NCBI GenBank assembly: GCA_902728285.1
Contig: CACVBU010000046.1
Span: 1,677,968 to 1,741,967, forward strand
Source of the DNA: Clytia hemisphaerica
Taxonomy: Eukaryota; Cnidaria; Hydrozoa; Leptothecata; Clytiidae
Direction of reading: 5' to 3'
Length of the DNA stretch: 64,000 nucleotides
Position 1 is the stretch's first letter. Every line of letters begins with the position of its first letter. The notes below the pieces were generated by a model. It made no database searches, was not told the origin of the DNA, and saw nothing but the letters and a program-made list of their open reading frames with translations. Positions 1-64,000 of this stretch are shown in pieces. The translations under genes were made by a program, and so were the position numbers.

Positions 1-1436
1 AGACAAATTCTTTGAACATGAGGTAATATTATATCCCTGACTATCATTTTTGAATAATTTGATACAACTGCGATAACTAACTTCCAGAGGTCACTTATGA
101 GCATTTTGATTGACTTATTGAAATTTATAAAGCCTTTTGTCAAAGATTTTCGCGACTTATTAGACTAACTAGACGAACAGACTTGAAGATCCCTCATAGA
201 CAGATCTGAAGAAAAAAATTAAAACAGTTTTTGTCAAGGCATTGATTGACCTTTCCTTATTCTTTTTCTTTGTCAGGTCAAACTGAACGTGAACTCGTTC
301 ATGCAACAATTTCACTTCGGTGTTTTCTACGCTTACGTCAAACTGAAGGAACAAGAATGTCGAAACATCGTTTGGATATCCGAATGCATCTCACAACGAA
401 ATAAAACGAAAGTCGATAATTACATCAATATTTTTGAATAGTCTGGTTTTGTAGAGGTTGCATATGCTTTACTTTTTAAAGAAACACTTTGCTTTTACAA
501 TTTTGCTGAATAAGCAGAAAATAAAGCTTTAAGGTGATTATGACATCCTTTAAGTCACCCAGGTAAAAAAATTCGATCCCAATTGACTACTCACGTTGAC
601 ACAATGACATAATCAATGGAGCCATATCGTTACATTGTACTATAAAGTATTGCATGTCGACTAGTTAGGGGTAGAGCTCTCAAACCAATATTATGTTCTC
701 GAAGCCTTGAGATCATTTTCTGTTTAATTCTAGCATTAATTTATTTTTATCGGTTGCTTTGTGTATAATTTAATTTTTTCTACGTACAAATATGAAATCT
801 CCTCAATATCTTACAAGCAGACTTTGGCTATCGAACCTTAATTTAGGGACAGATGAAAGTGAAATCTTTACGCAAAACAACCTCGGTTTTTTAGAAGAGC
901 AAAGAACTTATAAAGTTATAAAGTGCCAACCAAAACTGCTATCTTAGAATATCCAAGGAACAGGCTAGTGTTTACCTCATTTCTATATACGTCTCACAGG
1001 GTTTTGTCTCTTTTTATTGCAAATTTTTCTGTTGACTTTTAGGAATTTACACAATATGATTATTTTTATAGAATTTAAATTATATAATAATATTACAACA
1101 TAAAAAAGATTAACTGGAAAACACGGTAGACATCTTTTGTTTTTTGTTTTCTGTTTTTTTTTTGCCCTTGAGCATGCGTAATCATTTTATCCAACCAAAA
1201 ATCGTTTTCATTACGTCATCTTTTCGCTAATCATCCTTTCAACATCAAAATATTTTCGACTTTAGTTTATCATTGACTTAAATTCGGGAACAGATACAAA
1301 TTATCAACCTGATCTGTATACCCTTCGGAATTTCATTGAATTGAATTGATCTTCTTTTCAACTTAAAGCGAATCTTGAAATAAACTGTTAACCTTTTCAC
1401 ATAAATGGCAGCCGACAGTAGAATTGATACCATTTG
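1..1436. other. AT-rich stretch without a recognised gene
   Basis: Only short open frames occur here, none with recognisable similarity, codon bias or convincing splice borders. Homopolymer A/T runs are common. The segment lies just beyond the stop codon of the minus-strand gene at 1437 and may be its 3' untranslated region plus intergenic DNA. Confidence 0.5.
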
Positions 1437-3959
1437 CTACTCCAACATATTACTTTTCATAATTATGGAGATTCGACCGGTTAGTTCACCGACGATGATT
1501 TTAATGTGTTCTAGTTCTCTTTCACCAGGTCTCTCTGCCATCAAATGTTTCTGAAGATCAACTACGTTCTTCTTGATAACCTGGCACCAAGCTTCTTCAT
1601 AGCTTAGCTCTCTAATCAATTCCTCCGTTATCGTAGAGTTGATTTCTTTAAAACACAAGCTAAGTGATTTCGGTTTAGGATTACCTGAAGAAAGTCTTTC
1701 TATCCCTTTGAAAAGTTTTTTCGCTTTGGATAATTTTTTCTGTAGATGTTTTAATTCTTCTCCAATTTTCCCGCTTAAATCGATTGAAATGCTTGAAGCT
1801 GATTGGTCGCCTTTTAAACAGAATGATGAGTCACGTGCTCCGTTCGTTCGATTTTCGATGATGGATTCTATTGTTGTGTTGTTGGTTTCGTTTGCTCGGT
1901 TCTCCTCTACGTTTTCACTTTCCTGAAAAAGTTTAAAAGGAGTTCAATTAAAATGAGATAATTGAGGGTTTGGATAAAGACCCAATGAGTAAACCTGGAT
2001 AGGTGATTTTAAAATGTACAATAGCTCAGAAAAAGTCAGCATGGAGTTAGGAGTGCTGAGTAAAAACCTGCTTTTTCAGTGTTTTTAAAAGCCTACATCT
2101 TCCAGGTCTTCTTAAGGTCTGTATGAACATGGTTAGTGAATTTTTTATCGTGATTTTTCAAATTCTTTCAAAAAATAGCGTATATTTGCGTATAAAATTT
2201 GGATTATTTCATACTACTTTTGGATTTTGGATATTGGGATAAATCGCCTCACTAATCAAGAATAAACTGCTAGTGAGCATACTGTTCGCTAGTATGCTCG
2301 TCTGTTTCCTTGGGATTAGATTTCTTTCGGTTGTCTTGGTTTTTAAAACCATATGATGAAATGTTTAAAACTTAAGAGCTTTCTCGAGAAATTCAAATCA
2401 AATATCAAGACACGTTCAAGGTTGGAAGGATTAAACATTTTGGACTAGACTTTCGAAATGAGGGGATAAAATGACCTTAATGTTAAACTTTTTTCAAATT
2501 ATAAAGTTATATAATTATACTTTGAAAATAAAAATTCAGACAAACGTTTTTGATCCTACTTCCTCGATCTCAAATCTTCCTTATGGCGGAAAAGAATCCG
2601 CATTAAAGGGAATTTCTAATAGGGGAAGGAAAAACAACTTTGTTACCACAACTTTTCCATTTCATTTTTAATCTTTGCAAACCGACCGTATAAAGCTTGT
2701 TGAATTTTTTAGCTGTAGAACTGATTAAATGTCTATGATCTTCACCGTTTTAGACGGGGTTCGAATTTCGAAAGTGTGAACAGAATAAACCTCACCGTAT
2801 CGAGCTGCCTAGAGAAAAAATGTCAAAAAATACTTTACCTTTTAAGGTTAGAAATCATGTTTTTGTAAATATCTGTACGTAGACAGGCACTTTACTAAAT
2901 ATGTACTTTCAGAATATAAATAAATCCAACTATACTCACATCCACTGCCAGCTCTGGCGACGAAGCAACTGGTGAAATTTCACCACCACTTTCTTTGCAT
3001 TCCACTGCATTGTCAACCTCGTCCCCTCCTTCACCAGTATTCTCAACACCATCATCTGAATCATCATCATTCAAATCTTCATAGAAAATTACCAAAATAG
3101 TATCCACCACACCATACAACTTTCCAACAGCACATAACAATTCCTCAACTAAAGTCATTTTCATATTCGTTGATTTATTGTTTGTAATAACGCTACAGAC
3201 TTTTAAAATCTCTTTCAAGTCCTTTCGAATTTCATCAATTGATGGTATCGCTAAATCGTCCTGCAACGCATGCTCCTCATCTTGTATTTTCAACTCAATA
3301 CTCTCGCAAGATGCTCGTAACTTACCAGCATTCGGTATCCCTTGATTATTACGTTCTGATTTACATATCATATCTCGATAAAGCAAAGAAGCATTTCGTA
3401 AATTCACCAAAACAAGTTTTTCAGAATCCATTTTGATGAGTTCTACATTGATATTCTCAATTTCAGCTAATAGTTTTTCTTTAACAGATTGTAACAAGCC
3501 TCGTGATTTTGGTGCTCTTTTGCGTGGCTGAACAACAGCTGAAACTTCTGATGATGATTGCGAGTCCCTCGAAGACATGGATACGAACGAATAACTTCTA
3601 CTTGTCATATTAGACGACGGGGCGCTATTTGTGGCGGAAACTTTACGGCGCCCAACTACTGGAGATGCAATAACATAATAACTATACTCCATGGAAGGCG
3701 GAGCGAACTCTTTTATCAACTCACTGGATCTATTCATCAAAGATTTCTCAACTTTCGGTGTAGATTGAGCTGACGAGATCTCCGATCGACGATTCATATT
3801 AAAGCTTCGGTTTAGAGGGGAAATTCCCCCTTCCTCCTCAGATGATACAGACTCGTGTGTATTGTCACCAGTAGCCTCTTCTTCCAAAATGGTCTCAGTC
3901 TTAGCACCTGAAATGATATTTTGTTGTGTATTTTGACTATTCATCATTCGTGAAATCAA
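1437..3959 (-). CDS. Hypothetical acidic, Ser-rich helical protein, two exons
   Basis: I do not recognise the family. Exon 1 runs 3959 to 2940 (340 codons) and ends at a strong GTGAGT donor. Exon 2 runs 1922 to 1437 (161 codons plus stop) after a TTTTTCAG acceptor. Both junctions are phase 0 and the joined frame is open, giving 501 residues. The first half is Ser/Glu-rich and probably disordered, with a basic KRAPKSR patch near residue 150. Residues of about 155-300 and the middle of exon 2 are rich in Leu/Lys/Glu with helix-forming spacing, and an acidic Asp/Glu run lies near the exon 1 end. No signal peptide or membrane segment is visible, so a cytoplasmic or nuclear coiled-coil protein is likely. 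The first ATG is used as start; further Met codons follow at positions 5 and 6, and an upstream untranslated exon is possible. Confidence 0.65.
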
Positions 3960-6174
3960 TAAAAATAATGTATTTATTCGTTAAATAACACAAGAAACAC
4001 TCGCAAAACCAAAAGTTTATAATCTCAACACTTCTTTTCCGCTTGATAATCTCTCAATTTCCTGTTAGCCCGAGTATCTATCACCAATTATCATCAACAG
4101 TGTTTCAAAGTTTCAAAAGCCTGATCATAAACTACAACAAGTCCTCAACTGATGACTCTCACGACTCCTTTAATCTTGCCAGAAAGAAATGTCTCGTCGC
4201 CTCTGTTTATAAAAAGTTGACACACTAAATTTGTCCTACATCGTTGACAAAGTTATGAATGAGTAAACAGCGAAATTGAGAGATATATTATTTTCAAGGA
4301 GCTCTCATAACAAATAATAAGCTTTTCTTTAGCCATAAGTAGATAAAGTGAAAGAAAAAACCGTATATTTTTATATCGAAATTGTTTTCTTGTAAAGACA
4401 ACAAGGTGTCGTCAGGCTTTTGGAATGACAAATATTATCGAACACATTATTCATTGTTGTTGTGAGAGACGCGGGTTATCGTAACGACTAGTGTCTTTAC
4501 CATTGGTTAGAAAGATGAAATGAATAATTAGAAAATAGCAAAAATTATAGAATCTTGTTGAGATTATAAACCTTGACCTACGTAAGGGGAAGCTACAGAA
4601 AACGCTGTGTGGTTTACTATACTGATACGATGAATATCCGAGAATCTATTTTGTCAAAAATAGAATATTTAATTGGAAAAGATAATCTTCCATCCATCCT
4701 CATGAACGTCAACAAAATATCCACGACATATATATACACCAGGTCACCGAGACCGCTGAGACAGGGGTGTAGAATTGCAACGAAAACCCTATAGGAACAA
4801 TGTCAATCATTTCACTGCAGAGAATCTACCCTTGCAAAAATCTTCCTTTGGCTGGTTTTGAAATGGAAACGAAACTTTAACATTAAACCATCATCTATGT
4901 TTCCTCTTTCAACACTCAAATCAAATGTTGAACTGAAATATTGTAACGAACTTCCTCATGTAGCGCGCTGTTAAGTTTGATTTCAAATTTTCGATAAGAC
5001 CCAGTTAACACGTTATTCTTTCATTAGTGCAAGGGGGAGATAAGCTCTCAACTGAAAAAAAAAGTCTTTTCAAGATTAACATGACTGATTGACATTTGAT
5101 GATGTAATCTAAAAACACGTAAAAGGAAGATTAAGTTGTACCATGAGTAAGTTTTTCTAAAACGTAGAGTTTGTTAAAATCAAAAATAGAAGAGCTTTTT
5201 TTGCATTTATACGCATGTGCGAAATCGTTCTCTGTGTATCCCTGGACTCCTTGGTCAAGTCTTTTTTATGGACTTTCGAGACCTTACGCCAACCCAAATA
5301 CTGTAGACTTTATAAACAAATGAACCACTATTTCTACATAAATCTTTCTTTACCCCTAGCTTTGAAGTTTTAACACAAGTTTTTTTTTACAATTTTCTTT
5401 ACACAGTAGCGAAACATCGATGACAGATGATTTAACGACAAAAAGACAACCGCTATATTACTTACTCACTTCAATTCACTCAGAACATACTTTGTCTAGA
5501 AAGAAACTATCAGCCCCTAAGCAAGCGCAAATGTTTGAAGTTGATGAAACGAAAAAAAAGAAACAACTTTTTCCGTAATTTTTGAATTCCTTTTTCTGTA
5601 GTTTAACTTCCTTATTGCTGTCTTGATTTTTCTCTAATTTTTCAAACTCCTCTATAAAATTTTTAGGAACAAGAATCATATATTCTAGATTCTGAAGTCA
5701 AATACATAAAGCTTTCAGTTATAACTGTTTTAAAAATTCAAGTTTTTAGCAAAACGAAAACGTGGTTATAAATTTTTATAAATTAAAAAGTCTAAAAAGC
5801 TCTCAATAGTTTTATATTCAAGTATTCTATTATGCTTTGATGAAAAAGAGGATAAAGGATTGAAGAAGAATAGCTCCTTTTCTATTTTCTGATCACAAAT
5901 TTTATGGTTTGAAACATATGCTTTAAACAGTAACCCCAGCCAAGTACATAATCTATATTATTGACGGCACATCGCGTGTGTCTCCTCTCTCCGCTTTTAC
6001 AGTGAAAAGTCCAACTCAAGTCAAAAAAGGCAATCATGAAATCGGCAGTAGTCCATTAGTTCCAGATAATATAACGCGGTATAAGCTATATAACGTGCTT
6101 TTTTATATATCTCGTGGTGCTCTAAACCCAAACCGTCGGGTTCTTCATATGAAATACTGAAAAGACGCAAAGCA
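3960..6174. other. Intergenic stretch, no supported gene
   Basis: AT-rich sequence 5' of the minus-strand gene that starts at 3959. The open frames are below 75 codons, lack domain signatures and have no consistent exon borders. The promoter of the 1437-3959 gene should lie at the left end of this stretch, but I see no motif I can name with confidence. Confidence 0.45.
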
Positions 6175-6639
6175 CAGAGGCGTAGCCATGAGTTTTTGTT
6201 TCGGAGAGGGGGCGAGATTGGACAAGTTTAGACTTTCTTAGGGGAAATTTTTAGAGAAAATTATTTTCTCACTAATGCGCCACCGGCGTAAACTGCTGCT
6301 CTAAGCAATCTCAAATAACTTAAACAAATAACTTAAAAAGGCATTGGACAGTCAAGCTTAGCAATAGAATAAGATCACAAAATGTGCAGTAAATATCAAA
6401 TTTTATGTTGCAGAGAGTTTTTTCTTTGTAATCTTGGCGCCGCAGGGAAAAATTCTGGTCTAGGTAAGAAATGTTGAACAGCTTAAAAGAAGGCCTTTAA
6501 AAAGTTTAAAGGTAGCCAGAACAAGGTCACAAAAACTACATGCCCCATTCACATTATTGGGGAAACTTTGACCTTTTTTGTCAATTTTTATGTTTGGAGA
6601 GGGCGACTACCCACCCTGCCTCCGTTGGATACGCCCCTG
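6175..6639. mobile_element. hAT-like MITE (CAGRGGCGTA ends)
   Basis: The left end reads CAGAGGCGTAGCCA and the right end is the reverse complement of CAGGGGCGTATCCA, followed inward by related GGGGCG/GGCGAC-rich sequence. These termini match the CAGGGGCGTA-type ends common in non-autonomous hAT elements. I could not see a clean 8-bp target duplication, so the exact edges are uncertain. There is no coding capacity. Confidence 0.5.
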
Positions 6640-6659
6640 AAGTAACTGGTTAAAAATAC

Positions 6660-6916
6660 TTGTGCCATTCCCTATCGCCAAAAAAGACTCCTCTCGATCC
6701 CTGCCAGATATTGCTTGATAGAATCAAAACAAAAACTGAAGACTTCAGAAAGGAGAGTGAAATCGGTTTTCAACCCTGACAGAGAGGAACTGTTACATTT
6801 TAGTTTACATTTAAATTTTATCGACTTTAAATCAGCCTTCGACACGATTAGATAATACGAGGAGCATTAGACGATCCTATCGTCTACACAAGATCACTAA
6901 AAAGGGAATAGTTTAG
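6660..6916 (+). mobile_element. RTE-like LINE relic, left part (RT fragment)
   Basis: Broken frames read ILLDRIKTK, then GFQPDRE, then FIDFKSAFDTIR, then RSYRLHKITKK. These are in the order of RTE-clade reverse transcriptase (ILLNRI.., GFRPGRS.., FIDFK.AFD.., LR.YG....I). There are stops and frame changes, so it is dead. The right part of the same type of element lies at about 33140-33680 in the same orientation and continues in the expected order, so later insertions appear to have split one copy. Confidence 0.5.
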
Positions 6917-8030
6917 GAGAGGCGTGATAAATTCGGGTGGAGTAAGCAGTGGCGGAGATGTTTTACGTTTTGTTCCAAAACTCTACCGCCACTTTTTTCC
7001 CGTAAACCGCCCTGACGCCCTAACTCTTTCTCGCATTTACTTTAAACGGAAGATAGCATCGTCGTCTAGAGGAGCATCGGAATTGATAAAAATGTTATTC
7101 GATTCGAATAATCGAGAATCTATATGAAGATACTGACTGTGGATGACTCCTGAGATAAAGCAGATGCTTAAAATGGCAAAATCCTTTAGATTGCCAGGCA
7201 CTCGATGATATGGTTGTCGAGTGCAGATTAGCCATTAATACTGCCAAGGACAACTATTTTTCTCGTCTTGGCAATTCTTTAAATGATCCAAACATCGGAA
7301 GTAAGAAATACTGGTCTATCCTTAAGCAGTACGAAATACGAAAAACTCCTAAAATTTCACCCATTCGCGACGGAAGAAACGTCCTTGTGAGCGATGTTTC
7401 TGAGGAGGCCGATATTTTTAACTCTTTTTTTGCAAACTAATGTTCTTTGATCGAAACTGGTAGCGTGCTGCCACCTGAACAATTTTTCGCTGACTCCAGG
7501 CTAAATAACCTTGAATTTGACGAAGAAAAAATCGCGTCAATTATTAATTCTTTGAACGTAAACAAGGCCCATGGGTGGGATAATGTTTTTACTCGTATGA
7601 TCAGGATCTGTGGTGATTCTCTGGTAAAACCTTTGTTTAGTATATTCAATCTTTACATCAATTTTGGCATCTTCCCATCACAGTGGAAGAAAGGAAATGT
7701 GGTTCCTGTTTATAAAAAGGGAGACAGGAGCATAGCTAAAAATTACAGACCAGTTTCTCTTCTTCCAGTGTTTGGAAAAATATTTGAAAAGTGTATCTAT
7801 GATTTTTTTCCATGTCAGTCTGGATTACGGGAGGGTGATTCTTACATTTCTCAGTTGTTTGTCCATAACGCATGACATTTTTACAGGGTTTGACGTGACC
7901 CTTCCTTAGATACCAGGGGTGTGTTTTTAGATATAAGGCATTCGACCGGGTATGGCATGATGGCTTGCTTTTCAAACTCAAATCTTATGGGGTAACCGGA
8001 CCTCTGCTTTCCTGTGAATCAAGATTTTTA
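6917..8030 (+). mobile_element. Second LINE relic, left part (RT N-terminal half)
   Basis: Three broken frames (about 6924-7127, 7210-7440 and 7447-7875) carry pieces of a non-LTR retrotransposon polyprotein. One reads LWMTPEIKQMLK upstream of the RT. The next reads GSKKYWSILKQ. The third holds the RT entry motifs VNKAHGWDNV, PSQWKKGNVVPVYKKGD and NYRPVSLLPVFGKIFEK. There is a stop at 7438 and decay after 7875. Sequence stops resembling LINE at about 8030, within the RT, just before the part that resumes at about 31712. A Jockey/CR1-like clade is plausible. It is inactive. Confidence 0.75.
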
Positions 8031-8219
8031 GCGTGAACGTGAAAAGAAAATCATTGTCTAAAACACAAGGAAACTCTAAAAATCTATCTAAGACCTATAA
8101 ATACCTAAATCTCTAAAGTTTTCTTGCTTGCTTCGTCGCATAGTCTTGGATTAACTTATTGTCATGGTAAAGTCATTCAAAATAATCAAAACTTTATAAA
8201 ATTAAAATTCTCAAACATA

Positions 8220-8226
8220 TCTAAAC
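8220..8226. repeat. Left target-site duplication of the P-like transposon
   Basis: TCTAAAC immediately precedes the left terminal inverted repeat starting CATCGACC at 8227. An identical TCTAAAC follows the right terminus at 28186-28192. P elements usually make 8-bp duplications; 7 bp are visible here. Confidence 0.7.
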
Positions 8227-8240
8227 CATCGACCTCTAAC

Positions 8241-8583
8241 GGGGGGGGGGGGGTTTCAGGGGGTACCCGACTCCGCAATTCCGCCAATTTTTTCTCCAAT
8301 TTCCGTCAAACCGTCTTAAATTGAACTAAAATTCCGTCACCGAAAATTCCTTTGAAATTCAATATTTTTGTCGAAAATTCCGCAAATTTTGAATATTTTT
8401 TACCAATTCCGAAATTCCGCAATTTTTTTTGCTAAATTCCGTTTTTCCGCACTAAAATTGTCTAATTTTCCGTCTCCGTCAGAGAACCCAATTTCCGTAA
8501 TTCCGTCTAAATTTTCGCCAAATTCCGCCACTCCGTCCGAAAAAAGGGCCGATTCCGCTCCTCCGCCAACCATGAAACCCCCC
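8241..8583. mobile_element. hAT-like MITE inserted in the P-like left TIR
   Basis: A G-run at the left and a C-run at the right (GGGGTTTCA.. and ..TGAAACCCC) bound 343 bp made of repeated short AATTCCGC/ATTCCGTC-like phrases. The 8 bp before it, CCTCTAAC, is nearly repeated after it as CCCCTAAC. The undisrupted site is present in the other TIR (28155-28180), so the insertion is directly demonstrated. There is no coding capacity. Confidence 0.75.
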
Positions 8584-8880
8584 CCCCTAACGGATGGACG
8601 GATAACTCATTGTTTTCAAGCGCGTTGGTTTTATTGTTCCCGAATCAATAGAATGATCACGTGATCATTGCATCAGAAAAATTCGAGGTCTCGATTACCC
8701 AAGCCTCCAACTACTTCGCAAGTAAGAGGAAAACTGAACCACGGTACGCTCAGAATAAAAACAAAAATCATTTAGTCGCGCGGCTGAGGTCGAAAAAAGT
8801 GGCTAGAAAATGATTTTCGTGATACACCTCTTAGATTCCACTTTTTTCGATGGAAACTCTCGAATTAGTATATGTAGATT

Positions 8881-9417
8881 CCAAAATCAAAAAGTTTCCA
8901 CGATATTATCGTGCAAGTAACGAGTAAATGGCGATTTTTTGCGTTTCCAGGCAAAATTGCAAGGCCTGGAAATTCATGATTTTTGGGGGGTCTTCAAATT
9001 AAAAAAAGACCTATATCACATGATAGAGCTCTTCAAACTGAGCAAAAAAGTGTATTACACCAAAGTCCCAACTTCTCTAGATCAAAAGTTATGGGCCTAT
9101 TTGTGGTCAAAAAGGTGTTTAATTTTGCATAAATTAATGCAGATTGTGGGGAAATTCCCTGTTTTCCATCAGTTTTTTACCACAAATAGGCCCATAACTT
9201 TTGATCTAGAGAAGTTGGGACTTTGGTGTGTAATACATTTTTTTGCTCAGTTTGAAGAGCTCTATCATGTGGTATAGGTCTTTTTTTAATTTGAAGACCC
9301 CTCAAAAATCATGAAAAAAAATGAATTTCCAGGCCTTGCAATTTTGCCTGGAAACGCAAAAAATCGCCAATTACTCGTTACTTGCACGATAATATCGTGG
9401 AAACTTTTTGATTTTGG
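8881..9417. repeat. Near-perfect 537-bp palindrome (hairpin element)
   Basis: The left arm (8881 to about 9105) begins CCAAAATCAAAAAGTTTCC and the right arm (about 9178 to 9417) is its reverse complement over about 225 bp, with a loop of about 75 bp. It sits in the left arm of the foldback element. The matching place in the right arm (13830-13855) lacks it. No direct target duplication is seen; instead the CAAAATCAA next to the insertion point appears inverted on the far side. Confidence 0.8.
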
Positions 9418-9425
9418 CATACAGG

Positions 9426-9805
9426 AAAACTGGGAGCCGGGAGGCGGGAGGCTGAACCGGGAGCCGGGAGTCGGGAGGCTGAAATCGAAAGTGGGAGGCG
9501 GGAGGCGGGAGGCGGAGGGCTGAAAACGAAAGTGGGAGGCGGGAGGCTGAAATTGAAAGTGGGAGGCGGGAGGCTGAAAACGAAAGTGGGAGGCGGGAGG
9601 CGGGAGGCTGAAAACGAAAGTGGGAGGCGGAGGCTGAAATTGAAAGTGGGAGGCGGGAGGCTGAAAAAAACGAAAGTGGGAGGCGGGAGGCTGAAATTGA
9701 AAGTGGGAGGCGGGAGGCTTAAAACGATCGTGGGAGGCGGGAGGCTGAAAACGAAAGCTGGGAGGCGGGAGGTGGGAGTCGGGAGGCTGAAATCGAAGGT
9801 GATAT
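9426..9805. repeat. G-rich minisatellite, left foldback arm
   Basis: Tandem copies of a unit of about 27-28 bp of the form GTGGGAGGCGGGAGGCTGAA plus AACGAAA or ATTGAAA. Some copies have extra GGCGGGA hexamer-like duplications. The strand is strongly purine-rich with regular GGG tracts. The inverted counterpart is at 13441-13816. It gives long apparent open frames on both strands that are not genes. Confidence 0.85.
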
Positions 9806-10109
9806 AGGCTGAAAACGAATAGACCAAAGGCCGAAAGCGAGAAAACGAATAGACGAAAGGCCGAAAGCGAGAACCAAGTTGCAAAGATAAACAAAATCTT
9901 GTGAAGATAAACAAAGACAACGGTTTAAAAAGCACTCTCACGAGTTCCATATCGTTTGTTAGTATACACTTTTTCAATTATAATAAGGATCCTTACGGAG
10001 CCTGGAGTATTTAATTGATCTAAACAGTTAGCCTAGCCCATGAGGTCCAAGGTCAGTTCACTCGTATATGCAGTAGTGTTTTTTATAAGGATTTTTGAAT
10101 TAAAAATTT

Positions 10110-10190
10110 CGTACGGGCTCGATAGTACATTGCTAGCGTGCCGGACTCAGAATCAAAGACAAGAGACTTTGGTAGTTCGAGCCGGGGTCA
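10110..10190 (+). ncRNA. tRNA-like sequence, possible SINE head
   Basis: The stretch CTAGCGTGCCGGACTCAGAAT resembles an A-box-containing D arm plus anticodon stem, and TAGTTCGAGCC about 45 bp later resembles a B box; an A-rich run follows near 10205. The match to a canonical tRNA cloverleaf is poor. A tRNA-derived SINE or degenerate tRNA relic is more likely than a functional gene. Confidence 0.3.
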
Positions 10191-11248
10191 AATTTTCAGT
10201 TTTGAAAAAAAAAAAGTCGCAAGGCGTTCTAATCATTTAGCTACAGTTCACTCTTGGTGTTTTCAAGTTAGTCTTTAATTATTGGAAATATGAATTAAAA
10301 AGGAAAATACTTTCATTTGTCTTTTTTTCTACGCTCAATGTCAATTTTCAGGATAGGACTCGAGGTTTGTTTACATCAGAGGAAATCCCGTTCTATTTAA
10401 TTGTTAAAAAAATTCCATGACACACCATTCGAAAAAGTAGAATAATTGGGCTTTCCACAAGTATATTACTTTTTGATAAATATAACGAGATTGCTCACGG
10501 AAATATCTAACCCGGGCCTGTCAATCATTTTCTAGACCTGTCAATCACTTTTTTGGCAGCATATTCAGTCAGTTTTGCTTTTCTTTTCGTCGTGGTTCTG
10601 AAAAAAGTGTTTATAAGATATAATAAAAAAAGACAAAAGCCGATTTTTTAGCATTTTTTTAGTTGAAAGTTTTGGAACATTAGATTTTCAAGACAAGGGA
10701 AAGTCATAACTCTTGAGTCTTGACTCTCCACCCGCTAATCAACCTGATCCATTTTGAAATACTGTACTTGAATCAAACTGCATTGAGCTGAGGTGACACT
10801 CCCGGGGGGGTTACCAATTGACAGTATTTGCGGCAAAAAAATTGGCTTTTAGAATCGCACCCTTACAGTGCATTTATCAAATCAAAAGTCCACCCTTTAC
10901 AGTGCATTTCTGATAAATTGGAAAACATACCCTTAACCGTTATCTGGTACCAGATGTGGAAATATGCTACGACACGCTTTGCTCTAAAGGTCCGGCATAT
11001 TTTATATTGGTCCGCTCCTTTAGAGCTTTAGCGTGGGCGGCCGCCAATACGCCATCGGAATATCAGATAGCCTAAACCGCTGCAGATACCCGTCGCGGCG
11101 TCGGTCAATTTGCCTGACTGCCCCCCCCCCAATTTTTGTTTCTTAAAATTTTAACGGAAATTTTCAAAAATATCAATAAGAGCTCATGAAACCAGAAAAA
11201 GTTTGATCAATGTTGACAAAACAGTCAAAATAACACAATTTTCGTCGC

Positions 11249-11335
11249 ACCCGTATAGGATTCAAACTCTCTATAATCATTACCCTTAAGTTGCCGTTTC
11301 ATCGACTTATCCACTCGGCCACGCAGCTGATGTGC
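11249..11335 (-). ncRNA. tRNA-Leu/Ser-like sequence or SINE head
   Basis: Read on the minus strand, it contains TGGCCGAGTGGATAAGTCG, the type-II tRNA D-arm/A-box pattern of Leu and Ser tRNAs, a possible long variable arm, then GTTTGAATCC, a B box. The acceptor stem does not pair cleanly. The position inside the foldback element suggests a tRNA-derived repeat or pseudogene. Confidence 0.4.
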
Positions 11336-11689
11336 AAGAGAAGTGAACAATGATTATCATGAGACCTTTATTTTGCCATGACTTGTATAATTTTACCCTG
11401 TCAAGGTATTGACTTCTTAAAGAAATGATTTTAGATTATTTCCAACATGCAAGAGCCGATTGCACTAAATATATATAACACTCGAAAACTATCATGTTAT
11501 ATTTTTTTGTAATTAAATCTTGCATCAGCAGTTTCGAAACAAAAGCATGCTATATTTTTATGTAAAGTTATTTTTATAAAGAGAAACGCTTCCTAGGATT
11601 AAAGGAAAATAAAACCAGCTGTGCTGGAAGGTCAGCCCGAAAGGATAAGAAAGATTAGAAGATAAGAAGATTAAAATAATTAATTCAAG

Positions 11690-12100
11690 GAAAACTAGTT
11701 GTCCCTTATTTTCCAAGGAAAATTAGTTATCGCGTATTTTCCAAGGAAGATCACTAGACCGTATTTTCCAAGGAAAATCACTGGTCCGTATTTTCTGAGG
11801 AAAATAGTTGTTGCGTATTTTCCAAGGAAAATTAGTTGTTGCGTATTTTCCAAGGAAAATTAGTTATTACGTATTTTCCAAGGAAGATCACTAGATCGTA
11901 TTTTCCAAGGAAAATCACTGGTCCGTATTTTCTGAGGAAAATTAGTTGTTGCGTATTTTCCAAGGAAAATCCTTTGTTCCGTTCTTTCCCAGGAAAATCA
12001 ATTTTCACGTATTTTTCAAGGAAATCAATTGTTCCCTATAGCTAATTTGCCAAAGGAAATCATTTCTGTCGTATTCTCCAAGGAAAATCACAGCACTTTA
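11690..12100. repeat. 28-bp tandem repeat (TATTTTCCAAGGAAAA)
   Basis: About 14 copies of a unit near 28 bp: GTATTTTCCAAGGAAAA followed by a variable TTAGTTGTTGC or TCACTAGATC spacer. TTTTCCAAGGAAAA is itself palindromic, so each unit can form a small hairpin. Copies diverge towards both ends. No gene overlaps it. Confidence 0.8.
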
Positions 12101-12949
12101 TTGATTTTCTTTTGAAAGAAAAGGTATTTCCCTTGCAAAAAATACAAAATAACTGAAATTCCTTGAGCAATCATTAGTTGAATTTTTCTTTTTGAAAAAG
12201 AAGATTATTATTCCCTTGAGAAACACACAGAAAATCAATTTCCTATGCGAAAATTCATAGCCTGTCTTATTTAATTGGAAATACAGATTTTATTTATTTT
12301 TCTCTTGGAAAACTGCTCAGAATGATGATTTCACAAACTGGGGGGAGGAGTCTTCAAAAGTCATGCATCCGACATGTTCTAGTCCAACAGCTAAAAAGTC
12401 CGATAAGGCAATCGAAGGTTGCTCCAGTTTTTCCGAACCGATTTTGTCCGGCAAAAAGTGTCAAAAGAATATTTGTTTCAGAAAAAACGTTATTAGCCTG
12501 TCTGACTAGCCAACCAATTTTTAACACTTAGGCGGAGGACCGTGTCCGTCTAGTACAGACTTTTAAACTAAATTTAGGGAAAAAATCTCTCAAAGGGTCC
12601 CAAAATCATCAAAATTTTGTCTCTCAAAGGGGCGATTTTCGATTTTTGCCTCGGACATACCTGTCACCTTGCAAACCTAGTACCCCCCCCCGGAGCATCC
12701 GTACCCCTTTTTGCCAATATCCCCCCATGTATATCTCGAGGAAAGTGTATTGGAACTTTGTGATTCAAAGACAGATTTTGGATGAAAATTGTATCAAAAG
12801 TATCAAAAGATTAAAGGACAACAACAAGATCTGCTATTTACAAAGATAAATTTCTCGTCCTCCGTGCTTGAAAAATCAATATTTTTGATTAGGTCTGAAA
12901 TATTTTTGATCCCTGTGGATAGATTAGTTTAGGAAAGAAAAAAATACTT

Positions 12950-13022
12950 ATGGGGGAATCGAACCCTGGACCATCTGACCTGGTATCTGATGCTCTACCG
13001 CCTGAGCTAATTAACCGTATCT
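12950..13022 (-). tRNA. tRNA-like gene or pseudogene
   Basis: The minus strand reads TTAGCTCAGGCGGTAGAGC (clean D arm and A box), an anticodon arm TCAGA-TACCAGG-TCAGA, then GGGTTCGATTCCC (perfect T arm and B box). The anticodon stem has one A-A mismatch, and loop position 33 is A rather than U. The nominal anticodon would be CCA. It is therefore more likely a tRNA pseudogene or a tRNA-derived SINE head than a working tRNA-Trp. Confidence 0.5.
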
Positions 13023-13440
13023 GTTCTTCGAGAGCAAATGTTTTTATATTACCATAAAAAGTAATAAAAAATGACGTAATGTAATTGCGTAAAACATTTT
13101 CATTCGCGCATACAAAACAATAGGCAGGATTTTCATTGTTATTTTGTCGATACTGGCGTAATCATTTGAGAGTATTCCGATCAGAATTACAACTAATACT
13201 TGCTTAGCGCTAGCCATAAGCGATGCTAGGTTCTAGAAATCCGTTCGGGAATGTTTTGCCGAAAACGTAAATCGGGGAAACACTTTTTTTGAACGGAAAC
13301 GGATGATATTCAAAACATACTATTTGAAATATTTTTTTTGATGGATTGTGTGTGTTTATAAAAAATAAATGATCTGATTTTTCTCAGCTCTTTGTTACCT
13401 ATCCCTTGACCAAAAACGTTTGTGCGTGGCCTTATAATTG

Positions 13441-13816
13441 AGCCTCTCACTTTTGTTTTCAGCCTCCCGCCTCCCACTTTTGTTTTCAGCCTCCCGCCTC
13501 CCACTTTTGTTTTCAGCCTCCCGCCTCCCACTTTTGTTTTCAGCCTCCCGCCTCCCACTTTCGTTTTGAGCCCCCGCCTCCCACTTTCGATTTTAGCCTC
13601 CCACCTCCCACTTTCAATTTCAGCCTCCCGCCTCCCACTTTCGTTTTCAGCCTCCGCCTCCCGCCTCCCCCGTTTTAGCCTCCGCCTCCCACTTTCGATT
13701 TTAGCCTCCCGCCTCCCACTTTCGTTTTCAGCCTCCCGCCTCCCGCCTCCCACTTTCTATTTCAGCCTCCCGACTCCCGGCTCCCGGTTCAGCCTCCCGC
13801 CTCCCGCCTCCCAGTT
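13441..13816. repeat. C-rich minisatellite, right foldback arm
   Basis: Tandem units CAGCCTCCCGCCTCCCACTT plus TCGTTT or TTGTTT, the reverse complement of the array at 9426-9805. The apparent proteins on both strands (PPTFVFSL-type and VGGGRLKT-type) are translations of the repeat and have no other support. Confidence 0.85.
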
Positions 13817-14030
13817 TTCCTGTATGCCTTGATTTTGTAATCTACACATACTAATTCGCGAGTTTCCGTTGTTTTTTTTGGAATCTAAAATATGTATCAC
13901 GAAATGAAACGTTTTTCGACCTCAGCCGCGCGACTAATTCCTGAGAGCTGACTTTCTTGTACTTTCTTGCAACTTTATTGGCACAATTTACTTTTTTAAC
14001 TTTGGTTTTTGACTTCTTGTACCTTTGATA

Positions 14031-16464
14031 ATGGACGAGTTCACCGGTGAAAACATTATCGACTTTAATGAAGAAGAATACAGCCAAGAAGAATTAGAAG
14101 AGCTTTTCGTTGTTACAGAAAATGTTGGTAGCAAGGTTCAACAAATAGACCTTTTCGCCTTTGCGTCCGCCATATTGAATTGTATGCAAAAATTATGGTT
14201 GCCGAATTGCCGTGGTGAAATTCCCTTAGAAAGTATGCAAAACATATGCAAAAAGAAAGTATTAAATAAAAACTTACATGCATAATTGGCATTATATTAA
14301 AATGTAATCTTGTAGAAGAAAGATTAAATTTGCTTCTCTTGAAAACTAAAAACAATTATATTCACTCATCTCTTAGAACAAGCACTTCAAAAGACCATAA
14401 CATTAGACAGAATCTCAAACTGAAAAATCACCCGCGAAGGTAAAAAACAATCCTTATTCGGCTGACGGCAAATTATTCTCCTGGGAATAGAGCCGCCAAA
14501 TGATCAAATCAAAACATTGATAAAGTGTGACGTCACAATTACTGCTTTCAGTTTGCGTGTTTTGAAAGTTTGATGTGTGTACTCCGTCTTTGTGGAATTT
14601 CTTAATGGCATGAAAACAGAATATGCAATGTCTTTAAGAACAAATTCCTAAAAGGCTTTTGTTGTTCTGTAAATATTTCCTTTTGGATTAAGAAATTCCA
14701 TCTTTTATTGTTCTAATGATTATAATATTTATTTATAAGATGCTTTGTTGTCTTTTTAATCTTTGTGTAAACTTGCATATGTTTTGCATACATTCCAACT
14801 AAATCCAACCACGGCATTTTCGTTCCTGTATTTTTGCATACAATTCAATATGGCGGACGCAAAGGCGAAAAGGTCTAATAGACTTTGAGATTGAACTTTC
14901 TGGTAATGAACAAACAATTCTTGCAAATGAAAATGCTGTACTGTCGACTATCCCAGCAATAACCTTTGTAGATGACAGAGATGTAGATTTACTTGACGTT
15001 CCTGCGATTCGGTTCTGTCCAGACCCTGCTGAAGTTTTCAAAGATGTTTTTGTATGCAGATGGTGTAAGGAGACGTTCAGTAGCAACACAATTATGAACA
15101 ATCACTCAAAGAAATGCTTTCAAAATCCAGCTAGGCGAACAAAGCAAGGACATAAAATTGGTAATTTCAGAATCCAATTAATTTTTTTTTCTTTTTAAAG
15201 TTTGTTTTGGCACAGTCTGATCTGGACCTCTTAGAGGACATACACACACACAGTTGACAAATGTTTTTGAGTGATGCACACTCAATGTATCAAGTTTTAT
15301 TTTCTACAAATATTTGCTGACCATTTGTAGTACCCTTTTAGCTTCTCTGGTCTTCCCACATCCTACCTTAACACAACAACAGTACAAAGTAATATTATGC
15401 TTGTCTTATGATTACTCTTTACCTCTTTTATAGTGCTTAATGAAACCGAGCTGAAACCATTGGAAAAAGAAGCAGGGAGCCACTTCACAATCGCACTAGA
15501 GTTAGCCATCAATGACAAGATCCTCAATCTCAAACATGGAGAAGAGCTGACTCCAGGAAATCATGCTGCAAAATCTGCTAAATTCATTCTAGAAAAATCA
15601 GACCTCGTGTCAAATGAAATGAACACATTTGCAACACATATTCAATCACTCTTGATTCCATCTGTCAATACAGACTTTTGCTCAGAAGCTAGGCAAATCG
15701 GTTGCACAAAATTTTCAGCAGTAACTATTAGTAAATCTGGAAGAAGCAAGTTTGCCACAATTTTTGATAAGTTGCTTATGAATAAAGATGGATTTGATGT
15801 TCTTTACACCTTCATTGTCACAAAAACCTTTTCCTTGATCCTCAAATGGAAAAATGATCAGCTTATTGAACCCTCCAAGATTGATTACACCAGAGTGAGC
15901 TTCACGTCCGAAGAGGAAAAAGTACTCCGATATGTTGCTGGTTTTATTCCTTTTTCCCTTAAAAAAAGGTTTTCTCGTGTCAAAGAATCTGAACTTAAGA
16001 AGGCTGCTCTACAGATAGTTGATAATTGGTGTCTTGATGGAGATGAAAAGGATGCAACCGATTTTTATGATTACACGTTATCATGGACAAACCGAATAAA
16101 TAGAGGAGGACTAATGATTGTTAAAGAACCATTTTATGTTTTCATTAGACGTATTGAAACTTATGTACGGGAAGTTTTAAATGTCACCCTGATTGAAAAC
16201 TACAATGGAGAGGACTTGAGGGATATCATTTTAAGCAAGCTTTTAAAAAGCATGAGCATCGAGAGCACATGGGCCTCATTGAGTAGAATGGTTGTATCTG
16301 AAAAACTTAAAATGACTTTAAAAGAAATCATTTTAAAGAAATGGGTGAATTTGCGCGTACGTTCCTTTGTAACAGCCTGGATTCAAGTTGCTAAATTACG
16401 CCATACTGAAGATAAACTATCAAAAAAAGCCGAAGTCGGTTTGAGGAAAGGTCTCAGTGCCTAA
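14031..16464 (+). CDS. Companion gene of the P-like transposon, split by a MITE
   Basis: With the MITE at 14147-14876 and one of its AAT duplications left out, exon 1 is 14031-14146 plus 14880-15160 and ends at a GTAATT donor (phase 1). Exon 2 is 15434-16464. The joined frame is open for 475 residues and the lengths divide by three. The N-terminus is acidic. A C2HC-type finger (C98, C101, H114, C118) follows, in a FVCRWCKETF context. Exon 2 holds VLRYVAGFIPF near residue 295 and NRINRGGL near 354. These resemble the YVAGY and RGGL motifs I associate with the C-terminal region of P/THAP9 transposases, a part missing from the transposase on the other strand. A DNA-binding or accessory role in transposition is inferred. 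The present copy may be broken unless the MITE is removed by splicing. Confidence 0.65.
14147..14876. mobile_element. MITE inside exon 1 of the companion gene
   Basis: Inverted ends AGACCTTTTCGCCTTTGCG (left) and the matching right end at 14858-14876 continue for about 50 bp each, through GTCCGCCATATTGAATTG. AAT flanks both sides (14144-14146 and 14877-14879), a 3-bp duplication as made by PIF/Harbinger-type elements. Removing the element plus one AAT restores an uninterrupted reading frame. No transposase is encoded. Confidence 0.8.
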
Positions 16465-18468
16465 TTTTTTTTATTTTATATATATTTTTTACAATGTTTT
16501 TTTGAAACAGGCAGAAGCAAATGTCTTTTTGTTGCTTTTATTTATATATATCATTAATACTTACATGGGCTTTATATTCTTGTTTCGACAAAGATTCCAT
16601 TTCATCACCTCCTTGCAATTTGAAATTTCTTTACTGAGGGGCACAAATGAGAACCAGGTGCTTAGTTTCCAGATGTGGGATGATAACCTTTTAATAAAGT
16701 TAGCCTTGTTAATGGGGTCAAGCTTGAGTTTTTACAAGTTCTTTGATGACTCTGTTGGTCGTTAAATGTTGAGACAAACGATTTTATTACTTTTTCTAAA
16801 GAACGCGTTATCCCTATTGTTTAAAAATAACCAATCAGTTTTAAGCATCTTGTAAAAACTCCAAGGCATCTCTGTTAATGAAATTCGATTTGAAACTATT
16901 TGGAGTTCTGGTTTTTTTTTAGAGTGGCAATGGAATCTCACTTTCAGAAGTTGAATCTAAAATGAAATGGTTTTTTTTAGCTTTTTCCTCGTAATTCATT
17001 CTGAGGGCCTACTGTAGCAGTTTTTTATTTTAACATTTTAAGTTACACTATTTGCTGGTGTACTGTAAACAACTTTTCTTCTTTTGTTAAATTATTTTAT
17101 TAACATTAAAAGCCCTTATTATTAGTATTTCAAATTCTGATGGAATGGTTGAGATTTTTGGCATGTAGATGAACCTCTCGTAGCCTTGAGCTTGACCTCA
17201 TTTGGTCCTAACTTTTTTGCAAAATGGTTCGTATTTTCAAAGTTCTAGCATTGACCTTTTTTCTGTTATTGCTCAATTTAATTTTGTTGCTGACTTTCTC
17301 CATCCTAAAGATGGCATCTACAGGTCGTAAGTCAAACCTCTAGTGACACATTTTTTAGATTTGTAATTTTGAAATAAGTGCTTTCTTTTTAAATAATAAA
17401 GAAAACGAAACGACCGATTTGGTCGATCACTTGAAACATTTGATTTCCTTTTTACTTAAATTATATGATGTAAAACTGATGGCTAGGCTAGTATCATAAT
17501 TATTTGTTCTTTAAATGTCATTTATTTCTTTAAATGATAACAACTTTTGAATTCTTCTTCTTTCGGTGAGCGTAAAAATAATTGGATCTCTAAAGCCTTA
17601 GCCAAAACGTTTTGTTTCTTTCTTTTGTATCCCTGCATTAATCACATTTGGCATCTTTTCCGGTCTTTTAAAAGATCCTGAAAAATGAAATCTTTGGCCA
17701 GGAAATATGTATGATCTGTTACTAATGATTCAATTTTTATAATCTTTGGCTCGCACAGCACTGGTCCAGAACTAAGATATAAGAGTTCGATAGGAATGAA
17801 TTGACAGTTAGCTTCTGATTATTAAATGTCTTTTCCAGGACCACAGTTGACTGGATTTAATAATAACTTTAGATCTACAGTTTGAAAATTAAATCTGACA
17901 ATGTATAATCATCGCATATAAAACTATAAAATACCGCAACATAAATTGCATCACTATTGTATTCTCAGAACAATGATTAACGCTTTTTCATAAGAACATG
18001 AGACTCATTTTTGGCTGAAACCTTATTAGAACAATTTGAGCCTTAGATTTGAAAAAAAACTGGCCCAGAAAATGCTAATTATAAACCCTTTTTAAGTCAA
18101 TAGGTGAGTGAAATGAGCATGTTAAGAACTAAAGAATCTAAAAATATTCGAAAAATCAAGAGCATTCAAGCCTGGACCAAAATTTACTGCTCTAATAAAA
18201 AAGTGTGTATACAATAATAAAACTATATAAATACTAATTTTAAGATCTTTTTATAAAAAATAAATATCTAAAAACGAGGCTCCTTCAATTCAAAAGTTAA
18301 GAAGTTTTAAGTAGTCAAAGACGAACGTGCATTCCAACAAGTTCAATTTTTCAATTTGATTAAATGAATATTCCACCACTTTTCTGGAGAACAAGCAAAA
18401 GATTAGTTCAAAATTCATTCAGAAAAATCATTCGTAATGTCAGTAACAATAAATTGTCTCATGATGGT
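16465..18468. other. Space between the two convergent genes of the P-like transposon
   Basis: About 2 kb of AT-rich sequence between the stop codon of the companion gene and the stop codon of the transposase. It should hold both 3' untranslated regions. I see no further gene. A short open frame at 16457-16765 is hydrophobic low-complexity sequence without support. Confidence 0.5.
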
Positions 18469-21400
18469 TCATGGCTTACTTCTCTTCCTCGTCGGTAATC
18501 GTGTCATATCCGTTACGTCCAACGTGTGTTGTTGACGGTCCTTTTTGTTTTTTCGGACATTCCCGTTCAAAACCTGGAGCAGTTCATCTCCAGTAACATC
18601 GAGCGCTAAAACGTTACGATTTACCATATTAAGGTCTGGATTTTCATTTGAGCCTCCCTTTGCTCGTTGCTTCGAGAAATACTCTTCCACGGGGTCCTGC
18701 GATATCTTCTCCGAGAGAAAGAACCCTGCATTCTCTTCATCAAAGAGTAATTTCCCCAGTTTGATGAATGACATTGCTGCAGGTAAAGAAAATCAATTAC
18801 TAGATTTGAAAATGAACTCAAATCGCATGAACTTTCCCCTCAAAAAATGGGCAGATTGAAAAAGGAAATAACGTCACAATAACACTCTACCTTACGTATA
18901 ATATCGACCTTATCGATCTTCAAAACGAGGAAGATTATCATACTGTATGCCATACCATAGCAAAATATAGTAAGAAAAAAGTTCAGCCTAAGTTATAGAC
19001 AGCATAACCAAACGGATAATGGGTCCTAAGACCTTTTAGTACGAAATATATAGATATATATACAATAGCCTGATACTAATGTGGTTGATATTTGCTTCAA
19101 GAATGTATCTTACTTGTTATGCGCAATCCAGTTAATGTTTGCTTGGAAAGCTTCAACCTGGCTTTTTCGTCAGCCTTCAAGTTTTCTTGGATGTTTACTT
19201 GGTCATCCCAATCGTCAAAAAACTTTAAGAATTTCGACTCGAGCCACTGAAAATAAAATCAATATTCTAAATTTATCGAAGAGCTACAACTGCATTCAAT
19301 ATATAGCTCAAAAATATTTATAAGCAAAAAGCTTTAGATCCATATTGTTCAGTTGTGTTTTATATGGTACTTTGTATTTTGCTAAAAAAAATTATCAGAT
19401 AAGAATTATAGTTTCTAAAGATTTAAAAGCTCACCTCAAACCGCCAATCACTTGAGCTGGTGTACTTGTCTTTTGCTCTCTTTCCTGTCTTGTTAACGAG
19501 CTGCGAAACATTAAGGCAATCAAAAAACTGGTCCATCAAGCGTATGAACTTTGAAAGCGATTCTGTTCCAGAACTTTCACCAGCTTCCCTTTGTTCATCT
19601 AGCATATCAGCAACGGTGCTACTCAAAACCTAAAAGTTTGAATAATAATCCTAGCGAAAAGAAATAAACTTTTTGGGTTTTCCATGTTATCAGATGATGG
19701 AGAATTAAGATTTTATAGCCAGAAAGGAGTAAATGATGGCTTTTGTCAGTTTCAGTTTAAAAAATGACCATAACTTCGTGAGCTACCTTAAAATGAGCTA
19801 CTTAAAATATTAAACACAGAAATCAGCAAAAATAATTTACTTAATTCATATCACACTCTACCTGGGCTGCAAGATTTACACGCATTCTGCTCCTTGGATC
19901 TAGTTTTATGTGTTCCTGCCTGAGTTTGTGACCGAACCGGATTCCAGGGCAGTATCTAGAAGGTCCAAGATCCCAGTCGAATACATTGCTTATTTGGTGC
20001 CATCCCATATCTTTTCCATCAAACTATATAATAACAAAAAGAATCTTAACATGTTTAAAGCTTGTTTCAAAATGAAAAGAAGGGTACTGATTGAACCTGT
20101 TAAAATTAGATCTTTCTCTTGAAATCAAGCTCTTATTAAATATGTAGAACATTTTCAATGTGAGCCATTATGTTCAAAATTTTAATGTAATGTTTTCAAC
20201 TTAAAATTATGGAAAAACAAAGCTGAAAAGCAAAATCAAGTTACAACAAGGGTTCTGCTCTCTTTGTTGGCGTATGAGTTCTCCAAGTTATTTCTGGTGG
20301 TTTTCATAAGATGCGGAGGGTCTGAAAAAAAGTAGATCTTTCTCATCGTGGAGTATGCCCAAGGGTTGTATGCCCAGTATACATGACCGTGGAACAGGTT
20401 GGAAGTGTCGTCATGAAACTTGTGTAATTCAAAGAATTTCCTGTTCGGAGTAGCTCCATCTGCTGTAATGCATCGAACTTTCAAACCAAGACTTTCTAAA
20501 ATACCAGTTGCTTCATGGGCACAGTAGAAAATTTGATCTGAAGTGAAACCCTCACTTGCGAAGTGCCCAAAGACATATTCCAGTCCTGAACAAAGCCCAC
20601 GTGCCATAAAAACCATGACATATTTAGCAACAGATTTTTCTTTGACACCATCTTCTGAGCAAAACCTCTCAAAGCGTTCCAAGTCATCGTTTATCTCACC
20701 CATTTCTGTGAATCCAACCAACTTTCCTGTCAACTTATCAAAAACCAAGCCACTCTGAAAACAGTAAAATTAGTTCCTAAGTTTTGAATTCAGAAAGATT
20801 AAGAACAATAAATACAACAAAAATTAGGTTCTGACTTTCTCAGGAATAGAATACAACAGCATAATAAACCATTTCAAACTATGTCTATATCAACTTCTTC
20901 CTTCAGACTACATCAAACTTACTTTAATCTTCATTTCGTCAAAAACCAATCCAACATTACACTGTGCCTCTTTTGTACATGTTTCCCTCACTTTCTTCAA
21001 AAGACGCTGAATAATATCTGGGTTGAAACCACAACCAGGGGTAGTAAAGTTTATATATTTCAAAAGGGTACTTTTACAGGGGAGATACATAAATGGTCCG
21101 GTTTGTATATGTTTGTAAGTGGCTGGTGATTTGAGATATATACTCAAACTCCACCTGATGATGAGTGGATGCCATCGCATTCCTCTGGGGTCTATACTTG
21201 CATGCTTTTTTTGCTCATTCCAGAGCAAATTTTGGGGACTGTCCTCCTTGAATGGGTTGTCATTCTGTTTTAGAACTGCACTACAAAGATTTTGGGTGGA
21301 TTTGTCAAGGTCAACACCTTCTGAAAAAACTTCTCTTCTGACATACTTCTTCATAGAATTGTAATTACGAACAATATTCGCCTTTTCAATCTGTAAAAGT

Positions 21401-24400
21401 TCAATCTTTTTTATCAATTGCTCACGATCCAAGTATCTAAAATGAAAACAGTTAGACGATCAGCCCTTTCTAACCCAGAAGCTTTTTTTTAAGGATTTTG
21501 CTACACAAACACACATCAAACCATGAAGGTCTCATGAATGATCATGAAATAAAATCTTTTGTTAGTAGTGCGAAATTGGAAACCTGTTATTTGTAGTGGG
21601 AAGGATAACATCTTCGGTAGACTTTCTCTTTCTTGACCGCATTGCAAATAATGTTGACCGATACTTTGAACATGTATCACATCTATCTCCTGTGCAATAG
21701 AATATGAAATTCTTTTGAAACTAACCATGTTATTATGATTGAAAACTAGGCTACAAATCAATCGATTTAGTCCACCAGTAACTATTATCTTAAATAACAC
21801 TTATATCTAAACTCAAATTGAAATCACAAGTTTAATTGAGGTAATATAATTTGGATTTTCAAAATATCTTTGCTACTGTAATTCTATTTGTAACCTCATA
21901 CAAGCATCAAGCATACAGGAACAACTATATTATGTTGTTAGGGTAATAACATAAATATTCAAAACCAACCTTTGCTGGGATCAATAATCAAATCACAGTT
22001 TTCATGTCGTATTGTTTTCATGTCAAAGAAGGTTTTGCCATCTGAGGTTTCTAATTGACTTGTAACACTTTTATCCGTTGATAGAAATTTGAAATTATCT
22101 TGGTTGCCAACCTTTCTGGAAACTAAATCTGGAAAGTCTTCATTACCTTTACATATATTAGATTGGTGTAATGCTTTAAAGAATTCATCTGTATTTTTCA
22201 ATGTAGCAATATTTGGAAAATTAAGACTGGCCAATGCCTCCTTTAGTATGGGTTTGCCATGAATTGTCACACAATATTCACCTGTTTCAAAAATCTCCAA
22301 TGTTTTGGTAACCTCTGATGAATGAAAACCATAAACATTCTGCCTGACCTCCTAAAAATCAATGAAAACAATATTTCATAGAATTTATACATGTTTCTTT
22401 ATGTTGCGCATTGACTTACTGCTCAGAAATCTAAGATTTTTTTAATTTCAGGCTTATGCAATCTGATTGAATTGTTTCAATCAAGTAGAGTATCTAATTA
22501 AAATATATCAAAGGTAAAAGTTAAATATTGAACAATTGCCACATTATTGAAAGTAATAATTTGCCAAATATTTTTTAAGCAAATTACTCAAAGAAATAGT
22601 ATCCTTAAGTAGTCAAGGAACAGTATATTAAAATCCCGGGGGGGGGGTACTACCCTTGTCGACCGACGGGGGTGCTCCGCTGAGGTTCGAAAAATGGACC
22701 CTACGTGGGACTCAAAATTTGCGAAAAAAGTGACCCCCAAATACCCCCACAAGGACTACCGCTCAGACCACCATTCCAAATCCCTCAACTACCATTCAAC
22801 CCAATGCAAACATTCCAGTAGTAAATAGCTTTGCATTTTTTAACATACAAGGGCTTTGTCCACAAACAGTACCCAGCAAAGTTCCCTTTATTAAAGATAA
22901 TGTTTGTAATGAAAACCAACTTTTTGTTGGATTGTCAGAAACTTGGTTATATAACCATAAAGACGCAGAACTTAAAGTAGAAGGTTTCACTCCCTTCCGA
23001 TGTGATTCAACAAGAAAGAAGAAATCTAGAGGCAGATTTACTGGTGGAGTTTGTTTTTATGTCAGGGATGATATTGCAGCTTCATGCGAAAAAATCTATT
23101 CTCACTCCTCGCCCAGTGTACAACTTCTTTGCCTATACTCAAGCATCGAAAATATGGCTATCCTGGTAGTCTACCGACAACCTGACGACAAAGCAAATGG
23201 TAATCCTTCAACCGCAAATGATTTTATCATTCCTATCAATGGTGTAAAAAATGCACTTTCAAAGTTAGAAACCGTACCAAATATCATTTTTGGAGGTGAT
23301 TTCAACCTTCCAAAAGCAACTTGGCCTGAGGGCCTTCCAAAATCAGGATGTACTATCAACGACCGTCTTATTCTAAACTCTTTGAATCAGTTTTGCAACG
23401 AATACTTCATGTCACAATATATCGATTTGCCAACACACAAGGACGGAAATACATTAGACCTTGTTTTCACTAACAACGAACAAATAATACACAGCTACAC
23501 AACAGTACCTGTATTGCAAAGCACATCTCATCACGAAATTGTACTAGTATCAACAACTCTGAAAGTTCAAAACTCCTTTCTGGACGACGATCAACAAGAG
23601 CCACGCACAAAATTCAACACACTGAATTATTTTGCTGATGACATTGATTGGGAAACTATTAAAAATGATCTCAAATATGTCTCAACAATGGCCAAGTGAG
23701 TTCGATACTGAAGACCCAGATGTTATTTTGGAAACCTTCAACAACATATGCTACAGATATGCGAAAGCAGAGTTCCCGTGAAGGCCAAGACCACATCAAA
23801 AACGAAATCAAAAGCTGAGAGATACCGTCACTCTCTTACAAAAAGAAGAAGAAAAATTAACAAAAAAAACTTTTACACACCAACTCCAAATCCAAGAAAG
23901 ACAAGATAAAAGATGAACTTTTACAAATTGAGAAAAAACTTCAAAAAAAAATCTTTTAATGAGTCAAAGCGTCACGTGGAAAGCAAAGTGATTGACTCAA
24001 TTAAAAAGAATTCAAAATATTTCTTTACCTATGCAAAAAAGAAATCGAAAATTCGGTCTAATATCGGACCCCTATTGAATTGCAATGAAGAACTTACACA
24101 AAGAAGCAAAGAAATGGCTGATCTCTTAGCCGACCAATATGCTAAAGTGTTCAGTAAACCAAAGCAACCACAACCACAACCTAACCAAGACAAAACAAAC
24201 GTCAAGATTGATGAGATTAACATAACAGAAGACTCAATCGTTAAAGCAATAAATGAGCTGTCTCCATCATCTTCTGCAGGACCTGATGGATTTCCAGCTA
24301 TGTTTCTCAAAAAATGCAAAGATGAGTTATCCGTTCCACTGTGTTTACTCTGGAAGAAAAGCCTAGAAATAGGTCTTGTTCCAACTGAACTGAAAAAATG

Positions 24401-27400
24401 CACCATAACATAACACCAATTCACAAAGGAGGAAGCAGATCTCTGGCTGCCAACTACAGACCTGTTGCACTCACCTCGCATGTGATAAAAATTTTCGAGA
24501 AAATATTGAGAAATCATATTGTAAATCACATGAACAACAATGACCTTTTCAATCCAAACCAACATGGTTTCAGAAGTGGGAGATCCTGCCTTAGTCAGCT
24601 TCTCGAGCAACACGACCTCATTCTTGACATATTAGATGAGGGTTTGAATGCAGATGTTGTTTACCTTGATTTCTCAAAGGCTTTCGACAAAGTCGATCAT
24701 GCAGTTGTACTTGGGAAATTAAAGCAATTGGGTATATCCGGACCAATCCACAGATGGATTGAATCATTCCTTACTGAAAGATATCAAACAGTAATAGTAA
24801 ATGGTGTCAAGTCCAAAGCCCAGAAAGTAATTTCAGGAGTCCCTCAAGGCAGTGTATTGGGACCTCTTATATTTCTAATATTGATTGGTGACATTGATGA
24901 AAAAGTACTGTACTGTATATTGAAATCATTTGCTGATGATACACGTGCCACCAAATCAATCAAAAACACAAAGGATGTTGAAATTCTTCAAAAAGAACTA
25001 GAAAAAGTCTATGACTGGACTGAAGAAAAAACAACATGAAACTAAATGACACAAAAGTTTGAACTTCTACGCTATGGTCCAGATGAAGAAATAAAAAACC
25101 AAACTCACTACAAATCCCCTTCAGGAGAAAATATCGAAAGGAAGAAATTTGTGAAGGACCTGGGAGTACTAATGTCAGATGATGCTGTCTTTACACATCA
25201 AATAAATTCAGTCATTGAGAAAGCAAAAAACTTGATTTCCTGGATTCTGCGGACTTTCTCTTCGCGTTTACCCCAACTAATGCTTACTCTTTACAAATCA
25301 TTGGTTATTCCAGTCATTGAATATTGCTCAGTCCTATGGAGTCCAAGTGCTGTCAGTTCTACCCAAAGATTAGAAGAAATCCAAAAATCATTTCTCAAAA
25401 GAATAACTGGCACTCCAAAAAACTATTGGGATTGTCTGAAAAAGCTAAAACTTTACTCACTTCAAAGAAGAAGGGAGAGATATCGGATCCTGTATACATG
25501 GAAAATAGCTGAAAATCTGGTTCCAAACATCAACAATAAATTTCAATTCAAGGAACTCCCAAGATTGGGAAGGATGTGTGTTCGCACCCATAGTTCAAAA
25601 CTACGTGATAGCACGCTTGTTGTGCAAGGTGCTAAATTATTCAATTCGATGCCCAAGAGTATTAGAGATATGAAGAATGTTACAGTCGAAAAGTTCAAAA
25701 ACTCTCTAGACAGACACCTCAGTTCGATCCCAGACGAGCCACAGATTCATGGTTACACAGGGTGCAGGAGAGCCGACTCTAACTCCATTCTTGACATGAA
25801 AACTGTTTAGCTGCTGACATCCTTCCTTATTCAGGTTTGATGGATGCAGCATTGTGGTGTGAAGCAGAAAGTTTCTTGCCAGAGCATGAAGCTCGAAGAC
25901 AACCAAAAGTAACCAAAAGTAAGTGACCCTGAATGGGACTGAAATTCCAAAATTTTCTCAAATTTTCTACTTTTTCCCCAAATTTTCGAAAAATAGGCAC
26001 CCTACGAGGGACTGATTTTTCTATTTTGGTGTTTTTGCGACCCTACCTGGGACTCATGGAGGTTAAAAAAGGTACCCTGACCAGCAGAGCATCCCCGTAA
26101 CCTATCTTGCCCTAGTACCCCCCCCCCAGTTAAAATACTTAAATAAATATTCTGTTAAGCATCTGTTGTGATAACAAACCACAAATTGAATTATGCTCGA
26201 AAACTCTTGTATCATAGGCTAAAAAATAACAGAAGAAGTTTAAAATATATAAGCTAATAAAAAATCCATACAGTACAGTAACTATATTATATAGCATAAA
26301 AATTAAAAATATGAAAACACAAATCAGATTTGTTTAAAAAGATTCACTACTGGAACTATAACAAATTGCAGATAACATACAAATGTATGATTTCTCAAAT
26401 TTTACCATCCTGTATACGAAATTACAATTGAAAACATGATAAATGATTTATATTTTATATACCTCAAAACCATACTTTAAAGCTGAATTTGAAACACTCA
26501 AATCCAAGGTTTCTTTCAGAGATTTAGTTCCTTTAATATTGTATACACCACCGACCGTACAAACCTGAAGAGTGAAGTTGAGATATAAAATTAAGTAAAT
26601 TGAAATAAGCAATATGTGACTTGTAAGTTGTAAAAAAAACCTGTATACCGTGAGATTGGGTAACTTGCATCAGTGGAGGCTAACATGCATAGCCCTCAAA
26701 TGAAAGACCTGGCTGGTCATTAAAATACAAAGTTAAATCAAAACAAAAATGGTAGAGTAGAGCTGCGAGCGGAGCTGTGTAGTTGCATTTTAATGACCAG
26801 CCAGGTCATTTATTTGAGGGCTATGCATGTTAGCCTCCACTGATGCAAGTTACCCAATCTCACGGTATATCATACAGGTTATACATTTTTTTACAATTTT
26901 TCTGAACACGTACAATGGATTAACTGACTAACTAATCGAAGTTACATTTTAACCTACACAGGAGTGATTAACCGCTGTAAAGCGGCTACATAAAAGTATA
27001 ATTAGAAAGTATAATATTTATTGTAGGGTATGATATTGAGGGGAATGAGTAGCATAAGGCTACCACAAAAACATTACTTAGATTGCTCGTTAAAAAAAGT
27101 TTTAAACTCTTTAGGTCTAGCATAAGTTCCCTAGAGGCATTTGTACACAAAATGGAAAAAGCCTTTTCAAAGGAAGGAATTACAGAATTGCATTTGAATG
27201 GGATGAATATACATACATGACAAGAACCATCTGAGGTATGCCCAGAAAAAGGAAACAAAGTCCAGTTTACTTCCTTTGGATGGTTTTTCAAGTGGTATAG
27301 CTTCATATGACATTTGTTACACAACAGTCGTGGGTGAATCTGTGCATCGTCACCATCAATGTTACCAATACCACTGCTCGTAAGGATATGTGCAAAGTCA

Positions 27401-27501
27401 ATGATTGATTTTGCATTTTTATAACCAAATTTCTCTCCCAAAGAGATTTTCCCTGCACACACCCTGCAAACTTTTGTCAGAGCATCAATGTGTTTATCCA
27501 T
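18469..27501 (-). CDS. P-element/THAP9-like transposase with RAG1-like zinc cluster
   Basis: Ten exons: 27501-27217, 26564-26463, 22351-21970, 21689-21584, 21436-20923, 20754-20245, 20023-19862, 19629-19435, 19246-19114, 18776-18469. Every junction is GT..AG, the phases agree, and the sum is 2,697 bp (898 residues plus stop). Residues 12-97 carry C12, C15, C61, C64, H88, C94 and C97 in a CRVC...CNKC...H...CHVC pattern; the last pair spans the exon 1-2 junction. This recalls RAG1-related fingers and replaces the usual THAP domain. C260/C263 and a basic SRKRK stretch follow. The RNase H-like core is recognised by VFDEMKIK (D458), ITADGATPN (D562), FFSDPPHLMKTTRN, and SQDPVEEYF with RGG-type follow-up (D824, E827), matching the D, D and D/E positions of P transposase. 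It should cut and join DNA at the element ends. Introns 1 and 2 hold later MITE and LINE insertions. Confidence 0.8.
22635..26128. mobile_element. hAT-like element with G-run ends, carrying a LINE
   Basis: The left end (CCCGGGGGGGGGTACTACCC) and the right end (..GGGTAGTACCCCCC-type, inverted: TACTAGGGCAAGATAGG) are imperfect inverted repeats. Both contain GATGCTC/GGTGCTC-like and ACCCTACnTGGGACTC phrases in opposite orientation. TTAAAAT flanks both ends (22628-22634 and 26129-26135). It lies in intron 2 of the transposase gene. Without the LINE inside it is only about 330 bp, a non-autonomous element. Confidence 0.65.
22755..25925 (+). mobile_element. CR1/L2-like LINE, nearly full length, inactivated
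   Basis: An endonuclease of the EEP/APE type comes first (22830-23699): FFNIQGLCP, SETWL, GGVCFYVRDD, VVYRQP, FGGDFNLP and STSHHEIVL match its conserved blocks. The reverse transcriptase follows in three frames (23913-24413, 24398-25039, 25046-25810): SSSAGPDGFPAMFLK, NYRPVALTSHVIKIFEK, YLDFSKAFDKVDH, SGVPQGSVLGPL and SFADDT at the catalytic site, then a C-terminal thumb/connection region. Stops at 23697 and about 23780 and frame changes near 24400 and 25040 show that it is dead. The 3' end is a short tandem of AACCAAAAGTA, like the microsatellite tails of CR1/L2 elements. It runs opposite to the host transposase gene. Confidence 0.85.
26644..26869. mobile_element. Hairpin MITE with TA-type ends in transposase intron 1
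   Basis: The arms TATACCGTGAGATTGGGTAA (left) and the reverse complement at 26850-26869 extend for about 75-80 bp each, through CAGTGGAGGCTAACATGCAT and AGCCCTCAAAT, with a short loop. Ends at TA suggest a Tc1/mariner-like non-autonomous element. It sits in the 652-bp first intron of the transposase gene. Confidence 0.75.
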
Positions 27502-27798
27502 ACCTTAACCTGCACAAGTTTATGATACTTTGTCTTATTTCAAAAGATCAATGGAATACAGTATAATAAAGAATACGTGGAATCAAAGATAAGTTTCAGA
27601 AAAAAAATTTATGCTTACTACAAACCCCAACTTTCGGATAAGTAACAGAGGCAATCCACCCTGACAACGACGTCATTTCAGGTCATTTCAGCATGATTTT
27701 AAAATAAAATGAATAGAGCCCCTAGAGCATGAATAGGTGTAAATCTCATTTATTTCCTCCAAGAAACCCTTCATCTGTCACCAACTGAAACAGCTAAC

Positions 27799-28070
27799 CT
27801 ATTCATTCAAATTTAACCAAGATATGGCTCCATCTTTGACAATCACATTTTTAAAATGAGAGCCTGTCGAGATTTCAAAGGTGCAAGTGTCGGTTGGCTT
27901 GCCTCGATGAATAAAAAGTTTGAGATTTATTCCTTCTGGATATTGGTACAACAACAATCTTTGAATCCTCTGAAAAAAACTCCATAGTGATAGCATAAGC
28001 ACAAAGAAAGATATTCTAGCTGTAGTGGTTGTTATGCAGGCGAAGTCGGAATTTCTTTTTTCGTCGCCAT
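27799..28070 (-). CDS. Small reading frame at the right end of the P-like element
   Basis: Between the right TIR and the transposase start, the minus strand has a GC-richer stretch with an ATG at about 28070, then a TTTTTTTCAG acceptor-like site at about 27970. After it an open frame reads RIQRLLLYQYPEG..FIHRGKPTDTC..SWLNLNE and stops at 27799. The composition looks protein-like, but I recognise no family. It could be a 5' leader exon of the transposase transcript, a small third ORF or chance. Confidence 0.25.
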
Positions 28071-28147
28071 GTTGAAAATCTCCAAAATTCAAATTTTTGG
28101 CGGCAACGCGCTCCCTGCACAAAGGATAAAGCCGCGCTTTGTTTTTG

Positions 28148-28185
28148 AAACAATGAGTTATCCGTCCATCCGTTAGAGGTCGATG
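28148..28185. repeat. Right terminal inverted repeat of the P-like transposon
   Basis: Inverted perfect match of the left terminus (8227-8240 joined to 8592 on): the outermost bases read, inward on the minus strand, CATCGACCTCTAACGGATGG then ACGGATAACTCATTGTTT. TCTAAAC follows at 28186-28192. This copy is the empty site that proves the MITE insertion at 8241. Confidence 0.8.
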
Positions 28186-28192
28186 TCTAAAC

Positions 28193-29062
28193 AAATTTTA
28201 TCGTTATTTTTTTGAGGGCGTATTTTTCATTTTTGATGACAATTTTTGCGATGCAAATACTGCGTCCAACGAGAGCGTCTTTAGCCAAAACAAAAGAGTC
28301 TAGAGAAAATTTTCCCCGTCAGCGTTTAGTAATGGTTGTCTCTCCGTAGTCACTTATATTGTTACTACAATACAATACACAAAATGATACTGCGTTAACT
28401 TAGAGACTTAGAGGATTTTTGCTCCTTCAATAATTTGCAAAGTAGGTAGTTCAGGGTAGTTCTAAAACATCTTGTATACATGCAGAATCGAACCATTAAA
28501 AAGTTATTCTCATAGATAGATGCACATGATGCGTTTTCAAGCAATCTAGGCATTCTAAATCTTAAAAGTTTTCTATTTGGAGAAACTCTTGGAACGCCCT
28601 CGGTGTATCTAAGGGCTGATTCTTTGAGTTTTTCTCTCTTTCTGGCTAAAATTTCGATTCGGGTGTATCTATGACAACGAAAACCAAATCAATGGGTCTT
28701 GGCTTTTTCGTATAGGTTTTCGAAATAGAGAGGTTATTATACAATATAAATCAATAAGACATTAATAAGAGTTTTCATTTATGAACAGTTTTGGGCGCAC
28801 TTTAATCTTGAACACCCCTTGAACAATATGTTTTTAAAAGCCATTTATCAAAGGAAGTTTATTATCTATCTACTAAAGGTTCATTATATCTATTGAACAT
28901 TTGCTACTCTTTTAATTTAATTAAATAGGTCTTTTATATCCTATAGGTTCCATTTAACTCTATAGTTCTATTATCTATTGAAAACATTGTTTGCCCGTTA
29001 CATCAAAAGAGATCTGGAAAGTTGGTCTGTAAAATCTTATCAGCAACGAAATGCTACCAAAT
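28193..29062. other. No gene seen between two transposons
   Basis: AT-rich sequence outside the right end of the P-like element and before the foldback element at 29063. It probably belongs to whatever the P-like element inserted into. No open frame of note is present. Confidence 0.4.
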
Positions 29063-30844
29063 GAGGCCCGGAATTCCCGAGTTATTTTTTCCGAGTTAAA
29101 AAAACCGAGTTAAAAAAAACCGAGTTATCCCGAGTTATGACGTCATTTTTGGAATTTAGTGACGTCATTTTTCATTTTTTAACTCGGGAATTTTTGCTTC
29201 CTTTAACTTTCCGAGTTATTTTCCATTTTTTAACTCGGGAATTTTTGCTTCCTTTAACATTCCGAGTTATTTTCCATTTTTTAACTCGGGAATTTTTACT
29301 TCCTTTAACTTTCCGAGTTATTTTTCATTTTTTAACTCGGGAATTTTTGCTTCCTTTAACATTCCGAGTTATTTTCCATTTTTTAACTCGGGAATTTTTA
29401 CTTCCTTTAACTTTCCGAGTTATTTTTCATTTTTTAACTCGGGAATTTTTTCTTCCTTTAACTTTCCGAGTTATTTTTGATTTTTTAACTCGGGAATTTT
29501 TTCTTCCTTTAGCTTTCCGAGTTATTTTTGAATTTTCAACTCGGGAATTTTTGCTTCCTTTAGCTTTCCGAGTTATTTTTCTTCATTAAAAAAACACCAG
29601 CTTTAATCTATTGATCCCATACCAACCTAAATCAAAGACATAACCATCCATTACCAACTAGAAAAACCTTAACCTGCTTAATAAAATGAAAAATCAACAA
29701 ACAAGTGAATAATTGAAAAGCAAGAACTGAAGTTAAAACCTGCTAGATAAACAAAGTGTAAGCCTTTCAAAAATATCAGAGCATAAATACTGTGTAAATC
29801 TCAAAAAATACAGCAGGTAAGTGATGAGATAAAGCTATTTCAAAATTTATATTTCCTCCCTATTTCATTAAAGAATACTGTAAGTGACATGACAAGATTC
29901 TCAGAAAAATTCACTGAGTCCCCCTTCGCTGTAAAAATTTTGAATGAATCACCAACAACGATTATTGAATCAATTATTTCACAGACTATTCGTAGATTTT
30001 TATGAGAGATGTTAAAAAATAAATAAATAAAACTGTCACACACTCACCAAATCAACTTACAGAAAAACATTCGAAAGTTTCCCGCGCGCGTGTGACCTTT
30101 GCAAAACATTCGAATTATGAATCGAATCTTTTTGTGTCATAAGGCTCTAATTAGACTTGCGGTTAAAAAACGTTCTGGGGGTCAAATACGCTACTTTTTC
30201 AAAGTGGAAAGTCTTTAAATGTTGACCTGAGGGTATATTGTTATTCGAATGTTTGCCCCCGTCTTTTTATAAAAACAATTCGAACGTCAAACCCCATTCT
30301 GCGCAATGTGAAGTGAAAGATACTGGACACTTGTTCGAAACTGAAAAACGTGCGATGCAAAAATAAGAAGAGAAAACGTGTTGTGTTCATTTCATAATCT
30401 TGACTTAAAGTTTCAGAGTTTGTCGCCATTGCGCCATAGAGTTTGCCATGTCGATTGAAAAGAAATTTAAAGAGAGATGAAAAATAACTCGGAAAGCTAA
30501 AGGAAGCAAAAATTCCCGAGTTAAAAAATGAAAAATAACTCGGAAAGTTAAAGGAAGCAAAAATTCCCGAGTTAAAAAATGAAAAATAACTCGGAAAGTT
30601 AAAGGAAGCAAAAATTCCCGAGTTAAAAAATGGAAAATAACTCGGAAAGTTAAAGGAAGCAAAAATTCCCGAGTTAAAAAATGAAAAATAACTCGGAAAG
30701 TTAAAGGAAGCAAAAATTCCCGAGTTAAAAAATGAAAAATGACGTCACTAAATTCCAAAAATGACGTCATAACTCGGGATAACTCGGTTTTTTTTTAACT
30801 CGTTTTTTTAACTCGGAAAAAATAACTCGGGAATTCCGGGCCTC
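29063..30844. mobile_element. Foldback element with 51-bp tandem arms and 9-bp TSD
   Basis: It begins GAGGCCCGGAATTCCCGAG and ends with the exact reverse complement. CTACCAAAT flanks both sides (29054-29062 and 30845-30853). Both arms contain A/T-rich CCGAGTTAAAAAA phrases, a TGACGTCA-containing stretch, and tandem 51-bp units (TTAACTCGGGAATTTTTGCT, CCTTTAAC, TTCCGAGTTATTTTTCATTT). There are about eight units on the left (29137-29589) and five or six on the right (30475-30770). The 880-bp interior has no recognised gene. A 9-bp duplication is typical of Mutator-like (MULE) elements. The repeats give long false reading frames. Confidence 0.85.
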
Positions 30845-30853
30845 CTACCAAAT

Positions 30854-31711
30854 GACCTTTAAATCGTTATTGCATGGATAATATCAAAGTCTCTCGGAAA
30901 ATTTCGCTTTCAACAAAAAGTAGTGTATAGTATAATAAGAATTTTAACAATTCGCAAAGGTTTTATCGGCTCCAAACAATGGAATTCACTCTATAAAGGC
31001 TTACGTCAGTAGAAAAATGGAATTTCAGTCCGATTTAGTGAACTTTGAGCGCCAAAACTTCACATCTATTAAGACTTTTCTATGCGAATTATTGAAAACA
31101 CATTACAAAACATGGGTTTAAGATAATGTCAAATTTTCAATGCCCAATTAGAAAAATTACTCATGCAATTCAAGAATTCACTTAAAAATTGGAGAATTCT
31201 TGCATTTTTCCACAAATTAGTAATTATGTTTTAATAATTACCTTGATCATATATACATCAAAAAACGCGAAATTTAATGGAGACTTCAAATATGTACTTT
31301 GTTTTGCCAAGATCGAATATTAGAATAATTTTATTTACGATTTAGAAATCTATATAAAAAGTCTCTTTCAAACATGTGTGTTCGCCCTTCGGGTACAGCA
31401 GGCACATTGTTCGCAAACAAGGCATACTTGACTAACAATAGCGTATAAGGCCGTTTTTCAGTCATAAAAGGCAAAAATTTTACAAAAGAAAACTTCATAT
31501 TGGCGAAGATGTTTGGCATAAGAATAGGTCAAACTGCTTAAAGAAACCTTAAAAAGGTCATATTTAGCCCAATAAGGTCACAATTGTTTTAACCAAAGAT
31601 GTAAAAGCAAAATTGGCGTGAACGTGAAAATGGTTTTTTTCGCGCGTGAATACGTGAATTGGCAAAATTTTGTGCGTGAATACGTGAATTGAGGATCGAC
31701 TGGGGGGGGGG
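30854..31711. other. No gene seen; contains GTGAACGTGAAAA-type repeats
   Basis: AT-rich sequence. From 31616 it reads GCGTGAACGTGAAAA, then GCGTGAATACGTGAATTGGC twice, then a run of 13 Gs just before LINE sequence resumes. GCGTGAACGTGAAAA also occurs at 8031-8045, exactly where the other half of that LINE stops. Confidence 0.5.
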
Positions 31712-33130
31712 GGCTCATCAGAGAGTTGTGTTGAATGGGAAAACGTCTGAGTGGGAGAGGATCAATGCTGGGGGTACCTCAGGGCTCGATTCTTGGTCCT
31801 TTATTCTTCTCAATTTACATCAACGATCTCCCATTAAACCTTGAGTCAAAACCCAAAATCTTTGCTATGACGACACCTCCTTATTCTCCCTTGTGATGGA
31901 CCAGCTCTTGAGCCTTGGGGTACTAAACAGAGATCTTGCCAGGATAAGTGAGTAGGCTCGTCAATGGAAGATGTCTTTCAACCCTGACCCTTCTAAACAA
32001 GCTGTGGAAGTCTATTTTACCTGCAGAATCACTCCTGCTAATGCTCCACTAATCTCCTTTAATAACACTAACATCGCTGCCAGTGAGCACCAGAAACATC
32101 TAGGTCTTATCTTAGATTCAAAACTTTCTTTTGATCACCATCTTGATGAAAGGATAAAAAAGGCCAATAAAGGTATTGGCCTTATTAACAGACTTCGGAA
32201 ACATGTGCCTAGGTGATCTCTTCTTACCATCTATAAATCTTACATTAGACCTCATCTTGACTACGATGATATCATATATGACCGCCCAAGAAATGCCTCG
32301 TTTGTGCAAAAGCTTGAATCCATTCAATATAATGCCTGCTTAGCTATCACAGGTTGCTTTCGTGGAACGTTTCAGGAGAGAATATACTCTGAACTTGGCC
32401 TTGAAAGCCTTGCTGACAGACGCTTTGCCAGAAGAATGATATTTTTCTATAAAATCATAAATAACCAAGCTCCGTCTTACTTACGTAACTATCTGCCAGC
32501 AAGGCTTACGTACAGAGCCATTTAACATAAGAACAAGAAATCCTATTCATCCTCTTAATATACGAACTGAGCGTTTTTGTAATACTTTTTTTCCTCGCAC
32601 TGCATATCCCAGTGGAATGTCCTGGACGGTAATATAAGAAATCTACCTTCTGTTAAGACCTTTAAGAATGCAATTTTGAAATTTTTGAGACCCAAATAAT
32701 CTCGTGTTTTTGATGTTTCTGACAATCAAGGTGTAGTCTTTCTAAATCGGCTTCGGGTAGGGTTCAGTCATCTCAACGAGCACAAATTTAAGCATGGTTT
32801 TTGTGATACTTTAGACCCTTTTTGTGGTTGTCGAACTAATTCAGTTGAAAATACTCAGCACTTTTTTCTACACTGCTCTAATATATTCCCATGCGAGACA
32901 ATCTCTGTTCGACAAACTACAAGACTTAGGTATTGTTTTCCTCCCACTAAACCCTTCTTAATTTTGTCGGCTCTTATTATACGGTGATGAAAGCTTGACT
33001 TTCAATTTTAAATCAAACTATAATTCTTTCTGTCGTTGAATATATATCCATGAATCTGGAAGGTTCAGTGGTGCGTTATTCTAGTCTACTACAACCATAG
33101 CTCTCTCCACGTCACACCTTGTTTTACTTT
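31712..33130 (+). mobile_element. Second LINE relic, right part (RT C-terminal half)
   Basis: Frames with stops read RVVLNGKTSEWERINAG, FAM-TTPPYSL in place of the FADD site, MSFNPDPSKQAVEVYF, HQKHLGLILDSKLSFDHHLD, GIGLINRLRKHVPR, YKSYIRPHLDYDDIIYD, KLESIQYNACLAITG and RTAYPSGMSW. These are the palm end, thumb and C-terminal region of a non-LTR reverse transcriptase, with a downstream HFFLHCSNI-type motif. The sequence starts where the left part (6917-8030) ends, in the same orientation, so this is the other half of one interrupted copy. Confidence 0.75.
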
Positions 33131-33139
33131 TTCCTTTCT

Positions 33140-33680
33140 TCATAGTCTATTACCTCTGGCGATAGGGACTATATTAATGTTTAGTAGTATTTTTGTAGTA
33201 TATGTTCGTAGTGTACCCTGTAAAAAAAGACACTGACTGCTCCGTAGTGATTGACGGAATCCTAACCGAATGGTTCGAAAGTTGATATCGGTGGTGTTAG
33301 GCAAGGCTTTTCTCCCATTCCAAATAATTGTCCTCAACATCTTCCTTGATTTTTCGCTATGGCGAGTGCTGAGCTGAATCAATCCAATGACAAGTTTGCA
33401 AGTCTTAGCCAAGAGCTTTCATGCGGTGTACGATATGAAGATGATTATTATAACACTTGTCGCGACAATCTTTGAAAAACTTGAGCTAGCAACCACAGAG
33501 CTTGAGGAAAGCTGTTCCATCGATGGTTGCTAAAAGTGGGGAATGCTAATAAACAATGGGAAGCTAAAGTGTTTAACCCAGATGATAAATACCAATAGTA
33601 ATAAAATATTGCGAATAGAAAAAGTGTTGACACTTTCGTTTACCTGGGAAGCAAAATCCCGAACCGGTCCCGAACTCACC
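33140..33680 (+). mobile_element. RTE-like LINE relic, right part
   Basis: Broken frames contain VIDGILTEWFESVDIGGVRQG (about 33250-33310), FAMASAELNQ, RYEDDYYN and VDTFVYLGSK (about 33628-33657), in the order of RTE-clade RT and connection domains (GVRQGC, YADD, VD.FTYLGS). It is badly decayed. It continues the RT fragment at 6660-6916. Confidence 0.5.
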
Positions 33681-33996
33681 TGAGGGTGTGCTACGTAGAA
33701 AAGCATTGAAAAAGTGAAGTGAAGGTGGATGTGATATTTCGATATTTTTGGGGATATTTTTTTCGAGCCGCCAGGAACATTTTTTCTGGAAAAAAAACAC
33801 AAATTTTAACCGACCGCCCCTTTTACACGCCCTGGCCTTCCACCCTGTCGCCCTTTGTGTTGTTTGGAAGTATGACTAGTAGAAACCATTACGACAGTTT
33901 TCAGTGTTTTGATTGGTTGAATTCAATTGTCCGCCAATCTTTCGAATTTCGGTAAAGAAAGACTTTCGGCTAACTAACGACAAATGACTGATTTTG

Positions 33997-36900
33997 ATGC
34001 AAGAAAACTATAGAGAAATACAAGAAAATTTACTTGATTCAGTAGAAATGGAAGAGAATATAGATTCAAAGTACGAATTTAATGCCCCAAAATACATTGA
34101 TTTCCTTCAAGGGGACGTTGATGAAGATGCAGATAGATGGTTTGGTAAGAATTTTAGTTTTCAAATAGCATGCGGCTGACCTCTCTGTCAAATCTAGCTA
34201 TATCTAGGCCAACAAAAAACACCAGAGAAGCCATAATTGCTGACCTGCAATACAAAAGTATCCAGGATGAAAAAACATTTGGGTGCAATATTAACTTGTT
34301 GCAGCTCATATGTAGACTACACCTCTTACCCAGGCCAGACGGTGTCATATATGGGCTCTTCCAGAAAAAATTTGATATAGGGGGTGGGCGACAGGAATTT
34401 TCAGATAAAAAAAGCACTCGGAAATCCAGTCAATTTTTCAAAGTCCTTCGGAAAGTCCGCTCAATTTTTTATTTGAACCTTTGGAAATTCCAGATTTTTC
34501 CACCAAAAATTTGATTTTGTATTGGAAATCCACGAGTTTCAATTGAACCTTTGCCTTTGGAAATTCCAGATTTTTCCACCAAAAATTTGATTTTGTATTG
34601 GAAATCCACGAGTTTCAATTGGCTTTGTATTGGAAATCCAGGAATTTCAAAAAAACATTTTGCCTCGGAATTCCGCCGTCGTCCATATCCCCTTGTAACA
34701 GTCTTTAACTGGAAGAGCCCAATCAAACAACTTCGAACAAAAATCACAATCAAACCAATCCTACGTAATCGAACGCAATAGAAAAATTGCGATTCGATTA
34801 TCAAACGTAATCGAATCTCAATCGAATGGCCAATTCCTGGGTAATTGCGTTCGAGTAAGGTTAGATTGGTTTAATTGATAGTTGACTATTATGTTTGTTT
34901 GGTTTGATTGATTGTCAATTACATTCGATTTATCTTTGATTTCGTTCGATTATGATTTATATGTTAAATGAGTTTGATTGCAATTAGATTAAATTGGATC
35001 ACTCCATTAGGACTTTTAAGGGTGGGCGGCGGCCGGCCGAGCGCTTAAGTACCGTACCAAAGCAAATAAAATCTAATACAATTGACAGTCAGGCACATCC
35101 TGGCAAATGAACGGGGTGAGAGCATTTGCATGGGGTATTCGTCACCCAGTGTAAATGAGATAGGACGTCTCAGGCTAAAAGCGTGAAAATGAACAAAAAT
35201 GAACTTCAAACTGAAAAAGGGAAAAAAGGAAGAAAACTGGGAACTTTATTTTTTCGTTAAAAGTTTCTTCAATCTTCGAAGACAAAATTGACCCATGGAA
35301 AAAAAATTTCATCTATGCAGTTCTTTGAAATGAAGCAAAATATTTCCAACCCGGTTCAATTAAACTGGGTATTCGGCGCTATTACGTCACTTTCGTTTTC
35401 GACCCTGTTCATTTGCCAATGGTCGCAAGTGAAAAATACCGTGTTCATTTGCCAGGATGTGCCTGACTGATTGAATCAATCAAATGTACCGGCCACTGCT
35501 CATAACTTGGGACTATCTGACAAAACATGGGACGGCACTTCGGCCACCAATTCACCGAACCTCCAACAGTCTGTGCCACTAACTCGATCAGGAGGATTCT
35601 TCCGAAATGGGAAGAACCTTCCTGAACGGGAAATTAACTTGACACCCAAACGGGAAAGAGTTAAAAAACAAACTTCCAGATTGGGAAGAAGCGGGAAAAT
35701 AAGGTAAGGAAAACTCGATCGGGTTGGAACTTCCCGTTTGGGAAGTTTACGTAGTTTTTTCACAATTTAACAAGATTTCTACGGTAAAGTTTACTTTTCT
35801 TTCGGTGAAAAACCTTAAAATTTGATGCTTTTCACCATTTCGGAGGAATCTTCCTGATCGAGTCAGGGGGGGGTCAGTGTACTAGAAGGCGGCATGTATG
35901 TGTACTACAAGGTATTTTTCAAAACTTGACACCCACCCACCCCTGAAGTACACCATACCACATGGAAAAATCCCAAAACCACCCCATACCCCCATTTACT
36001 ACCGGGCACTACCTAGAAAAATCCGGAAAATAAAGAAACTTTTTTCCGGAAAATCGGGTAAACATTTTTCCAAAAATCGGGAAATCGGGAAAACTTTTTT
36101 TCGGAAAATCAGGAAATCTGGAAATTGGGAAAAAAATTTTCCAAAAATCGGAAAAACAGGAAAATTTTTCTCAAAAATCCAAAATGCGGGAGAAATCAAA
36201 CTTTTCAAAAATTACGCAAGACCATGTGGAAATGCATGAGTCTCACACCCAATGCGTGAGAGTTGGGCACCGATGTTGAATGTTTGAATTCAAATGTTCG
36301 AATGTTTACATTGACTCGATAAACCTTCATTTCAGTGGGATCTAGTAGGATTTCAATTCAGTGCAAGAAGTTTGGAAGAATGATCTTGGACAAACTTGGC
36401 TTGATCAATTTATAATAGAACAAATTTACATTTCTATTTTAGCAGATAATTTCTGCACCTTTTTGTTTCCACACTTTTAACATCGATTTTGGACACAGGT
36501 AGTAAAAATCAAATTCGATTTTGGACCCAACACCCCAACTATAGTACACAGGTAGTACATGACAAATTTTTTTCTCAAACACCCACCCACCCCAGGATAC
36601 ATGCCACCTTCTGGTACACTGACCCCCCCCTGATCGAGTTAGTGGCACAGACTGTCCAAAGTAATATGATTTGAGTTAATGAACAGCGTATTAAAAGAAA
36701 CACAATTTCTCTTTCGCACCAAGTAGGCTTTTAAATCAAAATAGGAAAATAATCTGTAGTGGAACACGGGCAAATGTCTGGAACGAAGAAGACCAAATTA
36801 GTGGCAAAACAATGGAGCGTTTGACATCACTCGCGCAGCAAGTTACACACTCGTTATTTGTTAATCCCATTAGGCGATAGGTGGTTAGGCGGCAGGCGTT

Positions 36901-39900
36901 CTCTAATTCTCCAATCAGTGTCCGGTCATTTTAAAGGAAAACAAAAAAGTTAAAAAGGGTGCGCTATCAGTGAAAGTTATCGTGACATGTCATGACAAAA
37001 AGTATGATTGATAAACTTGGTGGAGTTATCAAAACAAATTTGTTGTCTAAGAGATTTAACAGTAAGTGAAACTACAGGCCAGAATATCAACAGTCCCATG
37101 TTCAACCAAACGTCCCAAGTTAGAACAGTTGATGGTAATTAAATACAATTGAACGGTAAATCCTGGGTAATATTCAATAGGATTCGATTGCGTTTGACAA
37201 TCGAATTGCAATTATTCAATTGCGTTCAATTGATTCGCCGTTCGATTCGTTTGATTGACACCGTCTGGTCTTATATCTCAAAACTGGAATCTAAACTTTA
37301 AAGGAAAGTCTATCTATCCATTTATTACAAAAGCCTTAATGGGCCATTCCAGAAAATTTTGTCAGATGACGTGCATTTTCTATTCTAGCCTCTGAAATAA
37401 TTTTCTACCTCAAAGTCTGATAAATGCACCAACTTGCTTTCAGGGGGGGGGTCGGTACTAAAATCTCAGACATATATAAATACTAAAAAGGATTGTGAAA
37501 ATATCATAAAATTTTTGCATACCACCACCCCATTTTAGAGAAGTGGTATTTTAGTACCCATTTACTAAAATTTTAGGGACATTTAGACAGGAAAACCACC
37601 CTATTTTGGCCTTTTCAGGACAAATTTTGTCTTCTCAGGATCATTTTTCTCAAGTGTGCTGGTTTTTGCAACATAATATTAATTTTTTACAAAAATTGAT
37701 ACTTTTAAACAATACTGGTTTTAAGAATTATGAGAACATTTTAAAGACATTTGACTTGAAAGCTTGAGATCCATGCTATGATTTCTTATTTATAAACTGA
37801 TGGCAAAATGAATAGCATGGTCAGGAGTAATAAATTTTTAAATTTCCCACCAAAAAAACCATTGATAAGAATCTGCCAATCAAAACATTTCTTTTTGCTG
37901 GCGGGGGGGGGGGCACGCAGTTACTACAAGACAGTATGACACTTACTACCGTGGTGGTACTGTATTCAGAAGTTATGAAAACAGTTACTACACAGTGTAG
38001 TAACTGCTGTTTGGGGGTGGTGCCAAACACTAAAACTAGCACTTTTGGTGTAGTAAGTGCTTATATTTTAATTCTTTTTATAGAACTTTCAAAATTTTTC
38101 ACAAAAAATGAATTTTTTTGTGAAAAAATTCTTTGTTAAAAAAAATATTTTTGTTATAAATGGACGAAAAAAATTTGAAATTTTTCTCAGACCCAACTTT
38201 GAAATTATGCTTTCCCTAATTATCATTAAAATGTTCTCAACAGCTGTTAACCAAGTAAATTAAAAGAAAATCTAGCACAAAAATGGCTTTAGGTTGAAAA
38301 ATAATCGCAATTTAGGGTAATTTCGAGCACGTTTTTGATGATATCACTCAAAAACAGGGGTGGTACCTGGAAATCTTTTCTGAAAATAGTTACTACCAAG
38401 GTGTAGTAACTGCAAAGGGTGGTGGTCCTGAAAAAAAGTGTTGAAAAAGCACTTACTACACATCATGTCTTGTAGTAACTGCGTGCCCCCCCCTGTTACT
38501 GGTAGATTTTAGTTCCTTTAAGAACCTTGAGAATCCAAAATGCCATCATGATCACATACTTGCAAATATTGAAATTTTGAATTCTAAAATTGCTTTGGAT
38601 CAGTGGGATCTCTTAGCTAGCCAACAAGCTTTGAATCAGCACAGAAGTTTCATTAGTTCTAGAAAACGTTTGAAATTTAGCCAAATATTTTTTAATATGG
38701 TATCAAAAACAGAAAAGCTAATCAAAACTGATGTTACTGTCTTTTTGTGTGTTGCGTCCCATGAAAGATGCCACAGATCCCAGGGAAAGGCCCCCTACTA
38801 CAACCAACTTAATATTGAATTTACCCATGCTTTGTAAAATTTGCCAAAGCAAAAACATGTTACAAAAAAGTAAATCATACCCAGATTGTAAAAGCAAAAA
38901 ATGTTGTAGCTATTTCCTTACTTAGATAACCTTTTGTATCATTCATTTCAGACGAAAGAGATGGTGATGAAGGCGGCATTGATATTGACATGGTAGAATA
39001 TTATGAGGAAGCTATGCAAGCCAACGGTGGTTTCCAAAGTGCAACATCAGCCATAACTGCAGCATTACAAGAGAACCAAGAACCCGTCAACAGTGAAAAT
39101 AAACCAGCAACTACAACTGAACAAACTACAGAACATCAGGATGTCTCAATGATGGATACAGATATGCCTGAGGAAAATACAACACACCCTGAAAAAGCAG
39201 ATATACCACAACAACAACAAACAGAGTCTGAAATGGCTGTACAAGAACCAAAACCTGAGGTGAGAACAGAACCAATAATTATGCATGAGGTGATTGAACA
39301 AAAAGTTGATCAAGTCAATGAACAACAACCATCAGCTAGCGATAACCCATCATCACTCCAGAGCGTCAAACCAGCTGCAAAACCAGTCATCAAGCCTAGG
39401 AAATCGAATATCCGAACATCCTGGAATAGTCCCCATGTTGGATCAGATGGTGAATTTGCAAAACGCTCTCTGGCCAGAAGAAGCTGTAATAAGTAAGTGT
39501 ACCAGACTTTTTGTATTCAATCAAGATTTGAGTATTTTCTCTCTTCGGTTTCATAAAAAATTTCTGTCTAAACTTGCAATGATTTTAACTAAATTAGTTA
39601 GTTTTTGTCTGACATAGAAATTTTGTTTTGATGCTTAAAATATATAAGTGTCTTGTGTTAGTTTAAAACATTAGACATTCAATTCACTGATCAATATTTC
39701 ACCTTTCAGTAAACCTATCAACTACAGTGAGACCAAGAAAAGGAAGAAAACTTTATCGGAAGATGTGCAAGTATTACCAAAGAAACATAAACCAGAAGTG
39801 AAATTGACAACATCTGAAACGCCACAGTTTGTCAGGTACCTTTTGTGTCCGTTTTTCAGTGCTGCCAGGTCTGCCTATTCCTTGTCCTTGGTTTTGCTAT

Positions 39901-42900
39901 CTTTTATTCTTAGATATTTGGTTTAAAAAATTTTCAGTTCAAAGATTTTTAACAACTTTGTGTTATCGTTACAAATTAAAAAGCAAGAAAATTGTCTCTG
40001 TTAATATTTTATTTAAAAACTCTTTGAGATGGTCACTGAACAAAATATAAAAGTTTTAACACAGTTAACATCCTTTTTTCGTTATCATTTTTAGAAAATT
40101 GAGAGAGCGAGGCATCAAAAGGGGACCTTCAAGTGAAGCCATTCAATTGAAGCAAATCAGACAATTACAAAAACAAACCAGGGAAAATGTGAAAAAGAAT
40201 GAAAAGAGAATGAACAAAGCTATCAAGGCTGGGCCATACGTCCCATTAAAATGCTCAGAGGAAGTGACACACCCAGTTGCTTTCAGTTTTGAATCAGACA
40301 AACGTGTTAAGTCAAACCACGGTACGCACACTCGTTCGAATAGTGAATCTAAAACTTTCCAAAATCAACTACGCAAACACCCACCTTCACCAACATTCAA
40401 TAAAAAAGCTCCTACCAAGCCCAAACCATTCCATTTCACGCTGCCGGACAAAGAAGCCCCTAAACAAAAGTGGGAATCAATGGCCCAGTTTGCCATGAAC
40501 TACCAAACGAAAACGCCAGAGCGGTTCAGAGCTAAACCAAAAGCACAAGAAGGCAACAAATCAATGGACGGTGATAAAAAACATGCCAAACCTCAATTGA
40601 CACAAGCCAAAACACCCATGTTGATGACAAAGAAAAGAAGTAGGCCAGTCACACAAGAGAGTACTCAACAAATTGAAGAAAAAACTGTTGACGAGATGAA
40701 AAAGTAAGCTGAATTTTTTTCGCTTTGAAATTTGGGTTTTGCTTGACATATCGATGCTGATGTAATTGTAATAATTTAACCATTTTAATACACTCTTCTC
40801 GAGATGCATAAATTTATTGTTGTCCTCGTTTTCAAACAGATTTCATTGCTATAAAATTACATATTCACAATATGATAATTGTGTTGTTTACACCTCATGA
40901 GACATTTTGAATTTCAAGTACTTTTGAAATCTGTTTGAAAACGAGGACAACAATAAATTTATGCATCTCGAGAAGAGTGTATTAGGTGCATTTCAGTAGG
41001 CTTAGCTTCTGTTGATTTGTAATCAATCAAAATTTATGTTTCTATTATCTTTTCAAGGTATAAATTCAAAGCAAACGATTTCGACCGACGCATCGTTGAG
41101 AAGCAAGGCATGTTTGGCGTCAAGAAGATTCCAGAAGTCAAAAAGACCTCTGTGAAACCCTTCAGTTTCGAAATCGAAAAACGAATCGAAAATCGTAAAC
41201 AAAAAGAAGAACCAGATGTACGTTTTGTATTTTTTTTCACTTCTTCTCGTAACAAAAAAACTCAGCAAAATATGCCTAAAAATATCCCCTATGTTGCTGG
41301 TTTGGGAAAAAATTGGAGCTCTTATTTAATTTGGCTGTCGTTAACCTATAATAAGAAAAATTGATACTGCGTGGTATCTCTATTACGTTTAATGACCAAT
41401 TAGTAAAGTATCTTATAAAAACTCTAGCTCATCTTGCTGGTTTAGGTTTTAGGTGCACAGGTAAATATTCTATTCCAATAATGATTGACTGTTTTTGGAC
41501 TTTCAGGTACCTCCAACTTGTAAACCAACAAAAACGAATACATCCCTCAACGGTGGTGGTAAACCAGACCAGCCACGACCACGAAAGACCGAAGTCAAAC
41601 CTTTCTCTTTCGAAATTCGCGATAAACAAAGATACACCAAGAAAGAAGAGAAGATTAAAGATTTCATCACACAAGAAGAAAAGGTTTGTTTTATCTTTCA
41701 TCATTTATTTTAAGCTGTTGAGAGGATCAGTGTTGACGCTACATTTAAACCCATGTAAATCTCAGCGTTTTACCATGATTTGTCCAACGATGGAATTTTC
41801 TTCTGAATTTGCGGTTTGTTGACCTTTTTTTGATCAATACTCTCGGGTGCCTAATAGCCGCCCCCGCTAATAAATTTTTCGAAAATTTTCCACCAGGACA
41901 TTCTTATTCTAACCCCCCCCCCCGCTTATTAATTTTTGGGAAAATGTTTTTGAAAGTTCCCTCTTTTGTCTTAATTCTGCTGTATTAGCCTCCTTTTCAA
42001 TAATTTTCAACCCAGTACATTTTTATTTCTATTAGGTACAGCACCTGACCCCGAGAATGTAGTAAACCCCGAGAATGTAGGTTTCTCATTTTCAAGCATT
42101 GTAGCCTTAACGATAGTTCAACTTCATAAAAAGTTGTTTCAGGGCATACTGTTACATATTACTTATTATTTCTAGACATGAAATTTTAACTTGAATTAAT
42201 TTTTTCCAACGTAAATCTGAATCGAAGTTGATTGGATACTACCCGAATTGAGACATTTTTTAAATAAATCCTCTCTAAATCGAAATCTATTGGAATTAAG
42301 TTATGATGATAGGGTATTTTCCTATTCCTAATGAACTAAGGAAATGCGGAAAATAGTCCATTTCAATATTTATTGTTCTAAGTTAGATATTTCGACGAAA
42401 ATGTTTGACCTAACTTTTGGGGTTAGTTGACCTACAATTTAGGGACCTTCATAACCCGACATGAAAATTCTATCAAATTATATAAAACTTGTTTCTTGTA
42501 CTTTCATTACATGAAAGTACTACCTGAGAGATGATTAATGTTGACATTTTGAGCTTTTCCGACGTGTCCCAGACCTACTGGGACCCCAAGCCCAATCAGA
42601 AGATTTGCATAAGTTTAGAACAATAGAATTTCCATCCCCATTGGGACTTTTAGTAGAAATTTTTGTCCCGCTGATGAAAAAAGTTCCACTGGGGCTGTGA
42701 GGCAGGGGTGTTGTTACATTATTTACATATTTTAACACAAAATTTTCAACCTACAAAATAAAAACAATTTTCATGTCTCTTCTTTTCGTCCTTTGTTTTA
42801 CTTTTCCTCATTTGTAGCACAATAAAATTAATATCTTTGTTAAACTTTTGTCAGGGTATATTTATTAATCATAAATTTCACTTAGGGAATAATAATTTCC

Positions 42901-44423
42901 AATCAATACTAAAATTCCGCTCTCAAGAACCAAATCTTTTCGCCTACATTCTGGGGGTTAAAAAGCGAAAAAATTCAATTTTCAGAATAACAAAGTGCTC
43001 TTTAGAATATTGTTTTGGCACAAAATATTTCTAAAATTTGCTGTTATAATTAATCAAATTGAAAAAATATCAATATTTTATTATTACTAGATTTAAAGCC
43101 ATAAAACCAAACCTACATTCTGGGGGTTATAACGAAAATGGGAGTCAACTTCAAGGACCAAAAAAATTAGCCTATCTATCACAAGTAATGAAACTAACCC
43201 CTGGGAAAGGATTTTGGGTGTTCAAAATTTCGTTGAAAACATTCAATGTTTTCTAAAATGCAAATCTATATCTTTCAGGTCTGATTCAAAATTCACCTAC
43301 ATTTTCGGGGTCAGGTGCTGTACCCGAGAATATGCACATACATTTACCAAATACATCATTTTTTACGAAAAAAAAAATAGAATCGTTTGAACAATTTTTA
43401 GTAACCCATTGCATCCGACATAACGTCTTAAAAGCTTGAATTTTGATGAACATTGGTTACCTCCAACATAATTATTCATATTTTCATATATTTTAATAAC
43501 CGTTTCACTGCAGATGCACGAGTTTCACGCGCGCCCTCTTCCGTCCTTCTCGCCCGATCAATTACCGGCCGTCCGTACGAAAGAGAGCACCTTACCAGAA
43601 CCTTTTCATATTTCTTCCGGTTCCATGGCGTACAAACAAAAGTTCACTCAACAGGTAAGGAGATTCTTTCTTCAGGGATTCTTACTCAACTCGCTATAAG
43701 GTGGATTATTAGGTGGATTTTGAATCACGGGCAATTCTTACCAGTTTTGTTGGATCTTTTATCTTTTCTTTTACATTGTTTTGACTGAGCAGGACTGAGT
43801 AATCTGCACTTTTTGTACAATTTTTGTATCGGAACTTCATTCACAAGTAGCCTCTAGCTCTAATAATTTAAAGTTGATTCGCTAGCTCTTGGTAACAATA
43901 GAATTTTTCCGTTTAGGGAATACCAAATTAGAAAATTAGAGAAAGTTTTAGTATAGATATAATGCTTCGATTTTCCTTAAATTTTTTATCATCGATTTTT
44001 TTTCTTTCCATATATAATCAGGCACAAGAAAAAGAACAAGACGAGAAAACCAAACGCGAGTTCAAAGCTTCGGAAAGCGTGACCACAAAACGTGAACCGT
44101 TCAAACCTTTACAAGGTCTCATCCCACCAACCAACGTCAAAAACGTCCAATTGAATTCTGATATTCGTGCCAAAGAGCGTGCCAAGTTCGACGAATGGAA
44201 GAGCGAACAAGAACGTGCTATGGAAGAAGAAAAATTACGTTTCCAAAAGGAAAAAGAACTTCAAGAAATGGAGGCTATTAAACAGCTCCGTAAGGATGCT
44301 ATACCGAAAGCTAACCCGGTGCCCCATTTCAAAAATTTTGACATTCATAAAAGTGAAAAACCATTAACTGAACCTCACACGCCACACTTTGAATGCAAAA
44401 AGAGAGCTTTGTCCAGGATGTAA
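33997..44423 (+). CDS. TPX2: TPX2, spindle assembly factor / Aurora A activator
   Basis: Eight exons: 33997-34144, 38952-39492, 39710-39835, 40095-40703, 41058-41217, 41507-41683, 43514-43654, 44022-44423. All have GT..AG borders and matching phases, for 767 residues (human TPX2 has 747). The N-terminus has YEFNAPKYIDF (residues 26-36) and W48-F49, matching the Aurora A-binding YSYDAP..FINF..WF segment. The middle is Gln/Pro/Glu-rich and then basic. TPX2 repeats follow: HPVAFSFESDKR, FKANDFDRRIVEKQGMFGVK with KPFSFEIEKR, KPFSFEIRDKQ, FHARPLPSFSPDQLP with LPEPFHISSG, and FKASESVTTKREPFKPLQG. The C-terminus (KANPVPHFKNF..KPLTEPHTPHF) aligns with the human C-terminus. TPX2 binds microtubules and importin-alpha, activates Aurora A and promotes Ran-dependent spindle assembly. 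Here intron 1 (4.8 kb) and intron 6 (1.8 kb) are mostly transposon DNA. Confidence 0.93.
34325..34745. repeat. MITE-like repeat with internal 64-bp tandem duplication
   Basis: TGGGCTCTTCCAG near 34348 and its reverse complement near 34710 bound a segment rich in GGAAATTCCAGATTTTTCC phrases; a unit of about 64 bp is duplicated at about 34485-34620. CCAGACGGTGTCA just outside (34336) has its reverse complement at 37256, so a larger repeat may enclose this. It lies within TPX2 intron 1. Confidence 0.45.
35086..35469. mobile_element. MITE, CAGTC ends, 5-bp TSD, in TPX2 intron 1
   Basis: CAGTCAGGCACATCCTGGCA at the left is mirrored exactly at the right, and the match continues through AATGAAC (27-bp TIR). 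ATTGA flanks both ends (35081-35085, 35470-35474). There is no coding capacity. Confidence 0.85.
35567..36654. mobile_element. Second CAGTC-ended element, 5-bp TSD, interrupted
   Basis: Left end CAGTCTGTGCCACTAACTCG and inverted right end are about 45 bp long once the inner element 35864-36632 is removed. TCCAA flanks both ends (35562-35566 and 36655-36659). The ends and duplication length suggest the same superfamily as 35086-35469. Confidence 0.8.
35864..36632. mobile_element. hAT-like MITE (CAGGGGGGGG ends) nested in the right TIR
   Basis: The ends CAGGGGGGGGTCAGTGTACT (left) and its inverted counterpart differ at a few positions over about 35 bp. GATCGAGT precedes it, and a GATCGAGT copy overlaps or follows the right end, consistent with the 8-bp duplication of hAT elements. 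It interrupts the right TIR of 35567-36654; the intact version is in the left TIR. The interior holds GGGAAAnTCGGAAAA-type repeats. Confidence 0.75.
37902..38495. mobile_element. hAT-like MITE rich in GTAGTAACTGC motifs
   Basis: Right end reversed: CAGGGGGGGGCACGCAGTTA. The left end has the same sequence apart from the first bases (CGGGGG..GGCACGCAG). TTGCTGG before and TTACTGG after are a likely 7-8 bp target duplication with one change. Sub-terminal GTAGTAACTGC/GTAGTAAGTGC motifs recur in both orientations near both ends. It lies in TPX2 intron 1. Confidence 0.75.
40786..40984. mobile_element. Hairpin MITE in TPX2 intron 4
   Basis: TAATACACTCTTCTCGAGAT and its exact reverse complement bound 199 bp. 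The arms stay identical for about 58 bp (through ..GTCCTCGTTTTCAAACAGAT), around an unrelated AT-rich loop. TA-type ends suggest a Tc1/mariner-like non-autonomous element. Confidence 0.8.
42036..43323. mobile_element. TIR element in TPX2 intron 6
   Basis: GTACAGCACCTGACCCCGAG at the left and its inverted match at the right (..CTACATTTTCGGGGTCAGGTGCTGTAC) give a TIR of about 27 bp with one mismatch. CCTACATTCTGGGGGTTA recurs inside at about 42948 and 43110. I see no clear target duplication and no transposase. Confidence 0.7.
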
Positions 44424-46568
44424 TTATGGTAATAATGTTGTACGGTGTACGAGGATGGTGGTACATTTTGCAATTTGTATGGAATTTGAGTCATTTATCT
44501 CTATGATGTGTATTTCAATGGTGGTTCTCGGTAGTCTTGATTGAGATTGTAAAATGCTCAAATTTGTATTCAAATCTCAGATATTTGCAATTATTTTGTA
44601 GACAGGCTCTTGATGATATGACTCCGTTTTGCCTTATAACATTTGTGTTGAATCTTAAGATAAACTAGGAAAAGTCGACCTTTCGTACTTTAGCAATTTC
44701 TGCTTGATTCAAGGAGCCTGAAACACTTGTTAGAATTTATTCAAGTATCCTTTTCAATATTTTAGTATATTTTTCAAAATTATTATTGTAATGTAAATAG
44801 GCTCTTATCATTGATTGTCGAGCGTCCCTTATGTCCCTTATTGCTGAAGTCAGATGCTTTCTCGCCTCGCTAACGACTAATCTTACTTTTCTTTACGAAT
44901 ATCTGAGGGAAATTATAATTATTGTATAAAATTTATTGATGACACCAGTATCTTTTCCTTTTTTTTGCTTTTAAACTTTTAACTGTAAAGATATATAAGT
45001 TTTAAAATAATTCATGACTTTGCTTTTTTCAATACAATCAAATTTTGTTCTTGTATTTTTTGGTTTTTGTTTTTTTCGTCACCTTGACACGAATTTCGAA
45101 CAAAAATTAGATCAAAATTTTAGAAAAGTCTTGAAAATTTTATTTCAAATCTCAGTACTAGATTCTATCGTGTTCGTTTTAATCATTTTTATAATGAAAA
45201 TAGTCTGCGAGGCTGAAAAATCTTTGACAAGACATCTTAGGCCGAAAAGTTAAGAGTCTAATCTTGGCTTAATTTTTAGCTGTCTGAGTCAGCATAAATT
45301 TCTGTTCATAGCTCAAAAGATCAATTGAAAATTTTGAAGCCTTGGTACGCTTTTACATTAATTGTTTGCTTTGAGAATGGTGTACAGGTAGCGAAGGCTT
45401 TTTGATGACATTACAAGACAAAGTATGAATACACCTGCCAGGTAGCTATATCTTTTCCTATAAATTGGAAATTCATTACATTATGTAAAGTAAGCAAGAT
45501 CAAACAAAAAATTGAACACAAACACAACAATGAGAACAAAAGAAACATTGTTTTATCAGACAATTAACTTTTTTGTTTATCAAACGACCTATAAGATGCA
45601 TGAGTGATTTTTGAAGGCTATTTTATAGTTCATTCAGGTTCATTCAAGAATTTCCTTAGAATATAGCTTTTAAATTTGATTTGAAATACCCTTTGAATTC
45701 GGATTTTTTCCACTACTCTACACCTCAAATCAAAACCTTGCTTTTGAAGATCACTTTTCATTGAAATTATACCACCCCTTCGAAAATGTGGCGTTTTAAA
45801 TCGACTTTTAAGAGTTTGCAAATTTTTTTCCACTTTAGAAATGTTTGATCTTTTTCCATGTCGCGATCAAAAGACCTCGTAATAGTTTATACCGAAAAGA
45901 TAATTAAATATACTCAACATGATTTTTACGAGAAATTCTTTTGAAAAAGATAACGACAAGATTTTTTTAAAGACGCATCATTCGAAAAAATTAATTGGAT
46001 TTTTTTTTGGTATTTTTCGTAATTATTTTTTTACAAATCGCCCGTAAATGATACTTGAGTTTGAATTACTTTTCATAACTTTGTTAATGATTTGATTAAT
46101 GTATTGATTGATTATTGATTTCTATCGATTGGTTTATTTAATTTTTAGGTTTAATTATAAGAAAACGATGGGTATAACCAGCTAATAATTACATAACATC
46201 ATTGAAAAGCTTCAAGAGGTAATAATAAATTTTGATCTGATCCGAATTTCGCTGCTGCTTTCACTGGCATCATTTGCTTGAAGTTAATTGGAGTCATGAG
46301 ATCTTGGGATTTTTTGCCATTATATATGGTATTTAGTCTGTTTTTCAAGGGAGCCACAAAATTGATGTTAATTTTTACTGCCAGTTTTTCTTGAAGAGCT
46401 TTTTGCCGAATTACTTTAAAACTCATCTGAAAAAGATGCTTTTCACAAGGTTGACTATTAAACTTGACCTCACATAAACTTTCTTTCGTTTCCTTTTGTC
46501 TTTCAGTTTGAAGCTTCAAAAGCCTACATTTTGAATTGTTTCTCAGTTTCGTTTTCGTACGAATAGAC
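44424..46568. other. Intergenic region between TPX2 and the matrix gene
   Basis: AT-rich sequence with the TPX2 3' end on the left and the matrix-gene promoter side on the right. A 123-codon minus-strand open frame (46199-46570) overlaps the matrix-gene ATG, but has no other support. I see no RNA gene or named regulatory motif. Confidence 0.5.
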
Positions 46569-49500
46569 ATGAAAATGAGATTGTGTCAAGATGTCCTTTC
46601 ACAATTATTCATTTTATTGGTTTTGGTTGAAAGCATCTTGTTAATACCAATTGGTAAGCTTTCATAAAAAATTTCATTTAATCACAAATTCATCTTTTCA
46701 ACTGAAGTTTTACAACCTGTTTATCGTTTGGAAGAGTCTTTGGAAATGAATAAATTACCCTTTAGCCAATCCCTCCAAGACATTTCTTCTCCTATGTGTT
46801 TCATGTGAATAGATGCCTCAATAGTGTGATAAGTGGGAAAATTTCAAAACTTCGGAAAAATCACTGAAATGAAATTTGTTTAGAATTTTCTTTCACATCA
46901 AACATGGAAACATTGAAATGATTTAAATCTCGCTAGAAAGCTTGGACAATTTCTTTCTTTTCTACGCAGAAAACCATCACCATCACTCGCATCACCACCA
47001 CCACCATAGAGACCGACGAACGTTACACCGCCACAAACGAACCACCAAACGTGACAATGTTGTCTTGTTTGGCAAAACCTGTGGAATATGATAACACATT
47101 GCCAAGTAAGATGACATTCTTCTAATTTTTGTTCGGGAGATTGTGAATTTATCGTTGAAATACAAGTTTTTGTAACTTCATCATTAGTATCAGCCGTAAT
47201 CCGTCTTTCAAACATCCATTTTTATCATTTTAAAGATAATTAAATAATTCTTAAGATAACTCGTTTAACGATCCTAACTTTTACTTTTCTTTATAGATCC
47301 TGAGCGTTATATCTCCAACAGTTACTACCGTTCTGCTGTCCCTGAAAACACGGGACAACCGGAGAGCTTAGGAGCTTCAGGAAATAGCATTCAACCTGTG
47401 GTTCCTATCATACAACAGTATGCAGGCCCCCAGGGACCAACAGCAATGCCTCCTACTTCGCGTCCACCAACCTCGCGTCCACCAACCACTGGTCCTCAAG
47501 GTACCACAAGACGTCAAACAACAATGCGAAGAACTACCAGAGCACCTACTACAATGGCTCCATCTGGCCCAACGCCGCCAACCGGTACAGGAGCGCCACA
47601 GGGTACCACTGTTCCTCCTGAAGTGAATATAGACAATGAGATGATTTTCGGACGTTTAGCTCCGAACAACAGAACAAGTAGTCGAAATATGACTGGGGAA
47701 CAAAGCCTAGCATACGTTCCAAATAGTAGTACATCTGAGCAAACCAACCCAGCAACTACTGCTAAACCATTCTGGGATAATGTAGCGGCCAGCCAAGAAT
47801 ACAACCCTTACCTACCAACAGAATCACCGACTTCAAATGCGTCACAACCAACAGAGGTTGCAACGACTGCAGCACCTGACGTACAAACGACTCCAGAGTT
47901 CAATCCTTATCTACCAGTAGAGCAACCACAAACATTAAACGCTACAGCTCCACCACTGCAGGAACCAACCCTCTTATACAGTAACCAATCAAATCCAGAA
48001 CCAGAACCTTACAACCCATACCTTCCACCAGCGGAGCCGCAAAATACAACAGAGGAAGTTCTTCCTCCTTATATTCCTCCACCCGTGTACCAGCCAGACG
48101 GCCAACAGCCGGCCACCAACCAACACAATGTTTCTTTGGATAACAAACTTAACACCATTTATAACCAAGTTACATTACCAGCAGAAAAAATCCAACAAAA
48201 TACAGCTTTCCCAGCTCCTACAGAAGAGTTCCAACAAAATTCAACATTATCACTACCTACAGACTATTATCGAGTCAATGAAACTTCATCACAACCGACA
48301 ATAATGCCCAATACAGAACCAGCTTCACCAGAACCTCTGGAGATCATCAAATTAAATGAGACAATGCCAATAACTCCTTATGGTATGTTTAATGCTTCAG
48401 CTACGACCCCAACAATTGCTCCTGCACCTGCTTCAATGGCTTCTCCGATGTCAAACAATAGCGGTCCGTCACTTGTGATGGTCGGAAGAATTAAACAACA
48501 AAACATTCAAGTTTCGGTTGCAGACAAAGCTGTTAATCCTGAGAACTTGGAACAGGAATTCAACAATGGTAACTTTACACCAGACAACACAATGGAGTAC
48601 AATAAACAACAGAAATTCACATCCATTCAAGGTATGAACCAGTCACCATCTGGTGATAGCACAACGTTTGGACTCTACCAACAACAACACCGTGAGGAGA
48701 TGAAACAAACTCCAGAACAACCAAACGAAACTGCCGGTCAACCCACATTTGAGACAAATCAACCAGATCACAACCCGTATTTGCCAGCAAACCAAACCTA
48801 CCAACCCACAGAGACAGCAAGTCAACCAGCTTCTTACCCAACCACATACCAAGCTTATCAACCTCAACAACCCACTTACATTTATAATCCTTATGCGCCA
48901 GTAAACCAAACAGCGTCTCAAGATACATCAGCTCAACCGACCAATGAGCAGCCAGCCTACAATCCATATCTACCAACAAACGAAACTTCGCCAGAAGCTT
49001 CAACCACGTATTACCCAACCAGCACAAGTACTACTCCTCAAAGTCAAACTCAACCAAGCCCATATGCAGCTTCTACAACCTACAATCTAGCAGATACAAC
49101 CACCACACAAAATCAACCTCAAGCCAGCTACACACCAGCTGATTCAAGCACTGCTTCCTACCAAACACCAGCACCTTCAAACACAACAGCTTATCAATAT
49201 CCAAAAACAGAAGGCCAACAAGCTCAACAACCAAGTGCTTATGCTACAGCTTCAACCGTTACCAATCAAACATCATCTAACCTGTATCCAGGACAATCTT
49301 CTAGCTCTTCATCGTCAAGCTCTTCGGCATCTTCATCTGCTTCGGCGGGTGCGGGCGCTGGAGCAGGAACAAGCACAGGCTCAATGTCAGGTAAGAATTT
49401 TTTATCATATTTAGTTTAAGACATGAAAACCAAATTAGGCACTTATAAAAGGTTTTCTTATTTTTCCTCATAAGAAAATCAATACTAGGGATGAAATAAT

Positions 49501-52500
49501 TGCACAAAACTTTTTAACTGATCAGACTCTATTTCTCATTTATTTTCCATCATTTATTTTTTGAACAGGAATCAGTCTAGACTTCCCATCAATTGATCTT
49601 GACAAATACAATCACAGCATGCCTTCAGTTATAATCATTAACACTCATGCTAACGCACAACCAGAGCGTCGCCCAGCCAGCAACCCACAACAATTAGACA
49701 CAGCCTTATCTGAGATTGGAAAAGTCGCGCGGCCACTCATGATGAATTCGACCGCGAGCACGAACATGACTTTGAGTGATGGCAATTTACCAACAACTGG
49801 TGCTTCAAAGAATGGTCCGCATTTGTATGCTGCCAAACCTTCTACTGGTAAGATTTTTAAGGTTGACGTGAAATGATTCTCAAATAAAGGTTGACATGGT
49901 AAATTTACTGGCATTTATTGTAAAATCGACTTACAGTTGGCGCTATTAATTCGATTCTCAAAGGTTGAAATTTTTGGATTTGATTTTCATTGAATAAGAA
50001 AGAGAGCGTATCGAATAGTAGAGCGTCGTTTAGGAGAGTTTCTTGTTGATGGTGACAATATTATCAAATAATGGAGCGTATCGAAAATTAGAACGTCGAA
50101 TCGGAAATGTCAACTGTTTGTCCTTCGCTTGATACAAATTCTATGAATTAGTAACAAACCAATCGCCAGATGCCATTTTTCTACTCAAATTTCATCGAGG
50201 ATGGCAATCAAAAAAACGTTTTTCTTAAAATCTAAAGTTTAATGGCATCAAAATTTCAATGATTAATCTTGTTTTTTTCAGACGCTGACAACATCAGTAA
50301 CATCAGTAAATGTCAGTACGATCAAATCGTCGCCTCGTCACAACCAGAAGTTGACGACATGTTCACACCAGATTGTATGGAAGACGGTTCATACAAACCA
50401 ATCCAATGCTACGAAAAACCCGGCGTCGGTAAATGGTGTTGGTGTGTCGACAAGAATGGTCTAGAAGTAATCGGATCTAAAGTCGAAAATACGGCAAATG
50501 CCGGTAATCTGACAGCTGAGAAATGCGACGAACATCAACGACAAAATCCGTCGGATGATTATTGGACGGCTTTCTATCGGCATTCGACGTCAACTTCTCC
50601 TGGCACCACGACGACAACTCCAAAACCAATTTTAGAAATTGATCAACCATGTAAGAATTGTTTTCCATATTCATTCTCGTAATTCGAAGCAGATTTCAAA
50701 TGGCTTTTGTATTCGTTGGTTACCTTATTACACGAATATTACTAGTCATTTTATTAACACGAATTGAAGATTTCGTGTTAATAAAAACCCCCTTAATTAA
50801 AACCAGCCCATGGCTCGAAATAACGATTTCAACTGGGTCGGACAAAATGTCCGACAGGGGTTGTTTTTGGCTTAGAAATGATCAATTTTGGGTCGGACAT
50901 GGGGCACATTGGGTCGGACAATGTCCGATGTCTGACCGCTATTTCGAGCCCTGTGCAGCCATGGTGTCCTTAAAAAAGGAATAAAATTCGTGTTAATTTT
51001 TGGAGTGTTAATTCCAAGGCCGTTGAATACTTGCGTAGTAATATTCGTGGAATAAGGTAGATCATTTGAAAGCAATACACCTATTGAGCACTGACCAAAG
51101 CTTGACTGAACTCAACAATAGGGGTACAGAAAAGCTAACGGTTTTAAACTTCTATGATATAAAAAACTATTTAAATCTTACTTTTTATCTCCTATCGTTT
51201 TTTAGTACTTTCACAATGTCAAAAGGAAAAGCGTCTATCAAAATCACCAATGATCAAAGGAGACATTTACACTCCCGACTGCAACAAAGACGGTTCATAC
51301 AAGAAGAGACAATGTTTTACTCACCTTCTGTATGGGAAACAATGCTGGTGTGTTGACAAAAGAGGTCAAGAAATCTTGGGTACTAGACGAGTAGATGGAT
51401 CACACCCTGATTGCTCTAAAGGTAAGAGAAATAAAGATATTTACAACTCGGCTTCATGGCTATCATTGTATCAACATTAATCATGAAAGGTTTGATAATC
51501 TGAGTGGATATTAGAAATTCTATTATTTACTAGTCTGAAATTAGATTTTATTTATTTCATTTTGAGCCTCCAATTTTAAGCAAGGATTTCTTTAATTATT
51601 TTTAATCTTCTTCTTTTTCGTTTAGTTTCCAAAGAACTCTGTGCATACAAACCAAAGAATGGAAAATGTGACTTGCATATCACAAAATTCTTTTTCAACG
51701 TTGAAACTAAAGAATGCGAATTCTTTGTCTACTCCGGTTGCGGTGGCAACGCCAATAATTTCATGACTGCTGTTGAGTGCGAGTCCACTTGTAAGAAGGG
51801 AGAGGCCGTCAGGATTAGTGAACCGGAAAAAAAACCGACGGCTTCATCTGCGCAAGCCCCTCAACCGGTATCCGTGATAGCACAGAAGCCGTATCCGTCT
51901 ACAGCAGCTCAAACAACCGCCCCTGTCTCACAACCTCAACCGACTGGCGTCGTTTCACAGCCTGCCGGAGCTGCAGTAACCAGTCCGTCTGTCCCGGCTT
52001 CCAACTCAAAGACGTTGTTGCCTCTTCATACGGTAGTTTACACACCGGTAATGCCTTCAGCTGCCAACGTCCCAACAAATACAACGCAATCAAACACTCC
52101 TCTATACACTCCACCAAGCCAAACTGCTTCTCTTTTGAATGTAAAGCAACCAAAGACTCCAGCCTCTACGACAACGACTACAGGCGCTAAACGAATGTTA
52201 CCTGGAACACCGGCTAGTGCACAGCAAAGGGACGTTGTTCGTGAATACCCTACCAAAGGTCAAGCTTGCGTTAACACGACCTACGGTTGTTGCGAAGACG
52301 GAAATTCTCCGGCTGCTGGTGAAAACAAAGAAGGATGTCCAGAAAGTAAGTAACTTTCCCTGTCTCCAAAAATTACTGTACCTCAGGTTTGTGAAGTTTT
52401 CTGGTTACCTCAAGATTGGTGTCCCTTATATTACCACTGTCTCAAAATCCATTACACAGAGTGACAATTTGCCTCGTCAAATTCTTTTATGACACTGTCT

Positions 52501-55500
52501 CATAAATTCAGCAAGAAAGTTGCGATACTTTGACTATGCTTCCAAATAATGTTTATAAGAGCAACAGCGTGTCCACCAGTTTCTCACTTAACATTCATCA
52601 TTTCGTTACAGAGAATTGTCCTTGCACAAAGATTGTTGTGGAATTCGGATCGAAATTTGGATTTACTCCGGAATTATTTGAGCCAGAAAACCCAGCATTC
52701 CTAGAATACAAAGAAACACTGCAAAAGGTAAATGCATAATAAATGATAATTTTTTTCATAAAGTAGGTCCTTAGCCACAATGAAAAGCACAAAGTTGTGA
52801 AAGTTTGTAAGGATTTAAGGTAAATTTTATTTGACTGAAAACGGTGACAGTCGAAATCTATTCATCATGCCAATCTTAATTAATATTTCTCATTTCATTT
52901 TTGTCATTAGCGTTTGTTGGCAAACAGTGCTGGAAACATAACCGAGATCTCATGCAGGTAAAAAGTACTCCCTTTATCAATCTTCACTGCAGTTCATAAC
53001 AAACCTATTAAATCATCTATTTTGTCATTCTAAACCAAAAAAAAGGCAATACAGTTTAGACTTAAAATTAAAAAACTAATAAACTTTGATTAGTCTCTTT
53101 TACTTCTATTCTCACTTAGAAATTTCCTTAAGATTGATTAGTTTTTCGTCTAAAAAAGCAGAAAGTCAAATCCAAAAGACTGTTCACTACCTGATTTAAC
53201 ACCCAATTTTTATTTCCATCTAGCCCTCGAGAAATGTCCCATGGTGCAGCTGCAAGAACTGAAGTTGTCATGGCGATCGAATACAAAGAAGCACAACCAG
53301 AACCGATCAAGAAATTGAAAGAGCTTATTGATTCACATCCTACGGTTTACTTTGCTGGATCCTTCATCGCTGCAAGTGCTGAAGGTATTAACTTTGATTC
53401 TAGTGCCTGTTTTTGAAACTAAAAAAATTGTCAAACATTTCTATTCAACCGAGACACAGACTTATAAAATTTAAGATTGGTTTTAGAAGTGACGTTTTGC
53501 ATCATACATTTCATCTTGAAAGTATACTTAACAACAGCTTCATCTGTATTTTTAAGAATATTATTGAATCTGTTGTTGCTTACACTTTATCCCTCTTTAT
53601 GGTTTTGACCTATCAGCTGAGAATTTGTATTAGGAATAGTTATGACCTATCAACTCTAGTTCTTTTTTCCAAAGCAAAACTGAGGATTTGTTTTGTGAAT
53701 AGTCATTAAATTTTTTTTTGTTTTTTCGTTTTTTTCCATCAGGCCAAAACAGTAACAGTAAGCAACAAACTTCGAAACCATTAATCGCAATGGTAGGTGG
53801 AAACGGTGAAAAAAGTAACCTAGCGCCCGAGCTCAACGAAACACCTTTCAAAATGTTCGCCTCACCTGAAACACAGCTTGAATCTCAAGGTGTTGCACGC
53901 GACGAGGTCGACGAAAAAGAGAACGAATCAGAGTCAGGTCAGCCGAAAAAGAAGTTAACTTTAATGCTTGCTCGACCATTGAAATATTTCCAGATGGGAA
54001 AATACATGCCTCATATTGATGCAGGAAACCCAGCCCTGGTGCTTCCCGCCAAAGAAGGCGATGGAACATTCGAAGCTCTCAAAGTCTATGCTCCTTATGC
54101 TTCCCATTATAATCGAGACATGATTCCAATCTACAACAAGAATGGCAAAAAGATTGCAAACTTCCCTTACAATTCTGGATTAGAAAATTACAAAACTGAC
54201 TCACACAAACGTAACCATGTACCTCACTCCAGTAACCGAATGTCGGTCACTGCACAACAATCAATGACTTACATGTCAATGCATCTCAGTTTTGAAACTT
54301 ACCAAGGAAACGAAATCGGCGACGAATCGGACAACCGAAATAATGGTACCATGTGGGGCGCCGCCACTCTAATGGCTACCAACTACTCTTGTGGTATGGC
54401 TTGCCGCCTGACGGGTGGTGCCATCCTGTTAGATGGGGACCATTTCAGACAGAAGCCTACTAAAGCTGTGACAGTTGCATCATGGGTCAAGTTACGCTCG
54501 GTTCAAGGACGACATATCGTTTTTTCAACTGATTACACTGGGTCCGGTGGTCATTTCCATTTTGAAGTTGTTGATGGTCGAATTCGTTGGTTGTATACTG
54601 GTGAAGTCTTTGATGTGTGGACCCAAAATGCAGTAGTCGAGGACAACCAATGGGTCCACTTGGCTGGTACATACGACTCCACTCAAAGTGAGTTTATTTT
54701 GAATCATAGTTTCCAAACTATTTCCACAGACGTCTTTCAGTAGAGACACTTCTTTAAATAAACTGTCTTAAATACCCAAATTTTAAACGAATTTTAATGA
54801 TAACATTTTACATATTTGCAATCAGTTCATTACCTAATGTTCACAATTTTAACTTTTATAACTTCATTTTTAGCTTGAATAATGATTCTTTTTTGATATG
54901 TTTCCCTCGAAATTAATCATCATAGGCAATCGTTTTAAAATTTCTCAACCTCTCAACAATAGGAAAAGCATCCGTTTACATCAATGCCCAGCTCTACAAT
55001 ACCACATCAGGATCTGGTGTCAGCATTTCTGAAGATTGGGGTCATAAAGCCGAGATTGGTAGTACTCTTCCCGAGTATGACTTGAATGGTTTCGTGGATG
55101 AGTTCTACTTGTTCTCTAAAGCCTTATCAAGGGAAGATATCTTGTCGCTGGTACAAGCTTGCAGTTATGGTATGGATAAATTATTATATATTTTAATTAA
55201 CTATATTAACTTCATAGAACTCCAGGGACTTTGATATGTTCTTCAGTTCTGATTGTTATTCAAACGAGGTTTGAGTTTTGTCCACTCGATTTTCTAATGA
55301 ACATTTTACATTTGTTAGTCTTCACTCTCTTTTTCTTCTTTTTCGTCAGGAATTCCATCGCCGATGTTCGGTTTGAAGAAACCATGCAAAGGATGTAACC
55401 AGACCACCACTTCAGTACCCACCCTCTCACCCGCCCTCACAACTACCGCCTCCGGAGGGCTTACTACTACAACTTCGGGAGGAAGTGTGACCCCTACCAG

Positions 55501-58500
55501 GTCAACTCCTACATCAGGAGGTAGTGTGACACCGACTGGTATAACTACTACTACTTCAGGAGGAGCTGTGACACCTACAGGGTCCACTACTTCTACTTAC
55601 CACTCAGGTTCAACACCTACCTCGCATACAACTACAACCACTGATGGCAGCATTACCCCAACCAGTTCTTCTACCACTACCCACCATGGAGGGTCTACCC
55701 CAACAAGTCATACTAGTACCACTACAGGAAGCAGTGTTACACCCACCGGGTCTACCACCACAACCCATCATAGTGGGTCTACACACACTACCACTACAGG
55801 AAGCAGTGTGACACCTACAGAGTCTACTACTAGTACCCACCACGGAGGTTCAACTCCTACCTCCCATACAACTACTACCTCAGGAAGCAGTGTGACGCCA
55901 ACAGGGTCTACCACAACTACCCATCATGGTGGTTCTACACACACTTCCACCAGTACACCAGGAGGAGGTAGCGTGACACCTACTGGGGCCACTACCACAA
56001 CCTCTGGTCTAGCATCAACAACAACTTCAGTGACAGAAGCAACTAGCAAAGCAACAACAACAGCCGTTCCAACGATCTCTACAACACCTTCTCAATCTAC
56101 CAACACAAGTACAGGTTAGAAAGACTCTTCTTACTTTTTTACAAGAGACAATTACAAATGTCAAAATACTTTCTTCTTTCGATTATGCCAAAAAATCCAC
56201 TCCGGAGATTTTTGTTATGGGGGTCCTTAAGAATGGTTCTTAGTTATACTCGATTCATTTTTCAAGGAGAAATATTAAGCGAAATATCAATATCAAGTCG
56301 AAAAAAAAATATTCAAAGTTGATATTAATATTAATCTTCTTTTATGCTTGTTTAGTACCACCCATCCGTTCGTGTAGGGAATATTACGATCGTTGCAATC
56401 GACGACGTGACGGTGTTTACCGACTCACCACGTCAGGTGGCGATGAAGAATCGTATAAAACGTACTGTGACATGAGCAGAGATCAAGGTCAGTAGAAATT
56501 ACTATTACTCCATTTCAGTGCACGAAATCCGCTTTTCTACTCTTTATTCGTGTTTTTTATTTTTCATTTTCTGATTTTATTCATATGCGAAAGCTCAACA
56601 TTAAAGGCGCGCTAAGCTTATAAAAAATCATAAACTTTAGTTCCGTACGTTTTACACTCTAAGCTTGGCAGGGTTTGGGAAACCTTAGATTCTCCAATTC
56701 AAAGAAATTATCAATGTAGAAATCCTGAAGTATTTCTTTTGAACATTTAGGTGGATGGACACTCCTGGTTACCAGTAAGATGCCAGGAACCGAATGGAAC
56801 ACAAACACGATCAAGAATCGAAATACAGAGAACCCATCATTACAATCTGATTTCTCCATGTTGTCACGAGGAGATGAAATCACCAGGATCGTTGATGGTG
56901 AATTTGAATATCGTCTTGAAGCAGGTGAACCAGGACAGTTTGGTGGTATCTGGAGAGCTCCAGCTGATTACAAGTAAGAAAGTCTTTTTCATTTCATGAC
57001 GGTTTATTTAATCTCTGTGGTAATAGGCAGAACTTTTATGTTGCGAACTTTGAGTTTTTAAAAAAGAAAGTCATCTTTGCAGTCAACACACAGTCATTAC
57101 GTCGTTTACGTTTAAGTATATGATATGATAATGTTAAAATTTTGGATATTTGTACAAAAAGGTGACATTTTAATTTAAATCTTTCTAAAAATCTAACACA
57201 ACTCCATAATTTCTCTGTCTTATTTTTCCTAGAATCTACTCAACCATGTCCAATCAAACAGACATTGTATTAGTCAAGAAATTCAGCCAATGGAATTACG
57301 TTTCATCCAGCATTCGCTACCGTATGCCCTACCTAGCTATCAACAGTAAGAACGCCTTGTTGACCACAGCTGAAAACCCTGACCAGGATTTCTATGGTAC
57401 AATCATTGCCAAGAACAGGACCTACATTCCAGCACCATGGATTGAAGATGTTGCTGAGAATCCTCTTCATATCTGGTACTGGCTACGTGAAGCTAAAGGT
57501 TCGATATCCATTGCTGACTCTATTCTTGCTTTGGAGCCACTTATATTTCCCTTAGTGTTTTTGCTACCTAGCAGATCAAAGTTCTTCGTCAGGTTTCTCT
57601 TTGCATTTATAACGAAATGGAAAAGTTTCTAAAACTAAGCACATTTTTTTATAGTCTTTCCCTAGAATTTTGAGAAAGGCTCTTAATTGGGGATTTACCT
57701 TTGCAAACAGTCTCTTTATCAAAGTCTTTACAGTGGAGTCTCCATTACTCGAACACGCACGGGGAATACAAATTTGTACGAGTTAAGGCAATTTTGAGTT
57801 AAGAAGTAAGGTTAAGGTATTGACTACAACTGAATGGTCCATAAAACTTGCTCGAGTTAAGGAGACCTTCGAGTTATAGAGGTTTGAGTTACCTGTATTT
57901 TCTGACATTCCATTCTGTATTACTTAGGAGAAACAGAAGCGATCCCAAGCGAATCGGCTACCGGCTCCTCAATTAATATCTTCTTTTACAACGTCGAGGT
58001 CGTCAACAATGTCACTCGTATTGTTCTCGAATGGACTCTAGGATCAGAAAAGAAAACACAGATCTTAGAACCAAACAGTGTAACACGCATGGTTAATGAA
58101 CTCCGCACGACCGTCCCACAACCGCCAGGTGTGACCTTTAAAGTGATGAGACAAGACGACAGGTCTTCTCTTTTGATCAATAACTTGGAAGAAATGGAAG
58201 TTTTACCTTCAACATCTCGTGAAGAATTTACAGTTCTTGATGTCGTTGCTTCAAGAGGTAAGAACTATCTTTGGTATCCCAGTAGCTTTCTCTCACGCTT
58301 CTTTGTCTTTATTTATTTCAAATTAACCACATTTATTGTTGCCGTTATGTATACATAATTCGAACACACACTTGGAAAATCCATTCGAGTTATGGGAACT
58401 GGATTAAAAAAGTTTACTAACTGTTCATGTTCAAGCTAGATCTATAGGGACTCGCTTGTAGCTCAAAATAACAGGCTAACTGTTTCATAAAACATGTTTT

Positions 58501-61500
58501 TAATTGATTTACCTTATTTCTTACCTTCAGACAACAGTGGTGAAGAGTCACACATGTATTACTTCAACTACCAATTCGTCAACAAGGCAGGAGTACAGAT
58601 CGAAATCTCCTTCACAGAGTTCGGACGTCCGGAAAAAGTCACTTTAGACATTGATGACGTATTGAACTGGTTACGTATCTTCCGTGCTCGCTCTCCACCG
58701 TCCTTCGTTTTGAAAGCCAACATTAAATCCAATGATCAACCCATTAAGATCAACGGAGAAGAGTCATATAAAATGACACCAAATACTCACCGTGATGAAG
58801 TGTTTGTTATTGATGTTTCGGCAAACGGTAAGATTTTCATTTGTTTATTCGTCCTCGCACTATGTGCCGAAGTTGAACTTTTGAATAAAGAAGATCTCTC
58901 AAGAAAGAAAAACAAAATCGATTTAGCATCTTTCAGTCAGGAGTTTAATTGATTTACAGGCGATTTTCATTGTCAGTGGAACCTCTAATTAGCGGACACC
59001 ATCGGGGAAAGGGGTTAGTGTCCGCTAATTAGAAGTGTCCGCCTTTTAAAAACTTTTGATCTCGGAGCTCCAATTTTGAAATTAGGCCATCCCTGGGTGT
59101 CGAAAATACAAAATTGGGGTCTAAAGTACTTATCTGCAGACACTAGGCCATAGAAGAGCTCGAGTGACTGACAAGAGGTTAAATCGAGGTGGTGGGTACG
59201 GACTTGAAGTACCAGTGATTTATGATTTCTTTGGCCCACCTAAATTCGTTGGATGCGTCAAGGGAAAACTGGAAATTTGTAGAAATAATTTGAATAATAA
59301 GACCAGTGTTGCAACTTTTCCGTCTGTAGACGGAAATCCGTCCGGTTGAGATTCTTCACAAAGATTTCCGTCCCAATTGTGAGATTTGGAGAAACAGAAA
59401 TTACGAATTTTTTTTGTCTAATTGTGAATTTTCCGTCAAAATTTACCAAATGTGGTTGCAACACTATATGACTAATACTAAGTGCTTGAAATAAAAATAT
59501 CTAAAAATTTTCAATTTTGGACGTCTGTGACCCGTTTGATATTCAACGTCCGCTAATTGGAGAGCTAAAATAAGGGTTTTGGCCATTTCGTGCGAAAAAA
59601 TTTGTCCGCTAATCAGAGGGTCCGCTAATTGAGTGTCCGCCTTTTAGAAACTTTTTTATGAGGATTTGACTAGGAAACGGCCGGGGAAAATGAAATTGTC
59701 CGCTAATCAGAGGTGTCCGCCTTTTAGAGTGTCCGTTAATTAGAGGTTTTACTGTATATCATTTTTTATCCCAATTTTCAGGAAACGACGTTCTACAAAC
59801 ACCACAGCATTATTTCATCAACTTTAACATTCAAAACAATGCCGGTACTCGAGTCACGGTAACGTGGCGCGACGGTATCAAAGAAACCGACGTCGACGAA
59901 AATGCGAGAGGTGCCGTTTCTTACAACCTGACGTCGTACGTCAAGCAGTTACCGAAATACAACTTGAATGTTGTTAGATACGGAACGAATATTTCGGAAT
60001 TGATCAATAACCAACAAGTGATTGAGGTCACACCAACATTGACCAATCAGCAAGGATCCACCTTAACTGTCACCTCCTCAGGTACGGTTTCCAAGCGCGC
60101 GTAATCTTCAGTAGTTATCCAACTTTTCCGTCTCATCAATATATAAAAACTGACGCAAAATCTCTAAAAAATTGAATAAATAGGTATAAACTTCTCGTGG
60201 CATAGATTTTGTAAAATATGTCACCATCTAACATAATGTTATTGTTTTTCTACAGGAATTGTCGGACCTGCTACAGAATATCTTCGTGAAGATCCCGTTT
60301 GTCCTCCTTCAAGTAAGTCAAAACACTCTATTGCTTGCTAAATTGCTAGGATTCATTTGGAGCCTTGCGATGATATCGGTGTTTTCTGATTCCAAACAAG
60401 TCTTCCAATATGACGTTTTTTAAAGAAATTCTTACATTTTTGCTTCATTATATAGGCTTTAACTAGTGTCTTGATCTTTTTAATAATGATTCATGTTATT
60501 TCTTTTCTAGTTGATGGAGATTACACAGAATGGTCTGATTGGACAGTCTGCAGCGCCACATGTGGTCTAGGATACAAAACCAGGACCCGAACGTGCACTG
60601 ACCCCACACCTGAGAACGGTGGTCGAACCTGCCTTGACCAGGGTCTTGGTGGACCTTTTGAGCATGCGCAATGCTCACTTAACCCATGTGATGGTAAGTT
60701 TCGTTGCTCGAAGTAATCACCCTGAAGTTTTCTTTCTACTTTGCAAATTTACATTTAGTTCTTTAACTACTCCTAATTTTAGCTTCTCTCAATTGTTAAC
60801 GTTTATCCAACTTTAAATGGATGTTAGATGGGGTTATAACCAAGAAAATGACTTTTGCTTTTTGGTTCTTTAGATAAAAACCCATGAAGCTATAAAGCAT
60901 GTCTCATCTATCTTTGCTTGTTTTGACCAGCTTTGATATAATTATTTTGTTTTTTCTTTTTATCTTTGTAGAAGTTACCGGCAAACGGACATACAAACGT
61001 CACATTTTGGTTTACAACTTGGTTGACAGCGAGGTCACACTCATTGGAACACAAAACGGTACCAAACAGTATGAGAAAAGCATCCTCCCAGGACGTCGTA
61101 CGGAAGATTACAAAGAAATCATCAGTGACGACGTTCCCGATTCGTTTATTTATACTGTAACCAATAGCAACTACGACGTCAAATTCTACATCAACGGCGT
61201 CGATACGTACACCGTAGATTGGCAAGAATTTGACGTCTATAATGTTCTTTATATCGTACGTAACCCTGGAGACCACGGCGGTGAGAAACGTCTTTATTAC
61301 ATCAATATCGATTTCATCAATTTGGCTTCTGGCAATGCGTCAGTTCAGTACAAAGAATTTGAGGATGACAGAGAACGTATCGTATTTGTCGGAACTCAAT
61401 ACACCGTTGACGTGGTTGTTATGGCAACACGTCGTCCGGAATTCAACATGATTTCGAGAGAATGGAACCAAGATAAAGTATACTATTTGAACGGACAAAC

Positions 61501-64000
61501 GTCGTGGTTGGTTCAAGGATCAGAATTTAAAGGAGAAAGACACGTGATTAGAATTACAGATCAAGGTTGGTTGAACTTATATCCCTTTTAAGTCTTGGGG
61601 TCTTTGCAGTTTTTGTTGTGTACCCACTTTTCTCTGCTAAGTATTTTTTCGAATCTAGATATGTGAAAACTAAAACTTCACATAAAGGGATTTCAAAATA
61701 GTTTTTAGCTCTCACGAATAGTATTTTCTTACTATTGGTAGCTGCAAGATGCAGTATATCGTAGTGATATAAGAAATATATTCAAAATACACAGACTTTC
61801 AACTGTTATACTATTGATATCAACTTTATTTTGAAGGTATTACAAGCCCGCCACCTGTCATTCGAACCTACTACCTCAACATTGAGCTTGTCAACAACGC
61901 AAACACAACAGTCATTATCGAGTTCCAAGGTTACGCGTCACCCATTCGTCTACCTTACCTTGGTGTAGCGCGTATTTATGAGATCATCAACGCGGTCAAT
62001 CAGCCTGCTGGTATCTCATATCGCGTGTATGAAGAAGGAGGTAATAATGCGACTTTGTTGTATTTGAATGGACAGCAAGAATTGACAGTAACACCTTCCA
62101 CGAAAGATGAAGCGTACAGGATCATCATCACCGGAGTTGGTAAGAATGTTTGTGTGTTTTTTCTGCCTCTAATCTTTTTTAGTTTTCCCGGTCACTGTTC
62201 TTGTTGTTTATGATTCTTGGATGCCTGTCACTGCTTTCATAAATCTTGTCAACAGTTTGGAAATGCGATTGTAAATGTATCTTCCTCGTCAATGGTGGAT
62301 CTTATAACAGGAACTTAAAGTTTACGACGAAAGGAGTTTCTAATTGTCTATACTCCTTTATGGTGAAACTAACACTTTCCGTTATAAATCTTGAGTCAGC
62401 TTAGGCCCGCAACTTCTCTCTATTTCTTTTACACACAGACGGAGGTCAGCCGAACATCAAAGTGTATTACTTAGACCTTGAATTCATCAACGAGTACGGT
62501 GAAACAGTTTCTGCTTCATGGACGCAAGATGGACAACAAATCACCCAGCATGTACCTCCCAAAGGTAACTAAAAAATATCAGCAATTTGGAAGTTCCAAG
62601 ACGATTACCCTGAAAGCAATCACCATTATTACCATCCCGATCATAGATATCATCATAGAATCAATAACACATAAAGTTTTGTAAATCCTCCATAAGTTGT
62701 GGATCACGCGCATAACATAATAATTCTCTCTGTCAAAAACATTGAATGACCGCACTTGAAGGTTACCTAATCCTAATTTATATAGGCTGTTGGTGTGCTT
62801 TAACAGATTTGTACATAATGAGCTGTGGTTTTGTACAGGTGTGAGACGCATCACTATAATTTCTCAATTTTTCTTCCTTATTCAGGTGAAGCATTTACAG
62901 AACACGCGGTGACGGCTTTCCAAGCACCAAGTCCCGTTTACATCGAAGCTAAAATCAACGCCAACAATGAATCGGTCATGGTGAACGGACAATTGATCTT
63001 CCCCGTCGTTTATACGGAATATTTAAAAAAGGATGTCATCCGATTCGGAGATGGTAAGTCTAAGATTTGATTCATATCTATCAGCATAACTCAATAAATT
63101 CAATGTGATTGGTACTCGAGAATTTGGTACCTAAGCTATTCAACTATTCAACATGTTTTCAAACGAAAATTAAGATATTATTCTAAAAAAAATACATGTG
63201 GCGACTTGAATTCCCTTTTTTTTCGTATTAAGCTTTTTGTTGCTAATTTCAAAATACAAAATAACCCAGAATGCTAAGCCAGCTTATTTTTGATGTTTTT
63301 CCTCCGTACCCAGGTGTCATCGCTGGTCCATCACAAGTATACTATTTCAATGTTGAAGTTACCAATCTCGGTTCAAACGATGTCGAAATCAAATGGGCCA
63401 TAGATGGACAGGAACAAAAACAGATTAGCCGCGGTGGTTCTGTAATGGTTATAGCCTCTGCTATGGTGTTGAGTGTGTCTCCAGAGCCTATTTGGTTCAC
63501 AGGCTACATGAATGGACAAACGGTGTTGTTGAATAACCAACCTTATGTAGAAGTCAAACCAACAACATCTAAAGAAGTCTCCAAAGTTCAAATCGGTAAG
63601 ATCCCCCTTTCTCCAAATATTTCTACATTAAAGCTATAAAATTGTATTAAACGTTTAGTAGGCTGAAATTTTACCATTTATTCTGGAACCACAAGACCTT
63701 TATATAAACTTCTGAGTTAAACCTAAGCCTCTGTTCGTTTGAAATGTTTCAAAATTTATGCATTCCGTTAAATTATATATTCCAATATTTTTAATTTATA
63801 GGAAGTTTGGCGCCCTCTACCACCCCAACACCTGGCGGTGGTGGTGGTGGCAGTGGTGAAAGCCGAAACTACTACATAGATGCCACCATTAACAACTATG
63901 GATCTGACCCCTTGGACATCAAATACCTCATCGCACAGGGAGGGGAGCAGAAGGTGGAGACAGCTGAAGCAATGACTGCTGTAGGAATCAATCTTACCAT
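46569..64000 (+). CDS. Giant modular extracellular matrix protein (open at right edge)
   Basis: Exon 1 (46569-46653) encodes MKMRLCQDVL followed by a Leu/Ile/Val-rich core, a signal peptide. Exon 2 ends at 47105; its start (46941 or nearby) is uncertain. Then exons: 47297-49390, 49569-49847, 50282-50650, 51206-51421, 51626-52345, 52612-52727, 52911-52957, 53224-53384, 53743-54687, 54963-55169, 55350-56114, 56356-56487, 56751-56973, 57233-57498, 57928-58257, 58531-58827, 59782-60081, 60256-60312, 60511-60693, 60972-61565, 61837-62139, 62439-62564, 62886-63053, 63314-63595, 63802 on. Frames and phases agree throughout, for about 3,200 codons with no stop reached. All introns are phase 1 except those within the SEA-like region and one in the fibrinogen-like domain. 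The domain order (see the separate entries) fits a secreted matrix, cuticle-like or mucus protein. No full-length homologue is recalled. Confidence 0.85.
47297..49390 (+). CDS. Matrix gene exon 3: Pro/Thr/Gln-rich region with NPYLP repeats
   Basis: One exon encodes about 698 residues of low-complexity Pro, Thr, Gln, Asn and Ser. NPYLP-type motifs recur: EYNPYLPTES, EFNPYLPVEQ, PYNPYLPPAE, DHNPYLPANQ, IYNPYAPVNQ and AYNPYLPTNE. Many N-x-T/S sequons (NQT, NET, NTT, NAT) and long Thr/Ser runs suggest heavy glycosylation. The exon ends in poly-Ser and Ala-Gly runs. A disordered, extended and possibly Tyr-crosslinkable region is inferred. Confidence 0.8.
49569..49847 (+). CDS. Matrix gene exon 4: linker
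   Basis: A symmetric phase-1 exon of about 93 residues with no Cys and no recognised domain: GISLDFPSIDLDKYN at the start, then PSVIIINTHANAQPERR and a Ser/Thr/Asn-rich tail with N-glycosylation sequons. It links the NPYLP region to the first thyroglobulin domain. Confidence 0.7.
50282..50650 (+). CDS. Matrix gene exon 5: thyroglobulin type-1 domain 1
   Basis: KCQYDQIVA.., FTPDCMEDGSYKPIQC, KWCWCVDKNGLEVIGS and a final Cys in AEKC give the thyroglobulin type-1 pattern with its diagnostic CWCV. A Thr-rich tail (TSPGTTTTTPKP) follows. Such domains often inhibit or are resistant to cysteine proteases. The exon is phase 1 at both ends. Confidence 0.9.
50721..51059. mobile_element. MITE pair in the matrix-gene intron
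   Basis: TACCTTATTACACGAATATT at 50721 is mirrored near 51036-51059, bounding an element with TTAACACGAA phrases. Nested inside is a second MITE (about 50810-50953) with GGCTCGAAATAACG and CGCTATTTCGAGCCCTG ends and repeated GGGTCGGACA motifs. CAGGGCTCGAAATA ends suggest a hAT-like type. Target duplications are unclear. Confidence 0.6.
51206..51421 (+). CDS. Matrix gene exon 6: thyroglobulin type-1 domain 2
   Basis: LSQCQKEKRL.., GDIYTPDCNKDGSYKKRQC, KQCWCVDKRGQEILGT and SHPDC match the full thyroglobulin type-1 pattern. The exon is flanked by phase-1 introns like its neighbour, so the pair probably arose by exon duplication. Confidence 0.9.
51626..52345 (+). CDS. Matrix gene exon 7: Kunitz domain, linker, papilin-like motif
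   Basis: The Kunitz/BPTI domain has all six Cys at exact BPTI spacing (8, 15, 7, 12 and 3 residues between them), with FFFN, FVYSGCGGN and NNF landmarks. The P1 position after the second Cys is Asp (GKC-D-L), not Lys/Arg, so trypsin-type inhibition is unlikely. A Pro/Thr/Ser/Ala-rich linker of about 150 residues follows. The exon ends with CVNTTYGCCEDGNSPAAGEN..GCP, resembling the YGCCxDG motif seen in papilin and other matrix proteins. Confidence 0.88.
52612..53384 (+). CDS. Matrix gene exons 8-10: SEA-like region
   Basis: Three small exons (52612-52727, 52911-52957, 53224-53384) join at phases 0 and 2. They encode IVVEFGSKFGFTPELFEPEN.., RLLANSAGNITEISC and a strand-helix end with TEVVMAIEYKEAQPEPIKKL. 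The pattern of a strand, FTPEL, a helix, then a strand and helix resembles an SEA domain. No GSVVV autocleavage site is visible. Two Cys lie before the first strand and one in the loop. Confidence 0.55.
53743..55169 (+). CDS. Matrix gene exons 11-12: unique region and LamG-like domain
   Basis: The first 170 residues of exon 11 have no recognised domain. Then HLSFETYQGNEIGDES..NGT, GGAILLDGDHF, AVTVASWVKLRS, HIVFSTD, HFHFEVVDGRIRWLY and NQWVHLAGTYD lead across the intron into ASVYINAQLYN, AEIGSTLPEYDLNGFVDEFY and LFSKALSREDI. This is a concanavalin A-like LamG/LamGL jelly roll, usually a carbohydrate- or protein-binding module. Confidence 0.85.
55350..56114 (+). CDS. Matrix gene exon 13: mucin-like Thr/Ser repeats
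   Basis: About 255 residues, mostly Thr, Ser, Gly and His. A unit of about 27 residues (GSSVTPTGSTTTTHHGGSTP with TSHTTTT) recurs about seven times with drift. An initial CKGC pair precedes it. Dense O-glycosylation is expected. His-His pairs in most units could bind metal, which is inference only. Confidence 0.85.
56356..57498 (+). CDS. Matrix gene exons 14-16: fibrinogen-like domain
   Basis: SCREYYDRCNRRRDGVYRL, YKTYCDMSRDQGGWTLLVTS, NTIKNRN, PSLQSDFSMLSRGDEI, FEYRLEAGEPGQFGGIWRAP, VLVKKFSQWNY and SIRYRMPYL form a fibrinogen-related (FReD) N-terminal half that diverges from canonical FReDs afterwards. I recall a similar arrangement in many cnidarian and other invertebrate proteins. Internal introns are phase 1 and phase 2. 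The donor at 57498 (GTTCGA) is weak. Confidence 0.75.
57731..57895. mobile_element. Tigger/pogo-like MITE in the matrix-gene intron
   Basis: TA-CAGTGGAGTCTCCATTACTC at the left and ..GAGGTTTGAGTTACCTG-TA at the right. CAGTGGA-type ends with TA target sites are typical of pogo/Tigger non-autonomous elements. GAGTTAAG phrases recur inside. Confidence 0.6.
57928..60081 (+). CDS. Matrix gene exons 17-19: novel repeat domains 1-3
   Basis: Three phase-1 exons of about 98-110 residues each encode one copy of the same domain. The first strand reads FFYNVEVVNNV, YYFNYQFVNKAG or YFINFNIQNNAG. The middle is variable. The end reads LLINNLEEMEVLPSTSREEF, IKINGEESYKMTPNTHRDE or ELINNQQVIEVTPTLTNQQ before a final hydrophobic strand. 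There are no Cys. A beta-sandwich is likely. I do not recognise the family. Confidence 0.8.
58974..59754. mobile_element. Tigger/pogo-like MITE with a nested insertion
   Basis: CAGTGGAACCTCTAATTAGC at the left and the reverse complement of CAGTAAAACCTCTAATTAAC at the right, next to TA. GTCCGCTAATTAGA/GTCCGCCTTTTA motifs recur inside. A second element (about 59304-59465) with CAGTGTTGCAAC..GTTGCAACACT ends and TCCGTC repeats is nested in the middle. It lies in the intron before exon 19 of the matrix gene. Confidence 0.7.
60511..60693 (+). CDS. Matrix gene exon 21: thrombospondin type-1 domain
   Basis: DGDYTEWSDWTVCSATCG, GYKTRTRTCTDP, GRTCLDQGLGGP and AQCSLNPC make a complete TSP1 repeat. WSDW is a C-mannosylation motif and CSATCG fits the O-fucosylation site. 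It is flanked by phase-1 introns and preceded by a small 19-codon linker exon (60256-60312) with one Cys. Confidence 0.93.
60972..64000 (+). CDS. Matrix gene exons 22-27: novel repeat domains 4-9
   Basis: Exon 22 (60972-61565) holds two copies without an intron. Exons 23 (61837-62139) and 26 (63314-63595) hold one each. Exons 24 and 25 (62439-62564, 62886-63053) share one. Exon 27 (63802 on) starts another after a Gly-rich linker. The first strands read HILVYNLVDSE, LYYINIDFINLAS, TYYLNIELVNNAN, VYYLDLEFINEYG, VYYFNVEVTNLGS and NYYIDATINNYGS. The closing motif reads FYINGVDTYTV, YYLNGQTSWLV, LYLNGQQELTVTPST, VMVNGQLIFPV and VLLNNQPYVEVKPTT. The gene continues beyond 64000. Confidence 0.8.

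Follow-up and report, generated by a model that had tools for sequence, protein, structure and literature searches.

Structure of the Element and Its Ends

The window, that is, the whole 64,000-nucleotide stretch of Clytia hemisphaerica DNA analysed here, contains a long element bounded by terminal inverted repeats (TIRs), within which gene 1 (minus strand, 27501 to 18472) and gene 2 (plus strand, 14031 to 16464) face each other, as the first-pass annotation had described. The right TIR is 38 bp long and its reverse complement reads CATCGACCTCTAACGGATGGACGGATAACTCATTGTTT. The left TIR consists of the identical 38 bases in two pieces, 8227-8242 and 8587-8615, interrupted by a 344-bp repeat insert with G/C-run ends; the two halves overlap because the insert has produced its own target duplication, CTAACGG. 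This insert is repetitive, with 39 other matches at 97-99% among the best 40 of 1200 candidates scored, and the G/C runs leave its limits uncertain to within a few bases. A perfect 7-bp target site duplication (TSD) lies directly outside both ends, and the earlier claim of 38-bp inverted repeats with identical TCTAAAC flanks is thereby confirmed. The native length of 20 kb given at the same time was an overstatement: nested insertions account for an estimated 9 kb of it, and the element proper is estimated at 10.5-11 kb. The ends and the insertions are as follows.

8220..8226, no strand: left copy of the TSD, TCTAAAC, abutting the left TIR
8227..8242, plus: left TIR, outer part (sequence read)
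8243..8586, no strand: high-copy insert with G/C-run ends inside the left TIR, foreign to the element proper
8587..8615, plus: left TIR, inner part (sequence read)
8584..8701, plus: left end segment common to six short copies (97-98% over 118 bp in L030-L035)
8773..9416, no strand: palindromic high-copy repeat in the left arm, resuming past the nested element to roughly 13940 (estimate)
9417..13829, no strand: nested element of 4.4 kb whose ends are minisatellites, flanked by TTGATTTTG, foreign to the P-like element
22635..26128, plus: 3.5-kb insertion with a broken LINE (reading of open frames), missing in the C624 copy and foreign to the element
26644..26869, no strand: palindromic repeat, missing in the C624 copy
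27647..28185, minus: right end segment common to the short copies and, partly, to other two-gene loci (sequence comparison)
28148..28185, minus: right TIR, 38 bp (sequence read and genome scan)
28186..28192, no strand: right copy of the TSD, TCTAAAC, abutting the right TIR

A P-Type Transposase Ending After Its Catalytic Core

Eight stop-free transposase coding blocks are supported in gene 1, where the first-pass annotation had spoken of ten exons, with plausible splice signals at most of the borders inspected. They are listed in the order of translation.

27112..27501, minus: first block, coding for the RAG1-N/Chapa-like zinc domain (residues 1-98 hold CRVC...IHPRLLCNKC...CHVC; 3' limit approximate)
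21962..22351, minus: block lying between the zinc and the catalytic domains (homology)
21519..21800, minus: probable further block of the transposase, free of stops (aligned with the C624 copy in 93 of 94 codons)
20926..21438, minus: block with the first catalytic motif, FDEMKIK, at its end (Pfam and C624 alignment)
20239..20754, minus: RNaseH_N block including SDPPHLMKTTRN (Pfam and genome profile match)
19844..20023, minus: GTP-binding insertion domain, probably its first part (homologous in L054, L060 and C624)
19426..19629, minus: second part of the GTP-binding insertion domain (TNP-like_GBD at E=1.1e-5; the C624 copy gave no match here)
18472..18790, minus: final coding block, RNaseH_C including the DPVEEYF motif and closed by a stop (Pfam and C624 alignment)

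Pfam searches of the window exons have returned TNP-like_RNaseH_N (3.3e-12), GBD (1.1e-5) and RNaseH_C (4.9e-5, a score 0.3 bit below its cut-off), and two relatives in the same genome match the Drosophila P transposase structure 6p5a (1.1e-11 for L060, and 4.6e-5); the one window transposase exon that was compared with the PDB gave no match. The first-pass assignment to the P/THAP9 type is supported by the P families of Pfam and by these two genomic relatives. In the Pfam scans the catalytic blocks matched P-type families and no Transib/RAG core family. When compared to the C624 transposase over 790 of 932 codons, the window gene shows a dN/dS of 0.19. Judging from the predicted RNase H core and GTP-binding insertion, together with the TIRs and the 7-bp duplication, the element belongs to the P superfamily of cut-and-paste DNA transposons. 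In the four transposases that were read (the window, L054, L059 and L060, two of them diverged), a stop occurs some 45-60 codons after the last catalytic region, and a C-terminal domain appears to be absent from the same polypeptide.

The Facing Gene and the P C-Terminal Domain

The C-terminal domain (CTD) of the Drosophila P transposase, roughly 180 amino acids long, is docked on the partner subunit's GTP domain and contacts both transposon and target DNA. A candidate for this domain is found in gene 2, which would encode an estimated 490 amino acids in all and comprises three blocks.

14031..14112, plus: first coding block, acidic, starting MDEFTGENIIDFNEEEYSQEELEELF (reading of open frames; splice site putative)
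14803..15198, plus: block with a C2H2 zinc finger, CRWCKETFSSNTIMNNHSKKC (zf-C2H2_4, E=0.011, below cut-off; limits approximate)
15434..16464, plus: main exon, with a helical domain (motifs YVAGF, RGGL and RRxE) proposed to be the detached P C-terminal domain

No convincing Pfam family was found for the whole exons of gene 2 (window and L054) or for its helical domains (window, L061 and L054). The Tnp_P_element_C family (PF12596) has two matches in the genome, the better of which (E=0.05, at the cut-off) lies at C786, in a frame of 358 aa that faces a P transposase at a distance of 2.7 kb. A 50-aa piece of this diverged facing gene matches Tnp_P_element_C at 4.5e-5, above the curated cut-off, and aligns with the gene-2 profile at YIAGY. 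The gene-2 members of the window, L054 and L061 do not themselves match PF12596 and are linked to C786 through the gene-2 profile, the connection to the CTD spanning about 30 residues; compared with window gene 2 alone, P0004 was not significant, its score being reached by 7 of 500 shuffles. Neither the model of the full exon (pLDDT 55.7), searched in the PDB and a viral library, nor that of the trimmed helical domain (pLDDT 73.2, pTM 0.72), searched in the PDB, retrieved a fold with E<=0.001; the PDB chain 6p5a_A has 569 residues, and the P CTD may be missing from that chain in the fold library. When a profile built from two gene-2 members was run against the PDB, the best match was a ribosomal protein (E 0.5), and two scans of viral contigs for gene-2 relatives yielded 85 pattern matches each, none of them confirmed.

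On the basis of these comparisons, gene 2, with its acidic start, C2H2 finger and helical domain, is probably the detached CTD of the P transposase. The match to Tnp_P_element_C belongs to 50 residues of one facing gene, and from it we infer the identity of gene 2 as a whole. It has also to be considered that gene 2 may encode a separate accessory or regulatory DNA-binding protein, as in other two-gene transposons, YIAGY then being a shared motif or a chance likeness. Such a protein would agree with the lack of a convincing Pfam or fold match among the members tested, with the presence of a C2H2 finger of its own and with a length exceeding that of the Drosophila CTD. Nonetheless, four transposases stop where the CTD should come, and the facing gene at C786 matches both Tnp_P_element_C, above cut-off, and the gene-2 profile at the same motif; an accessory role is regarded here as unlikely.

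The N-Terminal Zinc Domain

RAG1_imp_bd of Pfam and the Chapa domain of PMC4411706 are taken here as the same stretch, which is our own reading. The N-terminal domain of the window transposase scores poorly against RAG1_imp_bd (E=0.17 and 0.094; 12.7 bits against a curated cut-off of 23.3) and better against Ribosomal_L24e (0.018 and 0.0067, probably by chance), and for this reason its link to RAG1 is one by transitivity. The genome holds 17 RAG1_imp_bd matches above cut-off (best 1.2e-10), six of which are overlapped by matches of the window domain. Nine of the 17 sit 1.0-2.8 kb upstream of a P transposase, three of them apparently in one open frame with it, as indicated by the same frame length (C394, 642 aa; C824, 703; C435, 701), and the other eight have no listed transposase just downstream. 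Among the nine transposase loci a convergent gene 2 was found at only four, and at C824 gene 2 lies in tandem. The window domain itself has 57 matches; 37 of them have a transposase on their own strand no more than 9 kb downstream, 29 of these 37 also with a convergent gene 2. A THAP domain was detected in none of the ten window stretches scanned with Pfam and, genome-wide, within 4 kb upstream of only three transposase places, none with a detected gene 2.

These sequence matches suggest that the N-terminus is a zinc domain akin to the N-terminal ('Chapa') domain of RAG1, the enzyme by which antibody genes are assembled, and that it stands in place of a detectable THAP. Neither this resemblance nor the probable nature of gene 2 figured in the first-pass annotation. 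The N-terminus could instead be an unrelated cysteine cluster that came to resemble RAG1 by convergence, as the score of the window domain alone (E=0.094, with Ribosomal_L24e ahead, probably by chance) might lead one to think. This is improbable given that domains at the same position in other P transposases reach 1.2e-10, above the curated cut-off, and that direct matches of the window domain overlap 6 of the 17 RAG1_imp_bd places.

Recurrence of the Two-Gene Layout

In the 417 Mb of genome surveyed, 103 gene-2 places were detected, 63 of them within 15 kb of a P-type transposase, where an estimated one co-location in 103 would be expected by chance. In 57 of the 63 the two genes converge, so that the two-gene unit, which had been proposed from position in this window, is seen to recur. 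For the remaining 40 gene-2 places no transposase match was seen at distances up to 15 kb, and of the 141 transposase places 79 lacked a gene-2 match. In the C624 copy, which is about 95% identical, the transposase and the right end are present, and no homologous left half was found in the 27 kb read there. At C792 and C432, which look like one-gene lineages, the transposase open frames likewise lack the CTD, and no clear gene 2 appeared in the roughly 1 kb read beyond them.

A scan of the genome with the 35-bp TIR core (up to 3 mismatches) found 21 matches, 18 of them exact and one being the window's right end, and a reversed control pattern found none; the window's left TIR is missing from the 21 because of its insert. 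Six paired copies without genes, 4.6-5.3 kb long, share these ends. The first-pass annotation had held that copies of the ends never containing the two genes would speak against the unit: such gene-less pairs do exist, but they look like non-autonomous derivatives. The 7- or 8-bp duplication that it had anticipated at other copies is present, at 7 bp, in three of the six (L031, L032 and L033), and the other three show none. At C154, C393, C531, C566, C797:2663195, C166 and C796 one end was found; the inward reads, about 20 kb long except at C393 (16 kb) and at C166 and C796 (10 kb), showed no second end at up to 9 mismatches. A diverged version of the window's right end is carried by the two-gene loci C250, C348, C613 and C949, these four having been seen at that end, and among two-gene copies both TIRs and a TSD have been shown for the window element alone. 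At L054, the compact C699 element, an inverted pair with an 18-bp core and one mismatch brackets both genes and was considered as a candidate for its TIRs; no target duplication supports it.

It might be argued that there is no real split, a small exon for the CTD having been missed downstream on the same strand and gene 2 being a second, duplicated copy. Genes here often have introns, and a six-frame search can pass over a short exon; set against this, a stop codon ends the last block in the four transposases (window, L054, L059 and L060), two of which are diverged, and a missed exon is considered very improbable. A chance juxtaposition in the window of two unrelated elements, or of an element and a host gene, as the transposase-only C624 copy and a left arm crowded with nested repeats might hint, is largely refuted by the 57 convergent pairs genome-wide and by the single TIR pair, with its perfect 7-bp duplication, that encloses both genes.

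A Model of a Split Transposase

We consider it likely that the element is a P-superfamily transposon of a large local clade, with its transposase split over two convergent genes and the helical domain of gene 2 descended from the P CTD. Under this model, both genes would be transcribed inward from the element's two ends. Gene 1 would encode a RAG1-N/Chapa-type zinc domain, a linker and a P-type RNase H core with the GTP-binding insertion, stopping soon after the last catalytic motif, and gene 2, in the opposite direction, the acidic start, the C2H2 finger and the CTD-derived helical domain. Protein 1 would use its zinc domain to bind the ends and would perform the chemistry, while protein 2 would join in trans in place of the P CTD, insertion giving rise to the 7-bp duplication. 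That the two proteins act together, and which of them binds the ends, is what we infer from this arrangement.

Relation to Known Transposons

The Drosophila P element (6p5a) has the same RNase H core, GTP-binding insertion and matching catalytic regions, and is likewise a cut-and-paste TIR element with shorter non-autonomous relatives. It encodes one protein with a THAP N-terminus and the CTD, and is 2.9 kb long with a 31-bp TIR and an 8-bp duplication (available text of PMC7776569); the Clytia element differs in its RAG1-N-like N-terminus, in having its CTD candidate in a second, convergent gene, and in its 7-bp duplication. Galileo, of the P superfamily in Drosophila, shares the P-superfamily transposase, a target duplication of mostly 7 bp and many incomplete copies, but has a THAP domain, and the available part of its description mentions no second gene (PMC4168063). 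THAP9 and zebrafish Pdre2 share the P-type catalytic domain with its insertion domain (PMC8230255, as far as available), and differ in being single proteins with a THAP domain (PMC7776569, likewise). RAG1, TransibSU and Chapaev have the N-terminal zinc domain (RAG1_imp_bd/Chapa; PMC4411706) to which that of the Clytia element is probably related, joined to a Transib-superfamily catalytic core, whereas the core of the Clytia element is P-type. N-RAG-TP of Aplysia is a transposon with a RAG1 N-terminal-like protein (PMC8355894, PMC2996935) and, unlike the present element, is described in the accessible passages as entirely RAG1 N-terminal-like sequence (PMC8355894). A 2015 paper stated that the RAG1 N-terminal ('Chapa') domain is encoded by no other known transposons. 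In the open-access literature, Repbase being outside the scope, neither a two-gene P element nor a RAG1-N domain on a P transposase was found.

The P-element transposase, investigated as one polypeptide chain, is the model system for GTP-dependent transposition. A split occurring in nature, if true, would offer a ready-made two-component system for probing the role of the C-terminal domain, and the convergent genes could provide built-in regulation. Where the RAG1 N-terminal zinc domain came from is a matter of debate. We see an even chance that a split P transposase carrying this domain is clade-wide, the domain being a module shared by P-type and Transib/Chapaev transposons, in which case sequences like N-RAG-TP could have been left behind by P-like elements of this sort. 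RAG1-N as a common P-transposase N-terminus in one genome would widen the set of transposons able to supply or share the domain.

Ends and Relatives of the Window Element

The window sequence has confirmed the inverted ends claimed by a first-pass annotation, with identical 38-base terminal inverted repeats (TIRs) at both ends of the element and TCTAAAC immediately outside each. A scan of the genome (one 417-Mb assembly, to which all genome counts refer) with the 35-bp TIR core returned 21 matches with at most three mismatches, against none for the reversed pattern used as a control. The element is genuine and has relatives elsewhere in the genome. The 7-bp duplication fits P-type insertion, and PMC4168063 gives the target duplication of Galileo as mostly 7 bp. 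The features of the region are as follows.

8227-28185: P-type element, between TIRs
8243-8586: insert of about 344 bp interrupting the left TIR; at least 40 genome matches, window included (best 40 of 1200 candidates scored)
8773 onward: palindromic high-copy repeat in the left arm; at least 39 other places (best 40 of 810 candidates scored)
9417-13829: 4.4-kb element nested within the palindromic repeat, with minisatellite ends and TTGATTTTG on either side
14031 to 16464, plus strand: gene 2
14145-14244 and 14760-14877: inverted duplication lying in what is presumably intron 1 of gene 2; other contigs carry it too (L036, L048)
27501 to 18472, minus strand: gene 1, transposase
22635-26128: 3.5-kb insert containing a broken LINE, as judged by ORFs
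29065-29622 and 30241-30794: 51-bp tandem repeats adjoining the element's right end; their inverted counterpart follows about 1 kb farther on
38930-54743: host gene region, including exons that encode thyroglobulin-1, Kunitz and laminin G domains, which point to a metazoan genome, and one TPX2-like exon (PF12214, E=0.0022, under its cut-off)

Six inward-facing TIR pairs, spaced 4.6-5.3 kb apart, share 118 bp with the window element at the left end (97-98% identity) and 540 bp at the right (88-89%). A protein search found no window-gene matches in these six short copies, and in the one examined for ORFs (L033) the longest overlies the shared end and the others are below 120 aa; they look like non-autonomous derivatives. 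The annotation had proposed that other same-TIR copies be checked for both genes and a duplication: the genes are missing from all six, and a perfect 7-bp duplication is present in three (L031, TTATGAA; L032, GTTGAAG; L033, TTTTAGA) and absent in the other three. The sequence flanking the left end of L031 (contig C294) is identical to the flank of L035 (C899), which suggests recombination between copies or duplicate haplotigs.

A further relative, on contig C624, is about 95% identical to the window over 18209-28185, comprising the transposase half and right end; the 27 kb examined on its left side contain no match to the window element's left half. This copy lacks the 3.5-kb insert and a palindrome near 26644, both of which therefore probably entered the window copy at a later stage. 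Its transposase has one stop and gaps, indicating a broken copy, and one window block is unmatched there. Between the two transposases, dS is 0.074 and dN 0.014 (ratio 0.19; 790 of 932 codons alignable).

The 20 kb initially claimed holds for the span between the TIRs and not for the native length, estimated at 10.5-11 kb after all insertions are subtracted; in a compact relative (L054, contig C699) both genes lie within about 6.5 kb. The left-TIR and 3.5-kb inserts are both bounded by long G/C runs (GGGGG...CCCCC) and may be one family. Each end of the nested 4.4-kb element is an array of a 27-bp GGGAGGC-rich minisatellite, the two arrays being inverted relative to each other.

A Recurrent Two-Gene Unit

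The main exon of gene 2 has 117 genome matches in 103 places, and a second gene-2 query (from C394) gave 121, mostly the same set. Sixty-three of the 103 places are no more than 15 kb from a transposase place (141 such places, drawn from 150 of 152 transposase matches), where we estimate that chance would produce about one; among the matches listed, 57 of these pairs are convergent and 6 tandem. The 57 convergent pairs bear out the two-gene unit that had been proposed from position. Same-TIR copies without the genes had been named as counter-evidence, and the six short copies are of this kind, but they are apparently non-autonomous and the two-gene pairing recurs. Among the matches listed, 40 gene-2 places are unaccompanied by a transposase match and 79 transposase places by a gene-2 match; possible causes are decay, divergence of the partner and the limits of the search. 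Many gene-2 frames of 340-430 aa are stop-free at 25-40% identity, which points to selection at the protein level.

Gene 1 and Its N-Terminal Domain

In the minus-strand window blocks, Pfam profiles detected TNP-like RNaseH_N (3.3e-12), GBD (1.1e-5) and, slightly under the cut-off, RNaseH_C (4.9e-5). The solved P transposase is matched by the related transposase locus L060 (1.1e-11) and by L054 (4.6e-5), and together these results support the claimed P-type family; a PDB search with one window transposase exon gave no match. Splice signals are plausible at most block borders inspected.

The first block carries a C-x2-C ... IHPRLLC-x2-C ... C-x2-C pattern, which we took to be RAG1-like and put to a profile test. 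Against RAG1_imp_bd, the Pfam family of the RAG1 N-terminal domain (on our reading, the Chapa domain), the window block scored E=0.17 or 0.094, ranking below Ribosomal_L24e. The same profile has 17 genome matches above cut-off (best 1.2e-10), nine of them 1.0-2.8 kb upstream of a listed same-strand transposase match; gene 2 is convergent at four of these nine loci and in tandem at one (C824). At C394 (642 aa), C824 (703) and C435 (701) the domain and transposase frames are equal in length, so that both very probably lie in one ORF. The remaining eight (C904, C735, C791, C640, C633, C26, C432 and C456), with no such downstream transposase among the matches listed, may represent Chapaev/Transib elements, N-domains standing alone or P-like copies that have diverged. 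As a direct query, the window block found 57 places, six coinciding with RAG1_imp_bd matches; 37 are within 9 kb upstream of a same-strand transposase, and 29 of the 37 also have a convergent gene 2. THAP has at least 142 genome matches (150 of 227 candidates scored), and among those listed only three have a transposase no more than 4 kb downstream. This placement, with the scarcity of upstream THAP, indicates that the predicted common N-terminus of the clade is a RAG1-N/Chapa domain instead of THAP.

Gene 2 as a Candidate Detached C-Terminal Domain

The transposases of the window, L054, L060 and another locus (L059) stop about 45-60 codons past the last catalytic region. Gene 2 comprises an acidic start, a single C2H2 finger and a helical domain, with no convincing Pfam family match at the loci tested. 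The profile of the P C-terminal domain (CTD), PF12596, has two weak genome matches, the better at C786:463749 (E=0.05, 22.5 bits, at cut-off) in a 358-aa frame; a P transposase counted as unpaired with gene 2 faces it from 2.7 kb. A 50-aa piece of this frame (150 bases read) matches PF12596 at 4.5e-5 and aligns to the gene-2 profile at LHYIAGYVVRKLYKKY (E about 2e-7, single comparison). Pairwise, it beats 500 of 500 shuffles for two gene-2 members, and its score with the window gene 2 is reached by 7 of 500. These similarities make a fair, though not final, case that gene 2 is a detached P CTD.

Comparison with Known Elements

Protein 1 would bind the element ends and cut, while protein 2 would provide the CTD in trans, its finger possibly adding DNA contacts. 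A 2015 paper stated that the RAG1 N-terminal domain, shared by RAG1, TransibSU and Chapaev, is absent from the other transposons then known; here, such a domain is borne by P-type transposases. According to secondary sources (PMC8355894, PMC2996935), N-RAG-TP of Aplysia is a transposon whose sequence resembles the N-terminus of RAG1. Literature searches covering open-access papers turned up no two-gene P element. THAP and a CTD in one chain are usual in the P superfamily, and both were looked for here without being found in that form; the window element is filed as a member of this superfamily that departs in THAP and in the single-chain CTD.
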